Assembly: GCA_028283765.1 (NCBI GenBank)
Contig: JAPWJY010000002.1
Location: 1 to 64,000 of the forward strand
DNA from: Parvibaculaceae bacterium
Lineage (GTDB): Bacteria > Pseudomonadota > Alphaproteobacteria > Parvibaculales > Parvibaculaceae
Length of the DNA: 64,000 bases
Direction of reading: 5' to 3'
Positions 1 to 64,000 of this stretch are shown in pieces; the stretch's first letter is position 1, and each line of letters begins with the position of its first letter. A program made the position numbers and the translations under genes. A model generated the notes under the pieces. That model did not search any database, was not told where the DNA came from, and saw nothing but the letters and a program-made list of their open reading frames with translations.

Positions 1-1243
1 CCGCAAGCTTCGCGTCATAGGCCAGCATGGCGTCCAGCAGGACGTCGCAGCCTGCGGCGCAATCCTCCGGCGTGGCCGATTCCGCCTCATTGTGGCTGAG
101 ACCATTGAGGCAGGGCACGAAGATCATCGCCGTGGGGGCCACCTCGGCCAGATAGACCGAGTCGTGGCCCGCGCCCGACACGATGTCGCGCCAGGGCAGT
201 CCGCGCTCAACCGCCGACTGACGGACCATCTCGACGCATTCCGGCGCGAAGGCGACAGCGGGCGTGTAGATCACTTCCTTGAACGCCAGTTCCAGCCGGT
301 GCCGGGCCGCGATTTCCGTGACGGCACCAGCGAACTCGTCCGCCATTTCCGCCAGAATCGCATCGTCGGGATTTCGCAGGTCGACGCACATGAAGACCTT
401 GCCGGTGATGACATTGCGGCCGTTGGGCTCGGCGGTGATGAATCCCACCGTGCCGCGGCCGAGCGGACCCGCGCCCAGCGCGATCCGCTCGACAAGCTGG
501 ATGATTTCGGCGGCCCCCAGCAGCGCATCCTTGCGCGCCTCCATCGGCGTGGTGCCGGCATGGGCATCCTGCCCGGTCAGGCCGATTTCGTACCAGCGCA
601 TGGCCTGCGTGCCGGTGACGACGCCGATGGTCTTCTCCTCGTTTTCGAGGATCGGACCCTGCTCGATATGGAGTTCGAAGAAGGCCGAGACGGGACGCCC
701 GCCGACCGGGTCGCTGCCCTCATAGCCGATGCGCTGGAGCTCATCGCCGAGGGTCAATCCCCGCTTGTCGGTGCGGGCCTTGGCCTCATCCATCGAGATG
801 GTGCCCGCGAACACGCCGGAGGAAACCATGGCGGGCGAAAAGCGCGAGCCCTCCTCATTGGTCCAGACCGCCAGCTCGACCGGCGCGCGGGTGACATAGT
901 TCAGGTCATTGAGCGTGCGCATGACCTCAAGTCCCGCCAGCACGCCCAGCACGCCGTCGAACTTGCCGCCTGTCGGCACCGTGTCGAGATGGCTGCCGGT
1001 CATGATCGGCGGCAGGCTGTCGTCCGATCCGGCGCGGCGGGCGAAAATATTCCCCATCTGGTCGATGCGGATGGTGCATCCGGCCTCCTCGCACCATTTG
1101 ATGAAAAGGTCCCGGCCCTGCCGGTCCTCGTCCGTCAGGGCCAGACGGCAGACGCCGCCTTGCGGCGTGCCGCCGATTTCGGCCATTTCCATCAGGCTGC
1201 GCCACAGCCTGTCACCGTCGATCTTCAGATTTGTCGGTTTCAT
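1..1243 (-). CDS. M20-family N-carbamoyl-amino-acid hydrolase / beta-ureidopropionase-like (3' end off the left edge)
   Basis: Reading leftward from ATG at 1243, about 414 codons are open to the window edge, close to the usual 410-420 aa, so only the last few residues are missing. The M20 metal-binding segment SHLDTVPTGGKFDG puts H85, D87 and D96 in place. It is followed by the WTNEEGSRF catalytic-glutamate segment, the FELHIEQG motif and a late GAGHDS motif, the set seen in L-N-carbamoylase, beta-ureidopropionase and allantoate amidohydrolase. Known family reaction: hydrolysis of an N-carbamoyl amino acid to amino acid, CO2 and ammonia in the cytoplasm. Its start overlaps the stop of the preceding guanidino-modifying gene by ATGA, so the two are probably translationally coupled. 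Inference: it removes the ureido group made by its neighbour. The exact substrate cannot be read from sequence. Confidence 0.88.
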   Translation of the reverse strand, partial: MKPTNLKIDGDRLWRSLMEMAEIGGTPQGGVCRLALTDEDRQGRDLFIKWCEEAGCTIRIDQMGNIFARRAGSDDSLPPIMTGSHLDTVPTGGKFDGVLGVLAGLEVMRTLNDLNYVTRAPVELAVWTNEEGSRFSPAMVSSGVFAGTISMDEAKARTDKRGLTLGDELQRIGYEGSDPVGGRPVSAFFELHIEQGPILENEEKTIGVVTGTQAMRWYEIGLTGQDAHAGTTPMEARKDALLGAAEIIQLVERIALGAGPLGRGTVGFITAEPNGRNVITGKVFMCVDLRNPDDAILAEMADEFAGAVTEIAARHRLELAFKEVIYTPAVAFAPECVEMVRQSAVERGLPWRDIVSGAGHDSVYLAEVAPTAMIFVPCLNGLSHNEAESATPEDCAAGCDVLLDAMLAYDAKLA

Positions 1244-2112
1244 AGGGCATCTCGCTTCAGGGCCTGGGACAGGCAGTGGGGGCCACCGCCGCCGAGCGTG
1301 AACATGGAGAGATCGGGATCGAACACCTCGATGCCGTGCGCGCGCATCCGGGGATTGAGATCGGTGTTCGCCAGCGTGGAGAGCACACGGTCGTTCCCGA
1401 GGCTGACGATATTGCAGCCGAGCGCCATCGAATCCTTGTAGGAAACGGGGATAATTTCATATCCCTTCGCCTTCAGCAGGTCGATGAACCAGGGCTGGTG
1501 CGCATCCTCGACAACGGCGACGAGCTTGTCGTTGATAAAGCCGACCGAAACGTCGAGATGCACGAAATAGGGCGGGAACGGCACGGCATAGGCTTCCCAG
1601 CCTTCCTTGCGGAACCAGCTGCAAACCTGCTCGGCGCCCGCCTGCTCGGAGCGCTCGCCGCCATAGCCGCAGAGCACGAAACCGGGCTTCACCACCATGA
1701 AATCGCCACCCTCGAAATGGCCCGCCGTGACCATGTTCCAGATCGGAATATTGTGTTCCTGATAGAATTTGAAGGTGAGCGCGTAATCCCCGCGCCGGTA
1801 GACCGTCTGCAGCATGGTGATGACCGCGCCGAACGGCGTCATCACGCTCGAGTCCCGCGCGAACACGCTGTATTTCAGTTCCGGCTGGGCATTGAGCAGA
1901 TGGGTCTTCACCCCCGCATGTTCATAAATATCCACCATTTCGCGGTGCTGGCTCATCGCCGCCTGCGCGTCGAACCTGAGCCCCAGCGCAAGCGTCTGGC
2001 GCGCGACGGCGCTGACGGGCCGCCATTCGAAATAATCGGGTGCCCCCAGCAGCACATGGCGGAGCACGCCCGTTTCGGAATCGAGCCCCCAGGGAATATT
2101 GGCCTCACTCAT
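1240..2112 (-). CDS. Guanidino-group-modifying enzyme (amidinotransferase / dimethylargininase-like hydrolase)
   Basis: 290 aa, a single beta/alpha-propeller domain of the guanidino-modifying enzyme superfamily (arginine deiminase, DDAH, amidinotransferases). Visible landmarks are FARDSS near residue 85, EGGDF near 155, HLDVSV near 205 and a C-terminal GGGGPHC with candidate nucleophile Cys280. The catalytic Asp/Glu, His and Cys are therefore all present. Members either hydrolyse a guanidine to a ureido product or transfer an amidino group. The short length and the adjacent carbamoyl hydrolase favour a deiminase-type hydrolase, but this is inference. The gene overlaps both neighbours by ATGA (2109-2112 and 1240-1243), so it sits in the middle of a tightly coupled operon. 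Substrate unknown; arginine, agmatine, guanidinobutyrate or guanidinopropionate are possibilities. Confidence 0.85.
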   Translation of the reverse strand: MSEANIPWGLDSETGVLRHVLLGAPDYFEWRPVSAVARQTLALGLRFDAQAAMSQHREMVDIYEHAGVKTHLLNAQPELKYSVFARDSSVMTPFGAVITMLQTVYRRGDYALTFKFYQEHNIPIWNMVTAGHFEGGDFMVVKPGFVLCGYGGERSEQAGAEQVCSWFRKEGWEAYAVPFPPYFVHLDVSVGFINDKLVAVVEDAHQPWFIDLLKAKGYEIIPVSYKDSMALGCNIVSLGNDRVLSTLANTDLNPRMRAHGIEVFDPDLSMFTLGGGGPHCLSQALKRDAL

Positions 2113-2723
2113 GACAGAACCTCATAATGCGCCTCGACCGGCGCGCCGGCATTGATGCAGACGATGTCTTGCGGACAGGCGGAAAAGACGACGACGCAAT
2201 CCATCTCCGCGCGAAACAGCACGTGATCGCCGGGTTTTGAAACCGGCTCCTTCCATTCGATGTCGCCTTGCGGCGTGAAGGGAATGTTCATCCACAAATT
2301 GAAGGGCGAGGGCACCTCGGGCGCTTCCAGTCCGAGATCGGCCAGCCCGTTGCGCAGATTGTCGGCGCAATTGTCGTGGAAATCCTCCACGCCCAGCCCC
2401 TGATAGCGATAGATGTCGCAGGCCGCGATCAGCGTGTCATGGATGCCGGGCGAGCTATCCTCCAGCAGGGTCAGGATGGGTCGCCGCCGGTTCGTCACCA
2501 GCACGTCGCCGGGACGCGGAATAATCCGGTCGATGGCGGCGCGCATATGCTCCATCGACAGAAACTCGCTGAGATCGTGCAAGTTGAAGGCCCATGTATC
2601 CACGACCTGATGGCCATGGGTGTTGATGACCCGGATGGTCTGGCCCCTGGCCAGTTTCGCGGCCCGGCCCTTTCGAGGGGGAATCCGGCAGAGCCCGCCC
2701 CTATCGCCCTCATGTCCACTCAT
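2109..2723 (-). CDS. DUF1989 / urea carboxylase-associated family protein
   Basis: 204 aa, essentially all one DUF1989 domain. The conserved pattern is clear: VVDTWAFN near residue 40, the LSMEHMR segment, NRRRPILTLLEDSSPGIHDTLIAACD in the middle, then DNCADN, NLWMNIPF and FSACPQDI. The Cys and His positions in these motifs are those thought to bind metal. Two DUF1989 paralogues encoded with 'urea carboxylase' have been shown to act as carboxyguanidine deiminase in guanidine breakdown. Only one copy is present here and no carboxylase is in view, so the same reaction should not be assumed. It lies 45 bp after the SDR gene and overlaps the guanidino-modifying gene by ATGA, which points to a role in the same nitrogen-compound pathway. 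Confidence 0.85.
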   Translation of the reverse strand: MSGHEGDRGGLCRIPPRKGRAAKLARGQTIRVINTHGHQVVDTWAFNLHDLSEFLSMEHMRAAIDRIIPRPGDVLVTNRRRPILTLLEDSSPGIHDTLIAACDIYRYQGLGVEDFHDNCADNLRNGLADLGLEAPEVPSPFNLWMNIPFTPQGDIEWKEPVSKPGDHVLFRAEMDCVVVFSACPQDIVCINAGAPVEAHYEVLS

Positions 2724-2768
2724 ACCGTCACCTTCTCCTCAATATCGGCCAATTCCACGCCTCGCGCT

Positions 2769-3509
2769 TCACATGGCCGCGCCGCCATTGGCGCCGATGG
2801 TCTGTCCGGTGATGTAACTGCCGCCCGGCCCGACCAGAAAGCGGATCACGGCGGCGATTTCCTGCGGCTGGCCGATCCGGCCCAGCGGATTGCCCGCAAG
2901 CTCCGACGCCTTGAGATCGTCGGGCGTCGCCTTCCAGCCCAGCAATGGCGTATCGACCGGCCCGGGCGCGATGGCATTGACGAGAATGTCCGGCCCGAAC
3001 TCGCGCGCCCAGCACCGTGCCATGGCCGCCGCCGCGCTCTTGCTTGCGCAATAGGCGGCATGGCCCTCGCGGCCAAGCTGGGCCAGTTCCGAACTGGTGG
3101 TGATGATCCGTCCACCCCGCCCAAGCCGGCGCATCGCGCGCACGGTTTCCCGCACGATCAGGAAGGTGCCGGAGACGTTGATGTTGAGAATGCGGTTGAA
3201 ATCCTCAAGCGAGGTTTCAAGCAGCGGCGCATATTCGAAGATGCCCGCCAGATGAGCCAGAATGTCGATGCCGCCGAAGCGCTCTTCCACGGCGGCCACG
3301 CCCGCTATCACCGAAGCCTCGTCGGTGACATCGACCCGGAAGGCGGCGGTATTCCCGCTCTCGAAGCCCTCGGCCGTCTCTGCGGTGTCGACCCGGTCGA
3401 ACAGGGCAACCTTTGCCCCCGCCGCCACAAGCGCCTGCGCCGTTGCCCGCCCGATGCCGCTGGCCGCGCCGGTGACGATCGCGACCTTGCCGCCGAGTTC
3501 AGCGCCCAT
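2769..3509 (-). CDS. Short-chain dehydrogenase/reductase (SDR)
   Basis: 246 aa classical SDR. The N-terminal cofactor motif TGAASGIG is at residues 14-21, an acidic residue follows beta-2 (ALFDRVD, suggesting NAD preference), the NAG-like motif reads HLAG, and the catalytic Ser and Tyr-Lys are seen as TTSSE and YCASK. It ends in the usual GANGG segment. The family oxidises alcohols or reduces carbonyls. It is the first gene of a leftward operon with DUF1989, the guanidino-modifying enzyme and the M20 hydrolase, and diverges from a LysR regulator 128 bp away. Inference: it oxidises an alcohol or hydroxyl intermediate of the same compound. Confidence 0.88.
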   Translation of the reverse strand: MGAELGGKVAIVTGAASGIGRATAQALVAAGAKVALFDRVDTAETAEGFESGNTAAFRVDVTDEASVIAGVAAVEERFGGIDILAHLAGIFEYAPLLETSLEDFNRILNINVSGTFLIVRETVRAMRRLGRGGRIITTSSELAQLGREGHAAYCASKSAAAAMARCWAREFGPDILVNAIAPGPVDTPLLGWKATPDDLKASELAGNPLGRIGQPQEIAAVIRFLVGPGGSYITGQTIGANGGAAM

Positions 3510-3637
3510 TCACAACTCCCTGCACACTACTCCACCAGCCTCCTCCAAATTCATATCGAAATAAATGTTGATTATTAGAAGGATACATTGAACATCATAA
3601 ATGAATTGCCATGGGCCGCAGCGGCCCGGAGGAACCC

Positions 3638-4561
3638 ATGCGGCGGCTGGACAATATCGACCTCAGATTGCTGCGCGTCTTCGTCACGCTGGTCGAGGCG
3701 GGAAGCTTCGCCGACGCCCAGATCGCACTCAATCTTTCCCAGTCCACCCTCAGCACCCATCTCGCCACGCTGGAGAAGAAGCTGGGCGGCACGCTCTGCA
3801 TCCGGGGGCGGCGCGGCTTCAAGCTGACCTCCTTCGGCGAGGCGACATGGACCGCCGCCCAGAAGCTTTTCACCGACATCGACTCGTTTCAGGAGCGCGT
3901 GGGCGAGCATAACGGCCAGCTTGTCGGGCGGCTGCGCGTGGGCGTGGTGGATGGCATCGTCACCAATCCGGTGCTCGGGCTCCAGCACGCCATCCGGCGC
4001 TATGTCGACAAGGCGGAAAGCGTCTATATCGACCTTGAACTGGGCACGCCCCATCTGCTGGAGCAGGCGGTGGCGGATGGCCGCCGCGACGTGGTGATCG
4101 GCCCTTTCTCGCAGAAGGCCCCGGGCGTCACCTATGTGGCGCTGCACCGCGAGCCCCAGCGGCTCTATTGCGGCAGGGGACATGAACTGTTCGGCCTCCC
4201 GGCCAGGAACATCACCTCCGCCATGATCGAGCAGTCGCTGTTCTCGGTGCGCGCCTACCGCCAGCTCGACGATCTCTACCGGGTCGACCATCCCCGCGCG
4301 AGCGGGCAGGTGGTGCAGATGGAAGCGCAGGTCATGATGATCCTGTCGGGCCGCTTCATCGGTTTCCTGCCGGGCCATATCGGCGACGTCTGGCTGGCGC
4401 AGGGGCAGATGCGGGAGATAAAGCCTGAAACCTACCAGTTCCTCTCCACCCATTTCGCCGCCTACCGGCGCAGCGACGCCAGCCGGCCGGTCATCCGTTC
4501 CTTCGTGCGCGAACTCAGCCAATATGCGGGCGAAATGCGCAAGACAGCAGACGCGGGCTGA
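3638..4561 (+). CDS. LysR-family transcriptional regulator
   Basis: 307 aa. The N-terminal winged helix-turn-helix covers residues about 5-65 (LDNIDLRLLRVFVTLVEAGSF, then ...LSQSTLSTHLATLEKKLG), followed by a LysR substrate-binding domain. The ATG at 3638 is chosen because GGAGGA lies 4 bp upstream; an in-frame ATG at 3611 has no such site. It is divergent from the SDR-DUF1989-guanidino operon, the usual arrangement for a LysR activator of the opposite operon. The 128 bp between them is AT-richer (about 3540-3605) and probably holds both promoters. A second LysR gene follows 13 bp later. The effector is probably a pathway intermediate (inference). Confidence 0.9.
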   Translation: MRRLDNIDLRLLRVFVTLVEAGSFADAQIALNLSQSTLSTHLATLEKKLGGTLCIRGRRGFKLTSFGEATWTAAQKLFTDIDSFQERVGEHNGQLVGRLRVGVVDGIVTNPVLGLQHAIRRYVDKAESVYIDLELGTPHLLEQAVADGRRDVVIGPFSQKAPGVTYVALHREPQRLYCGRGHELFGLPARNITSAMIEQSLFSVRAYRQLDDLYRVDHPRASGQVVQMEAQVMMILSGRFIGFLPGHIGDVWLAQGQMREIKPETYQFLSTHFAAYRRSDASRPVIRSFVRELSQYAGEMRKTADAG

Positions 4562-4574
4562 AGGGAGGAAGATC

Positions 4575-5531
4575 ATGGGCATCGAAGACAAGCTGCTGCA
4601 ACAGCTCGACCTCAACCTGCTGCGCACCTTCCACGAGATCGTGCGCCGGGGCGGCATCGGTGCCGCGGCCCGCGTGCTCAACCGCCGCCAGCCCGCCATC
4701 AGCCTCGCCCTGAAGCGGCTGGAAGACCATTTCGGCACCGCCCTTTGCATCCGCTCCCATCAGGGCGTCAGCCTGACGCCTGCGGGCCGCGTGCTGGCGG
4801 ACACCTGCGCCCAGATATTCGAGGACCTTCGCCGCGCGCCCCATGCCGTCGCCCAGGCCACCGGCGCGATCGAAGGCCATATCAATATCCGTCTCATTTC
4901 CAGCATCGTCTGCCCGGAACTGGATGAATCCATCGCCTCCCTGCATCGCCGTCACCCCGGCGTCGAGTTCCGCCTTGAGGTCAGCCCGTGGCGTCCCATC
5001 GTTTCATCGGTTTCCCGGGGCGAGGCGCCCATCGGCATCGCCTGCGACAGCGCCCCCCGCCCGGAACTGCGCTACGAGCCCCTGATCCGCGAAACCCAGC
5101 AGCTTTATTGCAGCCGCTGGCACCCGCTTTTCGGCCGCCAGATCAATGATCCCGGCGTGCTCGCGGGCGAGCGCTTCGTCACCACCGGCGCGGATGAGCC
5201 AGACGACGTGCGCACCTTCCGCCAGCGCTACGGGCTCGGCGCGCGCGTCTCGGGCGAGGCCCAGGACCTTGAGGAGGCCAAGCGCCTGATCCGCAACGGC
5301 GTCGGGCTGGGCTTCCTGCCCATCGTCGTCGCCGGGCATGACGGTAACCGCGACCGGCTCTGGCCGCTGCTGCCGCCGGGCCTGCTGCCCGGCTATCACG
5401 TCTATCTGATCACGCGCCCTTCTGTTTCCCCGGACCTCGTCAGCCAGCTCTTTCTGGACGAAATCCGCCGCCGCCTGCTGGCGAGAGGCGCACCCGGCCA
5501 GGTCATTGATATAATCAATGATCCTGATTGA
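4575..5531 (+). CDS. LysR-family transcriptional regulator (second, tandem)
   Basis: 318 aa. The winged helix at about 10-70 contains LDLNLLRTFHEIVRRGGIGAAARVLNRRQPAISLALKRLE, and the LysR co-inducer-binding fold follows. The start at 4575 is set by the strong GGGAGGA site 7 bp upstream. It lies 13 bp after the first LysR gene and reads in the same direction, so they are probably co-transcribed. The two proteins share their overall layout, including an RETQQLYCSRWHPLFG-type segment matched by REPQRLYCGRGHELFG in the first, so they look like diverged tandem paralogues. They may respond to different intermediates or form a cascade (inference). Confidence 0.9.
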   Translation: MGIEDKLLQQLDLNLLRTFHEIVRRGGIGAAARVLNRRQPAISLALKRLEDHFGTALCIRSHQGVSLTPAGRVLADTCAQIFEDLRRAPHAVAQATGAIEGHINIRLISSIVCPELDESIASLHRRHPGVEFRLEVSPWRPIVSSVSRGEAPIGIACDSAPRPELRYEPLIRETQQLYCSRWHPLFGRQINDPGVLAGERFVTTGADEPDDVRTFRQRYGLGARVSGEAQDLEEAKRLIRNGVGLGFLPIVVAGHDGNRDRLWPLLPPGLLPGYHVYLITRPSVSPDLVSQLFLDEIRRRLLARGAPGQVIDIINDPD

Positions 5532-5605
5532 CCGTTTGCGGCTTCTGGATATGGCCGGATTGGGAAAGGATGAGGAATCTCGTTTTCCTTATCGATGGAC
5601 GGTCC

Positions 5606-6397
5606 ATGAGCATCCCTCTTCACAAGCTTGGCGGTCTCTGGCGGCGTTCCCTGATCGCCTGGCCTGACGGGCGGGAGGATCGCTCGACCAGCGTCTTCTG
5701 GTTGCAGGGCCCCCGGCACTATATCGACCTGCGCCAGCCAGCAGGCCGCCCCTCCTTCGAGACGGCCACCTGCCTCGATGCGCTTGACCGCGATCAGGTC
5801 GGCTGGCTTGCCGGACAGGAAGGCTTCGCCGGGCTTTTCAGCATTGAAGACGGCATCGGCGAATGGCAGCGCGCGCTCGATTTCCAGCCATGGAGCGGCA
5901 CGGCGGACAAGGGCACCCTGGCCTTCGAGGGCGATGTGCTGGTCGAGAACGGCATCGCCATTCCCTATCTCGAACACTGGCATCAGGCGCTCAGCCCCGC
6001 GCCGGCCACCGCCTTCGTGCTGGAAGAGGCCGGCACCGGCCGCAAGGGCTTTCTCGTTCGCCATGGCGACAGCTTCATGTATGCGCGCGACCGCGCCGTG
6101 ACGCTGCCGCTCCCCGGCGCGGACAACTCGCCCATGGAGGCTGCCTCCCTCAAGGCCATCGTCGCGGCGGCTCCTTTGGCCGAGGCCCGCGCCATGATCG
6201 ATTGCGAAATCTCGTTTGGCGAAATCGGGGCGGATGGCTGGCGCATCGCCCACTCCAGCCTGCCTTTCCGCGAGGGTACGCCGCTCGCCCCGGACATCGA
6301 CGTGGCATCCCGGACGCTCTCCATCGCGGACATATCCGCTGATGGAACGCCGCAACGTCGCCTGTGGAAGATCACGGATCAGGAGGAACGCGCATGA
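5606..6397 (+). CDS. Unrecognised cytoplasmic protein, Trp-rich, in the LysR/2OG-oxygenase operon
   Basis: 263 aa from the ATG at 5606; in-frame alternatives are ATG 5570 (preceded by GGGAAAGG) and TTG 5528, which would overlap the upstream LysR stop. No signal peptide or membrane segment is seen. The sequence has recurring aromatic motifs (GLWRRSLIAWPDG, VFWLQGPRHYIDLRQP, YLEHWHQALSP), suggesting a beta-rich fold. The WLQ...YIDLR pattern faintly recalls the fungal Hri1 group, but I would not assign it. Its TGA stop overlaps the next gene's ATG, so it is coupled to the 2OG-Fe(II) oxygenase. A binding or accessory role for the oxygenase is possible but untested. Confidence 0.7.
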   Translation: MSIPLHKLGGLWRRSLIAWPDGREDRSTSVFWLQGPRHYIDLRQPAGRPSFETATCLDALDRDQVGWLAGQEGFAGLFSIEDGIGEWQRALDFQPWSGTADKGTLAFEGDVLVENGIAIPYLEHWHQALSPAPATAFVLEEAGTGRKGFLVRHGDSFMYARDRAVTLPLPGADNSPMEAASLKAIVAAAPLAEARAMIDCEISFGEIGADGWRIAHSSLPFREGTPLAPDIDVASRTLSIADISADGTPQRRLWKITDQEERA

Positions 6398-7440
6398 ACA
6401 CGGCAACCGCCTTCACCTCGCTTCCGGTCATCGACATCAGCGCGCTTTATGGCAATGATCCCGCCGCCCAGCGCCGCGTGGCGGATGAGCTCGGCCATGC
6501 CGCGCGCCATGTCGGCTTTCTCTATGTCACCGGCCACACTGTACCCGAGGCCGTTTTCGACGAGATGCTGGCGGCGACACGCGCCTTCTTCGCCCTGCCT
6601 CTTGAAGAGAAGATGAAGGTCTATATCGGGTTTTCGACCAACCATCGCGGCTATGTGCCGGAAGGCGAGGAGGTTTTCGCCGGTGGCACCAGGGACAAGA
6701 AGGAAGCCTACGACCTCTCGATCGACCTCTCCGCGCAGGATCCGGATTATCTGGCGGGCAACCGGCTTCTCGGACCCAACCAGTGGCCCGGCACGCCCGG
6801 TTTCCGCGAACCCGTCTCGGCCTATTACAACGCCACCTTCGAGCTGGGCCGCACGCTCTTCCGGGGTTTCGCCATGGCGCTCGATGAAGCGCCGGATTAT
6901 TTCGACAAATATATCACCCGGCCGCCGAGCCAGCTTCGCCTCGTTCACTATCCCTATGATGGCGAGGCCAGCGACAGCGTGGGCATCGGCGCGCATACGG
7001 ATTATGAGTGCTTCACCCTGCTGCGCGCGACCACGCCGGGCCTTGAGGTGATGAACAGCAAGGGCGAGTGGATCGACGCGCCGCCGGTGCCGGGGGCCTA
7101 TGTCATCAATATCGGCGACATGCTGGAGCTGTGGACGAACGGGGAATTTCTCGCCACCTCGCACCGCGTGCGCAAGGTGAAGGAGGAGCGCTATTCCTTC
7201 CCGCTGTTCTTCAATGTGGACTATTACACGAAGGTGATGCCGCTCGCGAAGCTGCAAAAGCCGGGCGAGCCGGAGCGCACGCCCCTGATCGCCGGCGAGC
7301 ACCTGTTCGCCCAGACCGGGCAGAGCTTCACCTATCTGAAAAAGCTGATCGCCAGCGGAGAGTTGCGCCTGCCTGAAACAGCGGTTGCCCTTTCCTCTTT
7401 CGGGGCGGAAGCGCGGCTGAACGAGAAGGCAAAGGCGTAG
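6394..7440 (+). CDS. Isopenicillin-N-synthase-like 2-oxoglutarate/Fe(II) oxygenase
   Basis: 348 aa. The N-terminal DIOX_N region begins LPVIDISALYG. The double-stranded beta-helix holds the iron ligands H201-x-D203 (in GIGAHTDYECF) and H257 (SHRV), plus the R266-Y-S268 motif that binds the 2-oxoglutarate carboxylate. Start chosen at 6394, with AGGAGGAA upstream and an ATGA overlap with the preceding gene. Relatives hydroxylate or cyclise small molecules; ethylene-forming enzyme and plant homoarginine hydroxylases of this superfamily act on guanidino amino acids and release guanidine. A link to the guanidino-processing operon next door is therefore attractive, but it is inference. Confidence 0.87.
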   Translation: MNTATAFTSLPVIDISALYGNDPAAQRRVADELGHAARHVGFLYVTGHTVPEAVFDEMLAATRAFFALPLEEKMKVYIGFSTNHRGYVPEGEEVFAGGTRDKKEAYDLSIDLSAQDPDYLAGNRLLGPNQWPGTPGFREPVSAYYNATFELGRTLFRGFAMALDEAPDYFDKYITRPPSQLRLVHYPYDGEASDSVGIGAHTDYECFTLLRATTPGLEVMNSKGEWIDAPPVPGAYVINIGDMLELWTNGEFLATSHRVRKVKEERYSFPLFFNVDYYTKVMPLAKLQKPGEPERTPLIAGEHLFAQTGQSFTYLKKLIASGELRLPETAVALSSFGAEARLNEKAKA

Positions 7441-7452
7441 TCAGGCTCCGGT

Positions 7453-8064
7453 TCAGGCGCGGCCTATGCCCAGATGATCCCAGACGATGGTCCGCGCATC
7501 GGCCATCAGTTCCTGGATGTCGCTCCAGGGCCGCGTCATCGAGACCATATAGAGGCCGTCGAGATAGGCCGAAATGAAGATGGCGCTCTTGAGCGGATCA
7601 ACCTTGCGGAAAGCGCCGGATTGGATGCCCGCCTCGATACAGGAAAACAGGATCTCGCGCTCCTGCCCGTAGAGCGTCCTGATCTGCGCGTCGATGGGGG
7701 CCTTGCCCGGCGTGGAAAAGCTGTAGTCGATGATGATCTTCACCATCTTCTGCAAGGTCGGGAACAGTTCGAGATTGATCTTGAACCATTCGTCCAGTGA
7801 CTGCACCGGATCGGTAATCACGTTGGTCCGCGTGCGATAGCGCTCCAGCGCGCCCTGGATAGCATATTCGATCGCCGCCTCGAACAACACTTCCTTGCTC
7901 TGAAAATAATAGTAGATCAGCGCCACGTTGACGCCGCAGGCGGCCGCGATCTCGCGGATCGTCACGCCGGAAAAATCCTTCCGCGCGAAAAGCTCCAGTG
8001 CGGTCAGCAAAATATCGTGCGACCGGATTTCGGGCGCCAGCCTCCGGGGCGTTTTTCTGGGCAT
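7453..8064 (-). CDS. TetR/AcrR-family transcriptional regulator
   Basis: 203 aa from the ATG at 8064 (MPRKTPRR); a TTG at 8100 would add 12 residues. The N-terminal helix-turn-helix reads ILLTALELFARKDFSGVTIREIAAACGVNVALIYYYFQSKEVLF, a textbook TetR pattern. The C-terminal ligand-binding half is helical, with no family-specific motif I recognise. It is 54 bp downstream of the ABC ATPase gene on the same strand, so it may be the last gene of the transporter operon. It converges on the 2OG oxygenase, whose stop is 12 bp away. It likely represses the transporter or itself. Confidence 0.87.
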   Translation of the reverse strand: MPRKTPRRLAPEIRSHDILLTALELFARKDFSGVTIREIAAACGVNVALIYYYFQSKEVLFEAAIEYAIQGALERYRTRTNVITDPVQSLDEWFKINLELFPTLQKMVKIIIDYSFSTPGKAPIDAQIRTLYGQEREILFSCIEAGIQSGAFRKVDPLKSAIFISAYLDGLYMVSMTRPWSDIQELMADARTIVWDHLGIGRA

Positions 8065-8118
8065 GTGGGTGATCGCCGCCTGACTTCTGATCTCGATCAA
8101 CGCACTATAGAGGGCACC

Positions 8119-8958
8119 TCAGGCAAGACCAAGGGAAAGGCTTGCGCCTGAGGGCATGGCGGGCGTCTCGCCGGTGCCGGCCTCAGCCTCCACCGCTGGC
8201 TTGCGCCCGGTTTCCTGCCGCCACGAGTCACGCACGATGCGCGGCCGCACATCGAAATCCTTCGTGATCGTCGCGCCGAACCGGTGTTGCGCCTGCGGGT
8301 CGTTACGATATTTGTCGACGGCGATGACACGCGTGCCGAGCAGGAACGCTTCCGACAGATCATGCGTCACCATCACGATGGTCATCGCATTTTCCTCCCA
8401 CAATTCGCGCACGAGAACGTGCATCGCCTTGCGGGTGCCGGGATCGAGCGCGCCAAATGGTTCGTCCAGCAACAAAACCTTGGGCTGCATGATCAGGGCC
8501 TGCGCGATGGCCAGCCGCTGCTGCATCCCGCCGGAAAGCTGATGGGGATATTTGTTGGCGGATTCGGCGAGGCCGACCCTTTCGAGCAGGGCCATGGCGC
8601 GGGCTTTCAGCGCGCGCCTCTTCGCGCCGAACAGGCGGCCCAGAAAAGCCGAACCCTGCCACTCCGGCCCCAGCATCACATTGCCGAGCACGGTCTTGTG
8701 CGGAAACACCGAATAGCGCTGGAAAACCACGCCCCGGTCCTTCATCGGCTCGGCCGCGATCGGCTCGCCGTCGATCAGGATGCGGCCGCGCGTGGGAATT
8801 TCCTGACTGAGCAGCATGCGCAGCAGGGTGGTCTTGCCCGCGCCGCTCGGCCCCACGATGACAAGAAACTCATGGTCCGGCAGCTCGATGTTGATCCTCT
8901 CAAGGATCGTGATGTCGCCATATTCCTTCCAGACGTCATCGATCAGAATGTGCGTCAT
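8119..8958 (-). CDS. NitT/TauT-type ABC transporter ATP-binding protein
   Basis: 279 aa. Walker A GPSGAGKTT is at about 36-44, the Q-loop FQRYSVFP near 80, the signature LSGGMQQR near 140, Walker B VLLLDEPFGALD near 160 and the switch His in VTHDLSEA. The order and spacing are those of SsuB/TauB/NrtD-type importers. A C-terminal extension of about 50 residues after the conserved domain is rich in Ala, Gly and Glu. It starts 2 bp after the permease stop, so the two are coupled. It hydrolyses ATP at the inner membrane to drive import of the ligand delivered by the downstream-encoded binding protein system. Confidence 0.92.
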   Translation of the reverse strand: MTHILIDDVWKEYGDITILERINIELPDHEFLVIVGPSGAGKTTLLRMLLSQEIPTRGRILIDGEPIAAEPMKDRGVVFQRYSVFPHKTVLGNVMLGPEWQGSAFLGRLFGAKRRALKARAMALLERVGLAESANKYPHQLSGGMQQRLAIAQALIMQPKVLLLDEPFGALDPGTRKAMHVLVRELWEENAMTIVMVTHDLSEAFLLGTRVIAVDKYRNDPQAQHRFGATITKDFDVRPRIVRDSWRQETGRKPAVEAEAGTGETPAMPSGASLSLGLA

Positions 8959-8960
8959 GC

Positions 8961-9779
8961 TCAGTTCTCCCGGACATTGTTCCATGGGAAGGCCGCGATC
9001 GAGAGCCGTCTCAGGGCATAATCCATGATGAAAGCCAGCAGCGTGATCCAGGCCACATAGGGCAGGATGACATCCATCGCCAGATAGCGCCGCACAAGGA
9101 AGATGCGATAGCCAAGGCCGCCCTGCGAGGCGATGGCTTCCGCCGCGATCAGGAAGAGCCATGCGGCCCCGAGCGACAGGCGCAGCGCGTCGATCAGGCG
9201 AGGCAACACCTGCGGCAAAACCACATGTACGATCATCTGCCATGTCGAGGCGCCCAGCGTCTGCGCCTTGATGATCTGCTCGCGCGGCAGTTCGGACACG
9301 CGAATGGCAATGTCGCGCATGATGAAGGGCGCGATGCCGAAGACGATCAGCACGATCTTGGAGAATTCTCCCAGGCCGAAAACGATGAAGAGAATAGGCA
9401 GGATCGCAAGCGGTGGAATGAGCGAAAGCACCGCGAGAGCAGGACCGAAACTCGACCGCAGATAGGGAATGAAGCCAACCAGCACTCCGCCGACGAGCCC
9501 CAGAACGAGCGAGATGCCGAGGCTCGTGAACAGCCGCGCAAGGCTCAGCCAGGTGTCGAGCCAGAACAATGTCTCGCCGCTCAACGGGTCGGTCTGCCCC
9601 GCCATCCGGCCCATGGCCGCGATGAACGAGGCAGGCGAGGGCATCAGCTTGTCGTTGGGATTGATGGCGAGTCTTGCCTGCGAACTGGCAAGATAGACCG
9701 CAGCAATGAGTATCAGCGGCAAGGCGCCAAGGATGATCGTAGCGCCCTTGCCAGGCGCATAATTGACAATGCGTTTCAT
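8961..9779 (-). CDS. NitT/TauT-type ABC transporter permease
   Basis: 272 aa from the ATG at 9779 (MKRIVNYAPGKG). It has an N-terminal membrane helix (about 15-35) and a core of five further hydrophobic segments, with the BPD_transp_1 EAA loop recognisable as EIIKAQTLGASTWQMIVHVVLPQVLPRL. It belongs to the SsuC/TauC/NrtB group. The gene sits between the substrate-binding and ATPase genes in the order typical for this family, 25 bp after the binding-protein stop, and ends 2 bp before the ATPase start. Confidence 0.92.
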   Translation of the reverse strand: MKRIVNYAPGKGATIILGALPLILIAAVYLASSQARLAINPNDKLMPSPASFIAAMGRMAGQTDPLSGETLFWLDTWLSLARLFTSLGISLVLGLVGGVLVGFIPYLRSSFGPALAVLSLIPPLAILPILFIVFGLGEFSKIVLIVFGIAPFIMRDIAIRVSELPREQIIKAQTLGASTWQMIVHVVLPQVLPRLIDALRLSLGAAWLFLIAAEAIASQGGLGYRIFLVRRYLAMDVILPYVAWITLLAFIMDYALRRLSIAAFPWNNVREN

Positions 9780-9804
9780 GCTGCGGCCTTCGTGACTGAC
9801 GTTT

Positions 9805-10890
9805 TCAGAGCTTGCCGTCTGCGGCCATCTTGGTGAAAGAGGCGTCGAGGCGCAGCTTGACGTTACCCTTGTCGCCCAGCACCGATCCATCCGGCATCTG
9901 GATGCCGATGGCGTCGACGCTCGTCGCACCCTGACCGAACAGGCCCTGCTGGAACGAGAAGGTGCGGATCATGTCCCAGTTGGACTTGGTCTTGGGCGAC
10001 GTCATGAAATCATAGGCTGACTGCGCCGTGTGGAAGAAATGCGTGGTCTTGACCTGCGATTCAAAGGCCGGCACGTCCCCGCCCATGGCCTTCGCCATGA
10101 CGTCGACCATCTTCTTCGAGGTGTCATCGCCCTTCATCCACTGGGCCTGCGCTTCGTAATAGGCCCCGATCAGCGCCTTGGCGAAGGCGGGATCCTTCTT
10201 GATCGCGTCCGTCTTCATGATCAGCGCATCCATGATTTCACCGGGAATCTTCGATGAATCGAACAGCACATGCGTGCCGGGAACACCCTTGATCATGTCG
10301 TCGGTCATGGGCTTCCACGACGCCACGTTCTGGATGGTGTCGGTGGTCAGATAGGCCGAGGCGATGTCGGCGTCGGAGACGTTGACCGTCTTGACAGAGG
10401 CGAGGCCTGGCATCCCGGCCATGGTCAGCGCGCGCTGAAGCATGTAGTGGGAAACGGTGTATTCGACGAGATAGACCGTATCGCCCTTGAGTTCGGCAAT
10501 GGACTTCGCCTTCTTGGAGAGAATGACGTCGTTGCCGTTGGAATAATCGTTGAGCAGAACGATCGAGCTGTCGACGCCGCCGGCGGCGGGCATCGTCAGG
10601 GCATCCATTCCGGCTACGCCGACCGCATCGAGATCGCCCGCGATGAACTGGTTGATGCCACCAACATAATCGTTGGTCTGGATCATCTCGATATTGATGC
10701 CATACTTGTCGCCCCACTTCTTCAACAGCCCGGCGTTATTCATCCAGGCGTAGGGCATGAAGCCGACATAGACGACATAGCCAAGCTTGTAGGTTTTCTT
10801 TTCCGCCGCGAACGCCTGCCCGGACCCGACGGTCAGAAGCGAAAGCGTCAACAGCATGGCCATCGATACAGCGCGAAAAAGCAGTCTCAT
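9805..10890 (-). CDS. ABC transporter substrate-binding protein, 'urea carboxylase region' type
   Basis: 361 aa. The signal peptide is MRLLFRAVSMAMLLTLSLL... with cleavage near AFA-AEKK at about residue 29. The mature protein is a type II periplasmic-binding fold. Segments such as YVGFMPYAWMNNAG, INQFIAGDLDAV, MDALTMPAAGGVDSS and NDYSNGND match my memory of the family named for its place next to urea carboxylase genes (TIGR03427). That family is often labelled a urea transporter but may carry guanidine-related ligands. The start at 10890 follows a GAGG-type site. Upstream are a sigma-54 promoter (10938-10953) and a 14-bp palindrome in the leader, so expression is probably nitrogen-controlled. 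The ligand is inferred to feed the 1-7 kb enzymes. Confidence 0.9.
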   Translation of the reverse strand: MRLLFRAVSMAMLLTLSLLTVGSGQAFAAEKKTYKLGYVVYVGFMPYAWMNNAGLLKKWGDKYGINIEMIQTNDYVGGINQFIAGDLDAVGVAGMDALTMPAAGGVDSSIVLLNDYSNGNDVILSKKAKSIAELKGDTVYLVEYTVSHYMLQRALTMAGMPGLASVKTVNVSDADIASAYLTTDTIQNVASWKPMTDDMIKGVPGTHVLFDSSKIPGEIMDALIMKTDAIKKDPAFAKALIGAYYEAQAQWMKGDDTSKKMVDVMAKAMGGDVPAFESQVKTTHFFHTAQSAYDFMTSPKTKSNWDMIRTFSFQQGLFGQGATSVDAIGIQMPDGSVLGDKGNVKLRLDASFTKMAADGKL

Positions 10891-10906
10891 CGTCAACCTC
10901 GCCGGG

Positions 10907-10920
10907 TGTAAGCGGTTACA
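10907..10920. promoter_or_regulatory. 14-bp operator-like palindrome in the ABC-transporter leader
   Basis: TGTAAGCGGTTACA has perfect 5-bp arms (TGTAA/TTACA) around GCGG. The TGTAANCGNTTACA shape is typical of LacI-family operators. It lies between the predicted start site of the sigma-54 promoter (about 10927) and the start codon at 10890, where a bound repressor would block elongation. No LacI-family gene is in the window, so the cognate protein is unknown; the TetR or LysR proteins are alternatives. Confidence 0.5.
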
Positions 10921-10937
10921 TAAGTTATGGAGATATG

Positions 10938-10953
10938 TGCAAGCGATGTGCCA
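10938..10953 (-). promoter_or_regulatory. Sigma-54 (RpoN) promoter of the ABC-transporter operon
   Basis: Read leftward, the site is TGGCACATCGCTTGCA: the -24 TGGCAC and -12 TTGCA elements with exactly the required spacing (GG to GC). It differs from TGGCACG-N4-TTGCA at one position. The predicted start is near 10927, giving a leader of about 37 nt before the substrate-binding gene. Sigma-54 promoters need an enhancer-binding activator such as NtrC, which fits nitrogen-source control. Confidence 0.75.
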
Positions 10954-11008
10954 TGCGCAGACGCCGGAGGTCGGAGCATGGAGCGTGTCAAACAGGCCAA
11001 AATCGGTA

Positions 11009-11028
11009 TTTTCCCGTGCTTCGGAAAA
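11009..11028. promoter_or_regulatory. Upstream inverted repeat, candidate enhancer site
   Basis: TTTTCC and GGAAAA arms flank 8 bp. The centre lies about 90 bp upstream of the predicted sigma-54 start, the usual distance for an enhancer-binding protein. It does not match the NtrC consensus, so the activator may be a different one. Low confidence, from symmetry and position only. Confidence 0.3.
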
Positions 11029-11320
11029 GGAATGGAACGGCATGAGTCCGGCATCGTGAAGCTGGTCAGGCCCCGCATGGGAAAAACAGCGACCGGAAAG
11101 CAAGCCATCCTGTTAAACGCATGTTTAGGACGCTAGAAGGCGCCCGGGGTGCCGTCAAGAATAAAATGTGCAAAAAATGCGCATATCCATATTTGCCCAA
11201 ATAATCGCCATAAATATGGAAAATGGTCTTCCGGCCACGGATGATGAAGCCCCATTCTCCCGGCGACAACCGGGCGGAGAAATGGCATAGAGACGGCATG
11301 TCGGCGGGTGGAGAACAGCC
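11029..11320. other. Non-coding gap upstream of the FAD oxidase
   Basis: No convincing gene on either strand. The stretch 11155-11225 is AT-richer than its surroundings (AATAAAATGTGC, CATATCCATATTTGCCC) and probably carries the promoter of the rightward FAD-oxidase gene at 11321. No recognisable riboswitch was seen. Confidence 0.5.
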
Positions 11321-12733
11321 ATGAAAAAAGACGATCTTGAAGCGCTCGGCGCTCTTCTCGGCAGCGGGAAGGTGCGCACCGACGAAGCGCTGCTGGATGC
11401 GCGCGCCCATGATTACTGGGCGGCCAGCCATCTGCGCCGCTGGCGCGGAGAACGCCCCGCCCTGCCCGGCTGCGTGGTCCAGCCCCATGAAACGGCCGAC
11501 GTGCAAAAGCTGCTCGCCTTCGCCAATGAACGCGGCATCGCCGTCATCCCCTTCGGGCTCGGCAGCGGCGTCTGCGGCGGCGTGATCGCCTCGCCCGATG
11601 CGATCCTGCTCGACATGTCGGCCATGAACCGCATCCGCGAAATCGACGAGATCAACCTGCTTGCAAGCTTCGACGCCGGCAAAAACGGGCTCGAAGCCGA
11701 GGAAGCCGTCGCGGCGCTTGGCCTCACCACCGGCCACTGGCCCCAGTCCATCGGCGTCAGCAGCGTGGGCGGCTGGGTCTCCACCCGGGCGTCGGGCCAG
11801 TTCTCCACCGCCTATGGCAATATCGAGGACATCATCTACGCCATCGAGGCCGTGCTGCCGAACGGCGAACTGGTGAGGCTGGGCAAGGCGCCGCGCGCGG
11901 CGGCCGGACCCGACCTGCGCCATCTGCTGATGGGCGCGGAAGGCATCATGGGCGTCGTCACCGGCGTCACGCTGTCCCTGCGCCGCAAGCCGGAAGCGCG
12001 TGGCTACAGCGCTTTTTATGCCGGCAGCATGGAACAGGGCTTCGAGGCCCAGCGCCGTATCATCCAGAGCGACTGGCGGCCGCCGGTCATGCGCCAGTAC
12101 GACCACCCGGAGACCGCCCGCAATTTCCCCGACCACGCCCAGGGCGAAAAAGCCGTGCTGCTGATGGTCCATGAGGGGCCGCAAGCGCGCGTCGAGGCCG
12201 AAATCGCCGACATATCGCGGATCGCCCTGGCGGCAGGCCTTGAACAGGCCTCCCCGGCCATTTCCGAACTATGGCTCGCCAAACGCAACCATGTCCCCAC
12301 ATGGACGGAAGCCTTCGAGCACCGGATCGTCGCCGATACCGTGGAAATCTCCGGCAAATGGACCGACATAGCCCCGATCTACCATGCAGCGATTGCAAGC
12401 CTCGGGGAGGTGCCGGGCATCGTCATAGCCTCGGCGCACAGCTCCCATGTCTATCGCTCGGGGATCAACCTCTACTTCACCTTCGCCGTGCTGCTGGACA
12501 AGGTCGAGGCCATGGAACCCGCCTATTTCGAGTGCTGGCGGCGCATCCTTGAAGCGACGGCGGCCCATGGCGGCGGCATCGCCCACCATCATGGCGCGGG
12601 CCGCATCCGCAAGGACTTCATCGTCTCGGATCTCGGGATTTCAGGCGTCGACCTGCTACGCCGCCTCAAGGACGCCATCGACCCGCACAGAATCATGAAC
12701 CCCGGCAACCTGCTGCCGGACCGGCCCCTCTAA
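11321..12733 (+). CDS. FAD-binding oxidase, alkyldihydroxyacetonephosphate-synthase-like
   Basis: 470 aa. An N-terminal FAD-binding type 4 (VAO) domain covers about 45-225, with the flavin loop PFGLGSGVCGGV and the segment SVGGWVSTRASGQFSTAYGNIEDI, closely like the SIGGW..TRASG signature of AGPS. The C-terminal half has the FAD-oxidase C domain and the HHHGAG motif that in AGPS carries active-site histidines. Relatives include AGPS, D-lactate and D-2-hydroxy-acid dehydrogenases. No ether-lipid partner genes are nearby, so oxidation of a 2-hydroxy acid is as likely as ether-lipid synthesis. It is a single-gene unit, diverging from the ABC operon. Confidence 0.85.
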   Translation: MKKDDLEALGALLGSGKVRTDEALLDARAHDYWAASHLRRWRGERPALPGCVVQPHETADVQKLLAFANERGIAVIPFGLGSGVCGGVIASPDAILLDMSAMNRIREIDEINLLASFDAGKNGLEAEEAVAALGLTTGHWPQSIGVSSVGGWVSTRASGQFSTAYGNIEDIIYAIEAVLPNGELVRLGKAPRAAAGPDLRHLLMGAEGIMGVVTGVTLSLRRKPEARGYSAFYAGSMEQGFEAQRRIIQSDWRPPVMRQYDHPETARNFPDHAQGEKAVLLMVHEGPQARVEAEIADISRIALAAGLEQASPAISELWLAKRNHVPTWTEAFEHRIVADTVEISGKWTDIAPIYHAAIASLGEVPGIVIASAHSSHVYRSGINLYFTFAVLLDKVEAMEPAYFECWRRILEATAAHGGGIAHHHGAGRIRKDFIVSDLGISGVDLLRRLKDAIDPHRIMNPGNLLPDRPL

Positions 12734-12755
12734 ATCCCCGACATCCGTCCGGCCC

Positions 12756-12791
12756 AAAAAAAACGCCTGTACCGGATAACCGGCACAGGCG
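12756..12791 (-). terminator. Rho-independent terminator of the small-protein operon
   Basis: Read leftward, a 12-bp stem (CGCCTGTGCCGG paired with CCGGTACAGGCG, one G-U pair) with a TTAT loop is followed by eight T residues at 12763-12756. The T-run is only on the minus strand, so it ends the leftward transcript carrying the two small genes. Confidence 0.85.
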
Positions 12792-12881
12792 CAAAACCCT
12801 GAAGCAAAGCTCGCGGGGTTCAAGTTTTCCGGGGTCCACAGGGAGGGTGGGACACCGGAGAGGGAAACAGAATCTCTCGGC

Positions 12882-13004
12882 TCAGAGAGCGACCAGACCA
12901 GCCGTTTCAGCAACGAGCGCCACGGCATAAACCGTCAGCGCAATGGTGATGACCCGGGCCGTGAAGCGTTCGGCGAGGCTGCCGTTCAGGCGAAACTTGT
13001 TCAT
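12882..13004 (-). CDS. Small single-span membrane protein (40 aa), second of a tandem pair
   Basis: 40 codons from ATG 13004 to TGA 12882, preceded by GGAGTG at 7 bp. A basic, polar N-terminus (MNKFRLNGSLAERFTAR) is followed by one hydrophobic helix from about residue 18 to 40. A strong terminator lies 90 bp downstream. It resembles its neighbour at 13047-13166 in the ...TARVITIALTVYA / ...VARAVIYGYALSL segment, so the two are probably paralogues. I do not recognise the family. Function unknown; a small membrane regulator or stress peptide is a guess. Confidence 0.55.
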   Translation of the reverse strand: MNKFRLNGSLAERFTARVITIALTVYAVALVAETAGLVAL

Positions 13005-13046
13005 GATGACACTCCATCAATCTTGAATTCGGGAGGGGATTACCCC

Positions 13047-13166
13047 TCAGACGCTGTACTGCGTGGCAACATGGATCATCAGCGACAGCGCATAGCCATA
13101 GATCACGGCGCGGGCCACATACTGGAGGGCGGCGCGGGGCATAAACTTGCGAGCGATTGTCGTCAT
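13047..13166 (-). CDS. Small single-span membrane protein (39 aa), first of a tandem pair
   Basis: 39 codons from ATG 13166, with GGAG 8 bp upstream (GGAGATCGAACC-ATG). The N-terminus MTTIARKFMPRAALQY is basic, then a hydrophobic segment VARAVIYGYALSLMIHV runs almost to the end. The second small gene starts 42 bp downstream, and the pair has its own rho-independent terminator, which supports real expression. No homologue is recognised. Upstream lies an AT-rich stretch before the divergent padR gene, whose metal-type regulator could control it (inference only). Confidence 0.55.
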   Translation of the reverse strand: MTTIARKFMPRAALQYVARAVIYGYALSLMIHVATQYSV

Positions 13167-13600
13167 GGTTCGATCTCCTATTTCAAGCATTCGCTTGGGG
13201 CAGAGGCTTGAGCTTTTAAGATCCGGCCTTCCGTTTCCGATCCAGATATTGCTCTGGATCCCGGCTTGACCGGCCTTCGAGCGCTTTCCCCGCTGCCGAT
13301 GAGCAAGAGATAGATCACCCATGCTTAAAAAACAATGAACAAAACAAAAAATATTCAGTCTTCACCGTTCATGTTGCTGCGTTGCAACAAATATGGCCAG
13401 AATCCGGCTAGAATCGCCAAAATTTCAGGGATACGTACCTTCGCAAATGCCATTCTCTCCATGTTGCTCCGCAATAATCAGCACAAACCAAGTGGACGTA
13501 ATGACCGGTTTTTACCAGTTGGTCATTTTTCTGCGACCTTCTGGCACACATCTTCCCGCCTTTTCAGACCGGATTCCCCACCGGAATCTTCAAAGGTCCC
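13167..13600. other. AT-richer intergenic region between the small-protein operon and padR
   Basis: No gene seen. It contains two copies of CATGTTGCTSCG (13370-13381 and 13460-13471), the first followed by GTTGCAAC dyad symmetry, and a hairpin-like ATGACC...GGTCAT (13501-13526) followed by TTTTT. The A/T-rich tract at 13325-13352 probably holds the leftward promoter for the small proteins. The role of the repeats is unknown. Confidence 0.45.
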
Positions 13601-13652
13601 TTGACTTCGATATATCAAGATATATCTTTACCCCGTATCCAAGATATATCTT
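13601..13652 (+). promoter_or_regulatory. padR promoter with GATATATC operator repeats
   Basis: A -35-like TTGACT at 13601-13606 runs into three GATATATC copies (13609-13616, 13619-13626, 13643-13650). The last two lie inside identical palindromes AAGATATATCTT at 13617-13628 and 13641-13652. The first palindrome covers the expected -10 (TATCTT). PadR regulators commonly bind such ATAT-rich dyads and repress themselves. The padR start is 16 bp further on. Confidence 0.65.
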
Positions 13653-13667
13653 AAGAAAGGACGAGAG

Positions 13668-14249
13668 ATGTTTGGAAGATTGAAAGCCCACCACCATGAG
13701 CGCCATATGCGCCGGGGACCGGAAGGGCACGGGCTGGGCGGCCGCCGTCACGGCCGGGATCACGATCAGGATGGACCGCATAGCCGCCGCAAGCGGATGT
13801 TCGAGCAGGGCGAGCTTCGTTTCGTCATTCTCAAGCTGATCGCGGACAAGCCCGCCCATGGCTATGAACTCATCAAAGCCATCGAGGACAGCTTCGGCGG
13901 GGCCTACAGCCCGAGCCCGGGCGTGGTCTATCCGACCCTCGCCCTGCTGGAAGACATGGGATTTGCCGACGTCATTCCCGGCGAGGGCAGCAAGAAGCTT
14001 TATACCATCACGCAGGCCGGCCGGGACCATCTGGCTGAAAACGCCGGGCCGGTCGAAGGCATCTTTGCCCGCATGAGCGAAAGCGGACGGCACGCCCGGG
14101 GCCGCATGGATCCCCGGATCAAACGCGCCATCGCCAATTTCCGCACCGCGCTCGACCTGAAACTGTCGGCCGCCCCGCTCACAGACAGCCAGATCGACGC
14201 CATCGCCGAAGCGATCGACCGCGCTGCGGGCGAGATCGAGCGTGGCTGA
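13668..14249 (+). CDS. PadR-family regulator with His-rich N-terminus, YqjI-like
   Basis: 193 aa. The first about 45 residues are rich in His, Gly and Arg (KAHHHERHMRRGPEGHG, RRHGRDHDQDGPHSRR), a likely metal-binding region. They are followed by a PadR winged helix (ELRFVILKLIADKPAHGYELIKAIED...SPSPGVVYPTLALLEDMG) and a C-terminal dimerisation helix. The layout closely matches E. coli YqjI, a nickel-responsive repressor of a ferric reductase, which also has a His-rich head, although YqjI's head has cysteines and this one has none. No YqjH-like reductase is adjacent. AAAGGA provides the ribosome site. It probably represses itself through the upstream GATATATC repeats. Confidence 0.88.
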   Translation: MFGRLKAHHHERHMRRGPEGHGLGGRRHGRDHDQDGPHSRRKRMFEQGELRFVILKLIADKPAHGYELIKAIEDSFGGAYSPSPGVVYPTLALLEDMGFADVIPGEGSKKLYTITQAGRDHLAENAGPVEGIFARMSESGRHARGRMDPRIKRAIANFRTALDLKLSAAPLTDSQIDAIAEAIDRAAGEIERG

Positions 14250-14282
14250 TCATGCCGGTGAAGATCTGGCGCCGCCAATACG

Positions 14283-15398
14283 TCAGCCCTTCACCGCCAG
14301 ATAATCTGCGCTTTGCATTTCCATCAGGCGCGAAACGGTGCGGTGAAACTCGAAAGCGCCGTCGCCAGCCGGATAAAGCGCCTCGGGCGCAGCCGCCGCG
14401 GACATGATCAGCCGCGTCTTGGCCTCATAAAGCGCATCAATCAGCGTGACGAAGCGCTTCGCCTCGTTCCGCCGTTCCACGCTCAGTTGCGGCACATCAT
14501 CCAGGATCACCGTCTCGAAGGTTTCGGCGATCTTGATGTAGTCCGCCGCCCCGAGCGGCCTTGCGCACAATTCCTCGAAACCGAAGCGGGCAACGCCGTC
14601 GAAAGCGTTGGCGACCTCAAGCATGCGCCCGTTGAGCGCGAGCGTACGCGGGCTGCCCTTTTCGCGCCCGGTCAGATGGCGAAAGGCCTGATCGAGGGCC
14701 GCTCTGGAGTCTGGCTCCAGAGGCGAATAATAGACCGGCAGCCCCTTCAGCCGGTCGAGCCGGTAATCCGTCGGGCTGTCGAGAGCGATCACATCGAGGC
14801 GCTGCTTCACCAGCTCAATGAACGGCAAGAACCGCTGCCGGTTGAGGCCTCCCTTGTAGAGATCGTCCGGCGCGCGGTTGGAGGTCGCGACCACGACCAC
14901 ACCCAGATCGAACAGATGGGTGAACAGCCGGCCCAGAATCGAGGCATCCGCAATGTCGGTCACCTGAAACTCGTCAAAGCAAAGCAGCGCCGCCTCGTCC
15001 GCGATGGCCTGCGCGACCGGCGGAATCGGGTCCGATCCCCTTACCTCCCCCGCCTTTTCCTTCTCGCGCCACTGGAAAATCCGCTCATGGGTTTTCAGCA
15101 TGAAGGCGTGAAAATGAACCCGCATCTTGGCGCTGACCGGCGCCCCCTCGAAAAACAGGTCCATGAGCATGGATTTACCGCGCCCGACATCGCCCCAGAT
15201 ATAAAGGCCTCGGGGCGGGGCGGCCTTGCGGCCGAGCCCGAAGACGGAAAGAAGCCCCGCGCGCCTGCCCGGCTGCCAGCCCGACAAGGCCTTGTGCAGA
15301 TCATCAAGATGTCGCGCGGCCTCGATCTGGGCCGGGTCCTCGGCAATATCGCCGCGCGCGACCAGAGCACGGTAGGCGGAGAGGGGCCCCTCGGTCAT
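14283..15398 (-). CDS. zapE: Cell division protein ZapE (AFG1-like ATPase)
   Basis: 371 aa AAA-type ATPase of the AFG1/LACE1/ZapE family. Walker A is in LYIWGDVGRGKSMLMDLFFE at about 85-100, MRVHFHAFM follows, and Walker B is in ALLCFDEFQVTDIADA. A sensor-like VVATSNRAPDDLY segment is also present. In E. coli ZapE associates with the FtsZ ring during constriction. It is a stand-alone leftward gene converging with padR (33 bp between stops). Confidence 0.92.
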   Translation of the reverse strand: MTEGPLSAYRALVARGDIAEDPAQIEAARHLDDLHKALSGWQPGRRAGLLSVFGLGRKAAPPRGLYIWGDVGRGKSMLMDLFFEGAPVSAKMRVHFHAFMLKTHERIFQWREKEKAGEVRGSDPIPPVAQAIADEAALLCFDEFQVTDIADASILGRLFTHLFDLGVVVVATSNRAPDDLYKGGLNRQRFLPFIELVKQRLDVIALDSPTDYRLDRLKGLPVYYSPLEPDSRAALDQAFRHLTGREKGSPRTLALNGRMLEVANAFDGVARFGFEELCARPLGAADYIKIAETFETVILDDVPQLSVERRNEAKRFVTLIDALYEAKTRLIMSAAAAPEALYPAGDGAFEFHRTVSRLMEMQSADYLAVKG

Positions 15399-15530
15399 GG
15401 TGTCGGATCAATCCTGAAAGATGGTTGAAGGCAGGGCCTCCCCCATAGCCGGAAATGCCCGGAAGGTCATCAGCGAAAGCATGGGGAGCAACAACAGAGC
15501 AAAGCCCGGGCCAGACCGGCATGCAGGACC

Positions 15531-15727
15531 TTGCCAAAGAGGTTCAGCAGATACTTGTATCGCGGAAAACCTCGTCCTATGTTTCTAGAACAGTTTTCGG
15601 GGTTCTGGCGTTTTTGCGCAAGGTTCGTGACATCACGCCGACCAAGCACGTCTCTCCCAACATCTCGTGGACTGGTCCAGGCACGCGCGGTGCGTGTTGG
15701 GGTTTCACTGCTCAAAAGGTTAACGAC
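15531..15727 (+). promoter_or_regulatory. Promoter and long 5' leader of the cold-shock gene
   Basis: The 15399-15727 gap has no gene. A weak promoter is possible (TTGCCA at 15531-15536, 18 bp, TTGTAT at 15555-15560), giving a leader of about 160 nt. Long structured leaders are usual for cspA-type mRNAs and control their translation at low temperature. Promoter elements are only moderate matches. Confidence 0.4.
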
Positions 15728-15937
15728 ATGTCTTCTGGAACCGTGAAGTGGTTCAACGTAACCAAGGGTTATGGGTTTATCACACCGGACGATGGCGGCA
15801 AGGACGTCTTCGTTCATATCTCCGCCGTTGAACGTGCCGGCCTGACGACGCTGCGCGAGGGTGCCCGCGTCGATTATGAACTGCAGACCGGCCGCAATGG
15901 CAAGGATTCTGCCGAAGGCCTCAAGGTCACCGGCTGA
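15728..15937 (+). CDS. Cold-shock domain protein
   Basis: 69 aa, a single CSD beta-barrel that binds single-stranded RNA and DNA. RNP1 is KGYGFI at 13-18 and RNP2 is VFVHI at 27-31, with the leading GTVKWFN. Length equals the usual 66-70 aa. In-frame codons upstream of the ATG at 15728 do not encode anything CSD-like, so the long preceding stretch is leader. A rho-independent terminator follows 32 bp after the stop. Acts as an RNA chaperone; which paralogue (CspA, CspC...) cannot be told. Confidence 0.95.
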
Positions 15938-15968
15938 TTTTACAGCCGTTCCTTGCATGATGAGACGA

Positions 15969-15998
15969 GGCCGCCCCGCACCGCGTGGCGGCCTTTTT
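15969..15998 (+). terminator. Rho-independent terminator of the cold-shock gene
   Basis: GGCCGCC (15969-15975) pairs with GGCGGCC (15987-15993) around an 11-nt loop, followed by TTTTT. From there to the EIIA start at 16237 no gene was found. Confidence 0.85.
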
Positions 15999-16236
15999 CA
16001 TGCTGCAGCCCCAGGGGCGGCAGTCGAATCCGACGTAGCGTCAACCTTTCCAGACAGCCTGGATATGGGATCTTATGCCTGCGACTGCGCCTATTCATTA
16101 AGCATGTTGCTGAAGCGACACACAGCTTCTCTTGTATTTCCGGCAATGTTGGAGGCAGAGTAGCTCCTTTGGGGAAGGAGACTGGCCGGTTCGCAAGGGC
16201 GCGCATGTGTTCCAGACCCGGCGTTGAGGGCGTTTG

Positions 16237-16644
16237 ATGATCGGACTAGTACTCGTAACCCATGGCCAGCTCGCCAATCAGTTCGTAGCGGCCATGGAAC
16301 ATGTGGTCGGGCCGCAGACACAGGTCGTTGCCATCTGTATCGGGCCGGACGATGACATGGAAAAGCGACGCAAGGATATTCTCGACGCCGTTGCCACCGC
16401 TGATGCGGGCGACGGCGTTGTCTTGTTAACCGACATGTTCGGCGGCACCCCCTCCAATCTGGCCATCTCGATCATGGACAAGGCCCGGGTGGAGGTCATC
16501 GCGGGCGTCAATTTGCCCATGCTGATCAAGCTCGCCAGCGTGCGCGAGCATGTGAGCCTGCCCGAGGCCGTCGATCAGGCCCAGGCGTCCGGCCGCAAAT
16601 ACATCTCCATCGCAAGCCGTGTGCTTGCCGGCGAAGCGAGCTGA
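16237..16644 (+). CDS. PTS EIIA component, mannose family (regulatory PTS)
   Basis: 135 aa EIIA-Man fold. The phospho-accepting His9 is in GLVLVTHG, and the conserved LLTDMFGGTPSN and ISIASR segments follow. Start at ATG 16237 after GAGGG. It sits 3 bp before HPr. In alphaproteobacteria this pair, with no sugar permease, forms a regulatory phosphorelay (EI-Ntr, HPr, EIIA) that senses nitrogen/carbon state and is commonly found beside HPr kinase and the ChvG/ChvI system. Those partners are not upstream here; zapE and csp are. Confidence 0.93.
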   Translation: MIGLVLVTHGQLANQFVAAMEHVVGPQTQVVAICIGPDDDMEKRRKDILDAVATADAGDGVVLLTDMFGGTPSNLAISIMDKARVEVIAGVNLPMLIKLASVREHVSLPEAVDQAQASGRKYISIASRVLAGEAS

Positions 16645-16647
16645 GCC

Positions 16648-16947
16648 ATGGCTGAGGAGCCTTCCACGCCGTCGATGCCCTACCGGCGCGAAGTGACCAT
16701 CTGCAACAGCCGGGGACTGCACGCGCGCGCCTCCGCCAAATTCGTCAACTGCGCCGACAGCTTCAATGCCCGCATACAGGTGAGCCGCGACGGCACGACG
16801 GTATCGGGCACCTCGATCATGGGGCTCATGATGCTGGTCGCGGGCCCGGGCTCCACCATCCTGATCGAAGCCGAGGGCGACGAAGGCCAGCAGGCCCTGA
16901 CCGCACTGGTCGATCTGGTCGAGGGCGGGTTCGGCGAGGAAGACTGA
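16648..16947 (+). CDS. Phosphocarrier protein HPr
   Basis: 99 aa HPr. The active-site His25 lies in the [13 protein letters not shown] motif, and the regulatory serine Ser56 in GTSIMGL, the site used by HPr kinase. It carries about 10 extra N-terminal residues compared with enteric HPr. Starts 3 bp after EIIA, so the two are one operon. It transfers phosphate from enzyme I to EIIA in the cytoplasm. The ahcY gene that follows has its own promoter at 16998-17026. Confidence 0.95.
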
Positions 16948-16997
16948 ACGCCCCGGCCACCGCCCAAACAACGATATAAACATTTCCTTATGTGCTG

Positions 16998-17026
16998 TTG
17001 AGAATTGCCGATCCCCCTGTTATAAG
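16998..17026 (+). promoter_or_regulatory. Sigma-70-type promoter of ahcY
   Basis: TTGAGA (16998-17003), a 17-bp spacer and TATAAG (17021-17026) give a good vegetative promoter with a start near 17033, leaving a leader of about 60 nt before the ATG at 17096. I looked for a SAH or SAM riboswitch in the leader and did not recognise one. Confidence 0.65.
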
Positions 17027-17095
17027 GCGGAGCCGATTGTCGGCGCGGGGCTCGCCTGCGCCTTGATGCCAGCGCATAGCCGAAGGAAATATCCC

Positions 17096-18496
17096 ATGAC
17101 GACAACCGATTACGTGATCAAGGACATCTCGCTCGCCAAATGGGGCCGGACCGAGATGGCCATCGCCGAAACCGAAATGCCGGGCCTGATGGCATTGCGC
17201 ACCGAATATGGCGCGAGCCAGCCGCTCAAGGGCGCCCGCGTCGCCGGATCGCTGCACATGACGATCCAGACCGCCGTGCTGATCGAGACGCTGAAGGCGC
17301 TGGGCGCGGACGTGCGCTGGGCCTCGTGCAATATCTATTCGACGCAGGACCATGCCGCCGCCGCCATCGCCGAAACCGGCACCCCGGTGTTCGCGATCAA
17401 GGGCGAGAGCCTGACCGAGTACTGGGAATACACCCACAAGATCTTCGAGTGGGCCGACGGCGGCGTGCCGAACATGATCCTCGATGACGGCGGCGACGCG
17501 ACCCTTCTCATCCATCTGGGCAAGCGCGCCGAGGCTGGCGACGTCGCCTTCCTCGAAACCGCCTCGAACGAGGAAGAAGAAGTCCTCTTCGCCGCGATCA
17601 AGGGCCGCCTCAAGACCAATCATGGCTGGTACACCAAGGTCGCGGACTCCATTCGCGGCGTGACCGAGGAAACCACGACCGGCGTTCACCGTCTCTATGA
17701 AATGCACAAGAAGGGCCTGCTGCTCTGGCCCGCGATCAACGTCAACGACAGTGTGACCAAGTCGAAGTTCGACAATCTCTATGGCTGCCGCGAGTCGCTG
17801 GTCGACGGCATCCGCCGCGGTACGGACGTGATGATGTCCGGCAAGGTCGCGATGGTCGCGGGCTTCGGCGACGTGGGCAAGGGTTCGGCGGCGTCGCTGC
17901 GCAATGCCGGTTGCCGCGTGATGGTTTCCGAAATCGACCCGATCTGCGCGCTTCAGGCCGCCATGGAAGGCTATGAAGTCACCACCATGGAAGACGCCGC
18001 TAAACGCGCCGACATTTTCGTGACCACGACCGGCAACATCGACGTCATCACCGCCGGGCATATGGCGGCGATGAAGGACCGCGCCATCGTCTGCAACATC
18101 GGCCACTTCGACAGCGAAATTCAGGTTGCCGCGCTCAAGAACTATGCCTGGCACAATGTGAAGCCGCAGGTCGACGAGATCGAGTTCCCCGACGGGCACC
18201 GCATCATCCTGCTCTCGGAAGGCCGCCTCGTGAACCTCGGCAACGCCACCGGCCATCCGAGCTTCGTCATGTCCGCCTCCTTCACCAACCAGACGCTGGC
18301 CCAGATCGAGCTTTTCACCAAGCCCGGCCACTATGACAAGCAGGTCTATGTCCTGCCCAAGCATCTCGACGAAAAGGTCGCGGCGCTCCATCTCGAAAAG
18401 ATCGGCGTGAAGCTGACAAGGCTGCGCGACGATCAGGCCGCCTACATCAATGTGCCTGTCGCAGGCCCCTTCAAGAGCGAACATTACCGCTATTGA
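17096..18496 (+). CDS. ahcY: Adenosylhomocysteinase (S-adenosyl-L-homocysteine hydrolase)
   Basis: 466 aa, the usual bacterial length with the 40-residue insert. N-terminal substrate domain features include [20 protein letters not shown] and [17 protein letters not shown], the NAD-binding segment is [15 protein letters not shown], and the C-terminus is the typical KSEHYRY. It converts SAH to adenosine and homocysteine using tightly bound NAD, and so relieves inhibition of methyltransferases. Start at ATG 17096, preceded by GAAGGAA. It follows EIIA-HPr, a neighbourhood conserved in many alphaproteobacteria, and is closed by a terminator at 18541-18582. Confidence 0.98.
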
Positions 18497-18540
18497 TCCG
18501 TTGCCGCCCCTTCCATAACGGAAGGAGCCCACATTTCTGA

Positions 18541-18582
18541 AAGGTCCGGCAAGTGCCATTCTGGCACAGGCCGGGCCTTTTT
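18541..18582 (+). terminator. Rho-independent terminator after ahcY
   Basis: AAGGTCCGGC pairs with GCCGGGCCTT, enclosing a second GTGCCA/TGGCAC stem, followed by TTTTTC. Position 45 bp past the ahcY stop fits. Confidence 0.8.
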
Positions 18583-18646
18583 CTTTGCGCCGGGTGATGC
18601 CGGTTTCCACCGGCTGTGGCATTCATGGACCCATGTACATGCCGTC

Positions 18647-20938
18647 ATGGGAGGGATCGCGGAATTGGGTTTCACTCTCATCGTGTCGCTGCTGTCCATG
18701 TCGCTCGGCGCGGCGCTTTCAGCACCCGTCTGGCTCTGGCTGGCGGGGCCGCGGCGAGGAGCCCGCACACTGGAAAATCCGTCAACTGACAAGCCGGAGA
18801 ATCCAGACCCATGGACATTGATCCAGCGCGAGCCGCGCACCCTGTTCATCTGGCGCGATCACGATCATGACAGCCCCGAGGTCCTCGCCCATGGGGTGGC
18901 GGACCATCCGGCAAGCTGGGAAGCGTTCCGGACCTCGGTCGCGGCCCCGCACTGGGAACAGTTTGAAAAAAGAGTCGGAGCCTTCCGTGCGGACGGCATC
19001 CCTTTTCATCTGCCTGTGGTGCTGAAGGACGACACTTATGAGGCGGAAAGCTGGACCGTGGACGGCGACGCCTTCCTGTCGTTGCGCCGCGCCTGCTCTT
19101 CCGTCACCCGGCAGGAACGCGCCGAGGAAATGCTGGAGCGCGCCCCGCTTCCCGCCTGGCGCCGCGACGGGCAGGGGCGGCTGGTCTGGGCCAATGCCGC
19201 CTACGCGAGAGCCGTCGACCTCAGTAACGGCGTGGAGGCCGTGCGCCGGCAGGCGGCGCTTATCTGTCCTGATGCGGACGAGACGGGTGACCCGGTCGGC
19301 GCGCCGGTACGCCGCCGCCATGCCATCGTCGCCGGCGAACGCCGCCTGCTCGACATCATGGAATATGACATCGCGGAAGGACGTGCGGGCTTCGCCATCG
19401 ACGTGACGCCGATCGAAGCTGCGCAGGACGCCCGCGCGCGGGTGATAAGCGCCTTCCGCTCCGTGCTCGACCGGGTCTCGACGGCGCTCGCCATCTTCGA
19501 CGCCCGGCAGCGCCTCGTCTTTCACAATCGCCCCTTCGATGAATTGTGGGGGCTCGACGCCGATTTTCTGCGCGAAGACATATCGGAAGGCGAATGGCTC
19601 GACCGGCTGCGCACGCTGCGCCTGATCCCCGAGCAGCCTGACTACCGGCGCTGGCGGGCGCGCCGGTTGCGGGCCTATCAGGAGCCCAGCCCCTCGGAGG
19701 AGTTGTGGCACCTGCCGGACGGGCGGACGCTGATCGCCTATACGCAGGCCCATCCCATCGGGGGCGTCATCCGGCTCTATGAAAACGTTACCGGGCAATT
19801 GTCGCTGGAGCGCTCCCTGCGCACGCAGGCGCGGGTGCAGCAGGAATCCCTCGACAATCTCTATGAGGCGGTCGCCGTCTTCGGCGCGGATGGCCGGCTC
19901 AAGCTCTTCAATCCGGCCTACGCCTCGCTCTGGGGTTTCGACCCGGCGGAGTTGAAGACGGAACCTCACATGAGCGTCATCATTGAGCGCACCCGCGCGC
20001 TGATGCCCTATCCCGAGCGCGCGGACCGCTTCATCCCCGAACTTGCCGAAATCCATGCGCGCCGGGTGCCGCTATCCAGCCATGTTCACCGCCGCGACGG
20101 ACGCATCCTCTCCTATTCGGTGGTGCCCCTGCCGGACGGCGCGACGCTGATCACCTCCCTCGACATAACGGATACGGCGCGAATGGCCGAGGCGCTGCGT
20201 AAGCGCAACGAGGCGCTGGCCGCCGCCGACCGGCTCAAGACCGACTTCATCGGCCATGTCTCCCACCAGTTACGCACGCCGCTCACCCGCATACTGGCGT
20301 CCGCCGGTATGCTGGCGGAGGATGGGGACATCTCCCTTGATATGCGGCAGCGCGACAGCATCGCGGACATCCTCAGCGCCTCGCAGGACCTCATGGGCAT
20401 GGTCGACGACATGATCGATCTGGCCATGCTGGATGCGGGGGCGGTGCGCTTCGCCCGCCTGCCGGTCGATCTCGGCGCCCTCTGCGATGACCTTGTGAAA
20501 CGGCTCGCCGCCACCGCGAAAGCGAAAAACATTCATCTCGATACGGTACGGGAAGGCGCGAACCCGGTCATGATCGCCAGCGACGCCGGACGCCTGCGTC
20601 AGGTGCTGATTCAACTTGTGAACAATGCGATGGAGAGCAGCAGGCCCGGCGGCAGGGTCACGATCCGGCTGCGCCCGCGCGCCGCCAGCGTGGCGGTGGC
20701 CATAGAGGATTCAGGCATAGGCATGTCCCCCGAAGAACAGGCCTTCGCCTTCGACCGCTTCGAGACTCGCGCTGAAACAGGCAAACGCCGCCGCCCGGGC
20801 CTCGGGCTGGCGCTGGTGCGCGGTCTGGTCGATGGGCTTGGCGGCTTCGTCGCCATGAAGTCCGTGCCCAGTCAGGGCACAAGGGTGGTCTGCCACCTGC
20901 CCCGAGAACTCCACGACACGCTGGAAACGCAGGCCTAG
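18647..20938 (+). CDS. PAS-domain sensor histidine kinase (DivL-position gene)
   Basis: 763 aa. One N-terminal membrane helix (about 7-33) is followed by a long cytoplasmic part with PAS-like repeats (about 155-245; ALAIFDARQRLVFHNRPFDELWG near 285; VAVFGADGRLKLFNPAYASLWG near 415). HisKA comes next, with the acceptor His540 in HVSHQLRTPL, then a HATPase domain with N-box QLVNNAMES, SGIGMS and GLGLALVRG. In Rhizobiales the gene between ahcY and tsaE is, as I recall, the DivL homologue, a cell-cycle kinase-like protein whose acceptor is Tyr in Caulobacter. Here the residue is His, so this may be an active kinase. No partner regulator is adjacent. Start codon uncertain (no clear ribosome site). 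Confidence 0.87.
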   Translation: MGGIAELGFTLIVSLLSMSLGAALSAPVWLWLAGPRRGARTLENPSTDKPENPDPWTLIQREPRTLFIWRDHDHDSPEVLAHGVADHPASWEAFRTSVAAPHWEQFEKRVGAFRADGIPFHLPVVLKDDTYEAESWTVDGDAFLSLRRACSSVTRQERAEEMLERAPLPAWRRDGQGRLVWANAAYARAVDLSNGVEAVRRQAALICPDADETGDPVGAPVRRRHAIVAGERRLLDIMEYDIAEGRAGFAIDVTPIEAAQDARARVISAFRSVLDRVSTALAIFDARQRLVFHNRPFDELWGLDADFLREDISEGEWLDRLRTLRLIPEQPDYRRWRARRLRAYQEPSPSEELWHLPDGRTLIAYTQAHPIGGVIRLYENVTGQLSLERSLRTQARVQQESLDNLYEAVAVFGADGRLKLFNPAYASLWGFDPAELKTEPHMSVIIERTRALMPYPERADRFIPELAEIHARRVPLSSHVHRRDGRILSYSVVPLPDGATLITSLDITDTARMAEALRKRNEALAAADRLKTDFIGHVSHQLRTPLTRILASAGMLAEDGDISLDMRQRDSIADILSASQDLMGMVDDMIDLAMLDAGAVRFARLPVDLGALCDDLVKRLAATAKAKNIHLDTVREGANPVMIASDAGRLRQVLIQLVNNAMESSRPGGRVTIRLRPRAASVAVAIEDSGIGMSPEEQAFAFDRFETRAETGKRRRPGLGLALVRGLVDGLGGFVAMKSVPSQGTRVVCHLPRELHDTLETQA

Positions 20939-22299
20939 CCCCGCGCCAGTTCGCAGGCGCGGGCGAGCCGGAGCAGCTTTTTCTCCGTATAGGGCGCGCT
21001 TTGCAGCATCAGGCCGACAGGCACGCCGTTGGTGTCATAGCCGGCGGGCAGGGTGATGGCGCAAAGACCAAGCTGGTTGCCCATGGTGGTATTGCGCAAC
21101 GCCTTGCGGTTGGCCTGAAAATAGGCGGGCCCGCCGCCTGCCAGATCGGCGATGGCGGGCGCGCCGATCGAGACGGCCGGCAGCAATACCGCATCGACGC
21201 CCGCCGTCGCCGCCAGATAGCGCCGGGTGATCTCCGCGCGCCTCAGGTCCGAGCGGACCAGATCCCCCGCCTTCATGTTCGCCCCGGCCATGAGCCGGTC
21301 ATAAACCGGGGGATAAACCTTGTCCTTGCCCGCCGCGAGCAGATCGCCCCACAGGGCAAAGGCTTCCGAGACCAGCCGGGTCGCGGGCAGGGTCCAGGCC
21401 AGATCGTCGATCTCGTCGAGTTCCGGCAGCGCTTGTTCAACGATGCGGGCTCCCTTGCGCACAAGGCGCTGGATCGCCCCTTCGAGCGCACGGGCGACGC
21501 TGGTGTCGAGATCCTCCCACGCCCGTCCGCCCGGCAGCAGCAGCACCGCACCCTTGATGCTCACCCCGTCCAGATCGACGGGCTTCTCTCTGGTCATCAG
21601 GCCGAGAAACGCCGCCGCATCCTCCACATCGCGGGTGATCGCACCGACGCTGTCGAGACTGGGCGACAAGGGCGCCACGCCGTCGAGCGGAACAAGCCCC
21701 GCCGTGGTCTTGAGGCCGACGAGGCCGTTCCATGCGGCGGGAATGCGGATGGAGCCGCCTGTATCCGTGCCGAAAGCCGCCGCCGCGAGCCCCCGGGCCA
21801 CCGATACCGCCGCCCCGGATGACGAACCGCCCGGCACCCGCTCGACATGGCTGTCGAACGGATTGGCCGGTGTGCCGAAATGGGGATTGATGCCAAGGCC
21901 GGAAAAGGCGAATTCTGTCATGGTCGTCCGCCCGAGCGCGACGAGCCCGGCCCGGGTCGCGCGGGCCACCACCTCTGCATCATGTACGGCGATATGATCG
22001 GTCCTGAGCAGCGAACCGCTCGCCGTTGCCGTCCCTTCAAGGTCGAACAGGTCCTTCCACGAGACCGGCACCCCGTCGAGCGGCCCCCGGCGCTGGCCGT
22101 TCCGCGCTCTTTCAGCCGCCGCCCCCGCCTCGCAAAGCGCGCGCTTTTCCAGAAGCGAGATGTAAATTCGCCGGTCCGGATCGAGCGCCTGCGCCCGGTC
22201 CAGATAGAAGCGCGCCAGATCGCGGGGATCGAGCCTGCCCGCGCCGATCAGGCGGCCCAGCGCAAGGGCGGAGGTGTTTTCGTCAAAAAGGGCGGGCAT
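20935..22299 (-). CDS. Amidase-signature family amidase
   Basis: 454 aa from ATG 22299, preceded by AGGAGT. The amidase-signature triad is visible: Lys in VSWKDLF, the cis-Ser in PGGSSSGAA, and the nucleophile Ser in TDTGGSIRIPAA. Hydrolyses a carboxamide to acid plus ammonia. This is GatA-like in fold, but there are no gatB/gatC neighbours, so it is not the tRNA amidotransferase. It is transcribed against the kinase (stops overlap by 4 bp) and away from pyrF. Substrate unknown. Confidence 0.9.
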   Translation of the reverse strand: MPALFDENTSALALGRLIGAGRLDPRDLARFYLDRAQALDPDRRIYISLLEKRALCEAGAAAERARNGQRRGPLDGVPVSWKDLFDLEGTATASGSLLRTDHIAVHDAEVVARATRAGLVALGRTTMTEFAFSGLGINPHFGTPANPFDSHVERVPGGSSSGAAVSVARGLAAAAFGTDTGGSIRIPAAWNGLVGLKTTAGLVPLDGVAPLSPSLDSVGAITRDVEDAAAFLGLMTREKPVDLDGVSIKGAVLLLPGGRAWEDLDTSVARALEGAIQRLVRKGARIVEQALPELDEIDDLAWTLPATRLVSEAFALWGDLLAAGKDKVYPPVYDRLMAGANMKAGDLVRSDLRRAEITRRYLAATAGVDAVLLPAVSIGAPAIADLAGGGPAYFQANRKALRNTTMGNQLGLCAITLPAGYDTNGVPVGLMLQSAPYTEKKLLRLARACELARG

Positions 22300-22387
22300 C
22301 GGGGACTCCTGTGGTCGGGGCAAGCCTGGGCCATTTTTTATCCCCGGTTTCGTGCATTTTGCCAAAGCCTGCTATAAAACCGCCCTT

Positions 22388-23092
22388 ATGAGCAACTTGC
22401 CTGCAAATCCCGTTTTCTGCGCCCTCGACACGACCGACAGCGCCCGTGCCGCCACGCTCGCCCATAGCCTCCAGGGCGTGGCCGGCGGGCTCAAGCTCGG
22501 GCTTGAATTCTTCTATGCCTGCGGGCACGCGGGCTACCGGAGCGTGGCCGAGGCGGGCCTGCCGCTCTTTCTGGACCTCAAGCTGCACGATATTCCCAAC
22601 ACGGTCGCGGGCGGCGTCCGCGCTCTGCTGCCGCTCAGGCCCACGATCATGACCATCCATGCCGGTGGCGGGCTTGCCATGATGAAGGCCGCCGTGGAGG
22701 CCGCCGCCGAGGCGGGCGACGACCGCCCCCTGATCGTCGGCGTGACGGTACTGACCAGCCTCGACCAGTCCGATCTCGCCGCCATGGGCGTGCAGGGCTC
22801 GACTGGCGAGCAGGTGCTGCGCCTTGCGGAACTGGCGGAAAAGGCGGGCCTCGACGGTGTCGTCTGCTCCGCTCATGAAATCGGGGCGCTGCGCCGCGAG
22901 CGCAGTCCCGGCTTCAAGCTGATCGTGCCCGGCATCCGCCCCGCGGGCGCCGCCATCGGCGACCAGAAGCGGGTGATGAGCCCTGCCGACGCGCTGGCGC
23001 TGGGCGCCGACGTGCTGGTGATCGGCCGCCCAATCACGGAAGCCGCTGATCCCCGCGCTGCCGCCGAGGCGATCCGGACATCGCTCTCATGA
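22388..23092 (+). CDS. pyrF: Orotidine 5'-phosphate decarboxylase
   Basis: 234 aa TIM barrel. The catalytic signature FLDLKLHDIPNT (Lys-Asp pair) is near residue 65, and the phosphate-binding end PGIRPAG...VIGRPIT is intact. It makes UMP from OMP, the last step of de novo pyrimidine synthesis. Its TGA overlaps the trpF start codon (ATGA at 23089-23092), so it heads a pyrF-trpF-trpB-trpA-accD-folC run. A TATAAA lies about 10 nt before the start, close for a -10, so the true promoter is unclear. Confidence 0.97.
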   Translation: MSNLPANPVFCALDTTDSARAATLAHSLQGVAGGLKLGLEFFYACGHAGYRSVAEAGLPLFLDLKLHDIPNTVAGGVRALLPLRPTIMTIHAGGGLAMMKAAVEAAAEAGDDRPLIVGVTVLTSLDQSDLAAMGVQGSTGEQVLRLAELAEKAGLDGVVCSAHEIGALRRERSPGFKLIVPGIRPAGAAIGDQKRVMSPADALALGADVLVIGRPITEAADPRAAAEAIRTSLS

Positions 23093-23739
23093 GCGTAAAA
23101 GTCAAAATCTGCGGCCTGACCAGCGAGGAAGCCGTGACGGCGGTGTCCGAGGCCGGAGCCGACTATGCGGGCTTTGTCTTCTATCCGCCAAGCCCCCGCC
23201 ATCTGACGGTGGAGCACGCCGCCGGGCTTGCCGCCGGGCTGGACGAGTCGATCCTGAAGGTGGCCCTCACCGTCGATGCCGACGACCGGCTGCTCGACCA
23301 GATCATGAACAGCCTGCTGCCCGATGTCCTCCAGTTGCAGGGCAAGGAAACGCCCGGGCGCGTCGCGATGCTCGGCGAGCGCTATGGCCGGGCCATGATG
23401 AAAGCGATAGGCATTGAGAACGAAGCCGACCTCGGCCTCATCGCCGCCTATCGCGAAGCCGCCGATCTGTTGCTGTTGGACGCCAAACCGCCTAAATCAG
23501 ACCGTACGCTGCCGGGAGGCAACGGCCTCGCCTTCGACTGGGGCCTGATCTCCGCCCGGCGGATCGAGGAAGACTGGCTGCTGGCGGGGGGCCTGACGCC
23601 GGAAAATGTCGCGGAGGCGATCCGGGTGACCGGCGCTCCGGGCGTGGATGTGTCATCCGGCGTTGAAAGTGCCCCCGGCGTCAAGGACCCGGCGCTGATT
23701 GCAGCGTTCGTCAGGGCCGCGAAGGCGGCTGCGGCCTGA
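23089..23739 (+). CDS. trpF: Phosphoribosylanthranilate isomerase
   Basis: 216 aa TIM barrel beginning VKICGLTS, which contains the catalytic Cys. The acid residue is in ALTVDAD and the phosphate site is in [10 protein letters not shown] and GVDVSSGVE. It isomerises PRA to CdRP in tryptophan synthesis. Overlaps pyrF by 4 bp and precedes trpB by 25 bp. Confidence 0.97.
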
Positions 23740-23764
23740 ATGGAAAGAGTGGCTGGATAGCGAG

Positions 23765-25006
23765 ATGAGTATGAAGGTTGATACGGTTGCCGCGGGCGCA
23801 ACGCCCAACTCCCTGCGTTCGGGTCCGGACGGGCGGGGACGTTTCGGCATATTCGGCGGGCGCTTCGTCGCCGAGACATTGATGCCCCTCATTCTCGATC
23901 TTGAGAAAGCCTATGACGAGGCCCGCAACGATCCGGCCTTCCATGCCGAACTGCGGGAACTCCAGCTTCACTATACCGGCCGTCCGAGCCCGCTCTATTT
24001 CGCCAGCCGCCTCACCGAAAAGCTCGGCGGCGCGAAAATCTATTTCAAGCGCGAGGAGCTGAACCACACCGGCTCCCACAAGATCAACAACTGTCTCGGC
24101 CAGATCCTGCTCGCGCGGCGCATGGGCAAGACCCGGATCATCGCCGAAACCGGCGCGGGCCAGCATGGCGTGGCCTCCGCCACCGTCTGCGCCAAGTTCG
24201 ACCTGCCCTGCCTTGTCTACATGGGCGCGACCGACGTGGAGCGGCAGAAGCCCAATGTCTTCCGCATGCGGCTGCTGGGCGCGGACGTGACCGCCGTGAC
24301 GTCAGGCTCGGGTACGCTCAAGGACGCCATGAACGAGGCGCTGCGCGACTGGGTGACGAATGTGGACGACACCTATTATCTGATCGGCACGGTCGCCGGA
24401 CCCCACCCCTATCCCGCCATGGTGCGCGACTTCCAGTCGGTCATCGGCGAGGAAACGAAACAGCAGATTCTTGAACTCGAAGGCAAACTGCCGGACACGC
24501 TGGTGGCCTGCGTCGGCGGCGGCTCGAACGCCATGGGCCTGTTCCACCCCTTCCTCGATGACACCGGCGTCGAGATCGTCGGCGTCGAGGCGGGCGGCCA
24601 TGGCGTCGAGACGGGCGAGCATTCCGCCTCGATCACCGGCGGTTCGCCGGGCGTGCTTCACGGCAACCGCACCTATCTGCTGCAAAACGACGACGGCCAG
24701 ATTCTCGAAGGCCATTCCATCTCGGCGGGCCTCGACTATCCCGGCATCGGGCCGGAGCATTCATGGCTCCACGACATAGGCCGGGTGAAATATGTCAACG
24801 CCACGGACAAGGAGGCGCTCGACGCCTTCCAGGTCTGCTCGAAGCTCGAAGGCATCATCCCCGCGCTCGAAAGCGCCCATGCGCTCGCCCATATCATCAA
24901 GGTCGCGCCCACCCTGCCCACGGATCATGTGATCGTCATGTGCCTGTCGGGGCGCGGCGACAAGGACGTGTTTTCGGTGGCCGAACATCTGGGAGTGGAG
25001 CTTTAA
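23765..25006 (+). CDS. trpB: Tryptophan synthase beta subunit
   Basis: 413 aa PLP enzyme. The lysine that binds PLP is K106 in [12 protein letters not shown], the phosphate loop is [10 protein letters not shown], and AGPHPYP and the C-terminal CLSGRGDKD are typical. Condenses indole and serine. Start at the ATG at 23765; another at 23771 is possible. One base separates its stop from trpA, with which it forms the alpha2-beta2 complex. Confidence 0.98.
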
Positions 25007-25007
25007 C

Positions 25008-25847
25008 ATGACCACCCGTCTGGAAACGCGCTTCGCAGCGCTTGGCAGGGAAGGCCGCGCGGCCTTTGTCGCCTTCATCACCGCGGGCGACCCCGATCAG
25101 GAAACCTCGTTCGAGCTGCTGAGCGGCCTTGCCGCCGCGGGCGCCGACGTGATCGAACTCGGCATGCCCTTCACCGATCCGATGGCGGATGGCCCCGCCA
25201 TTCAGGCCTCGTCGCTGCGCGCGCTCAAGGCCGGGATCACCATGAAGCGCACCCTCGATCTGGTGCGCCGCCTGCGCGAGACCGACAACACCACGCCGGT
25301 GGTGCTGATGGGCTATTACAACCCGATCTACCACATGGGCGTCGAAAATTTTCTTGCGCAGGCAAGGACCGCGGGCGTCGACGGCCTGATCGTCGTCGAC
25401 CTGCCGCCCGAGGAAGATGACGAGCTGTGCGTGCCCGCGCTCGATGCCGGTCTGAACTTCATCCGGCTGGCGACCCCCACCACCGACGACAAGCGCCTGC
25501 CCGCCGTGCTCGCCAACACCAGCGGCTTTGTCTATTACGTCTCGATCAACGGCATCACCGGCTCGGCAAGCCCGGAGGCGCGCGACGTGGCGCAGGCGAT
25601 TGCGCGCATCAAGGGGCACACCAGCCTCCCCGTCGCGGTCGGCTTCGGCATCCGCACGCCGGAGCAGGCGGCCAATATCGCCCGCGCGGCGGATGGCGCG
25701 GTGGTCGGCTCCGCCATCGTCAGCGCACTCGCCGCCGAACTCGACGAGACGGGCAAGGCCCGGCCCGGTGCGCCGGCCCGCGTTCTTGAATTTGTCCGCA
25801 CCTTGAGCGACGCCACCCATGCCGCGCGCGAAAGCGCCGCTGTTTAA
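25008..25847 (+). CDS. trpA: Tryptophan synthase alpha subunit
   Basis: 279 aa TIM barrel. Catalytic Glu and Asp are in [22 protein letters not shown] and LPPEEDDEL follow, and [10 protein letters not shown] is the phosphate site. Cleaves indole-glycerol phosphate and channels indole to TrpB. It begins 1 bp after trpB and is followed 15 bp later by accD. Confidence 0.98.
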
Positions 25848-25862
25848 ACGGGAGACTTGTCC

Positions 25863-26762
25863 ATGAGCTGGCTCACGAATGTCGTCCGCCCACGCATCCA
25901 GAAGGTTTTCCGCAGCAACAAGGAAACGCCGGAAAATCTGTGGCACAAATGTCCCGCCTGCGGGGAAATGATCTTCCATCGCGATCTGGAGGCCGCCCTC
26001 AAGGTCTGCCCCCAGTGCGGCTATCATATGCGCCTGACGGCGAAGGAGCGCCTCGCCTCGATTTTCGACGGCGGCGAATACAAGACGGTTCCGCTCCCCG
26101 CCGTTCCGCTCGATCCGCTGAAATTCCGCGACCAGAAGAAATACCCGGACCGGCTGAAGGAAGCCCGCTCCAAGACCGGCATGGAAGATGCCGTGCTGGT
26201 CGCCACCGGCAATGTCGAGGGCGTCGAGGCCGTCGTCGCCGTGCAGGATTTCGCCTTCATGGGCGGTTCGCTCGGCATGGCGGCGGGCGAGGCCATCGTG
26301 CGCAGCGCCGAGGTCGCGATCGAGAAGCATGTTCCCCTGATCATGGTGGCGGCCGCAGGCGGGGCGCGCATGCAGGAAGCCATCCTCGCCCTGATGCAGA
26401 TGCCGCGCACCACGGTCGCCGTGCAGATGCTGCGCGAGGCCGGCGTACCCTATATCGTGGTGCTGACCGACCCCACCACCGGCGGCGTGCTCGCCTCCTA
26501 CGCCATGCTGGGCGACATCCAGATCGCGGAAAAAGGCGCGCTGATCGGCTTCTCGGGCCGCCGCGTGATTGAGCAGACGATCCGCGAAAAGCTGCCGGAA
26601 GGTTACCAGCTCGCCGAGTTCCAGCTTGAGCGCGGCACCGTCGATATGGTCGTCCACCGCCACCAGCTCAAGGAAACGCTGGGCAGGGTCATCCGCCTGC
26701 TGACCCACCGGCCCAAGGCGGGCGCCATCGTGCCGTTCGCGCGCGTGCAGGCAACCCGCTAG
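25863..26762 (+). CDS. accD: Acetyl-CoA carboxylase carboxyltransferase beta subunit
   Basis: 299 aa. The N-terminal zinc ribbon has Cys30, Cys33, Cys49 and Cys52 (CPACG...CPQCG), and the crotonase-fold carboxyltransferase domain follows ([31 protein letters not shown]). Start at ATG 25863 because GGGAG lies 8 bp before it. Transfers the carboxyl group from biotin to acetyl-CoA with AccA to give malonyl-CoA. Lies between trpA and folC as in many proteobacteria. Confidence 0.97.
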
Positions 26763-26770
26763 GAGAGACG

Positions 26771-28090
26771 ATGACCACGAGCGATGTCATTCTGGACCGG
26801 CTGACGGGACTCCATCCCAAGCTGATCGACCTCTCGCTCGGGCGCACCTTCACCCTGCTGGAGCGCCTCGGCAATCCCCATCTCCGGGTCGCCCCCGTCT
26901 TTCATGTCGCGGGCACGAACGGCAAGGGTTCGACCTGCGCCTATCTGCGCGCCATGCTCGAAGCGCAGGGGCTTGGCGTCCATTCCTACATTTCGCCCCA
27001 TCTGGTGCGCTTTCATGAGCGCATCCGGCTGGCGGGCTATCCCGCCGCCGGAACAAGAAGCGCCAATATCAGCGAACCGGAACTGGTTGCCCTGCTGGAT
27101 GAATGCGAGCGGGCGAATGCGGGCGACCAGATCACTTTTTTCGAGATCACCACGGTCGCGGCCTTCCTCGCCTTCGCGCGCCACCGGGCGGACGCCCTTA
27201 TCCTCGAAACCGGGCTCGGCGGCGACTTCGATTCGACCAATGTGATCGAACGTCCCGCCGTCACCATCATCACCCCCATCGACCTCGACCATCAGGAATT
27301 TCTGGGGAACGGTCTTGCGGAGATCGCCGCCGTGAAGGCGGGCATTCTGAAGCCCGGCACGCCCGGCGTCATCGGCCCCCAGCAGGAGGCAGCGCTGGCG
27401 GTGATCGAGGAGCGGGCCGCCGACATCGGTGCCCCTCTCTTCATCCATGGGCGCGACTTCATGGTGTTCGAGGAACAGGGACGCCTCATCTATCAGGATG
27501 AAGGCGGATTGCTCGACTTGCCCCTGCCGCGTCTTGTCGGCCGCCACCAGATCGACAATGCGGGCACCGCCATCGCGGCCCTGCGCGCGGCCAGCCATTT
27601 CGAGCTATCCGAAGACGCCATCGAGTGCGGCCTGCGCGAGGTCGAATGGCCCGCGCGGATGCAGCGCCTGACCCGGGGACCACTGGTCGAGCGCCTGCCG
27701 GAAGGCGCAGAACTCTGGCTTGACGGCGGGCACAATCCGGCGGGCGGCCGCGCCGTCGCCCATGCGCTGGCCGACCTCGACCAGCGCGTCGAGCGGCCGC
27801 TTGTAATGATCTGCGGCATGCTCACGACCAAGGATGCGGCGGGCTATTTCAGCAATTTCACGGGCCTTGCCCGGCATGTCGAAACCATCGCCATTCCGGG
27901 CGAAAAAGCATCCTTTACCGCCGCCGCGCTTGCCTCATGTGCAGCAGGTGCCGGGCTTTCGGCGCACGCCGCCTCAAGCGTGTCGGATGCTCTCGACAAG
28001 GCCCTGCGCGCCAGCACCGCCCAGCCACCGCGCGTGCTCATCTGCGGCTCGCTCTATCTGGCCGGGCAGGTCCTGCGCGATCACGGCTGA
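26771..28090 (+). CDS. folC: Folylpolyglutamate / dihydrofolate synthase
   Basis: 439 aa Mur-ligase-family ATPase. The P-loop is GTNGKGSTCAYL near residue 48, the second signature is LETGLGGDFDSTNV, and HNPAG is in the C-terminal domain (GHNPAGGRAVA). Adds glutamate to folates and makes dihydrofolate from dihydropteroate. Follows accD by 8 bp and ends the rightward operon. Confidence 0.95.
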   Translation: MTTSDVILDRLTGLHPKLIDLSLGRTFTLLERLGNPHLRVAPVFHVAGTNGKGSTCAYLRAMLEAQGLGVHSYISPHLVRFHERIRLAGYPAAGTRSANISEPELVALLDECERANAGDQITFFEITTVAAFLAFARHRADALILETGLGGDFDSTNVIERPAVTIITPIDLDHQEFLGNGLAEIAAVKAGILKPGTPGVIGPQQEAALAVIEERAADIGAPLFIHGRDFMVFEEQGRLIYQDEGGLLDLPLPRLVGRHQIDNAGTAIAALRAASHFELSEDAIECGLREVEWPARMQRLTRGPLVERLPEGAELWLDGGHNPAGGRAVAHALADLDQRVERPLVMICGMLTTKDAAGYFSNFTGLARHVETIAIPGEKASFTAAALASCAAGAGLSAHAASSVSDALDKALRASTAQPPRVLICGSLYLAGQVLRDHG

Positions 28091-28191
28091 GCAACCGGCC
28101 TCGCCCTTCGTTCATTCCCCGGATTAACCGTCCATTAACCATCCGGTGCTAGCTTCCACAGCCCTTCTTCCTCACCTGTGGAGCTTCCCCC

Positions 28192-28935
28192 ATGCGCGTC
28201 CCCGGCCCCCTTGCGAACACCCTGACAGCGGCGTTCTGCGCTCTGAGCTTCAGCCCCGCCCTTGCCGAAGGCCCCTATGTCGAGCTGCGCGGCGGGATGG
28301 GCAGCACCCAGCCGGACACGGCTTCTCCCGTGACTGAGAAAACCGGTAACGCCAAGTCAAAACGGCTAGCGAAAAAAGACAGGGAAAAGATCAGGAAAGA
28401 AAACAAGAAAGAGAAACTGCCCCGGCAGATGAAAGGCACAGGCGTGCCGGTAGCTGCGTTCGACTTCGGCAAATCCTGGAGCGGGGCCGCCGAAGTGGGA
28501 TACCAGACCGATTTCAACCTGCGTCTGGGTTTCGAGCTTGTTTACAGCAACCTTCCCTATACCAGCACGTCGGCAGGCCAGAAAACGGGCGGCAATGCAA
28601 AGGCTCTGACCGGCTTTCTGAACGTCTATTACGATATTCCGACGCACACGCGCCTGACCCCCTATGTCGGCGCCGGCATCGGCTATACGGGCGTTTCCTT
28701 CTCTCCGCTTCGCCTGCGCGCAGGCTCACCCTCCTCGGGCCACGACAGATCCCGCGCGATGGCCTATCAACTCATTGCAGGCGCAAGCTACAAGCTGAGC
28801 CCCTCCTGGGCCTTGACCCTCGATTACCGGCACATGCGCACCGATGATCTGGAAATGGCCGATGCGGCCAATGTCTACGGCAAGGTGAAACTCACCTCGA
28901 ACAACGTCTTCGCAGGCGTGCGCTACAGTTTCTGA
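28192..28935 (+). CDS. Outer-membrane beta-barrel protein with Lys-rich insert
   Basis: 247 aa with a signal peptide (MRVPGPLANTLTAAFCALSFSPALA, cut near residue 25). The mature part opens with PYVELRGGMG, has alternating strands (YVGAGIGYTGVSF, LIAGASYKLSPSWALTLDYRHM) and ends GVRYSF, the terminal aromatic expected for an 8-strand OmpA/OmpW-type porin. Residues about 47-85 are an unusual Lys/Arg/Glu-rich tract (KSKRLAKKDREKIRKENKKE), which should form an exposed loop or helix. It is preceded by a short gap after folC and followed by a bidirectional terminator. Function not recognised; surface adhesion or acid/salt tolerance are guesses. Confidence 0.8.
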   Translation: MRVPGPLANTLTAAFCALSFSPALAEGPYVELRGGMGSTQPDTASPVTEKTGNAKSKRLAKKDREKIRKENKKEKLPRQMKGTGVPVAAFDFGKSWSGAAEVGYQTDFNLRLGFELVYSNLPYTSTSAGQKTGGNAKALTGFLNVYYDIPTHTRLTPYVGAGIGYTGVSFSPLRLRAGSPSSGHDRSRAMAYQLIAGASYKLSPSWALTLDYRHMRTDDLEMADAANVYGKVKLTSNNVFAGVRYSF

Positions 28936-28944
28936 GACACAAAA

Positions 28945-28972
28945 AAACCGGCCTGAACCAACAGGCCGGTTT
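28945..28972. terminator. Bidirectional terminator between the barrel protein and trxA
   Basis: AAACCGGCCTG (28945-28955) pairs with CAGGCCGGTTT (28962-28972) around a 6-nt loop. It has A-rich sequence on one side and T on the other, so it can end both the rightward barrel gene and leftward trxA. Confidence 0.85.
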
Positions 28973-28996
28973 TCGCATTTTCAAGCGAAGCTGCGA

Positions 28997-29323
28997 TCAG
29001 AGCGACTGCTCGATCCATTCCAGCAGCTTGCCCTTGGGGGCCGCGCCGACCTTGGTGGCGGATACCTGGCCATCCTTGAAGATCATCAGGGTCGGGATGC
29101 CGCGCACGCCATATTTGGTCGGCGTCATCGGATTTTCGTCGATATTGATCTTGGCGATGGTGAGCTTGCCGCCGAGCGACTGGGCAATCTCCTCAAGCGC
29201 GGGGGAGATCTGCTTGCACGGGCCGCACCATTCCGCCCAGAAATCGACGAGAATTGGGCCGTCGGCGTTCAGAACGTCCTGCTCGAAGGAGCCATCGGTC
29301 ACTTTCGTGGTGGATTCGGACAT
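28997..29323 (-). CDS. trxA: Thioredoxin
   Basis: 108 aa single thioredoxin fold. The redox site WCGPCK has Cys33 and Cys36, and the cis-Pro is in RGIPTLMIF. General cytoplasmic disulfide reductant for ribonucleotide reductase, Msr and others. It lies 121 bp downstream of addA on the same strand, the order conserved in alphaproteobacteria. It probably has its own promoter in 29324-29444. Confidence 0.97.
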
Positions 29324-29444
29324 ATTTCACCCTTTCCGCCGGCCGGGGATAAGAACGTCCTCGCGGCGGCAATCATTGCGTATGGGGTGAATCTAGGAAG
29401 CCCCTCCCTCAGCGTCAAGGCAGCGTCCCCCATGTCGCGCCCGT

Positions 29445-32400
29445 TCAGGGGCTTTTCAGCAGATTGTCCAGCATCGCCCCGTCCAGTTCCATGAAACGGG
29501 GGCCGTCGGTCCAGAGCAGGGCGGCGCGCACGGGGCGGTCTGGATAAATCCGCGCCAGCAGCGCCCGGTAGGCCGCCATCTGCAACAGATAGGCATCCGG
29601 CACCTTCGGCGGGCATATCCCCGTCTTGAAATCGATCACCAGCACTTCATCGGGCAGAACCCTGAGCCGGTCCACCTGCCCGGAAATCACCACCCGGTCG
29701 CCGCGCAGCCCGATTTCCCCGGCAAGCGGCACCTCGGCGCGGGAATCATCGTCAAAGAAAGCCGCGAAGGCCGGGTTTTCCAGCACGGCGAACACCGCCT
29801 CCAGAATCCCCGCCTGCTCCTCAGGCGAAAGCGCATGGGCGGGCAGCGCCAGAAACCGGCCAGCCGCGGCGCGGCGATGCCCGGGCGCAAGGCCCGGCAG
29901 CATCTGGAGCAGCCGGTGGATCAGGCGGCCCCGGAGAAAGCGGCGCGGATCGTCGCTTGAAAGCGGCGAGGGCGCGGGCGGCTCCACGCTGTCGCCGAGC
30001 GGCAGGCGCGAGGGCGTGAGCGGGCGCGTCGGCGTCGCCTCATAGGGGGCGGGAGAGAGCGCCCAGCCCGGCAGGGCGGCGACATCCCGCCCGGCCGCCT
30101 CCGGCTTCGGTTCAGGCACCCGGCGCTGTTCGCCCTCGATGCGCCAGATGGCGTTGCCCGCCTCATCCGTCATTTCGGTTGCGAGAGGCTTCAGCGCCTC
30201 CGCCACGAGCGCATACCAGGAGCCCTCCGGCGCCACGCCATCGGGCTTGCCATGCCAGCCGCAGACATAGAGCCGGTCCCGGGGCCTTGTCAGCGCGACA
30301 TAGAGCAGGCGGCGGTATTCCCGCCCCTCCTCCATGCGCCGCCCTTCGCGGGCCTCGGCCGTCACCACATCTTCAAGGGCCTTGCGCACCGGCCAGAGCA
30401 GCAGCTTGTCGCTGTCCCCAAGGGGGATCAGGGAGGGGTCGTTCCGTGCGCCGGGCATGCTCAGCGTATCGGGCAGGAATACGACCGGCGCTTCAAGCCC
30501 CTTCGAGCCATGCACCGTCATGATGCGGACCTCGTCGCGCCCCTGCTCCATGTCGCGCTTGATCTCCGCGCCGCCCTTTTCGGCCCATGCCAGAAACCCC
30601 TGCAGGGAAGGGGCATGGCTGCGCTCATAATCCTGCGCCAGCGCCAGAAATTCATCGAGGGGATCGCGCGCCTCGGCCCCGAGCCTCGCCAGCATCTTCC
30701 TGCGGCCGCCCTTAGCCGACAAAACCCAGCTAAAGAATTCATATGGACGCAGGAAATCGGCGCGCGCCAGCACCTCGCCCAGAAAACTCAGCGCCTCGCC
30801 ATAGGCTTCATCCTCAGTCCGGGCCTGAAGCGCCTGCCAGAGGCTGCCCGTGCGCCGGGCCGCAAGCTCGTAAAGCCCCTCTTCGGAAATCCCGCAAAGC
30901 GGGGACTTGAGCACGGTCGCCAGCGTCAGATCGTCTTCCGGCAACAGGGCGAACTGGCCGAGCGCCATCATGTCCATGACCGCAAGCTGGTCGCCCAGCA
31001 CCATGCGGTCGCGCCCGGCGACCGGGATATGCCTGTCTTTCAGCGCCCGGATCATCTCCTGCACGAAGGCGTTGCGGCGGCGCACGAGAATGAGCACGTC
31101 GCCTGCCCGGACCGGACGCCCCGAAGCGGGAAGAACCTCCCCCCGGGCGATCCATCCGGCGATGGTATCCGCAATCCGGCCCGCCAGCCGCGCCATCGGG
31201 TTTTCCGCGCCGACATAATCAAGCGGCGTGTCCCATGGATCGGCCTCGCCGACCTCGGCCGGGCGCTCCAGATCCCACAGTTCCACCCGGCCATGATCGA
31301 GCACGCGCACCGGCTGATGCTGATCGACATCGCCCAGCGCCGACAGGCCTTCGCGCGCGGCGGGATTGGCGAAAACGCTGTCCACCGCGCCCAGGATTGG
31401 GGGCGTCGAGCGGAACGAGCGGACCAGCCGCACCGGCGACCACAGGAGCCCCGCGCCTTGCACCTTGCGCTCGAAATGGCGGCGCATCTCGTCAAAGCCG
31501 CGCGGGTCGGCACCCTGGAACGAAAAGATCGACTGCTTCTCGTCGCCCACGGCGAAAATCGTGCGGGCGACGTCACGCGCGCCCTCGCCAGACAGAAACT
31601 CCTCCGCCAGCGCCTTGATCACGTCCCATTGCGCCGGGCTCGTATCCTGCGCCTCATCGACCAGAATATGATCAAGGCCGCCGTCGAGCTTGAACAGCAC
31701 CCAGGCCGCCATGTCGCTGCCGAGCAGAAGGCGGCGCGTCTCCTCGATCAGATCCTCATAATCGAGCATCGCCCGGGCGCGCTTGGCGCTGGCATAGGCG
31801 TCGATCAGGCGGCGCGCCAGCACCAGCACCGCATGGGTGGAGGCGGCGACATGGGCGGCTCTCAGCCTGTTCTTCAGTTCAACGATGCGCGCCTGCTCTT
31901 CATCCAGAAAAGCCTTGATCTCAAGATTTTCCTCAGCCGCCTTCTTGGTGAGCAGGCGTTTCCGGGGTTCATCGGCCTGGGTGAGAAAGACGCCGAGATA
32001 GGCTTCCCGGTCCTCTCCCAAAGCCCGCCGGAGTCTCTCCGCCTGCTCCTGATCGGATTTGGTGTAACCGGGCAATATCCGCGCCGCAGCCTCGATATAT
32101 CCGGGATCGGCGAGGCCAAGAATATCGCCGGTCAGTTTTTCCTCCGTGTCGTCATCGCGAAGGCCCAGCGCGCGGCGCACGGCGGCATAGGCGCCGTCCA
32201 GCGAGCCCTCGCGCGCGAACAGCGTCTCGAACCGAGCCCTGTTGCCTGCGATCTCCTTCATGATCGTGCTGAATTTCATCTCATCGGCATGGCGCACGAT
32301 ATGGGCGAAGGCGCGGCCCAGCTCGCCCTCCGGCGACAGACTCGCCTCCGTCAGCAGCCGGTCGCGCACATCGGCCATCAGTTCTTCGCCGGTCCGGTCG

Positions 32401-32852
32401 TCCATCACCTCGAAATGGGGCGGCAGGCCCGCTTCCAGCGGGAAACGATGCAGCACCCGCTCGCAGAAGGCGTGGATGGTCTGGATTTTCAGCCCACCCG
32501 GCGTTTCCAGCGCCCGGGCGAAAAGCTGGCGCGCCAGCGCCATCTGGCCGGGGGAAGCGGGCTGCCCTTCCAGCTCCTCCAGCGCGGCGGCCAGCGTGGC
32601 GTCATCCGCCATCGCCCAGTCGCCCAGCCGCCGGAACAGGCGCGCCGACATCTCCGCCGCCGCCGCCTTGGTGAAGGTGAGGCAGAGGATGCGGTCAGGC
32701 CCGGTGCCGGCCAGCAGCAGGCGGGCGACGCGGTTGGTCAGCGCATGGGTCTTGCCCGATCCGGCATTGGCGGACACCCACACGGACGCGCGCGGGTTGG
32801 ACGCCTCCCGCGAGGCGTCGAAAGCGACGGGATTTTCCGACGTTCCGCTCAT
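29445..32852 (-). CDS. addA: AddA helicase-nuclease subunit (double-strand break repair)
   Basis: 1135 aa. Start set at ATG 32852, which overlaps the addB stop (ATGA). The UvrD-type helicase has Walker A VSANAGSGKTHAL near 33, then CLTFTKAAAAEM, Walker B HILVDEAQDTSPAQW, VGDEKQSIFSFQGA, VRSFRSTPPIL and MTVHGSKGLEAPVVFLPD. The C-terminal PD-(D/E)xK nuclease has VLVIDFKTG and QMAAYR. With AddB it resects double-strand ends and responds to recombination hotspots, as RecBCD does. Part of tsaE-amgK-murU-addB-addA. Confidence 0.97.
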   Translation of the reverse strand: MSGTSENPVAFDASREASNPRASVWVSANAGSGKTHALTNRVARLLLAGTGPDRILCLTFTKAAAAEMSARLFRRLGDWAMADDATLAAALEELEGQPASPGQMALARQLFARALETPGGLKIQTIHAFCERVLHRFPLEAGLPPHFEVMDDRTGEELMADVRDRLLTEASLSPEGELGRAFAHIVRHADEMKFSTIMKEIAGNRARFETLFAREGSLDGAYAAVRRALGLRDDDTEEKLTGDILGLADPGYIEAAARILPGYTKSDQEQAERLRRALGEDREAYLGVFLTQADEPRKRLLTKKAAEENLEIKAFLDEEQARIVELKNRLRAAHVAASTHAVLVLARRLIDAYASAKRARAMLDYEDLIEETRRLLLGSDMAAWVLFKLDGGLDHILVDEAQDTSPAQWDVIKALAEEFLSGEGARDVARTIFAVGDEKQSIFSFQGADPRGFDEMRRHFERKVQGAGLLWSPVRLVRSFRSTPPILGAVDSVFANPAAREGLSALGDVDQHQPVRVLDHGRVELWDLERPAEVGEADPWDTPLDYVGAENPMARLAGRIADTIAGWIARGEVLPASGRPVRAGDVLILVRRRNAFVQEMIRALKDRHIPVAGRDRMVLGDQLAVMDMMALGQFALLPEDDLTLATVLKSPLCGISEEGLYELAARRTGSLWQALQARTEDEAYGEALSFLGEVLARADFLRPYEFFSWVLSAKGGRRKMLARLGAEARDPLDEFLALAQDYERSHAPSLQGFLAWAEKGGAEIKRDMEQGRDEVRIMTVHGSKGLEAPVVFLPDTLSMPGARNDPSLIPLGDSDKLLLWPVRKALEDVVTAEAREGRRMEEGREYRRLLYVALTRPRDRLYVCGWHGKPDGVAPEGSWYALVAEALKPLATEMTDEAGNAIWRIEGEQRRVPEPKPEAAGRDVAALPGWALSPAPYEATPTRPLTPSRLPLGDSVEPPAPSPLSSDDPRRFLRGRLIHRLLQMLPGLAPGHRRAAAGRFLALPAHALSPEEQAGILEAVFAVLENPAFAAFFDDDSRAEVPLAGEIGLRGDRVVISGQVDRLRVLPDEVLVIDFKTGICPPKVPDAYLLQMAAYRALLARIYPDRPVRAALLWTDGPRFMELDGAMLDNLLKSP

Positions 32853-35800
32853 TCGCCATTCCCCTCGCCCGCCGACCATTCCTTGACCCGCGCCAGATGG
32901 TCATAGTCACCATAGCTGGTCTCGAACATGGGACGGGGCCGCGACAGATAGGGCTGGGCCGGGTTTTCATAACTCGCCAGCAGCGCTTCGAGGCTCTCCA
33001 GCGCCTCCTCTCCCAGCATCGCGGCGTCCCCCGTGTAGAGGCGCTCGACGCCCCCTTCATCGCCCCCCTTCAGGTGCAGATAACCGATGAGGGAGGTGGC
33101 AAGGGAAGGCACGCCAGCCTCGCGGAAAGCGCCCCTTGCCGCCATCGCGGCTTCCAGCGGCAATTGCGGGGCAAGGCCGCTCTCCACCTGCTTCCAGCTT
33201 CGCATCGCGCCCGTCTTGTAATCGAGAATGGCAAGCGTGCCGTCCCGGCATTCATCGATCCGGTCGGCCTTGCCCCGCAGGGTGACCGGGCGCGCCAGAT
33301 CCTCGAAGACATATTCCCCGCTGACCTCCACATGCGCGCGCCGCACATTCGGGCGGTGACGCTGCTCGAAGCCGATGAACCAGCCTGCGGCCTCCACGAA
33401 ACGCGGCCACCAGAAGGCGGCGACGGCGGGACGGTCCATCGCCTCGCGGAATACCTCCCCGCCGATGCGCAACAGCTTGCCAAGGGCATCCTGCGGCAAT
33501 CCCTCGGGCCACTCCCGCACGAACCGCTCCAGCACCTCATGGATGATGTTGCCGCGCTCCGCCGCCGTGGCGTCGGCATCCAGCGGATCGAGCGGGCGCA
33601 GGCGCAGCACCTTTTTCGCATAGATGGCGTAGGGATCGCGGACCAGCGTTTCCACCTCCGTCACCGAAAGATTGCCCGGCCGCATGTCCAGCGGCGGGCA
33701 GGGGCGCGGCTTGCCGATGGGCGTAACTCCGGCTGTCGCGTCAATCGCCTCCGCCCATTCTCCGTAGACGGCCACAGGCACAAGCGGACGGCCCAGACCT
33801 TCCAGCAGGCTTTGCAATCGCAACAGCCAGCGCGAGGCGACCGCCGGCGCGCCTTCATCCTTGAGACTGCGCACGAGGATCACCTCGCGGGCGGACACGC
33901 CCTCGCAGAAATCATGGGCGGCAAGGCCGATCCGCCGCTCGGGCGGGGAGAGATGCAGCGCCTCGCGCATGGGCCGGTTGATCCAGGCGTCCACCGATGT
34001 CTGCCCCGGCCAGACGCCTTCATTGAGGCCCGCGAGAATGAAACGGTCCGCATACTGAAGCCGCGCCTCAAGCGGCCCCCAGATGAAGGCGCGCGGGTGG
34101 CGGCCGAAGCGCGGGCGCACCACGCGCGGCAGGATCAGTTCATCGAAAAGCCGGGGATAAGAATCCGGCTCGATGGGTCCCAGCATGTCGCCCTGCTCGA
34201 TCAGCTCATTGAGGAAAGCGACCGCCGCCTCGCCGTTTTCCCCGGCCCAGAGCATCGCCGCGCCATCCGCCTCGTCCGTCCGCGCCAGCGCCTCGATGCA
34301 GGCGACATGGGCGCGGACAAGCCCGCTCAGGCTTGCGCCTTCACCGCCGAGCGCCAGCGTGAAGGGCCGGGTCGCTTCCTCGACAAGCCGGATGAACGGA
34401 TCGAGCCTGTCGAGATCGCCTGTCCCATGATCGCGCTTCTGACGCTCGCGGCGTTCGGCCTCGATGGCGCGGGAGAGACCGGCAAGGCCGGGCGCAGGAC
34501 GCGGACCGCGCAGCACCAGCCGCTCAAGCAGGCGTACCCGGGCGCGCGCCTGCGCGGGCGCAAGGCCAAGCGCCGCGAACGGATGCTTGAGGCAGGCGAG
34601 CAGGGGCACCGGCGCAAAACCGCTTTCAATCATGGCGATGGCGAGCCGGGCAAAAGCGCCGGGCGGCGTCGAGCCCAGCGGTGTGCCGCTTGAATCGTCC
34701 ACATCGAGGCCGAAGCGGCGCAGTTCGGCGGCCACGCGCCGGGCGATGCGCCGGTCCGGCGTAACCAGCGCCACGGTCTTTTCCGGCGTTTCCAGCGTTT
34801 CGCGGATCATGAGCGCGATCGCGCCTGCTTCCTCGCGCGGTCCCGGCGCCTCGACAAGCCGGATGCCGTCGAGCGCCTGCCCGGCCAGCGGCGCAAGCGT
34901 GGCCAGTTCCCCGCGCCAGCGCTCGGTCGTCTCCGCCGGGCGCATGGTTTCGCTGACCAGTTTCGTCCGGGCTTTTTGTCGGGGGTCATCGGGCAGGCCG
35001 GGCCAGAGCTTCACCTCATCGCGTCCCGCTCCCATCCGGCGCAGCAGTTCATGCATGCCATACTGGGGATGGGAGGCGCCCAGCACCGTCCAGCTTGCCT
35101 CGTCGAGATCAAGATCGAGCCCCGGCAGCACCACTGCCCCCGAAGGCAGATGGGCAATGACATCGAGGAGCCGGGCGGACGCCGGAATGGAGCCGGTCGA
35201 GCCCGCCGCGATCACCGGTCCCGCGGGCGGCGATTTTTCCCATGCCTCAGCCTGCGCGGTCAGCAGCCGGTTGCGCCGCTCCGCCCCGTCGCACATGCCG
35301 CGCTCGGCCAGAATGGCGGGCCAGTATTCCGTGATGATCTGGAGGAAATCGAGCGTGACCTGCCAGTGGGCGGCGAACCCCTCCGGCACCAGCGCCGCCA
35401 GACCTGAGAGCGGCACCTGCTCGGTCGCGGCGAGATCGAGCAACGCGCCGAGTTCGCCCGCCAGCGCCAGCGCGCGCGCCGCATCGGGCGCATGGGAAAG
35501 GGAAGGGTCGGACCACGCCTTGAGAATCAACCGGGCCAGCAGCAACTGGCGCTCGATGGGCGAAATCGCGGGCGCAAGATCGAGCAGCGTGCCGCTGTCG
35601 CCCGCTTCGAGCCCGGGGCTCAGCACCAGTTCCTCCTCCTCGACGTCGCCAAGGGGCCGGATCGAGGGCAGCAGCATCGCCTTGCCCTCCCCCGCCCGCA
35701 GGAACGCTTCCTGAAGGGCGCGGGCGGCGCGGCGCGTCGGCACGAGGATGGTCAGGTCTTCCAGACGCCCGGCCTTCCCGGCGAACATGCCGTCCCGCGA

Positions 35801-35890
35801 AGGGTCATCCAGCAGCGTCTGCGCCAGCCGGTCGAGAAAGGGTTCGCCCGCGGGAATGGTGAAAAGGCGGGGCGGGCGGATTTCTCTCAT
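32849..35890 (-). CDS. addB: AddB helicase-nuclease subunit (alphaproteobacterial type)
   Basis: 1013 aa. Begins with a degenerate helicase domain (LTILVPTRRAARALQEAF). The middle contains ERRIGLAAHDF and RFILAGLNEGVWPG, and the C-terminal RecB-like nuclease has VEVSGEYVFEDL...LAILDYKTGAMRSWKQV with the catalytic Asp and Lys. Overlaps murU and addA by 4 bp each. Works with AddA in end resection and recombinational repair. Confidence 0.95.
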   Translation of the reverse strand: MREIRPPRLFTIPAGEPFLDRLAQTLLDDPSRDGMFAGKAGRLEDLTILVPTRRAARALQEAFLRAGEGKAMLLPSIRPLGDVEEEELVLSPGLEAGDSGTLLDLAPAISPIERQLLLARLILKAWSDPSLSHAPDAARALALAGELGALLDLAATEQVPLSGLAALVPEGFAAHWQVTLDFLQIITEYWPAILAERGMCDGAERRNRLLTAQAEAWEKSPPAGPVIAAGSTGSIPASARLLDVIAHLPSGAVVLPGLDLDLDEASWTVLGASHPQYGMHELLRRMGAGRDEVKLWPGLPDDPRQKARTKLVSETMRPAETTERWRGELATLAPLAGQALDGIRLVEAPGPREEAGAIALMIRETLETPEKTVALVTPDRRIARRVAAELRRFGLDVDDSSGTPLGSTPPGAFARLAIAMIESGFAPVPLLACLKHPFAALGLAPAQARARVRLLERLVLRGPRPAPGLAGLSRAIEAERRERQKRDHGTGDLDRLDPFIRLVEEATRPFTLALGGEGASLSGLVRAHVACIEALARTDEADGAAMLWAGENGEAAVAFLNELIEQGDMLGPIEPDSYPRLFDELILPRVVRPRFGRHPRAFIWGPLEARLQYADRFILAGLNEGVWPGQTSVDAWINRPMREALHLSPPERRIGLAAHDFCEGVSAREVILVRSLKDEGAPAVASRWLLRLQSLLEGLGRPLVPVAVYGEWAEAIDATAGVTPIGKPRPCPPLDMRPGNLSVTEVETLVRDPYAIYAKKVLRLRPLDPLDADATAAERGNIIHEVLERFVREWPEGLPQDALGKLLRIGGEVFREAMDRPAVAAFWWPRFVEAAGWFIGFEQRHRPNVRRAHVEVSGEYVFEDLARPVTLRGKADRIDECRDGTLAILDYKTGAMRSWKQVESGLAPQLPLEAAMAARGAFREAGVPSLATSLIGYLHLKGGDEGGVERLYTGDAAMLGEEALESLEALLASYENPAQPYLSRPRPMFETSYGDYDHLARVKEWSAGEGNGE

Positions 35891-36618
35891 GACCGGCCAG
35901 TCAGGAAGGCTTCCGCCGCATCCCGGTCGGCCGGGCTGCCGACGTGCATCCAGCGGCCCTTGAGCGGCAGGCCGAACAGCCGGCCCCGCCCGATCAGCCG
36001 GTCCCAGATCAGGTTTGTCGAAAAGGGGCCGCCGGGACCATCGGCGAAGAGACCGGGCTTGATGATCTGCACACCCATGAAGACATGGGGCGCAGCCGCA
36101 TCGGGCTGGCGTCGCGTCAACCGTCCGTCGCTCGCCATGTCGAAATCCCCCTTGCCGACGAAACCGATGCTGGTCGCGGTATCGGCCAGCAGGAGCAGCG
36201 CATCCATCCGCCCGGGATCGAATGCCCGCATCAGGGAACCGAGCGCGGATTCCCCCTCATCTTCCACCCACACGGAATCGCTGTTGAAGGTGATGACGGG
36301 ATCGTCACCCAGCAGCGGCAAGGCGTGTTTGATGCCGCCGCCGGTATCGAGCAGCTTCTTTCGCTCATCCGAAAGCGAGATGTAGGGCGCGCGGCCCCGC
36401 ATCGTGCGCCGCCGGAGGTGATCGGCAAGCTGGTCGGCCCGGTAATGGGCATTGACGACGGCCTCCATGACGCCCGCCTCGGCCAGCCGGTCGAGCACAT
36501 GGTCGATCAGCGTCCGCCCCGCCAGCGGCACCAGCGGCTTGGGCATGGCGTCGGTCAGCGGCCTCATGCGCGTGCCGAGACCGGCCCCCATGACCATGGC
36601 CTTGCGGATCGTGATCAT
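35887..36618 (-). CDS. murU: MurU-like N-acetylmuramate-1-phosphate uridylyltransferase
   Basis: 243 aa nucleotidyltransferase. The N-terminal AMVMGAGLGTRMRPLTDAMPKPLVPLAGRTLIDH segment holds the GxGxRxxPxT...KP nucleotide and phosphate loop, and FNSDSVWV carries the metal-binding Asp. Forms UDP-MurNAc from MurNAc-1-P and UTP in the cell-wall recycling bypass known from Pseudomonas putida and present in Caulobacter. The adjacent kinase gene overlaps by ATGA. Assignment rests on this pairing and the short length; it could act on another sugar-1-phosphate. Confidence 0.83.
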   Translation of the reverse strand: MITIRKAMVMGAGLGTRMRPLTDAMPKPLVPLAGRTLIDHVLDRLAEAGVMEAVVNAHYRADQLADHLRRRTMRGRAPYISLSDERKKLLDTGGGIKHALPLLGDDPVITFNSDSVWVEDEGESALGSLMRAFDPGRMDALLLLADTATSIGFVGKGDFDMASDGRLTRRQPDAAAPHVFMGVQIIKPGLFADGPGGPFSTNLIWDRLIGRGRLFGLPLKGRWMHVGSPADRDAAEAFLTGRS

Positions 36619-37733
36619 GGCAGGGTTCCAACGGCGGCGCGCCGCCCGGCCGGACCGGTCAGCCCGTCGAGGAACCCGCGCAGATCGGCCAGCGCCGGAT
36701 GAGCGAGATCGCGCTCGAAATAATCCGCCACGCGCGGCATATGGGCCAGATAGGCGGGCTTGCCGTCGCGCCGCCAGAGCCGCACGAAAATGCCGAGGAT
36801 CTTGGCATTGCGCTGGGCGCCCAATACGGCATAGGCCGCGAGAAACTTCGCCTCATCGAAGGAAGGGTCACGGCCCGCCCGGGCGATATAATGATCGAGC
36901 ATGGCCTCCTCGCGCGCGGGCGGCACGGTGCGCCTTGCGTCCTGCAGCAGGGACACCATGTCGTAGGCGCGCGCGCCGATGAGCGCATCCTGATAGTCGA
37001 TGATGCCGACGCGTTGCGCGCCCTGCCGCCCGCCCAGCCAGATGAGATTGGGCGAATGATAGTCGCGGATGCTCAGCACGCGGCCATCGGCATCCGCATG
37101 ATCGAAAAGCGACCGCCACAGGCTGCGGTAATCGGCGCGGACGGCATCCTCCGTCGCCATGCCCCGCTGCTCGGGCAGGAACCAGTCGATCAGCAGCTCG
37201 GTCTCGATCGCCATGGCCGCGCGGTCATAGGGCGGGACCTGATAGAACGATCCATCCGGCAGGGGCAGAGGACCGGGCGCGCCCTTCTCATGAAGCTCCA
37301 GCAGCGCATCGACGCTGGCGCGGTAAAGCTCGTCCAGCGGCTCGCCGGAAGGGCCCTGCCCCGCGTCGATGGCAGCGCTGTAGCCGGCATCGCCCAGATC
37401 CTCCAGCAGCAGCAGCCCGGAGGGAATGTCGTGGGCAAAAATCTCCGGGGCCGAGAGACCCGCGGCGCGCAGCCCGTTGCCGATGGCGACGAAGGGGCGG
37501 CAATCCTCCGCCAGCCGGGCAATCGCGCTGTAGGCCACGGGCTTGCCATCGAGGCTTGTCAACGGGGGGCCGTCGGGGCCGGGCGGCGCATCCATCAGCA
37601 CGGCCCGGCCCCGGGGGCCATGCAGACGCTCGTAGCGGCGTGTCGAGGCATCGCCCGCCAGGGGACTGCGTGAAGCGTCGCCCCATCCGGCTTCCTGCAG
37701 AAAGGCCCTGATCCGGGTTTCACGATCGCTCAT
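36615..37733 (-). CDS. amgK: AmgK-like MurNAc/GlcNAc anomeric kinase
   Basis: 372 aa aminoglycoside-phosphotransferase fold. The catalytic loop is SIRDYHSPNLIW (Asp base near 240) and the metal motif is VGIIDYQDALIGARAYDMVSLLQDARR. ATP-phosphorylates the anomeric position of MurNAc or GlcNAc, giving the substrate of MurU. It lies between tsaE and murU, overlapping murU by 4 bp, in an arrangement widely conserved among alphaproteobacteria. A cell-wall recycling role is inferred from the pair. Confidence 0.83.
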   Translation of the reverse strand: MSDRETRIRAFLQEAGWGDASRSPLAGDASTRRYERLHGPRGRAVLMDAPPGPDGPPLTSLDGKPVAYSAIARLAEDCRPFVAIGNGLRAAGLSAPEIFAHDIPSGLLLLEDLGDAGYSAAIDAGQGPSGEPLDELYRASVDALLELHEKGAPGPLPLPDGSFYQVPPYDRAAMAIETELLIDWFLPEQRGMATEDAVRADYRSLWRSLFDHADADGRVLSIRDYHSPNLIWLGGRQGAQRVGIIDYQDALIGARAYDMVSLLQDARRTVPPAREEAMLDHYIARAGRDPSFDEAKFLAAYAVLGAQRNAKILGIFVRLWRRDGKPAYLAHMPRVADYFERDLAHPALADLRGFLDGLTGPAGRRAAVGTLP

Positions 37734-38246
37734 TCAGCCGTTTCCATATGCTTTGACAATCTCCGGCAGACGCTCCACCCAGCCGCCATGGGCCGTGAGC
37801 CGCGCGGCGCGGCCGCCCTCGCCCATCAGGCTCAGCGAAATGTCGAGCCGGTCGGGGCTCAGCGCCTCGATGGCGCCGCCGCCCTGTTCGGGCCATTCGA
37901 CAAGAATGACGCCATCGTCCAGTGCGTCGTCGAGCCCCAGTTCGCGCACTTCATCGGGCTCGTCGATGCGGTAGAGATCGACATGCCAGAGCGCCAGATC
38001 GGGCGTTTCATAGGTCTGGACGAGGGTGAAGGTCGGGCTCGGCACATCCTCCTCGATGCCGTGGACCGCCAGCACCGCCTGCACCAGCGCGCGGGCCAGC
38101 GTCGTCTTGCCCGCGCCCAGATCGCCCCTCAGCGTGATCACGTCACCCACCCGCACCGCGCGGGCCAGCCTGCGCCCCAGATCCTGCGTGGCAGCCTGAT
38201 CGGGGAGAGAGATGTATGCCGGTTTATCTGGTGAATCAGGGCTCAT
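37734..38246 (-). CDS. tsaE: tRNA threonylcarbamoyladenosine biosynthesis ATPase TsaE
   Basis: 170 aa P-loop protein. Walker A GDLGAGKTT is at 41-49, SPTFTLVQTY and HVDLYRI follow, and ILVEWPEQ is the late conserved segment. With TsaB, TsaC and TsaD it makes t6A37 in ANN-decoding tRNAs. First gene of the tsaE-amgK-murU-addB-addA operon; its stop directly abuts the amgK start. Confidence 0.95.
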   Translation of the reverse strand: MSPDSPDKPAYISLPDQAATQDLGRRLARAVRVGDVITLRGDLGAGKTTLARALVQAVLAVHGIEEDVPSPTFTLVQTYETPDLALWHVDLYRIDEPDEVRELGLDDALDDGVILVEWPEQGGGAIEALSPDRLDISLSLMGEGGRAARLTAHGGWVERLPEIVKAYGNG

Positions 38247-38380
38247 GAAACGATTTAGCCTGAGGGAGCGCCTCGCCTCAAGGGCAACGACGAGGCAAGG
38301 CCCGCGAAGCGGCTTTGCCGTGCGCCTCCACGCCGGGTAAGGTTACGCAAAACGCCCCTTAAATCCAATCGAGGCCCTCC

Positions 38381-38665
38381 ATGTATTACTGCCTGATCTG
38401 CACCGACAAGCCCGACAGCCTGGCGCTCCGTCTCGCCACCCGCGAGGCCCATCTCAAATACTGGGCCGAGGCGGGGGACGTGGTGCGCATCGGCGGCCCC
38501 TTCCTCGGCGCGGATGAAACCTCGCCCAACGGCAGCCTGCTGGTGGTCGAGGCGGAGAGCCACGCCAAGGCCGTGAAATTGGCGGAAGGCGACCCCTACA
38601 ATGTGGCGGGCCTGTTCGCCAGCATCGACGTGCGCGCCTGGCGCTGGCTCCTCCCGGCCAAGTAG
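38381..38665 (+). CDS. YciI-family protein
   Basis: 94 aa, one YCII domain (MYYCLICTDKP, then LRLATREAHLKYW, GPFLGADE, SLLVVEAESHAKAVKLAEGDPY). The conserved His in REAHLKY and the Asp in EGDPY form the putative active-site pair of this ferredoxin-like fold. Function of most members is unknown. It heads a run with the EVE and Rieske genes, 20 bp ahead of the former. Confidence 0.92.
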   Translation: MYYCLICTDKPDSLALRLATREAHLKYWAEAGDVVRIGGPFLGADETSPNGSLLVVEAESHAKAVKLAEGDPYNVAGLFASIDVRAWRWLLPAK

Positions 38666-38685
38666 AACAAGAGGCGTAAACAGCG

Positions 38686-39111
38686 ATGGCCTACTGGCTT
38701 TTCAAATCCGAACCCAACACCTGGTCCTGGGAGCAGCAGAAGGCGCGCGGCGACAAGGGAGAGCCCTGGAACGGCGTCAGGAACTATCAGGCCAACAACA
38801 ACATGAAGGCCATGAAAATCGGGGATAAGGGCTTCTTCTACCATTCGGTGGAGCAGAAGGCCGTGGTTGGCGTGGTCGAGGTCTGCAAGGAGCATTATCC
38901 CGATCATACCGACGAAAGCGGCCGCTTCGGCATGGTCGACATCCGCGCCATCGCCGATGTGCCGAAACCGTTCACCCTTGCCGACGTCAAGGCCGAGCCC
39001 CGGCTCCACGACATCGCGCTGCTGAAACAGTCGCGCCTTTCGGTCCAGCCGATAACCGCAGAGGAGTGGAAGATCCTGTGCTCCATGGGCGGGTTCAAGA
39101 AGGCGCCGTGA
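38686..39111 (+). CDS. EVE-domain protein
   Basis: 141 aa, whole-length EVE domain: WLFKSEPNTWSWEQ, then WNGVRNYQANNNMKAMKIGDKGFFYHS and the VDIRAI...PFTLADVK segment. EVE is a PUA-like fold that binds modified bases or nucleotides, as in human THYN1. Overlaps the following Rieske gene by GTGA. Its role next to YciI and Rieske proteins is unknown, though this trio is common in alphaproteobacteria. Confidence 0.93.
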   Translation: MAYWLFKSEPNTWSWEQQKARGDKGEPWNGVRNYQANNNMKAMKIGDKGFFYHSVEQKAVVGVVEVCKEHYPDHTDESGRFGMVDIRAIADVPKPFTLADVKAEPRLHDIALLKQSRLSVQPITAEEWKILCSMGGFKKAP

Positions 39112-39440
39112 CCACCGGCTCCGTCCCGCTCCACCCCTTCGATGCGCTCGACGATCCGGGCGCGAAGGGGCTGGAACTGGCGGATGGCCGGCCGATCTTT
39201 CTGGTCCGGCGGGGCGACGCCGTCCACGCCTATCTCAACCGCTGTCCCCATGCCCGGCAGCGCCTGGATAGCTGGCCGGACCGGTTCCTGACCATGGCCG
39301 AGGATCATATTCTGTGCGGCGCCCACGCCGCACTGTTCCGGATCGAGGATGGCTTCTGCCTGTCCGGCCCCTGCGCTGGCAAGTCCCTCACCTCTGTTCC
39401 CGTCGAGGTGTCGGAAGGCTGGGTCAGGCTCAGGGAGTAA
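39108..39440 (+). CDS. Rieske [2Fe-2S] ferredoxin-like protein
   Basis: 110 aa beginning at a GTG that overlaps the EVE stop. The cluster ligands are in NRCPHARQ and LCGAHAALF (C-x-H...C-x2-H), followed by the cap CLSGPCAGKSL. The short single-domain form is like nitrite-reductase small subunits and biphenyl-dioxygenase ferredoxins. It may pass electrons to an oxygenase encoded elsewhere. Its last bases overlap the decayed Doc fragment on the other strand. Confidence 0.9.
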   Translation: MTTGSVPLHPFDALDDPGAKGLELADGRPIFLVRRGDAVHAYLNRCPHARQRLDSWPDRFLTMAEDHILCGAHAALFRIEDGFCLSGPCAGKSLTSVPVEVSEGWVRLRE

Positions 39441-39674
39441 GGGGCTTCGCGCTCTCCCGGAACCAGCCTGCGAGTTCCGCTTCGTCCAGATCGCCTGCCG
39501 CCAGCCGGAAGAAAGCTTCATATTTGCCGGACTGGCTCGCCATGACCGTGTAGCCGCTCAACCGCAAAAGGTCCGTGAAACCACAAGGGCCGCGCACTTG
39601 TTGCCATCGACAAAGGGATGATTGGCCGCAATGCCACAGGCATAGGCCGCTGCCAGATCGAACAGGTCCGCCAT
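39430..39674 (-). pseudogene. Degraded Doc-type (death-on-curing) toxin
   Basis: From an ATG at 39674 the frame reads ADLFDLAAAYACGIAANHPFVDGNKCAALVV, the Fic/Doc core HPFVDGNK. The rest (LLRLSGYTVMASQSGKYEAF...GWFRESAKPLTP) continues only in another frame, so there is a frameshift near 39565-39575. The N-terminal about 50 residues of a Doc protein are missing, and the invariant Arg after GNK is Cys. It is therefore non-functional. An antitoxin remnant lies directly upstream. Confidence 0.75.
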
Positions 39675-39680
39675 GAAGCG

Positions 39681-39766
39681 CTACTTCGCCAGCGCCCCGA
39701 GCGCGTCCCGATCCTCACGCATCACGATTTCTCCCGCCTCCATCTGGCGGGCAAAGCCGTGATCAT
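39681..39766 (-). pseudogene. C-terminal remnant of the cognate antitoxin
   Basis: About 27 codons ending in TAG at 39681 read EHDHGFARQMEAGEIVMRED...LGALAK, which resembles the tail of AbrB/Phd-type antitoxins encoded ahead of doc genes. The DNA-binding N-terminus is absent: upstream sequence leads directly to the creatininase gene region. Assignment is by pattern and position. Confidence 0.5.
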
Positions 39767-39836
39767 GTTCAGCTCTCTCCGGGATGCGGCATTCTAACTT
39801 TTGTTGGAACGAATGTAACGAACGCCCGAGTGCCCC

Positions 39837-40583
39837 TCATTCCGCCAGAAACGCCAGATAATCCCCGGCGAGCCCGGCAGCGGAGAGTTCGACAAGCTTT
39901 TCCCCGTCTTGCGGCGTCGCCAGCGACGGGTCGGAACCGATCCGTCCGTCGGGAAATTGCGCCCGGTAGCTCACCGCGTCGCTGTAGCGCCCGAGCGGGG
40001 CGATTTTCGGGCTCATCTCGACATTCTTGATGGCCTGCGGCAGGGCAAACCGGGTGACCGCCACTTCCGACGGCGTGGCGTGATAGCCATGAGACGCGCC
40101 ATAGAGGTCGCGGCACAGATTTGTCACCGGCTCGAAATCCCACCAGTTCACCACCTTGCAGCGCACCGGCCCGCGCCTGTCCGTTGCCTCCGAAAGAACG
40201 GGATCGCCAGCGATCTCGCTGAAAGCGGCCTTGATGGTCGCGATGTTGCCGCCATGCCCGTTGAAGAAATAGATGCGCTCGAAACCATGGTGGGCCAGCG
40301 AGGAAACCCAGTCATGAAGGGCCGCGATCATGGTCGAGGGACGCAGCGTCATCGTGCCGGCAAAGCCCATATGGTGCGCCGCCATGCCGACATTGAAGGT
40401 CGGGCCGATCAGCATGTCCACCGTTTCGGCAGCCCGGCGCGCGATCAGTTCCGGGCACAGGGCATCGGTGCCGATCAGGCCGTTGGGGCCGTGCTGCTCG
40501 GTGGAGCCGATCGGGATGACAATCCCGCGCGAGCGCGCGAGATAGGCTTCCACTTCCGGCCAGCTTGAATGTTGGAGCAGCAT
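39837..40583 (-). CDS. Creatininase-family amidohydrolase
   Basis: 248 aa. The family's metal ligands are visible in IPIGSTEQHGPNG...GTDAL (Glu, His, Asp), MGFAGTMTLRP, FFNGHGGN and HATPSEVA. The fold covers creatinine amidohydrolase, MftE peptidase and the FAPy deformylase group, so the substrate is open. It is a lone gene converging with the Doc remnant and divergent from a CoA-transferase. A link to the guanidino locus 30 kb away is possible, since creatinine carries a guanidino group, but nothing in the sequence shows it. Confidence 0.87.
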   Translation of the reverse strand: MLLQHSSWPEVEAYLARSRGIVIPIGSTEQHGPNGLIGTDALCPELIARRAAETVDMLIGPTFNVGMAAHHMGFAGTMTLRPSTMIAALHDWVSSLAHHGFERIYFFNGHGGNIATIKAAFSEIAGDPVLSEATDRRGPVRCKVVNWWDFEPVTNLCRDLYGASHGYHATPSEVAVTRFALPQAIKNVEMSPKIAPLGRYSDAVSYRAQFPDGRIGSDPSLATPQDGEKLVELSAAGLAGDYLAFLAE

Positions 40584-40791
40584 TGAAATCCTCTCCGGGT
40601 TCCGCTTTTGCCCGAGTTTAACAAGACAACCTCACCCGATGGATAAACAATCGCGGTAACCGGCGCACGGACCAATCCGCTTGACCTGCACCCGCGGGAA
40701 CGGGAAAAGGTAAGCGTTGCACTTCATCGGGGAGATGGGGAGTGCGACGCCGGATTGCACGAACAATAATAAAGTAAAAAAGGAGATGAGG

Positions 40792-42066
40792 GTGGAGAGC
40801 GGAACCAGCAAGCTCGCGAGTGATGTGACAGGGCCGCTGAAGGGCATTCGCATTGTCGATCTGACGAGCGTCGTGTTCGGCGCCTATGCGACCCAGATGC
40901 TGGGCGACCTGGGCGCGGACGTGATCAAGGTCGAGGCGCCCTCACCCACCGGCGGCGGCGGCCAGGGCGGCGACATCATGCGCTGGGCCGGAAAGCTGCC
41001 CGACGGCGCGGCGGAGGGTCTCGGGCCGATCTATCTCACCATCAACCGCAACAAGCGCTCCGTTCTGCTCGACCTGCGCACGCCCGCCGGACGCGCCGCC
41101 CTCTTCAAGCTTATCGCCTCCGCCGACGTCTTCACCTCGAACGTGCGCTATGAGGGCATGAAGCGCATGGGGCTTTCCTACGAGGATGTGAAGGCGGTGA
41201 AGCCCGACATCATCTTCGTCCATGCCGCGGGCTATGGCTCGGACGGCCCCTATGCGGGCCTGCCCGCCTATGACGACCTCATCCAGGCCGGGTCCGGCGC
41301 AGCCGATCTGCTCAACCGCATGGACGGCAACCCCCAGCCCCGCTACATGCCCTCGCTGATCGCCGACAAGGTTTCCGGCCATTTCATGAGCCAGGCGGTG
41401 CTGGCCGCGCTGTTCCACCGCGAGCGCACCGGCGAGGGCCAGTTCGTCGAGGTGCCGATGCTCGAATCCATCACTTCCTTCATTCTGGCGGAACATTTCT
41501 ACGGCCATGTCTTCGACCCGGCGACCGGTCCCTGGACCTATGCCCGCGTCACCAGCCCGGACCGCCGCCCCTATCGCACGCTCGACGGCCATATCGGCCT
41601 CATGCCCTATTCCGACCAGCAGTGGAACGATTTCTTCGCCATGGCCGGGCGGCCCGGGGCCATGTCGGAAGATCCGCGTTTCGCCAGCTACAAGGCCCGC
41701 ACCCAGCATATCCGGGAACTCTATGCCCTGATCGAGGATCTGACCGCGACGAAAACCACGCAGGAATGGCTCGACCTGCTGATGCCGCTGAACATTCCGG
41801 TGGTCAAGATGAACCGGCTGGACGATCTGCAGGACGATCCGCACCTGAAGGCGGTGGGTTTCTTCCAGCGCTACGACCACCCCGACGCGGGCCCCTATTT
41901 CCAGATGCGCCCGCCGGTGCGCTATTCGCAGACCCCGGCCAATGTCCGCCGCCACCCGCCGAAACTGGGGCAGAACACCCGCGAGGTGCTGGCGGAGGCG
42001 GGGCTTTCGGAGGCGGAAATCGACGTCATCGAGGCCGAGGGCGGGCTGAAGACGGCGGCAAGCTGA
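40792..42066 (+). CDS. Class III CoA-transferase (CaiB/BaiF family)
   Basis: 424 aa from GTG 40792, chosen because AAGGAG sits 6 bp before it; an ATG at 40786 directly abuts that site. Landmarks are GIRIVDLTSVVFGAYATQMLGDLGADVIKVE, NRNKRSVLLDL, the DYxxI-like DDLIQAGSG and the late GxNTREVLAEAGLS. The catalytic Asp of family III is not unambiguous here. Moves CoA between carboxylic acids, typically in degradation of carnitine-like, aromatic or branched acids. No acyl-CoA dehydrogenase is next to it. Confidence 0.9.
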   Translation: MESGTSKLASDVTGPLKGIRIVDLTSVVFGAYATQMLGDLGADVIKVEAPSPTGGGGQGGDIMRWAGKLPDGAAEGLGPIYLTINRNKRSVLLDLRTPAGRAALFKLIASADVFTSNVRYEGMKRMGLSYEDVKAVKPDIIFVHAAGYGSDGPYAGLPAYDDLIQAGSGAADLLNRMDGNPQPRYMPSLIADKVSGHFMSQAVLAALFHRERTGEGQFVEVPMLESITSFILAEHFYGHVFDPATGPWTYARVTSPDRRPYRTLDGHIGLMPYSDQQWNDFFAMAGRPGAMSEDPRFASYKARTQHIRELYALIEDLTATKTTQEWLDLLMPLNIPVVKMNRLDDLQDDPHLKAVGFFQRYDHPDAGPYFQMRPPVRYSQTPANVRRHPPKLGQNTREVLAEAGLSEAEIDVIEAEGGLKTAAS

Positions 42067-42152
42067 GAAGCCTCCCCTAAAGCAGTTGCCAAGCGCCCGG
42101 CGGCAGTTTATTTGAGAGGCCTTCCGGACCGGGCCGATCGCCCGGCCCCAGG

Positions 42153-42228
42153 GCCGCTTTAGCTCAGTTGGTAGAGCACATCATTCGTAATGATGGGGTC
42201 GCGTGTTCGAGTCACGCAAGCGGCACCA
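42153..42228 (+). tRNA. tRNA-Thr (anticodon CGT)
   Basis: 76 nt with encoded CCA. The acceptor stem GCCGCTT/AAGCGGC is perfect, the D-loop is AGCTCAGTTGGTAGAGC, the anticodon stem CATCA/TGATG encloses TTCGTAA giving anticodon CGT, and the T-arm is GCGTGTTCGAGTCACGC. Reads ACG threonine codons. I looked for a duplicated 3' end downstream, which would mark an integrated element, and saw none. Confidence 0.97.
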
Positions 42229-42326
42229 GTTTCTTGGCCTTTTGATATCCAGCTTTAATCTTCCGGATGTGCGGCTTCGACTTCCCCAGACGCGCAATGC
42301 GACGGAACGCGGCTCACAGAGCCGCG

Positions 42327-43046
42327 TCAGATGCTGCCGAAGAGCTTCTTCCTTTTTGCAAGGGAGATGCACAGGGCGAGCAGGAGGAGGGAAAAGATGA
42401 AGGACAGATGGGTCAAGGCCGCCCGATGAAAATGAGCGGCGTCATCCGCCTGGAAATGTCTGAGCAGATCGATAAACAGCAGCGTGAGGCCGGCATTGGC
42501 CATCGTCGAATAGTCCTTTAGAAAAACGCGCCTGACGTTGAACCGCATCCCCTTCATGACATTGGGCAGCCGGTCCAGCCGCATCAGCCAGCGCGGCACC
42601 TCACGGCAATAGGCGTCATAGGCGCTGCCGAATTTCTGGCGCAGAAAATATTCCTCGGCGGCAATGATGCTCTCATAGATCGCGCCGCAACCGATCATGC
42701 CCAGCCCGACCACATAGGGGTTGCCGTGCATCAGGAACACGCCCAGATAAATCACCATATTCCCGACATACAGAGGATTACGGCACAGGGTGAACAGGCC
42801 CTCCGTCACCAGATCATCGGCATAGACCCGCTTGTTGAGGCCGCCCCGCTTGATATAGGCAAGACCGATCACGGCGGCCCGGATGAGGAGTCCCAGAAAT
42901 ACGACGCCGATCGCGAGCCAGTCATGCAAGCCGGACGCCGCAGGCCTGAAACTCAAAAACAGCGCGCACCAGATGACAGGGAAGACCCCGTTGCGGTATT
43001 TGAAAAAGAAATCGCCGATGCGAATCCATACTGATTTCTTCTGCAC
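42327..43046 (-). CDS. Isoprenylcysteine-carboxyl-methyltransferase-like (ICMT/PEMT) membrane protein
   Basis: 239 aa starting at GTG 43046, with GAGGA 5 bp before it. Four to six hydrophobic helices (about 20-38, 42-65, 95-125, 195-230). The ICMT/PEMT signature RNPLYVGNMVIYLG is at about 108-120, with EYFLRQKFGSAYDAYCREVPR after it. These integral methyltransferases use SAM to methylate lipids or carboxyl groups. It begins 9 bp after the CmoA-like gene, so the two form an operon. Inference: a membrane-lipid or envelope methylation linked to the SAM-derivative enzyme upstream. Confidence 0.82.
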   Translation of the reverse strand: MQKKSVWIRIGDFFFKYRNGVFPVIWCALFLSFRPAASGLHDWLAIGVVFLGLLIRAAVIGLAYIKRGGLNKRVYADDLVTEGLFTLCRNPLYVGNMVIYLGVFLMHGNPYVVGLGMIGCGAIYESIIAAEEYFLRQKFGSAYDAYCREVPRWLMRLDRLPNVMKGMRFNVRRVFLKDYSTMANAGLTLLFIDLLRHFQADDAAHFHRAALTHLSFIFSLLLLALCISLAKRKKLFGSI

Positions 43047-43055
43047 GTGTATCCT

Positions 43056-43808
43056 CTACTTGATGGCGATCAGGCCGCAGAAATTGTACCAGCGGAAAAA
43101 CATCTCCACCTGGCTGAAGCCGGCCCCTTTCAGCAGGGCCATATTTTCTTCCACGCGATAAGGGATCAGCACATTTTCGAGCGCTTCCCGTTTCGCGGAA
43201 ATCTCCATTTCGGAATAGCCGTTCCGGCGCTTGAAGCCGTAATAACGCTCGATGAACAAGCGATTGAAGGTGGTGTTTTCCGACGTGACCTTTTCGACCA
43301 GCAGCAAACAGCCGCCCTTGTTCAGCCCCCGGCAAAGCTGGAGCATGATTTTGTCGCGGTAGAGCGGCCGCACGAACTGAAGCGTCAACAGCATCGTCAC
43401 GACCGACGCGTTCTCGATCGGCACGCGCTTCTGAATGTCGGCACACTCCAGCCTGTAAGGGTGCTCCAGCGCCGCCTCGGTCAGCTTCTCTCTGGCCTGC
43501 TCCAGCATTTCCCGGGAATTATCGATCCCGATCAGGGTCGCTTCCGTCGCGCCGATGGATTCGCTGATGAGGGCGAGGGTGGTTCCCGTGGAACAGCCGA
43601 TATCGTAGATATTGGTGTTGTCCCGTGCGAAACTGTCGGCCAGTTCCACGGTCATCCGCTGCATTTCGCCATAAAAGGGCACGGAGCGGCTCACCATATC
43701 GTCGAAGACGGTGGCCACCTCCTTGTCGAAGGCGAAGTCCGCCGGTTTACGGTCCGTGCTGAAAACGGTGTCGCGTTTTCCTAAAACCCTGATGGCCGCT
43801 TCGGACAT
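43056..43808 (-). CDS. CmoA-like carboxy-SAM synthase / SAM methyltransferase-fold enzyme
   Basis: 250 aa from ATG 43808; a GTG at 43820 is an alternative. The Rossmann SAM motif is IYDIGCSTGTTL, and the CmoA-type hallmarks are FAFDKEVATVFDDMVSRSVPFYGEMQ near the N-terminus and FFRWYNFCGLIAIK at the end. E. coli CmoA joins prephenate and SAM to make carboxy-SAM, which CmoB uses on tRNA U34. No cmoB is adjacent; instead an ICMT-like gene is. It is divergent from a two-component system, with a PmrA-box-like direct repeat over its promoter. It may supply carboxy-SAM to tRNA, or be a relative with another product. Confidence 0.82.
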   Translation of the reverse strand: MSEAAIRVLGKRDTVFSTDRKPADFAFDKEVATVFDDMVSRSVPFYGEMQRMTVELADSFARDNTNIYDIGCSTGTTLALISESIGATEATLIGIDNSREMLEQAREKLTEAALEHPYRLECADIQKRVPIENASVVTMLLTLQFVRPLYRDKIMLQLCRGLNKGGCLLLVEKVTSENTTFNRLFIERYYGFKRRNGYSEMEISAKREALENVLIPYRVEENMALLKGAGFSQVEMFFRWYNFCGLIAIK

Positions 43809-43845
43809 GATCGTTATCACCCAATTCCTGATTTTGAGTGAAACT

Positions 43846-43879
43846 GTTATAAAAGCCTTAACTTAAACCAGACTTAAAC
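43846..43879 (-). promoter_or_regulatory. PmrA/QseB-box-like repeat and -10 of the cmoA-ICMT operon
   Basis: CTTAAA at 43862-43867 and 43873-43878 are separated by 5 bp, the spacing of the PmrA/OmpR-family box. Read leftward, the repeat covers about -23 to -40 of a promoter whose -10 is TATAAC (43851-43846). That places activator binding over the -35 region of the cmoA-like gene. The divergent response-regulator gene starts 77 bp away, so autoregulation is also possible. Confidence 0.6.
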
Positions 43880-43955
43880 GCGGACAGACCACGATTCACC
43901 CCGGGCGCAATGCCTGCCGCCGCACAAGGAAGCCCGTTCCGGGCTCGTACGTTCA

Positions 43956-44615
43956 ATGCGCGTTCTCATTATCGAAGACGACAGAATGATCGGCGAAAGT
44001 CTCGTGACGGCGCTCAGGAATGGCGGCTACAGCGTGGATTGGGCAAGGGATGGAGAGACGGGCAATTCAAGCCTTAAAACCGATACCTACGATCTGGTGC
44101 TTCTCGATCTCGGGTTGCCCAAACTGCCCGGTCTCGAAGTGCTGAAACAACTCCGCCAGCGCAAGAACCCGGTGCCGCTGCTCATATTGACCGCCCGCGA
44201 TTCCATCACCGACCGGGTTCAGGGCCTCGATCTCGGGGCGGACGATTATCTGGTCAAACCCTTTGCGCTGGAGGAGGTGGAGGCGCGCATCCGCGTCTTG
44301 CTGCGCCGGAATGCCGGCCACGCCGAAGCCACTCTGAACAATGGCGCCATTACGCTGAACACGCTCACCAAGGAAGTTCAGTATCGCGGCACAAGCCTCA
44401 TCTTGTCGGCCCGGGAATATGCGCTGATGTACGCGCTGATGGAAAAGCCCGGCAAAGTGCTGTCGCGCGCGGCGCTTGAGGAAAAACTCTATGGCTGGGA
44501 CGATGAAATAAGCAGCAACACCGTCGAGGTCTATATTTATGCGCTCCGCAAGAAACTCGGGAACAGCGTGATCCGCAATATCCGCGGCCTTGGCTATGTG
44601 GCGGCATCGGCATGA
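43956..44615 (+). CDS. OmpR-family response regulator (PmrA/QseB-like)
   Basis: 219 aa. The receiver domain has Asp8/Asp9, the phosphorylation site Asp51 in LVLLDLGLP, Thr in LILTARD and Lys in YLVKPF. A C-terminal winged helix (ALMEKPGKVLSR...SNTVEVYIYALRKKLG...RGLGYV) binds direct repeats. ATGA overlap with the histidine kinase makes a cognate pair. It diverges from the cmoA-ICMT operon across a box of two CTTAAA repeats, the likely target. Confidence 0.95.
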   Translation: MRVLIIEDDRMIGESLVTALRNGGYSVDWARDGETGNSSLKTDTYDLVLLDLGLPKLPGLEVLKQLRQRKNPVPLLILTARDSITDRVQGLDLGADDYLVKPFALEEVEARIRVLLRRNAGHAEATLNNGAITLNTLTKEVQYRGTSLILSAREYALMYALMEKPGKVLSRAALEEKLYGWDDEISSNTVEVYIYALRKKLGNSVIRNIRGLGYVAASA

Positions 44616-45955
44616 AATCCGTCCGGCAATATCTGGTCAAAACGCTGAGCGCGGCACTGATTGCCTGTTCGCTGGTGACGGTCGCCCTGACCTATGTTCA
44701 CGCGACGCATGAAATCAACGAACTCTACGACAAGAACATGCAGGAGACGGCCGTCACGCTCCAGGACCAGCTGGAAGCCCTTCATCTCTATAATGACAAT
44801 GCCCATGCGATCCGCATCGACGGGCCCTCGCTGAACACGGAAATCGACAGCGAGGAGGAGATGCTCATCACGATCTGGGACAAGGACGCCCATCCCCTCT
44901 ACACCTCCCATCCCGCCATCGGCTTGCCGCTTCAATCGCAGGCCGGCGCATTCACGACCCTCTACATGCGCGCGCCGTGGCATGTGTATCAGCTCCGCTC
45001 CCCGCAAGGGATCATCCAGGTGGCGCAGCCTTATAGCGCCCGCGCCAGATTCATCCGCCAGATGTCCTTCAGCCTGCTCTATCCCATGCTGGGGCAAATT
45101 CCCATCATCTGGCTGGTCATCTGGTTCATCGCGGGCAAAAGCCTCGCCCCGTTGCAGACCATCTCGTCGGCGATACAGAAACGCTCGGCCGACAGCCTTG
45201 AGCCGCTTTCCGGCGAAAACATTCCCCTTGAAATTCAACCCATGATTCAGGAGCTGAACGCCCTGCTGCTGCGCCTGCGGACCTCGCTCAGCGCACAGCA
45301 GCGGTTCACCGCCGATGCCGCGCATGAGCTTCGCACCCCGCTTGCCGCGGTAAAACTGCAACTGGGGCTTCTATCTCGCGCCCCGGATGGCCCGGCGCGG
45401 GAGCAGGCGACCGCGAAGCTGCACGCAGGGATCGACCGGGCAACGCACATGGCCCACCAGTTGTTGACGCTGGCGCGTCTCGAACCGGACTATGCAACCC
45501 GGGCTTCGCGGGCTGTAGACCTGTCTCTCCTCGCCAGAACTGTGATTGCAGAGCACGCCGGACTGGCCAGCCAGAAGCATATCGACCTCGGCCTCTCCCG
45601 TTGCGAGGAGGCGCTGCTGAATGCTGATCCCGACGCGCTGCGCATCATGATGAACAATCTGGTCGATAACGCCCTTCACTACACGCCGGAAGCGGGACGG
45701 ATCGATATTGCCGTATACACCGGGGAATCCGGTCTCGTCCTCGAAGTGAAAGATACCGGCATGGGCATCCCGAAGAGCGAACAGGATTCCATATTCGAAC
45801 GATTTTACCGGGTCGCGGGCACAGGCGTGGAGGGTACCGGCCTCGGTCTTTCGATCGTGAAACACATAATCGAGCAATATAAGGGGCATATCCTTGTCGA
45901 GAGTGAAGGGGCGGGCCTCGGCACCAGCTTCATTGTCCATCTGCCCCGGCAATAG
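44612..45955 (+). CDS. Sensor histidine kinase (PmrB/QseC-like)
   Basis: 447 aa. Membrane helices are at about 10-32 and 150-175, flanking a periplasmic sensor of about 115 residues. HAMP follows, then HisKA with acceptor His238 in FTADAAHELRTPLAAVK, and HATPase with NLVDNALHYTP, DTGMGIP and GTGLGLSIV. Phosphorylates the upstream regulator in response to an envelope signal, which in QseC/PmrB relatives is metal ions, acid or signalling molecules. The periplasmic domain has several acidic stretches (NTEIDSEEEM). Confidence 0.94.
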   Translation: MKSVRQYLVKTLSAALIACSLVTVALTYVHATHEINELYDKNMQETAVTLQDQLEALHLYNDNAHAIRIDGPSLNTEIDSEEEMLITIWDKDAHPLYTSHPAIGLPLQSQAGAFTTLYMRAPWHVYQLRSPQGIIQVAQPYSARARFIRQMSFSLLYPMLGQIPIIWLVIWFIAGKSLAPLQTISSAIQKRSADSLEPLSGENIPLEIQPMIQELNALLLRLRTSLSAQQRFTADAAHELRTPLAAVKLQLGLLSRAPDGPAREQATAKLHAGIDRATHMAHQLLTLARLEPDYATRASRAVDLSLLARTVIAEHAGLASQKHIDLGLSRCEEALLNADPDALRIMMNNLVDNALHYTPEAGRIDIAVYTGESGLVLEVKDTGMGIPKSEQDSIFERFYRVAGTGVEGTGLGLSIVKHIIEQYKGHILVESEGAGLGTSFIVHLPRQ

Positions 45956-46042
45956 CGGCGGAACGTCTGCCGGACAGGCTCCCGGCGACCTGTTCGGACA
46001 TTGGCTTCTGGTGTTGGGCCTGCTTGTCTATGATCTTGCGGC

Positions 46043-46759
46043 ATGATCTACCGGATCGGTGATTCGGGCGCGCACAGGCGGGAATCCGGGGGGATTATTT
46101 TGAGCGACGCCATCAATGTTCTCTTTCTGGTCATCGCCGGGCTGTTTCCAATCATCAATCCGGTCGGCAACGCGCCTATCTTTTTCAATCTGACACGCGA
46201 TTGCAGCATTGATACCCGGCACATGCTGGCCCGCCGGATCGCCATCGGCGGCTTCCTGCTGCTGCTCGGCTCGCTCTTCGTCGGCTCGCATGTTCTCGTG
46301 TTTTTCGGGATAACGCTCCCCGTCGTGCGCATCGCGGGCGGGCTTGTCGTCACCAGCATGGGCTGGACGCTGCTCAATGCGGGCGAAACCCCCATCGAAA
46401 CCCAGTCGACACCGGGCATGGGCGACCAGACGGCTCTGGACCGCTCCTTCTATCCGCTGACCATGCCGCTGACCGTCGGCCCCGGCTCCATCGCCACCGC
46501 CATCACGCTGGGCAGCCAGAAGGAGATCGCGGCATCGGGCATCGGCTATCTCGCCCTGCAGGGCATTGCCGCCGTGACCGGCCTTGCCGTGGTCTCGATC
46601 ACCGTCTATCTCAGCTACCGCTATGCCGACAAGATCGAGCGCATACTGGGCAAGACGGGAACCTCCGTCATGGTGCGGCTGTCGGCCTTCATCCTGCTCT
46701 GCATCGGGGTCCAGATCCTGTGGAACGGCGTCAGCGAGCTTTTTCAACTCGCCCACTGA
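46043..46759 (+). CDS. MarC-family integral membrane protein
   Basis: 238 aa from ATG 46043, or about 219 aa from TTG 46100, which has GGGGGG before it and gives the family's usual length. Six hydrophobic helices, with the MarC motifs LFLVIAGLFPIINPVGNAPIF and YPLTMPLTVGPGSIATAITLG. Function of MarC proteins is unsettled; they were once thought to be linked to multidrug resistance. Convergent with the next membrane gene, overlapping by 29 bp at the stops. Confidence 0.9.
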   Translation: MIYRIGDSGAHRRESGGIILSDAINVLFLVIAGLFPIINPVGNAPIFFNLTRDCSIDTRHMLARRIAIGGFLLLLGSLFVGSHVLVFFGITLPVVRIAGGLVVTSMGWTLLNAGETPIETQSTPGMGDQTALDRSFYPLTMPLTVGPGSIATAITLGSQKEIAASGIGYLALQGIAAVTGLAVVSITVYLSYRYADKIERILGKTGTSVMVRLSAFILLCIGVQILWNGVSELFQLAH

Positions 46760-47429
46760 GCGCCACCAGCCCGGACGCGAATATCCCGAGGCCCAGCGCC
46801 AGATCGCCGATGCGGGGCGCCATTTCGCCCGGCAGAAAATCCGCCACGCCCCGGAAAAGCCAGACCATGAGCAGGATCAGCATGGGACGGGCAAACCCGC
46901 TGCCCGCGGCGCGAAGAGAGCGCCAGCTTTTCCCCAGATAGAAAAGCCCCTGCCCGATCAACAGCCCCCGCGCGACCAAGAGACCTGCAAGCGCCAGATG
47001 GCTCTGGTCCGGCTCGATGGAGAGCGTTATCCAGCCACGCAGAAGCCAGAGCTTCTCCGGCATGGGCAGCAACCAGAAAGGCAGCAGCAACAGCACGGCA
47101 AGGAGCATCAGCGGGCCCGCGCCACGCAGCACATCGCCGGGCCGCCGGGCCGGGCCACCCACCGCCACGGCGCCATAGGCCGCGATGAGGGGGGCAAGAC
47201 CGAAAAAGAGCGGCAGGGCAAGAAAGGCCCCCATCGGCATCCTCAGCCGGTAGACGCCAAGCCCGCTCGCGGCCCCATCCATCAGCAGGAGAGCCCCAAG
47301 CGCCATGGCGGGAGCCAGCAGATCGAATCCCCGGCCTGACGCCGCCGCCCGCACCAGAACGAGCGCCAGCGCGGCAAGGCCGAAAGCCAGCAGAATATTG
47401 GCGGCAAGCAGAAAAAGAAGGGCGCTCAT
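46731..47429 (-). CDS. Unrecognised polytopic membrane protein
   Basis: 232 aa from ATG 47429. About seven hydrophobic segments (ALLFLLAANILLAFGLAALALVLV, then FDLLAPAMALGALLLM, MGAFLALPLFFGLAPLIAAYGAVAV, PLMLLAVLLLLPFWLL, LALAGLLVARGLLIGQGLFYL and others) and a short basic tail (SGRVEKAR). No family signature recognised. Upstream, 26 bp away, a 19-bp tandem repeat separates it from the divergent DUF2946-like gene, so the two may share control. Confidence 0.7.
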   Translation of the reverse strand: MSALLFLLAANILLAFGLAALALVLVRAAASGRGFDLLAPAMALGALLLMDGAASGLGVYRLRMPMGAFLALPLFFGLAPLIAAYGAVAVGGPARRPGDVLRGAGPLMLLAVLLLLPFWLLPMPEKLWLLRGWITLSIEPDQSHLALAGLLVARGLLIGQGLFYLGKSWRSLRAAGSGFARPMLILLMVWLFRGVADFLPGEMAPRIGDLALGLGIFASGLVALSGRVEKAR

Positions 47430-47454
47430 GTCGCAATCCTGAACCCGGCACGTG

Positions 47455-47492
47455 AATGTAGAGACTCGATCAAAATGTAGAGACTCGATCAA
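47455..47492. repeat. Perfect tandem 19-bp repeat in a divergent promoter
   Basis: AATGTAGAGACTCGATCAA occurs twice without a spacer (47455-47473 and 47474-47492). It sits between the membrane-protein start (47429, leftward) and the DUF2946-like start (47553, rightward). An exact duplication of about two helical turns fits paired binding sites for a regulator, or a recent slippage event. Confidence 0.8.
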
Positions 47493-47552
47493 GGAGTCGC
47501 GCGGCAATCTGCCCCCTATATCTTCACAAGCATACCGGAGACTTTTCATCTC

Positions 47553-47960
47553 ATGGAAACAGGCGTGTGCATGAGATATTGCGAGCCGGAGCGGGGAGGT
47601 CCGTTTTCCGGCGCTCCCCTGCTGCGCGCGCCCGCCTGGTTCGCCCTTGCCGCCCTGCTGCTCAATGTCATGATGCCGGTTCTCATGAGCGGAACCGCCG
47701 GCCTGACCCGGATGGAGATATGCAGCAAAGGGGAGATGCATGAGATATGGCTCGACAGGGATGGCAAGCCCCATCCTGCCCCGGTCAAGGCAAAGGACGA
47801 ATGCGGCAAGGTCTGCGTGCATTTCTGCCCGCTGGCGTCGGTTGCCTCTCTGGAGGCCCCTGTCCCCGGCTTCATGATTCTGGACGCGACGGCTTTCCAT
47901 CATGTCCTGTCAGCCGCCCTCGCCGTCGAACCCCAATCCCGCGCGCCGCCCCGGGGCTGA
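47553..47960 (+). CDS. DUF2946-like small membrane-anchored protein
   Basis: 135 aa. One hydrophobic helix (about 27-47, APAWFALAALLLNVMMPVL), then ICSKGEMHE, a Cys cluster ECGKVCVHFCPL and a Pro/Arg tail ending RAPPRG. The Cys-rich middle and C-terminal PRxPPRG tail resemble DUF2946 proteins, which often accompany metal-uptake TonB receptors. Metal handling, perhaps copper or iron, is inferred. The start is uncertain (no clear ribosome site). A terminator follows. Confidence 0.6.
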   Translation: METGVCMRYCEPERGGPFSGAPLLRAPAWFALAALLLNVMMPVLMSGTAGLTRMEICSKGEMHEIWLDRDGKPHPAPVKAKDECGKVCVHFCPLASVASLEAPVPGFMILDATAFHHVLSAALAVEPQSRAPPRG

Positions 47961-47979
47961 GCTTTCAGATAAAGCAAAA

Positions 47980-48005
47980 GGCCCGAAGATGATTCGGGCC
48001 TTTTT
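47980..48005. terminator. Terminator between DUF2946-like gene and bfr
   Basis: GGCCCGAA (47980-47987) pairs with TTCGGGCC (47993-48000) around GATGA, followed by TTTTT on the plus strand and TTTT on the minus strand, so it serves both converging genes. Confidence 0.85.
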
Positions 48006-48034
48006 CATCTCAAGCGGCATTAGACATCAGAAGA

Positions 48035-48517
48035 TCAGTCCGGCGACTTGTCGCCCAGCTGGCTCTGGAGGTAATTCTGCTCGCCCACCTTGTCGAAAAG
48101 CTCAAGCTGGGTCTCGAGGAAATCGATGTGCTCTTCCTCGGATTCCAGAATGCTCTCCAATAGCTCGCGGGTGACGTAATCCTTCACCTCTTCGCAATAG
48201 GAGATGGCTTCCTTGTAGAAAGGGTGGGCCTTGTATTCGACCTTGAGGTCACAATCCAGCGCCTCGCGGACCGTTTCACCGATCAGCAGCCGGTCCAGAT
48301 CCTGAAGATTCGGGAGCCCGTCGAGGAACAGAATCCGCTCGATCAGCCTGTCGGCATGTTTCATCTCGTCGATGGACTCGTGATATTCGATCTCGGCCAG
48401 ACGATGGAAGCCCCAGTGACGGAACATGCGGGCGTGCAGAAAATACTGGTTGATCGCCGTCAGTTCCAGCTTCAGCGCCTGATTCAGATAATCGATAACC
48501 TTGCGATCACCCTTCAT
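48035..48517 (-). CDS. bfr: Bacterioferritin
   Basis: 160 aa four-helix-bundle ferritin. Start at ATG 48517, with GAGGAG upstream. Ferroxidase ligands are in the [31 protein letters not shown] (the Met is the likely heme ligand) and [12 protein letters not shown] segments. Forms a 24-mer that oxidises and stores iron. Downstream of bfd on the same strand with 154 bp between, including an ATTCGCGA inverted repeat. Confidence 0.96.
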
Positions 48518-48599
48518 GGTAATTCTCCTCAAACCGGGTCAAGTCTCATGCTTGAACCGCAGGGAGAAAACAGTCAAGTCTTTCATTTCATTGATAATA

Positions 48600-48621
48600 A
48601 TTCGCGAAACCAGTCGCGAAT
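48600..48621. promoter_or_regulatory. Inverted repeat upstream of bfr
   Basis: ATTCGCGA and TCGCGAAT flank 6 bp. The 10-mer TCGCGAAACC within it recurs at 48979-48988, about 80 bp upstream of bfd. The preceding TTTCATTTCATTGATAATAA (48581-48600) also resembles a Fur-type AT-rich site. Probably an iron-responsive operator; the regulator is not identified. Confidence 0.4.
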
Positions 48622-48671
48622 ACTTGAACAGTGCAGTTGAGAATACTTAGCGTATCTTGCCCGGATGCATC

Positions 48672-48899
48672 TCAGTCAGCGGCCAGCGCCAGACCCATAT
48701 CAGCAGGGGCGCAGGCCATCGCGCATACGGCAGGGCGGCGCTCGTCCATCATGGAGGCAATGGTGGGCAGGCAGCGGCCACACTGGGTGCGGCAGCCCAG
48801 CGCCCTGTGCACGCCGGCCGGCGCGGCAATAGCCGGGTTCTGGTCCAGCGCATGGCTGACCTGACGGTCATTCAAGGCATTGCAGATACAGACATACAC
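48672..48899 (-). CDS. bfd: Bacterioferritin-associated ferredoxin
   Basis: 75 aa from a GTG at 48899 with GGGAG 9 bp before it. The Fer2_BFD domain has cluster cysteines in YVCICNAL and CRTQCGRC. In Pseudomonas Bfd reduces the ferric core of bacterioferritin to release iron. The tail carries two more cysteines (PAVCAMACAP). Placed upstream of bfr on the same strand, supporting a working pair. Confidence 0.93.
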   Translation of the reverse strand: MYVCICNALNDRQVSHALDQNPAIAAPAGVHRALGCRTQCGRCLPTIASMMDERRPAVCAMACAPADMGLALAAD

Positions 48900-49789
48900 G
48901 GCCAGTGATCTCCCAGATGCGTTCCGGCGGGGAGGATTCCACAAGATCGAATCTTTTGCAATTGCGACTTTGTTTCAATCGCGAAACCGGAACGGAAACG
49001 GCCAGCCGCCTGCCGGAAGAGCCGGAAACGGGCCCGGAACGATCCAGAACAATATCCAGAACAATAGAGAACGGGTTCGCCTGGAACCCGGCAGAGGGCA
49101 TCACGGCCATGCGCTCCGGCGGCGAAGAGGCTGATTCCGAGATTTTGCTCACATTCGATGAAAGGGTGGAAACGGCACTCGCGTTTCAGCCGGGCCGGCC
49201 GGTGAAACGGTATGGATGCACAATATGGATATATGGCAGTCGGTCCGGCGCAGGCGATGACCATGCTCCTGTCCAGCGCCCTGACATGCTGAACAAAATA
49301 TTCAGAATTCATCCGCCATATGATCGAAATCCGTCCATCGCCACAGCAGCCATACTTGCAAATGAGGCCGCCCGGCGATCCACCAGTCGGGTTTTCCAGG
49401 ATAAGTATAATAATCTGTAGCAAGAAAGCATCCCGCCCATAAAATATGCGACGCAGCCCTGGCAAGGCAGATACAATGCTGCATCGCAACGATGCGCCGC
49501 AACATTTCATGGGGCGCAGAAGATCGTTTGCTTCATTTACGGATTATTGCAATTTTCAGGTTGTTTAAGGATGATCACTCACGCCATGCTGGGAAATTGC
49601 GCATGGGAAAACATTCCGTTAACCCGCACATTCCAGCGGAACAGGGAGCTATCGCAACGGTAAAGACTTTGCTAGCATCCCGGCAAGGACGCGCATAAAA
49701 ATAGACGCGGGGAGCCGGAGACCCGACCTTATTACGGGCCGATGGACTAAAAAACAGTAAACAAAAAAACACACGTGGAGGGAACATTA
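48900..49789. other. Gene-poor gap with a 12-bp tandem repeat
   Basis: Open frames on both strands lack family features, ribosome sites and the usual codon bias, so I call none. ATCCAGAACAAT is repeated in tandem at 49042-49053 and 49054-49065. GC content falls from about 49200 to the start of the DUF1329 gene. The last 120 bp (AAAAACAGTAAACAAAAAAAC near 49750) probably hold that gene's promoter. It may be a decayed locus. Confidence 0.5.
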
Positions 49790-51157
49790 ATGAAAAGGAC
49801 GACTGCTCTGGTCTCCGCACTGGCATTCGGGCTGCTCGCGACGAGTGCCCTGGCGTCCGTGCCTGAGGTGCAGGTCGACCGTATTGGCAATGATCTGACG
49901 CCCATGGGCTCGGAGAAGGCCGGCGAGAAGACTTCAATCGGCGATATTCCGGAATGGACAGGGGGGCTGGCTACAGTACCCAGCAATGTGACCTACAAGC
50001 CCGGCGATCATCTTGCGGACCCGTTCTCGAGCGACAAGCCGCTCTTCACGGTGACGAGCGGGAACGCGGGACAGTACGATGAATTCCTGACTGACGGTCA
50101 GAAGGGTCTCCTGAAGATCTATGGCGACTACAAGATGAATGTCTATCAGTCGCGCCGGACCTGCGCCCTGCCGGACGCGGTCTATCAGGCGAACAAGAAC
50201 AACGCCAAGATCGGCGAGTTGACCGGCGGCGGCAACGGTGTGGGCAAGGCCATTCTGGGCAGCCCCTTCCCGATACCGAACAACGGCCTTGAAATCACCT
50301 GGAACCATTTGCTGCGTTACCGGTCGTTCAAGTCCACCCGTCAGTTCGCGGCTGCGGCCATGACCCGCGATGGCGACTACACGCTCCAGATCGTGCAGGA
50401 CGACGCCATCATCCAGTGGGCGGATCCTTCAAAGAAGAGCGCCGAGGATCTGAACAATATTTCGCTCTACTACCTCGCCAACACGATTGCGCCCGCCCGC
50501 TCTGCCGGCAACGTGGTTCTCGTCTACGAAAGCCTCAACGCGCAGATCCAGCCGCGTCAGGCCTGGCAGTACAGCCCGGGCACACGGCGCGTACGCCGCG
50601 CGCCGAATATCGCCTATGACAATCCCGGCACGAACTCAGACGGTCTTTCGACGTCGGACGCCTTCGACGGCTACAATGGCGCGCCCGACCGTTATGACTG
50701 GGAAGTGCTGGGCAAAAAACCGAAGATCATCGCCTACAACGGCTACAGGTCCGAACTGGCGCACTACAAGGATCTGCTGACGCCGCTTCACCTCAACCAG
50801 GATTTCATCCGGTATGAGTTGCACCGCAGCTGGATCGTTCAGGCCACGCTGAAACCGGACATGCGCCATGTTTACGCCCGCCGCGTGAATTATCAGGATG
50901 AAGACAACTGGTCGGTTGGCGCTACGGAGCTTTACGACGGCCGTGGCCAGCTCTGGCGCGTACAGGAAATTCAGGCCATCCAGCGCTACAACGTGCCCTC
51001 ATGCGGCACCGGCGCCGAAGTCGTCTATGACCTGCAGGCGGGCCGCTATCTGGCGCTGACCATGCAGAACGAGGAGCCGCCGGCAAACTACTTCGCCGAC
51101 GAGCTCAATGCGACCCACTACACACCGGCCGCGATGCGCCAGCTTGGCGTCCGCTAA
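49790..51157 (+). CDS. DUF1329 exported/outer-membrane lipoprotein-fold protein
   Basis: 455 aa with signal peptide MKRTTALVSALAFGLLATSALA. The DUF1329 core (LolA/LolB-like beta fold) shows the family run DYKMNVYQSRRTCALPDAVY, ITWNHLLRYR, WQYSPGTRRVRRAPNIAYDNP, DAFDGYNGAPDRYDW and YARRVNYQDEDNWSV. The start is fixed by GGAGGGAAC at 5 bp. Such proteins are usually encoded with YCF48 and DUF1302 proteins and an MMPL/RND exporter in loci tied to hydrophobic-compound use. Only YCF48 follows here. Confidence 0.93.
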   Translation: MKRTTALVSALAFGLLATSALASVPEVQVDRIGNDLTPMGSEKAGEKTSIGDIPEWTGGLATVPSNVTYKPGDHLADPFSSDKPLFTVTSGNAGQYDEFLTDGQKGLLKIYGDYKMNVYQSRRTCALPDAVYQANKNNAKIGELTGGGNGVGKAILGSPFPIPNNGLEITWNHLLRYRSFKSTRQFAAAAMTRDGDYTLQIVQDDAIIQWADPSKKSAEDLNNISLYYLANTIAPARSAGNVVLVYESLNAQIQPRQAWQYSPGTRRVRRAPNIAYDNPGTNSDGLSTSDAFDGYNGAPDRYDWEVLGKKPKIIAYNGYRSELAHYKDLLTPLHLNQDFIRYELHRSWIVQATLKPDMRHVYARRVNYQDEDNWSVGATELYDGRGQLWRVQEIQAIQRYNVPSCGTGAEVVYDLQAGRYLALTMQNEEPPANYFADELNATHYTPAAMRQLGVR

Positions 51158-51207
51158 ACCGGAGCGACCCAGCCCGTCTCCCTTGCAGGGAGCGGCTTGA
51201 ACCGATC

Positions 51208-51237
51208 GGGCCTGGAAGCGATTCCAGGCCCTTTTTT
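51208..51237 (+). terminator. Terminator-like hairpin between DUF1329 and YCF48 genes
   Basis: GGGCCTGGAA (51208-51217) pairs with TTCCAGGCCC (51222-51231), with a GCGA tetraloop, followed by TTTTTT. A strong intrinsic terminator, so the YCF48 gene 205 bp later likely has its own promoter or depends on read-through. The rest of 51158-51442 shows no gene. Confidence 0.9.
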
Positions 51238-51442
51238 GGAGCAATACCCTCAAGGCCTCGCGAGCCCGGCCGGACAAGCCGCGGATCCGGCCGGTTTGCG
51301 CCGGAGATGGCTTGCGCTGGCCGCCAAGCCCTGTAAAGTCCTGACTTCGAGTGCCCGGCCGGTTTGCCGGGGAGATGGAAACCCGGGCGCAGACCGCGGG
51401 GATTGCAAAACCAATAATCCAGGGAACCGCCGAGTGAGAATC

Positions 51443-52513
51443 ATGGCTACCAGACATTCAACCGCACGCCAGATGATGTTCACGGCATGCGCCGCTGCTT
51501 TCGCCCTGACGATGGGCCTGAGCGCGCCTGCAAGGGCTGCGGACGACGCGGCGGCTCCCGCCGTCACGGCCGACAAGCCGACTGCCGAGGCCGTGGAATA
51601 TTCGGTCCATTCCAAGCTTGCCACCCAGTCCTTGCTGCTGGATGCGACCAAGATCGGCAACCGCATCGTTGCGGTCGGCGAGTTCGGCCACATCATCTAT
51701 TCGGACGATGGCGGCGCGAGCTGGAAACAGGCAGATTCGGTGCCGACGCAGGTGACGCTGACCAGCGTGAACTTCGTCAATGACAAAACCGGCTATGCGG
51801 GCGGGCATGACTGCACCGTGCTGCGCACCGACGACGGCGGCATCACCTGGAAGATGGTCTATCATGACCCGGCATCCGAAACGCCGATCATGACGATCTT
51901 CTTCAACAGCCCGGAACGCGGCTTCGCCATGGGCGCCTTCCACTTCGTCATCGAGACGAATGACGGCGGCCAGACCTGGCAGCAGCGCGCGCTGAACCCG
52001 GACGACAAGGACGACTTCCACCTCAACCGCATCTTCGCCCTGAAGAGCGGCACCCTCGTCGTCGCGGCCGAGGCAGGCAATGTCTATCGCTCGACCGACA
52101 AGGGCGATACGTTCCAGCACATCACCACCTCCTATGACGGCTCCTACTGGGGCGGCATCGGCCTTTCCGACGGCTCGGCGCTGGTTTACGGCATGCGCGG
52201 CCACGCTTTCCGCTCGACTGACGACGGACTGACCTGGACCGAGGTCAACACCGGTACCGAGAAATCGATCAGCGGCGCCGTGCAGCTTGCCAATGGCGAA
52301 GTGGTGCTGGCCGGGCTTCAGGGATATGTGGGCTACAGCAACGATGGCGGCAAGAATTTCACCGCCGTCACGCGGCGCGACCGGCTCGGCTATGCCGCCG
52401 TCTCGGAAGGCCCGGAAGGCAAGATCAACATCTTCGGCGAAATGGGCGTCCTGCTGATGCCCGCCGATCCGGCGGAAGCCCAGAAGGAAGTGGGCGCCCA
52501 GCAGGGAAGCTGA
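51443..52513 (+). CDS. YCF48/BNR-repeat periplasmic beta-propeller protein
   Basis: 356 aa from ATG 51443. Signal peptide to about residue 32 (...LSAPARA-ADD). The mature part is built of Asp-box-like repeats: SDDGGASWK, TDDGGITWK, TNDGGQTWQ, STDKGDTFQ, STDDGLTWT and SNDGGKNF, six to seven blades of the YCF48/HCF136-type propeller. In bacteria these proteins accompany DUF1329 and RND/MMPL exporters; a scaffold role in the periplasm is inferred. A terminator follows. Confidence 0.9.
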   Translation: MATRHSTARQMMFTACAAAFALTMGLSAPARAADDAAAPAVTADKPTAEAVEYSVHSKLATQSLLLDATKIGNRIVAVGEFGHIIYSDDGGASWKQADSVPTQVTLTSVNFVNDKTGYAGGHDCTVLRTDDGGITWKMVYHDPASETPIMTIFFNSPERGFAMGAFHFVIETNDGGQTWQQRALNPDDKDDFHLNRIFALKSGTLVVAAEAGNVYRSTDKGDTFQHITTSYDGSYWGGIGLSDGSALVYGMRGHAFRSTDDGLTWTEVNTGTEKSISGAVQLANGEVVLAGLQGYVGYSNDGGKNFTAVTRRDRLGYAAVSEGPEGKINIFGEMGVLLMPADPAEAQKEVGAQQGS

Positions 52514-52536
52514 TTTCTCCTTCATCGCACGACATC

Positions 52537-52563
52537 GAACCCCGGCCTCGCGCCGGGGTTTTT
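52537..52563 (+). terminator. Rho-independent terminator after the YCF48 gene
   Basis: AACCCCGGC (52537-52545) pairs with GCCGGGGTT (52551-52559), followed by TTTT. It lies 24 bp past the stop. Confidence 0.85.
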
Positions 52564-52660
52564 GTTTGCCCCCGCGCCGCCCTCTTGCCGGAAACAGGTG
52601 GCCTTCCCATGGACGCCATCCAGGGTCAGACTTGCCGCCGGCTCACCGGGAGGAGGCCCC

Positions 52661-53491
52661 ATGACAGAAAATGAAAAACCGCACGCCAACGCCATAGACT
52701 GGACGCGCTACCGGCGCATCAAGGCAAGCCATGATGGCCGCGTCCTGACGCTCGCCCTTTCAAACCCGGAACGGATGAACGCGGTCGACGCGCTGATGCA
52801 CCGGGAACTGGCCAGCGTCTTCCTCGATGCGGCAGACGATCCGCTGACGGACGTGATCGTGCTGACCGGCGAAGGTCCCGCCTTCTGCGCGGGCGGCGAC
52901 ATCAACTGGATGAAGCAATCCTTCATGGAAAGGACGCCGGGTCCGGGTTCGGACGCCTCGGAGGGCAAGCGGATCGTCTTCTCGCTGCTCGATCTCGAAA
53001 AGCCGGTCATCGCCAAGGTGCGCGGCCCCGCCATCGGGCTGGGGGCAACGCTCGCGCTGTTTTGCGACGTCATCTTCGCCAGCGACACGGCGCGCTTCGC
53101 CGATCCTCATGTCCGCGCGGGCATTGTGGCGGGCGACGGTGGCGCAATCATCTGGCCGCAACTGATCGGCTATGCCCGCGCCAAGGAATATCTGATGACC
53201 GGTGACGCGATCACCGGCCCCGAGGCCGCACGCATGGGCCTCGTCAATCATTGCGTGCCGGATGACGATCTCGACGGCAAGACCGCCGCCTTCGCGGCGC
53301 GCCTCGCCGGTGGCGCGCTACAGGCAATCCGCTACACCAAGGTTTCCATCAACATCGGCCTCAAGCAGCTTGCCCACAGCATCCTGGACACATCCATCGG
53401 CTATGAGATGCTGACCTTCGCGACGCAGGACCATCGCGAGGCGGTCGCCTCGTTTCTGGAAAAACGGCCCGCCCGCTTCACCGGGCGCTAG
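52661..53491 (+). CDS. Enoyl-CoA hydratase/isomerase family protein
   Basis: 276 aa crotonase fold. Start at ATG 52661 with GGGAGGAGG before it. The oxyanion-hole segments are SNPERMNAVDA...GEGPAFCAGGDI and VRGPAIGLGATLALFCDVIFAS, with the FADPHVRAGIVAGDGG catalytic region; the position of the second catalytic Glu is Asp. Hydrates or isomerises an acyl-CoA double bond. A lone gene with a terminator on each side. Substrate not determinable. Confidence 0.92.
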   Translation: MTENEKPHANAIDWTRYRRIKASHDGRVLTLALSNPERMNAVDALMHRELASVFLDAADDPLTDVIVLTGEGPAFCAGGDINWMKQSFMERTPGPGSDASEGKRIVFSLLDLEKPVIAKVRGPAIGLGATLALFCDVIFASDTARFADPHVRAGIVAGDGGAIIWPQLIGYARAKEYLMTGDAITGPEAARMGLVNHCVPDDDLDGKTAAFAARLAGGALQAIRYTKVSINIGLKQLAHSILDTSIGYEMLTFATQDHREAVASFLEKRPARFTGR

Positions 53492-53508
53492 CAGCGGACA
53501 GGTCCGGC

Positions 53509-53542
53509 ATTATCCCCGGATTTACGTCCGGGGATAATTTTC
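53509..53542 (+). terminator. Rho-independent terminator after the enoyl-CoA hydratase gene
   Basis: ATTATCCCCGGA (53509-53520) pairs with TCCGGGGATAAT (53527-53538), followed by TTTTC. It lies between this gene and the converging leuA, and may help end both. Confidence 0.8.
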
Positions 53543-53554
53543 GTTGGGCGAAAA

Positions 53555-55240
53555 TCAGGCCGCCTTGAGCATGCGGTTGACCGCGCTCGTAACTCCCTTG
53601 AGGGAGGCGGTGACGATATTGCGGTCCGTGCCCGCGCCGTGGCCCGTGACGCCGTTCTCACCTTCGACCTCGATATAGGCGGCGGCTTCCGCCGACGATC
53701 CCTTCTGGATCGCGTGCTCGTGGAAGCCCTTGACGCTGGCCTTCACGCCCAGCGTCTCCAGCGCCGCCAGATAGGCGTCGATAGGACCGGTGCCCGTGCC
53801 CGCAATGGCGCGCTCGCGGCCTTCGAAACTCACCTTCGCCTCGATCCTGCATCCAGCCCGGTCCGGCAGCATCGCGCACTCGATGAAGCCGACCGGCGTG
53901 TCGTTCTCCAGATAGGCTTCGCGGAACAGACGCCAGATCGTGATCGTGTCGAGTTCCTTGCTGGTCCTATCCGCCTCCTCCTGCACGACTTTCGAAAAAT
54001 CGACCTGCAAGGGACGCGGCATCGCGATGCCGTAGATCTCCTCCAGCAGATAGGCGACGCCGCCCTTGCCCGACTGCGAATTGATGCGCACCACCGCCTC
54101 GTAATTGCGGCCCACATCCATCGGGTCGATGGGCAGATAAGGCACTTCCCACAGATCGTCGTTGCGCTCCTTCAGGGCCGCGAAGCCCTTCTTGATGGCA
54201 TCCTGATGCGAACCGGAGAAAGCGGTGAAAACCAGTTCGCCCGCATAAGGGTGGCGCTCGGGCACCGGCAGCTTGGTGCAGCTTTCCGCTACCTTCACGA
54301 CCCGGTCGATGTCGGTGAAATCGAGTTTCGGATCGACGCCCTGGCTCATCATGTTGATCGCCAGCGTCACGGCGCAGACATTGCCCGTGCGCTCGCCATT
54401 GCCGAACAGGGTTCCCTCAACCCGGTCCGCGCCCGCGAGTACGCCCAGTTCGGCAGCCGCCACGCCCGTGCCCCTGTCATTGTGCGGGTGCAGGCTCAGG
54501 ATGATGCTGTCGCGGTTCTTGATATGGCGCAGAAACCACTCGATCCGGTCGGCATAGACATTGGGCGTCGACATTTCGACGGTCGCAGGCAGGTTCAGGA
54601 TCAGCCTCTTGGCAGGTGTCGGCTGGAACACGTCCATCACCGCCTCACAGATCTCGACGGCGAAATCCATTTCCGTGCCGGTGAAGCTTTCCGGGGAGTA
54701 TTCCACACGCCAGTTGGTCTCAGGTGCCGCATCTATGTGACGCTTGACGATTTTGGCGGCCTTGACCGCAATCTCGACGATGCCCGCCCGGTCGAGCTGG
54801 AACACGACCCGGCGCTGCAATTCCGAAGTGGAATTGTACATATGGACGATCGCCCGCTTCGTCCCCTTCAAGGCGCGGAAGGTCTCCTCAATCAGTTCCT
54901 CGCGGCACTGGGTCAGCACCTGGATGGTCACATCATCGGGGATGAGGTCCTGCTCGATCAGGGCGCGCACGAAATCGAAATCGGTCTGGGAGGCGGCGGG
55001 AAAACCGACCTCTATTTCCTTGAAGCCGATCTCGACCAGCGTCCTGAACATGCGCATCTTCTCTTCGCCGTTCATAGGGTCGATCAGGGCCTGATTGCCG
55101 TCGCGCAGATCGACCGAGCACCAGATCGGCGCTTTCTCGATGACCTTGTCGGGCCAGGTCCGGTCCGGCAGCGAGGTCACCTCGTAAGGGCGGTAGCGGT
55201 GAAAATTCATTGTCTTGGCGGGAGCATAAGTCTGGGACAT
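53555..55240 (-). CDS. leuA: 2-isopropylmalate synthase (long, LeuA type 2)
   Basis: 561 aa from ATG 55240. N-terminal HMGL-like TIM barrel with WCSVDLRDGNQALIDPM (catalytic Arg-Asp) and the metal motif LHPHNDRGTGVAAAELG, then a C-terminal LeuA dimer/regulatory domain (about 440-561) that senses leucine. The long form matches the actinobacterial and alphaproteobacterial LeuA type. Commits 2-ketoisovalerate to leucine. A possible leader peptide with three Leu codons lies 250 bp upstream (55489-55536). Confidence 0.96.
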   Translation of the reverse strand: MSQTYAPAKTMNFHRYRPYEVTSLPDRTWPDKVIEKAPIWCSVDLRDGNQALIDPMNGEEKMRMFRTLVEIGFKEIEVGFPAASQTDFDFVRALIEQDLIPDDVTIQVLTQCREELIEETFRALKGTKRAIVHMYNSTSELQRRVVFQLDRAGIVEIAVKAAKIVKRHIDAAPETNWRVEYSPESFTGTEMDFAVEICEAVMDVFQPTPAKRLILNLPATVEMSTPNVYADRIEWFLRHIKNRDSIILSLHPHNDRGTGVAAAELGVLAGADRVEGTLFGNGERTGNVCAVTLAINMMSQGVDPKLDFTDIDRVVKVAESCTKLPVPERHPYAGELVFTAFSGSHQDAIKKGFAALKERNDDLWEVPYLPIDPMDVGRNYEAVVRINSQSGKGGVAYLLEEIYGIAMPRPLQVDFSKVVQEEADRTSKELDTITIWRLFREAYLENDTPVGFIECAMLPDRAGCRIEAKVSFEGRERAIAGTGTGPIDAYLAALETLGVKASVKGFHEHAIQKGSSAEAAAYIEVEGENGVTGHGAGTDRNIVTASLKGVTSAVNRMLKAA

Positions 55241-55488
55241 GGGGATCTCGTTCAAATTCCGGTGATGTCAGAAAGCCGTGAAGGGGTGGACTGGACGGCA
55301 ATCCCTAAGTCGGTCCATGTGGCGGGCCATGACGTGACGGACGCGCAGGCGCGAACCGCGCCGCGACGACGCGCTGAAAGTGAAAGAGCCGCTCAAGGCG
55401 GAAACGGGACAAACAGTCATGGGAAGTTCGGACTCTTGACAGCTTCAGGGATTATCAGGGGCGCACAACGCCGAGGGCCGGTCTCTTT

Positions 55489-55536
55489 TCAGGAGGCCGG
55501 GCTGATAAGTCGAAGGGCAAGGTTGGTCCTGTTCAT
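55489..55536 (-). CDS. Candidate leucine leader peptide (15 aa) upstream of leuA
   Basis: ATG 55536 to TGA 55489 encodes MNRTNLALRLISPAS, with three CTT leucine codons in six codons plus an isoleucine. Position upstream of leuA fits transcription attenuation. Against it, no good ribosome site precedes it and I could not find a clear U-tailed terminator before leuA. The rest of 55241-55761 shows no other gene. Confidence 0.35.
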   Translation of the reverse strand: MNRTNLALRLISPAS

Positions 55537-55761
55537 GGTGAGGGGAAAATAGGGGTGAGCCGGTGTGCCGTCAAGGTTTGAGTTCGCAAAACGGACAGCC
55601 TGTCGCCATCTCGCCCCGCTTGGGCCTTTTCTCCGCCACATGAGAGGGTTAACGAATGGGTGATAATCGGGGATTATTTCCAGATAACGATTCGCTTGGG
55701 GTGTTCCCCTTGCGTGCAGACAGACCGGCGGGGCCTGCTCCCCGCTCTGGGCAGGATGAGC

Positions 55762-57921
55762 ATGAACCCCAATGACCGCAGGGAGCCCGGCACAGGCCCC
55801 CGAAACAGCGGCAATGTCGCCCCGCAGGGCCACAAATCCTATGTCCATACCGTGACTGCCGAGCGTCACGCCGCGTCCCTCCCTCCCCGCTCCGGCCGTG
55901 GCGCGCGGCGCGGCGGACGAGGCGGCGGCATCGGCTTCAAACTGTTCTACTGGGGCGCCATCTTCGCCCTCTGGGGCGGCCTCGCGCTGGGCGCCATGCT
56001 GTTTTATTTCGCCATGACGCTGCCGGACACCTCCGCGCTGCTCAAGCCGGTCTATACCCCCTCGCTGACCGTTCTTGCCGCCGACGGCACCGTTCTCAGC
56101 CACCGGGGCGACCTGCGCGGTCAGGACGTGGTGCTGTCGCAACTGCCGCCCTATGTGCCGCAGGCGGTGATCGCGACCGAGGACAAGCGCTTCTATTCCC
56201 ATTACGGCATCGACCCGGCCGGCCTTCTCCGCGCCTTCTTCGTCAATCTGCGCGCGGGCCATGTGGTGCAGGGTGGCTCCACCCTGACCCAGCAGCTCGC
56301 CAAGAACCTGTTTCTGAGCTCTGACCGGACCGCGCGGCGTAAAATTCAGGAAATGATGCTCGCCGTCTGGCTGGAGCATAAATTCACCAAGGACGAGATC
56401 CTCACCCTCTATTTCAACCGGATCTATCTGGGCGGCGGGGCCTACGGGCTGGAGGCGGCGTCACAGCGCTATTTCAACAAGTCGGCCCGCGACCTGACCC
56501 TGCCGGAAGCGGCTATGGTGGCGGGGCTGCTCAAGGCCCCCTCGCGCTATTCCCCCGCCAATGACATCGACGCCGCCCGGGCCCGGACCCGCATCGTGCT
56601 GCTGCGCATGGCCGATCAGGGCTATATCACTCAGGAGCAGGCCGCCGACGCCATCGCCCATCCCGCGACATTGCTGGGTTATGCGGGATCGAGTTCCGTC
56701 AATTATTTCGTCGACTGGGTCGCGGACTCGGTGCCGAGCTACGCCAACTCCCCCGGCACCAGCCTGATCACCAAAACCACCATCGTCCCCGCCTACCAGA
56801 AGGCGGCCGAAGCCGCCGCCGCCGATATTCTGGACAAGTACGGCGCGAAATACGGCGTATCGCAGGTCGCGGTCGTCGCCATGGGGCTGGACGGCTCCGT
56901 CAAGGCCATGATCGGCGGCCGCTCCTACGCCCAGAGCCAGTTCAACCGGGCGACACAGGCCCAGCGCCAGCCGGGTTCCGCCTTCAAGCCCTTCGTCTAC
57001 CTGACCGCCATGGAACAGGGCATGACGCCCGAGACGGTCATGAACGACGAGCCGGTCAGCATCAATGGCTGGAGCCCGCGCAATTTTGAAAACCGCTATG
57101 AGGGGCCGATACCCCTGAGCCTCGCCCTGTCAAAATCCATCAATACGGTGGCGGCCCAACTCGGCCAGCAGGTTGGCATTGCCAATGTCATCCGCACCGC
57201 GCAGAAGATGGGCATCCAGTCCGACCTTGAACCTGTCCCCTCGCTCGCGCTCGGCACCGCGTCGGTAACCCTGCTCGACCTCACCTCGGCCTATGTGCCC
57301 TTCGCCAATGGCGGCTATGGCGTCATCACCCACGGGATCGATGAAATCGGGACGCCGGACGGGCAGGACCTCTATCAGCGGATGGGTTCAGGGCCCGGGC
57401 GCGTGATCGCCGACCGGCCGCTTGCCGAAATGAACTATATGCTGAGCATGGTGGTCGATGGCGGCACCGGCCGCAGCGCCTATCTGCCCGGCCGCCCTGC
57501 GGCGGGCAAGACCGGCACCTCGCAGGACTTCCGCGACGCCTGGTTCATCGGCTACACCGCCGACATCGTGGTCGGGGTCTGGGTCGGCAATGACGATGGC
57601 AAGCCGATGAAGAACGTGACCGGGGGACGGCTGCCCGCTCTGGTCTGGAACGAGTTCATGACCACGACCCAGAAGAATGTCGCCGTGGCGGCGCTCCCCG
57701 GCAATTATGTGCCCGGCATGGCCCCTGTGGCGCCGGCACCGGCGTCGGACGATATCGACAATACCGCCATGGGCGTGGACCAGCCGACCGGCGAAACCAC
57801 GGATACGGCCACACCATCCGGCAATGTGGATCAGGGTTTCCTCAACAGGCTGTTCAGCGCCTTCAGCAGCAACCAGCCAGCCCCCACCCTCACCCCAGGT
57901 CATCAGGGGCAGGGACATTGA
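55762..57921 (+). CDS. Class A penicillin-binding protein (PBP1A family)
   Basis: 719 aa from ATG 55762; an ATG at 55756 is close by. A basic cytoplasmic tail (RSGRGARRGGRGGG) leads into one membrane helix (about 58-83). The GT51 glycosyltransferase has catalytic Glu140 in ATEDKRFYSHYGID and QGGSTLTQQLAKNLFL. The transpeptidase has Ser406-x-x-Lys409 in QPGSAFKPF, SKSIN as the SxN motif and GKTGTSQDF as KTGT. Polymerises and cross-links peptidoglycan. The C-terminal about 70 residues are Pro/Thr-rich and probably disordered. Its 3' end overlaps the tail of the frameshifted metallopeptidase gene. Confidence 0.95.
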   Translation: MNPNDRREPGTGPRNSGNVAPQGHKSYVHTVTAERHAASLPPRSGRGARRGGRGGGIGFKLFYWGAIFALWGGLALGAMLFYFAMTLPDTSALLKPVYTPSLTVLAADGTVLSHRGDLRGQDVVLSQLPPYVPQAVIATEDKRFYSHYGIDPAGLLRAFFVNLRAGHVVQGGSTLTQQLAKNLFLSSDRTARRKIQEMMLAVWLEHKFTKDEILTLYFNRIYLGGGAYGLEAASQRYFNKSARDLTLPEAAMVAGLLKAPSRYSPANDIDAARARTRIVLLRMADQGYITQEQAADAIAHPATLLGYAGSSSVNYFVDWVADSVPSYANSPGTSLITKTTIVPAYQKAAEAAAADILDKYGAKYGVSQVAVVAMGLDGSVKAMIGGRSYAQSQFNRATQAQRQPGSAFKPFVYLTAMEQGMTPETVMNDEPVSINGWSPRNFENRYEGPIPLSLALSKSINTVAAQLGQQVGIANVIRTAQKMGIQSDLEPVPSLALGTASVTLLDLTSAYVPFANGGYGVITHGIDEIGTPDGQDLYQRMGSGPGRVIADRPLAEMNYMLSMVVDGGTGRSAYLPGRPAAGKTGTSQDFRDAWFIGYTADIVVGVWVGNDDGKPMKNVTGGRLPALVWNEFMTTTQKNVAVAALPGNYVPGMAPVAPAPASDDIDNTAMGVDQPTGETTDTATPSGNVDQGFLNRLFSAFSSNQPAPTLTPGHQGQGH

Positions 57922-58700
57922 CGCCATAACGGTGGAGCGAGGGGCCATGGCGTTCCAGCCAGCGCCGCGAAACCTTGTAGTCAGGCATGGCCTGAGCCAC
58001 CAGCGCGCCAGAAGCGCGGGCCATGGTTCATTTCCCGCAGATGGGCGGCCTCATGGGCGGCGACATAATCCAGCACATGGGGCGGGGCGAGAATGAGCCG
58101 CCACGAAAAAGACAGGGCCCGGCTGGGCGCGCACGAGCCCCAGCGGCTTGAGGTGTCGCGCACGGTGATGCGCGACGGGCGGACGCCGAACCCTTCCGCA
58201 TATTGGATAGCCCTGAGGGTCAGTTCCTCCTTCGCCTGGGCGCGCAGCCAGTCGCCGAGGCGGCGCGAGACGAAATCAGGATCGCCCGTGACGCGAATTT
58301 CAGGCAGGCCCTCCGGCTCTGACGGCGGCACGGCCCAGACCGGCCCCGGCGCGCCGGGCTCCCGCCGCAACCCGGCATGGCGGACCAGATGCTCGACGCC
58401 CCGATAGAGTATCCGGGCCCCCGGCTCAAACGGCACCGGCGGCGGCACCCGCGACAGTCGCTCGGCGATCCACGCCTTCTGCTCCCTGGCGAAGCTCAGG
58501 GCCTGCGAAAAGCTGTGGCGGCTCGGCGCCACGATCTGGACCGACCCCATGGTCAGATCGACCCTGACGATGATGCGCCGGGCCCGGGGATTGTGCCTTA
58601 TCTCGACGGGAACCATCCGGCCGTCGATCTGCATGAAGCTGGTCTGGAGCAGGGCTGGGGCCCGACGGCGCGCAGGCTTCCGCGTCGCTGGAGATGACAT
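57890..58700 (-). pseudogene. YgjP/SprT-like (M48-type, DUF45) metallopeptidase, frameshifted near the 3' end
   Basis: The main frame from ATG 58700 (ATG 58715 also possible) reads a YgjP-like protein with RDTSSRWGSCAPSRALSFSWRL and the zinc site AAHEAAHLREMNHGPRFW. It then ends at 57981 as RAGGSGHA-stop. In another frame the expected tail continues: LVAQAMPDYKVSRRWLERHG followed by PSLHRYG..., to a stop at 57890. A one-base indel in the GGCGCGCTGG run near 58012-58020 explains it. It may be a real mutation or a sequencing error. The zinc ligands are before the break, so partial function is possible. Confidence 0.8.
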
Positions 58701-58814
58701 CAACTCTGGCGGCATCCACGATCCTGCATGAAGCCCGAACAGCCGGGAAAGGTAAGACCGAATCATGAGCAAGGATGCCATGTTTCGTTCTCTTTTTCTT
58801 CCCCGGCGATCAAT

Positions 58815-59822
58815 TCACAGCCCGAGCCGGTAGACCCGGTTGGCCGTGCCGAAAAAGAGATCGGTCTTTTCCGCCTCGCTGAACCCCTCCGCCAGCCGCT
58901 TGAACGAGTTCCAGAGGACGCCATAGGAGCAGGACAGCTTGTCGACCGGGAAATTGCTCTCGAACATGCAGCGCGACGGGCCGAACCTGTCGATGGCGTG
59001 GAGATAATAGTCCCGCGTCGCCTCCATCAGTTCGCGCGAGCCGGGCGGCGTTTCGCGCCTGTGCCAGCCGAAACCATTGACCGCCATGGCGATGCCGCCG
59101 AGCTTGGCCACGACATTCGGATTTTTGGCCAGCTCCGTGATGTCGTTTTTCCAGACCTCGAAAATCTCCTGCCGCTTGCCCTCATAAGGCCCGATGCCGA
59201 GCGGCCCCCCGAAATGATCGAGGATGATGGTGGTTTCGGGAAAGGCCCGGGCAAGGGCGGTGAGTTCGGGAATCTGACGATGATAGAGCCAGGCGTCGAA
59301 ACTCAGACCATGCGCGGCAAGCCGGGCAAACCCTTCGCGGAAAACGGCGTCGGCCAGCAGTCCATCCGGCGGATTGGTATGCGAATCGCGCACATCGGGC
59401 GAGGGATCGAAGCCGGAGGCATGGCGGATGCCGCGAAACCGGTCCGGCGCGCGGGCGATATGGGCTTCCAGCACCCCATCGACGGCCTTGCCGAGCCGCA
59501 GGTCGGCATAGCCGACGATACCGGCGGCGGCCCGGATCGGCCCGTAGAGACCGCTGGCGCTTTGGGCGGCGACGCCATTGACGAACTCGGTTTCTCCCAG
59601 CGAGCGCAGAGACTCCGGCCCATCCTGCCGGTACATCGCCATGCACTCGACAAAGACGGTGGCGACGATGTTATGCCCGCTGCGCGTATCCGCCAGCAGT
59701 TCGTCGAGCATGTAGCGGTGCCCCGGGTGATCCCAGAGATGATGATGCGGATCGATGATCGGACGATCCGGCTCGATCGCCTCTTCAGTGACGCGATCGA
59801 GCCAGTCTGAACTGACGGCCAT
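58815..59822 (-). CDS. Amidohydrolase-2 family metal-dependent hydrolase (LigI/PDC-lactonase-like)
   Basis: 335 aa TIM barrel. The N-terminal metal motif is IIDPHHHLWD, IILDHFGGPLG carries the next His, and the C-terminal Asp is in MFESNFPVDK. This is the arrangement of the 2-pyrone-4,6-dicarboxylate lactonase and L-fucono-lactonase branch. Hydrolyses a lactone or similar ring. A lone leftward gene between the metallopeptidase and ohr; substrate unknown. Confidence 0.9.
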   Translation of the reverse strand: MAVSSDWLDRVTEEAIEPDRPIIDPHHHLWDHPGHRYMLDELLADTRSGHNIVATVFVECMAMYRQDGPESLRSLGETEFVNGVAAQSASGLYGPIRAAAGIVGYADLRLGKAVDGVLEAHIARAPDRFRGIRHASGFDPSPDVRDSHTNPPDGLLADAVFREGFARLAAHGLSFDAWLYHRQIPELTALARAFPETTIILDHFGGPLGIGPYEGKRQEIFEVWKNDITELAKNPNVVAKLGGIAMAVNGFGWHRRETPPGSRELMEATRDYYLHAIDRFGPSRCMFESNFPVDKLSCSYGVLWNSFKRLAEGFSEAEKTDLFFGTANRVYRLGL

Positions 59823-59887
59823 GTGTGCCCTCCCCGGCTTTGATGTTTTGAGCCATCAAAGCCGATCAGGCGGCCGGATGCGAGCCC

Positions 59888-60310
59888 TCAGTCCTCCAGA
59901 TGGAGACCGACGCGGACATTGTTGCGGGTTGCGTTGGAATAGGGGCAGACCTGATGGCCCGTCTCGACCAGCTTCTGCGCCACATCCTTTTCAAGGCCGG
60001 GCAGGCTGATGTGAAGATCGATATCCAGCGCGAAGCCGAGACCCGCCGGATTCGGGCCGATGCCGACTTCGGCGCGGACGTTGGCGTCCCGGGGGAAAGC
60101 GATCTTCTCCTGCGAGGCCACATGCTTGAGGGCATTGAGGTAACAGGCGGCATAGCCGGCGGCGAAAAGCTGTTCGGGATTGGTCGCGCCGCCTGGACCG
60201 CCCATCTCCTTGGGATAGGCCAGCTTTACATCGAGGATGCCGTCGCTCGAAACGGAGCGGCCATCGCGCCCTCCGGTGGCCGTGGCGGAAGCTTTATAAA
60301 GGATGGTCAT
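59888..60310 (-). CDS. ohr: Organic hydroperoxide resistance protein
   Basis: 140 aa OsmC/Ohr fold. Peroxidatic Cys56 in GYAACYLNALKHVA and resolving Cys122 in CPYSNATR. The short form and the TNPEQLFAAGYAAC segment identify Ohr rather than OsmC. Reduces organic and fatty-acid hydroperoxides in the cytoplasm. It lies downstream of ohrR on the same strand, with a 26-bp perfect palindrome between them that is the likely OhrR operator. Confidence 0.95.
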   Translation of the reverse strand: MTILYKASATATGGRDGRSVSSDGILDVKLAYPKEMGGPGGATNPEQLFAAGYAACYLNALKHVASQEKIAFPRDANVRAEVGIGPNPAGLGFALDIDLHISLPGLEKDVAQKLVETGHQVCPYSNATRNNVRVGLHLED

Positions 60311-60366
60311 GGCGGGTCTCCTTGTTGAGGGTCAGGGTTGAAGGCCGGGTCAGTCTGATATAGGTA

Positions 60367-60392
60367 CAATTATATTGTGCACAATATAATTG
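60367..60392. promoter_or_regulatory. OhrR operator: 26-bp perfect palindrome
   Basis: CAATTATATTGTG is followed directly by its exact reverse complement. It lies 57 bp upstream of the ohr start, just after the reconstructed end of ohrR. Length, A/T content and symmetry match MarR-type OhrR operators in front of ohr genes. Confidence 0.85.
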
Positions 60393-60402
60393 AAAGAAAA
60401 AA

Positions 60403-60886
60403 TCATTCCTTTTCCTGAAGCCGGTCGCGAAGCTGCTCCAGTTCATTCTTCAGCCGGGTGAGATCACCGAACGAGGTCTTGCAGCTCTGGAAAAGTTCGC
60501 CCGGCACCGCCGGCCGCTGCCGCCTTCAGATCCCGGCCCTGCGGGGTGAGGGAAATGAGCACGGTGCGCTCATCCTTTTCGCTGCGGCGGCGGGCGACAT
60601 GGCCCGCGCTTTCCAGCCGCTTCAGGAGCGGCGTCAGGGTACCGGTATCGAGCATCAGGCGGTTGCAGATATCGCCCACGCTGAGGCCGTCGCCCTCCCA
60701 TAACACCAGCATTACGAGGTACTGGGGGTAGGTGAGGCCGAGCGGCTTCAGCAATGGCCGGTAGGCATGCATCAGCGCGTGGGACGTCGAATAGAGGGCG
60801 AAACAGAGCTGCGTATCAAGCCGCAGCGCCTCTTCTGCCGGAATGCCGATCAGTTCATCCATGGCCTGAAGATAGTTCGCCCTCAT
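60403..60886 (-). pseudogene. ohrR: OhrR, MarR-family peroxide-sensing repressor, frameshifted in the C-terminus
   Basis: From ATG 60886 (AGGA before it) the protein has the OhrR N-terminus with reactive Cys28 in [16 protein letters not shown], the winged helix [30 protein letters not shown] and [19 protein letters not shown]. It then ends at 60464 as PELQDLVR-stop. The true helical tail ([26 protein letters not shown]...) is in another frame and stops at 60403. A one-base change in the GCGGCCGGCGGTGCC run near 60503-60515 accounts for it. The lost helices help dimerisation. Could be a real lesion or a sequencing error. Confidence 0.85.
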
Positions 60887-60894
60887 GTCCGATC

Positions 60895-61107
60895 CTAGTG
60901 CGCTGTATATGCTTCGTGGATATTCCGCCTCTGGCGGGCCAGATCCCGGACCGCCTTGTCGCAAGCAAGCGCAGACCCGAAAAGCTTGCCCTCAAGGGCG
61001 CTGAAGCGGTCATTCGCGGCATAGAACCGGAACCCCCGCGGCTCGGGCACGAGAAGCCCGATGTCGTCATCATGATGTTCGACGACGGTGGAGTGAAACT
61101 CACTCAT
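60895..61107 (-). CDS. Small conserved-looking protein of unknown function (70 aa)
   Basis: 70 aa from ATG 61107; an ATG at 61116 is also in frame. Two regions stand out: an acidic/His patch [10 protein letters not shown] and [27 protein letters not shown], followed by a basic tail. No signal peptide or membrane helix. Its stop is 9 bp before ohrR, so they are probably co-transcribed. I do not recognise the family. Confidence 0.55.
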
Positions 61108-61627
61108 CTGCTGCATCCATTTCCGGGTTCGTCCGGCCTCGTTCAGGACCGGGGTTGTGAACCCTCTCGCGGAAAAGAATGGCGGAACGCCGGGCCCGGT
61201 TGGGCAACCGGGAGGAATGTCGGCCCGACGCTCCGCCAATGGCGTCATGCAATCAGCAGCAGGCACAACAGACCAAGTGAGCCCTGTCCGGGCGGGAGAA
61301 ATCGCAATATCGGGCAGTCATATCGGAACGACTTTTCATGTCGGGTCCCCTTCAAGGTGGGTCCACCGCCCACACCAGCGGCGAAGCCGTCTGGCGGGAT
61401 AGATGGCGCTTTAGCGTTTGATGTCGCGGCGCAAGCTGAACTTCAAATGCCCGCGGGCCTCCGGCCAAGGACGGATCAAACATGACCCGCAATATCTAGC
61501 TATCGCTTATACTATAGTTAGTCAATAGGGTTTTAAAGATTTTCATATCCTTGTTGTTGCTGCCGACGCTCCCCTCATGCAGGCTCCGGGCCTGAAATTA
61601 AAAATCAAAAACGGGGAGAAACAAATA
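61108..61627. other. Intergenic region upstream of the NADP oxidoreductase
   Basis: No convincing gene. The AT-rich end (61490-61560) includes a -10-like TATACT at 61508-61513 overlapping the palindrome ACTATAGT (61511-61518), a possible operator. The gene's ribosome site GGGGAGAAA follows at about 61614. No clear -35. Confidence 0.45.
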
Positions 61628-62668
61628 ATGGCCAGTTCGCAATCCACGCCGGTCAACCGCCAGTTCCGCCTCAGGAACCGTCCCGTGGGACGCATTAAAA
61701 CAAGCGACTTCGATCTGGTCGAGACAGCCCCGCCCGTACCCGGCGAACGCGAGGCGCTGGTGCGCACGCTTTATCTGAGCCTCGATCCGACCAACCGGAT
61801 CTGGATGAGCGATATGGACCAGTACATGCCGCCGGTCGAGATCGGCGCGGTGATGCGCGGCGGCGGGCTTGGCCTTGTCGTCAAGTCCAACTCCGCGCGT
61901 TACAAGGAAGGGGATATCGTCTCCGGGCTGACGAACTGGCAGGACTATTCCATTGCCGGAGAACGGCCCGACAACATGATGGGCGTGATCCCCGGGGGCC
62001 TGCCGGTGCCCCTGACGGCGATGATGGGCGCCTGCGGCATGACCGGGCTTACCGCCTATTTCGGCCTGCTGGAACATGGACGCCCCAACGAAGGGGAGAC
62101 GCTGCTGGTCTCCGCCGCGGCGGGGGCGGTCGGCTCCGTCGTCGGCCAGATCGGCAAGATCAAGGGCTGCCGGGTTGTCGGCATCGCAGGCGGCGCGGAC
62201 AAATGCCGCTTCATCGTGGAGGAACTCGGCTTCGACGCCGCCGTCGACTACAAGCGCGGCGACTGGCGCGAAGCGCTGGCGGCGGCGACGCCTGACGGCA
62301 TCGACGTCAATTTCGAGAATGTCGGCGGCGAGATCATGGATGCAGTGATGGCGCGCATGAACCTTTACAGCCGGATGCCGCTCTGCGGGATGATCTCCGG
62401 GTATAATTCAGGCGAACTGATGCGTGGCGATTTTTCACCAATCCTTATGCGCCGGATTCGCGTCAGCGGCTTCATCGTCACCGATTTTGCCGCGAAATTC
62501 GCGGAAGGCTCTGTGCAGCTTGCCCAATGGGTGGCGGGCGGCCGTATCAAGCATCATGAAACCATCGTCGAGGGCCTTGAAAATGCCCCAGTCGCGGTCA
62601 ATCGCCTGTTTGATGGGCAGAACATCGGCAAATTGATCGTCAAGGTCTCGGAACCTCCGGCCCAATAA
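61628..62668 (+). CDS. NADP-dependent MDR-family oxidoreductase (2-alkenal/curcumin-reductase type)
   Basis: 346 aa zinc-free medium-chain reductase. N-terminal GroES-like domain (VNRQFRLRNRPVGR, LYLSLDPTNRIWMSD, then MGACGMTGLTAYFGL). Rossmann motif VSAAAGAVGSVVGQIGKIKG (AxxGxxG) and FENVGGEIMDAV. This set marks the YncB/CurA and leukotriene B4 dehydrogenase group, which reduce alpha,beta-unsaturated aldehydes and ketones with NADPH. It lies 114 bp ahead of livH, so it may be separate from that operon. Confidence 0.92.
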   Translation: MASSQSTPVNRQFRLRNRPVGRIKTSDFDLVETAPPVPGEREALVRTLYLSLDPTNRIWMSDMDQYMPPVEIGAVMRGGGLGLVVKSNSARYKEGDIVSGLTNWQDYSIAGERPDNMMGVIPGGLPVPLTAMMGACGMTGLTAYFGLLEHGRPNEGETLLVSAAAGAVGSVVGQIGKIKGCRVVGIAGGADKCRFIVEELGFDAAVDYKRGDWREALAAATPDGIDVNFENVGGEIMDAVMARMNLYSRMPLCGMISGYNSGELMRGDFSPILMRRIRVSGFIVTDFAAKFAEGSVQLAQWVAGGRIKHHETIVEGLENAPVAVNRLFDGQNIGKLIVKVSEPPAQ

Positions 62669-62782
62669 GATACAGACCTCGCATTCCGGGGCTTGCGTCC
62701 CGGCCTTTCCCCTGTCCATGCTGGTGCAGCAATCGACTGTTCGCCGACTTGAACAGTAGCCGGATGAGACGCCAGGGGGCCG

Positions 62783-63697
62783 ATGGATTATTTTCTACAG
62801 CAACTGATCAACGGCGCGACGCTCGGGGCCATCTACGGGCTCATCGCGCTGGGCTACACGATGGTTTACGGCATCATCGGCATGATCAATTTCGCTCATG
62901 GCGACATCTACATGGTCGGCGCCTTCATCTCGCTGATCGGGCTGATGGTGATGGGGGCGCTGGGATTGACCTTCATCCCGCTCGCCCTCTTCCTGGTGGT
63001 ACTGCTCGCCATGATCTTCACCGCGCTCTATGGCTGGACCGTCGAGCGCATCGCCTACCGCCCGCTGCGCGGCTCGTCGAGACTGGCCCCGCTGATTTCC
63101 GCCATTGGCACCTCGATCTTCCTGCAAAACTATGTGCAGATCGCCCAGGGCGCGCGCGCCAAGCCCTTGCCGCCGATGGTTCGCGGATCGGTGGACCTCA
63201 TCCACACCGGCAATTTTCAGGTTACGATCAGCTATCTGCAAATCATGATCATCGCCCTGACCGTGGTGCTGATGGCGGGCTTCACCTTTATGATCCGCAA
63301 GACCTCGCTTGGCCGCGCCCAGCGCGCCACCGAGCAGGACATGACCATGGCCTCGCTGCTCGGCATAAATGTCGACCGGACCATCTCGATCACCTTCATC
63401 ATCGGCGCATCGCTTGCCGCCGTCGCCGGGCTGATGGTGACGCTCTATTATGGCGTGATCGATTTCTACATCGGCTTCATCGCGGGGATAAAGGCTTTCA
63501 CCGCCGCCGTTCTGGGCGGCATCGGCTCGCTGCCGGGCGCGATGCTGGGCGGTTTCCTCATCGGTCTCATCGAGGCTTTCTGGTCCGGCTATTTCAGCGT
63601 CGCCTACAAGGACGTCGGCGTCTTCGCCATTCTCGTGCTGGTGCTGATTTTCCGCCCCACGGGCTTGCTCGGCAAACCCGAGATCGAGAAGGTCTGA
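62783..63697 (+). CDS. livH: Branched-chain amino acid-type ABC permease LivH
   Basis: 304 aa, about eight hydrophobic helices. The LivH hallmarks are LINGATLGAIYGLIALGYTMVYGIIGMINFAHGD at the N-terminus, RAQRATEQDMTMASLLGINVDRTI in the EAA-like loop and FTAAVLGGIGSLPGAMLGG near the C-terminus. CAGGGGG gives the ribosome site. Forms a HAAT-family importer for branched-chain amino acids, amides or urea-like ligands with LivM. The first liv gene here; livF, livG and livJ would lie beyond the edge. Confidence 0.95.
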   Translation: MDYFLQQLINGATLGAIYGLIALGYTMVYGIIGMINFAHGDIYMVGAFISLIGLMVMGALGLTFIPLALFLVVLLAMIFTALYGWTVERIAYRPLRGSSRLAPLISAIGTSIFLQNYVQIAQGARAKPLPPMVRGSVDLIHTGNFQVTISYLQIMIIALTVVLMAGFTFMIRKTSLGRAQRATEQDMTMASLLGINVDRTISITFIIGASLAAVAGLMVTLYYGVIDFYIGFIAGIKAFTAAVLGGIGSLPGAMLGGFLIGLIEAFWSGYFSVAYKDVGVFAILVLVLIFRPTGLLGKPEIEKV

Positions 63698-63700
63698 GCC

Positions 63701-64000
63701 ATGACCGCCCTGCGCCTCAGAACCGAACTCGTGGATGCGCTGATCGCGGCCTTTGTCGCGGCGCTTCTCGCCCTGCCTCTCCTCGGCTTCAAGCTGACCG
63801 ATTCGGCCACGGGACTTTCCCTCGATTACCGCTGGCCCCTCGTCGGCTATGCCGCCGGTGCCGTCTTTACCGGGCGGCTCGCCATCGGCCAGCTTCGCCA
63901 TTTCTTCGGCGCCCGCTTCGACAGGACGCGCGGTCAGAGCGACATCTACAGCGCCGACCCCGGGCGGGCGCGGATCATGTTCGGCTGGGCGCTCATCGCC
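63701..64000 (+). CDS. livM: Branched-chain amino acid-type ABC permease LivM (5' part, runs off the right edge)
   Basis: 100 codons in view from ATG 63701, 3 bp after livH. The N-terminus MTALRLRTELVDALIAAFVAALLALPLLGFKLTDS is the additional LivM N-terminal domain (DUF3382-type) that precedes the permease core, with a further hydrophobic stretch and a basic loop (RHFFGARFDRTRG). The conserved permease part is outside the window. Confidence 0.88.
   Translation, partial: MTALRLRTELVDALIAAFVAALLALPLLGFKLTDSATGLSLDYRWPLVGYAAGAVFTGRLAIGQLRHFFGARFDRTRGQSDIYSADPGRARIMFGWALIA

Follow-up and report, generated by a model that had tools for sequence, protein, structure and literature searches.

The window, i.e., the whole stretch of 64,000 nucleotides of Parvibaculaceae DNA analyzed here, opens with the genes listed in Table 1. 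An earlier note had described them as a candidate for a single new pathway for guanidino compounds. Its gene set held: the SDR, the DUF1989 protein, the guanidino-modifying enzyme with Cys280 and the M20 hydrolase were all recovered by Pfam and NCBIfam profiles; the 2OG-Fe(II) oxygenase, two LysR genes and ABC importer were likewise confirmed, with the binding protein passing TIGR03427 (404.7 bits; cut-off 333.9). The gene for the MgdL-like protein was absent from its list. Of the ATGA overlaps said to join the four module A genes, the four-base overlaps at 1240-1243 and 2109-2112 are present, but the SDR and DUF1989 genes are separated by 45 bases. These genes are real, but they are split into two adjoining modules, A and B, rather than forming one.

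Table 1. Genes of the two modules and the neighboring importer in the window
Feature	Position	Strand	Remarks
M20 hydrolase, module A	2..1243	-	C-terminal end lost at contig start
ADI/DDAH-type guanidino-modifying enzyme, module A	1240..2112	-	probable guanidino-acid deiminase (predicted)
DUF1989 protein, module A	2109..2723	-	PF09347
SDR oxidoreductase SDR1, module A	2769..3509	-	PF13561, PF00106
LysR1, divergent regulator, module A	3644..4561	+	alternative start possible at 3611
LysR2, module B	4575..5531	+	homologs adjoin MgdL-like genes
MgdL-like protein, putative N-(hydroxymethyl)guanidine lyase, module B	5606..6397	+	D41/R43 pair
2OG-Fe(II) oxygenase, MgdH-like, putative methylguanidine hydroxylase, module B	6394..7440	+	PF14226, PF03171
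TetR regulator, downstream of importer genes	7453..8064	-	PF00440
Importer ATPase	8119..8958	-	PF00005
Importer permease	8961..9779	-	TauC-like
Importer binding protein	9805..10890	-	TIGR03427

The ADI/DDAH-type enzyme of module A scored above the cut-offs of both PF02274 and PF19420, and residues D87, E134, D137, H185, D187 and C280 were invariant in 27 sequences. We take these conserved Cys, His and acidic positions to be the catalytic residues of the arginine deiminase (ADI)/DDAH/amidinotransferase superfamily. The fold is also common to this superfamily; the best match was DDAH with citrulline (1h70; TM 0.88 by target), and amidinotransferases 1jdw and 6u1r matched as well. Fold and residues thus place the enzyme in the superfamily. 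However, it differs from ADI and DDAH proper in falling below the curated cut-offs of the arginine deiminase (61 vs 414) and DDAH (67.9 vs 300) models and in having an M20 partner in many loci. The M20 protein itself is a member of the hydantoinase/carbamoylase family (NF006769, 638.3 bits, cut-off 452; TIGR01879, 430.9 bits, cut-off 204), with predicted activity on an N-carbamoyl acid. Its frame lacks a stop because the window starts at base 1 of the contig; compared by eye with a relative in locus L033, about five C-terminal residues are missing.

The earlier note had set absence of these genes together in other genomes as grounds for refutation, but the neighborhoods do recur. In the eight closest loci (81-84% identity; relatives' genes were called with a codon-usage caller), the order was LysR1, then, divergently, importer-SDR2-SDR-creatininase-like-DUF1989-ADI/DDAH-type. 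A LysR1 homolog (73-77% identity) was divergent from the operon in all eight loci, and SDR1 was 54-61% identical to its counterparts. In every case, SDR, SDR2, creatininase-like and DUF1989 genes were no more than 3 kb from the ADI/DDAH-type gene, with the importer in the same run. The SDR2-SDR1-creatininase core is conserved and the endings vary: ADI/DDAH-type gene with or without M20, or ureohydrolase. M20 was next in one of the eight closest loci. At 39-53% identity, 25 of 27 loci had M20 at a distance of up to 3 kb from the ADI/DDAH-type gene, in both gene orders; none was found beside this gene in 30 alphaproteobacterial or 45 distant loci. Overall, M20 was within 3 kb in 26 of 80 loci, compared with about 0.15 expected by chance according to rough arithmetic (10 M20 matches in 9 genomes totaling ~36.6 Mb), and the proximity of the two genes exceeds chance. 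No hydantoinase or pyrimidine genes were seen near M20 in L164-L166, three of seven Hyphomicrobium-type genomes, as judged from N-termini by eye (L164 and L166) or from tblastn matches only (L165).

In three SDR2-SDR-creatininase loci (L196, L197 and L209), the ADI/DDAH-type gene was replaced by an agmatinase-family ureohydrolase; L196 combines ureohydrolase, DUF1989 and a 37% identical M20, and in L199 the ureohydrolase precedes an oxygenase cluster. The two enzymes are not strictly exclusive, as 4 of 30 alphaproteobacterial loci have a ureohydrolase no more than 3 kb from the ADI/DDAH-type gene. M20 proximity and ureohydrolase exchange together support conversion of a guanidino to a ureido compound plus NH3, followed by its conversion to an amine, CO2 and NH3. 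This predicted chemistry, already proposed in the note, agrees with the conserved neighborhoods.

Module B resembles MgdL/MgdH, the methylguanidine demethylase pair in which MgdL has a D49/R51 pair (PMC12508155). The MgdL-like protein, scanned with a longer start, matched no Pfam or NCBIfam model; its structure model was mostly beta (pLDDT 92.4). Residues D41 and R43, invariant in nine homologs, form the Asp-x-Arg pair and correspond to D49/R51 of PMC12508155. In the oxygenase, H201, D203, H257 and R266 were invariant in 11 sequences and are presumably the metal-binding residues of a 2OG-Fe(II) enzyme; this protein is a putative MgdH-like oxygenase with predicted methylguanidine specificity. 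Five of seven genomes, including that of the window, had an oxygenase homolog no more than 2.5 kb from the MgdL-like gene, and LysR2 homologs adjoin MgdL-like genes in L162 (55%) and L175 (49%). Vibrio-type clusters contained oxygenases 51-52% identical to that of the window but no MgdL gene, and the oxygenase alone is therefore insufficient to fix the substrate. No match to the MgdL-like gene was found on plasmids.

It is module B that separates the locus from the single pathway of the earlier note. In a genome of the same family (G031), the homologous order LysR2-MgdL-MgdH occupies a guanidine carboxylase locus with Guanidine-I and -II riboswitches, and one pathway for all genes was rejected for this reason. 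Module B has in common with the described system a 2OG oxygenase with an Asp-x-Arg partner, and the genome of the window also encodes a TIGR03427-type importer and a guanidine carboxylase pathway; however, module B and the carboxylase locus are separate, with the former under LysR2 and no riboswitch in the window. The likeness to MgdL/MgdH (A0A265DXW6/A0A265DXP8) was drawn by gene set and residue pair.

The note had seen no urea carboxylase or allophanate hydrolase, which is true of the window, but both types are encoded farther along the same contig. This guanidine carboxylase locus (C6:68.8-77.1 kb, ~5 kb past the window) encodes a carboxylase of 1203 aa (TIGR02712, 1854.8 bits, cut-off 1303.85), an amidase of the allophanate-hydrolase type, two DUF1989 proteins in tandem and another TIGR03427-like binding protein; it also has a Guanidine-I riboswitch. 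Guanidine and urea carboxylases differ at an Asp/Asn position (PMC12186494). The tandem DUF1989 pair was present in all nine module A genomes, and the carboxylase in all three inspected. Module A shares the DUF1989 and TIGR03427 families with the guanidine carboxylase pathway (Gca, CgdAB, allophanate hydrolase), but its DUF1989 protein (PF09347, 180.2 bits) is single and scored below both CgdA/CgdB-type models (TIGR03424, 98.9 vs 284.7; TIGR03425, 65.9 vs 205.95). Guanidine riboswitches were sought at gathering score in the whole window and, with E values as high as 1, in positions 1-14000; none was detected, and riboswitch control within the window was rejected. None reached gathering score in MgdL loci L175-L177.

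The binding protein was 57% identical to that of a Salipiger importer (L206), compared with 45-49% for four from other (methyl)guanidine loci; the ATPase and permease were 69% and 66% identical to those of L206, and the TetR protein was 35% identical to the TetR adjoining it. This closer match, one case, makes it less likely that the importer belongs to the carboxylase locus, and the importer assignment derives from this single operon.

With a little more than even confidence, we favor two adjoining nitrogen-scavenging modules, B for methylguanidine demethylation and A for guanidino-acid breakdown. What was observed is the gene content with its conservation and exchange, the fold and the catalytic residues; from these we infer all reactions and all substrates of this scheme as well as the module served by the importer. 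The oxygenase of module B would hydroxylate the methyl group of methylguanidine, the MgdL-like protein would cleave the product to guanidine and formaldehyde, and guanidine would pass to the carboxylase locus. In module A, the ADI/DDAH-type enzyme would convert a guanidino acid to a ureido acid and NH3, and M20 would release amine, CO2 and NH3, with SDR and DUF1989 proteins taking part at unspecified steps; module A of relatives also includes a creatininase-like, presumably ring-opening enzyme. Since the window's genome lacks this enzyme, the compound taken up through the 8119-10890 importer is probably an open-chain or different guanidino compound.

The creatininase-like enzyme of relatives, one of which is Hyphomicrobium facile DSM 1565 (L065), bears on an alternative that we consider unlikely, i.e., that module A degrades creatine or creatinine with no creatinase involved. 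In this scheme, the relatives' creatininase would yield creatine, the window organism would begin at creatine, the ADI/DDAH-type enzyme would form N-carbamoylsarcosine and M20 sarcosine. The L033 enzyme passes the creatininase equivalog model (TIGR04448, 378.8 bits, cut-off 235), relatives' enzymes are 50-53% identical to P. putida creatininase, and an M24 creatinase query had no match at E<=1e-20 in nine module A genomes in a search without a positive-control genome. However, a 100/100 branch parted these enzymes from canonical ones, and Trp174, presumably a position with a role in canonical creatininase, was absent from all 17 SDR-associated enzymes but present in 10 of 10 canonical (and 3 of 4 unassigned) sequences; their substrate may therefore differ from creatinine. 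(Plasmid records with a creatininase match numbered 19, 13 of which were inspected.) Where the canonical route (creatininase, M24 creatinase, sarcosine oxidase) has M24, relatives have a pair of SDRs together with either an ADI/DDAH-type gene or a ureohydrolase gene. Creatine breakdown would leave the SDRs without a role, and the window's genome has no TIGR04448 creatininase, the sole family member found there (39837-40583) scoring 87.

A further, speculative reading, which we also doubt, is that the SDR2-SDR1-creatininase-like operons serve an undescribed route for an oxidized creatinine-like ring, e.g., 5-hydroxycreatinine, with module A as a shortened form. Oxidation would be carried out by the SDRs together with an oxygenase of the flavin, desaturase or 2OG type, the Trp174-less creatininase would open the ring, and the guanidino part would be deiminated or freed as methylguanidine for MgdL/MgdH. 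The source of methylguanidine is unknown except for abiotic formation from creatinine (PMC12508155); if true, such a route would be an enzymatic source.

It is rather improbable that the ADI-type and M20 pair serves arginine transamination (4-guanidinobutyrate to 4-ureidobutyrate plus NH3, then 4-aminobutyrate). Of the 30 alphaproteobacterial loci, 5 have a 5-guanidino-2-oxopentanoate decarboxylase homolog no farther than 3 kb away, as does 1 of the 27 mid-distance loci; 9 of the latter have an aldehyde dehydrogenase and 6 an aminotransferase at that range. In the eight closest loci, however, none of the three occurs within 3 kb, and creatininase-like and SDR genes are found in their place; this assignment could apply to the wider family and yet not to the window. 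Finally, a DDAH-like hydrolase or amidinotransferase that does not supply M20 with its substrate would fit the fold matches and the lack of a neighboring M20 in seven of the eight closest loci, but is very unlikely given scores far below the DDAH and arginine deiminase cut-offs, M20 adjacency at mid-distance and the ureohydrolase exchange.

Under the two-module view, demethylation of the module B type and the carboxylase route are known, and what may be new is the module A operon family, for which no description was found among the top-ranked titles of each query in the open-access literature. PMC12508155 names as gaps in knowledge where methylguanidine comes from in nature and what becomes of other guanidino compounds, and the SDR-SDR-creatininase core with its exchangeable endings provides a short list of enzymes for assay. 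Genes annotated as creatininase in an SDR setting should be viewed with caution, as they may act on substrates other than creatinine. In addition, the core offers a first functional setting for a subfamily of ADI-like enzymes and for a subgroup of DUF1989 proteins.

All genes listed in the earlier note were confirmed in the window, which covers the initial 64 kb of contig C6 in a 3.2-Mb genome of nine contigs. The four-base overlaps thought to join the four enzyme genes of module A are present between the M20 and ADI/DDAH-type genes and between the ADI/DDAH-type and DUF1989 genes, but a gap of 45 bases separates DUF1989 from the SDR gene upstream of it. The M20 reading frame is open at the contig end. 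We detected an additional 263-aa protein, absent from that list, which had no match among Pfam and NCBIfam models. A creatininase-family protein of the window, a distant member and the sole one found in the genome, scored 87 bits, well under the creatininase cut-off of 235. An anti-hemB RNA match was below threshold (30.4 bits versus gathering score 49.5, E 0.00087).

Coordinates of features in the window and at related loci
Feature	Location	Strand
Module A, M20	2-1243	-
Module A, ADI/DDAH-type	1240-2112	-
Module A, DUF1989	2109-2723	-
Module A, SDR	2769-3509	-
Module A, LysR1	3644-4561	+
Module B, LysR2	4575-5531	+
Module B, MgdL-like (263 aa)	5606-6397	+
Module B, MgdH-like 2OG-Fe(II) oxygenase	6394-7440	+
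TetR	7453-8064	-
Importer (ATPase, permease, TIGR03427 binding protein)	8119-10890	-
Anti-hemB RNA match	12756-12852	-
Creatininase-family protein	39837-40583	-
Own carboxylase locus, with Guanidine-I riboswitch	C6:68.8-77.1 kb	
L213, SDR2-like/SDR-like pair	G000:C3:343500-363400	
L181, second MgdL-like match	G000:C3:856000-875900, 9123-9856	
L046, M24 protein	G257:C1:4500-24400, 13004-14200	

Homologs of the MgdL-like protein were found in 7 of 398 Pseudomonadota genomes, own included, by protein query. In five of these, own included, a window-type 2OG oxygenase homolog lay within 2.5 kb, and guanidine carboxylase was visible in the fetched stretch of two (L176, L177); in the remaining two genomes (L179, L180) the gene shared an operon with SDR, creatininase-like and SDR2 genes, the last being the second SDR of relatives' operons. 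D41 and R43 of a D41-L-R43 motif were invariant across nine homologs, and the protein model was confident and largely beta. Oxygenase residues H201, D203, H257 and R266, which are presumably functional, were kept in 11/11 sequences. The locus of same-family genome G031 contains LysR2-like (55%), MgdL-like (45%), oxygenase (57%) and TIGR03427-like binding protein genes and a Guanidine-I riboswitch, then permease, ATPase, a Guanidine-II riboswitch, a tandem DUF1989 pair, carboxylase and allophanate hydrolase. A scan of L175-L177 found no guanidine riboswitch at gathering score. The G031 gene set nearly equals that of the Vreelandella boliviensis operon, although gene order differs; in that operon MgdH hydroxylates methylguanidine and MgdL, which needs D49 and R51, splits N-(hydroxymethyl)guanidine (PMC12508155). 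The D41-L-R43 motif compares with D49/R51 of MgdL as known from this published description. Module B is probably a new member of the described methylguanidine demethylase system. The own genome has a second MgdL-like match (L181), split by tblastn into two pieces; an MgdH-like gene (45%) is located roughly 4 kb from it.

A tandem DUF1989 pair was present in 9/9 module-A genomes, a count representing about three lineages because seven are near relatives, and carboxylase was present in all three looked at (G000, the own genome; G031; G428). As a rough background, measured differently from the pair count, TIGR03425 was above cut-off in 9/192 class genomes, own included.

The importer resembles that of Salipiger locus L206 (binding protein 57%, permease 66%, ATPase 69%), where flavin monooxygenase, SDR-type creatininase (adjoining SDR genes), SDR2 and SDR genes follow, with a TetR gene (35%) alongside. 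The window's binding protein was 45-49% identical to those of four other (methyl)guanidine loci. On the basis of one operon, L206, the importer is tentatively assigned to module A or to both modules.

Of 387 class genomes, 27 (counting the own genome) contained ADI/DDAH-type relatives at E≤1e-25; at E≤1e-30 they were found in the own genome, 1/36 other same-genus/same-family genomes and 1/24 further class genomes. A contig scan (275 pattern stretches) retained the best 80 of 121 relatives. Among these 80, eight loci at 81-84% (five Hyphomicrobium, two 'Proteobacteria bacterium', G031) all had divergent LysR1 and one order: binding protein, permease, ATPase, SDR2, SDR, creatininase-like, DUF1989, ADI/DDAH-type. 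M20 came next in G031 only, the seven other genomes having one homolog each (56-59%) elsewhere. The proposed co-occurrence held in part: M20 lay within 3 kb, on either side, in 25/27 of the retained loci at 39-53%, but among loci examined the full four-gene set with LysR1 was found only in G031. M20 was within 3 kb in 0/30 class-search loci and in 0/45 distant loci of the best 80, the query itself matching in 31 of these 45. Four of the 27 (L085, L087, L090, L094) also had a window-oxygenase homolog (51-52%) within 3 kb. No description of module A was found in the accessible parts of the open-access literature, including PMC12186494, PMC8319176, PMC11410670 and PMC12508155.

The best SDR2 match in the own genome (48%, contig C3) adjoins a 37% SDR. 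At L213, also on C3, a second SDR2-like/SDR-like pair occurs with an importer and a LysR1-like gene (33%) and, further away, a flavin monooxygenase with 65% identity to that of L206. In L210, L211 and L212 (Klebsiella oxytoca plasmid CP056540.1), M20, DUF1989 (62-63% to the window's) and cupin-domain genes adjoin an amino-acid-type importer; L210 and L211 additionally carry an agmatinase gene. This DUF1989 was on 53 plasmid records, 19 of them Klebsiella. L046 has a 52% ADI/DDAH-type gene and, 2.5 kb away, an M24 gene whose product shares 60% identity with an M24 protein associated with creatininase.

Creatininase-like enzymes of the eight 81-84% loci share 50-53% identity with the P. putida enzyme, and that of L033 was above the TIGR04448 cut-off. 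Matches at E≤1e-50 occurred in 8/369 genomes of another class; SDR genes adjoin six (L195: one SDR, no SDR2) and none adjoin L199 and L200. In a tree of 31 rows, several of them near copies, a 100/100 branch separated 10 canonical rows (P. putida and nine with a neighbouring M24 gene) and unassigned L200 from all 17 SDR-associated and the other three unassigned rows; an SDR-type clade is root-dependent, and the branches of L209 and L199 are long. Trp174 was present in 10/10 canonical, 0/17 SDR-type and 3/4 unassigned rows, Trp154 in 31/31, and E34, H36, D45, H120 and E122 in all except L206 (H120N); these positions are presumably functional. The oxygenase varies between SDR-type operons: L179 and L194 encode a fatty-acid-desaturase-family protein with isochorismatase-family, lactonase-like and MgdL-like proteins (among the desaturase-type operons looked at, L180 has no evident lactonase-like gene and L195 no MgdL), and L206 an NtaA/DmoA-type flavin monooxygenase. 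These oxygenases make it plausible that in relatives' operons the ring would be oxidised, then opened.

The ADI/DDAH-type enzyme has the DDAH, ADI and amidinotransferase fold with invariant catalytic positions, and scores far under ADI and DDAH cut-offs. Three SDR2-SDR-creatininase loci (L196, L197, L209) lack the ADI/DDAH-type gene and carry an agmatinase-family ureohydrolase; L206 has neither, and L198 is truncated at its contig start. Ureohydrolases remove urea from guanidino compounds, and a deiminase (ADI/DDAH-type) plus carbamoylase (M20) would give the same net removal in two steps. This apparent gene exchange is the best functional hint for module A. The exchange is not clean: 4/30 alphaproteobacterial loci have both ureohydrolase and ADI/DDAH-type genes, no more than 3 kb apart, and L196 retains DUF1989 and a 37% M20. 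In L199, ureohydrolase is followed by TIM-barrel, oxygenase, ABC and aldolase genes, resembling by eye those after M20 and ADI/DDAH-type in Vibrio and Psychromonas. L085, L087, L090, L094 and L199, which come from Vibrio, Psychromonas and one further genome, share a conserved cluster of TIM-barrel, oxygenase, class II aldolase and amino-acid-type importer genes that carries either M20 and ADI/DDAH-type or ureohydrolase. In addition, 5-guanidino-2-oxopentanoate decarboxylase homologs within 3 kb (5/30 alphaproteobacterial loci, 1/27 at 39-53%) point to possible arginine breakdown there, which disfavours one substrate for the whole family. Overall, the analysis supports module A as a conserved guanidino-compound operon family, together with its predicted reaction type.
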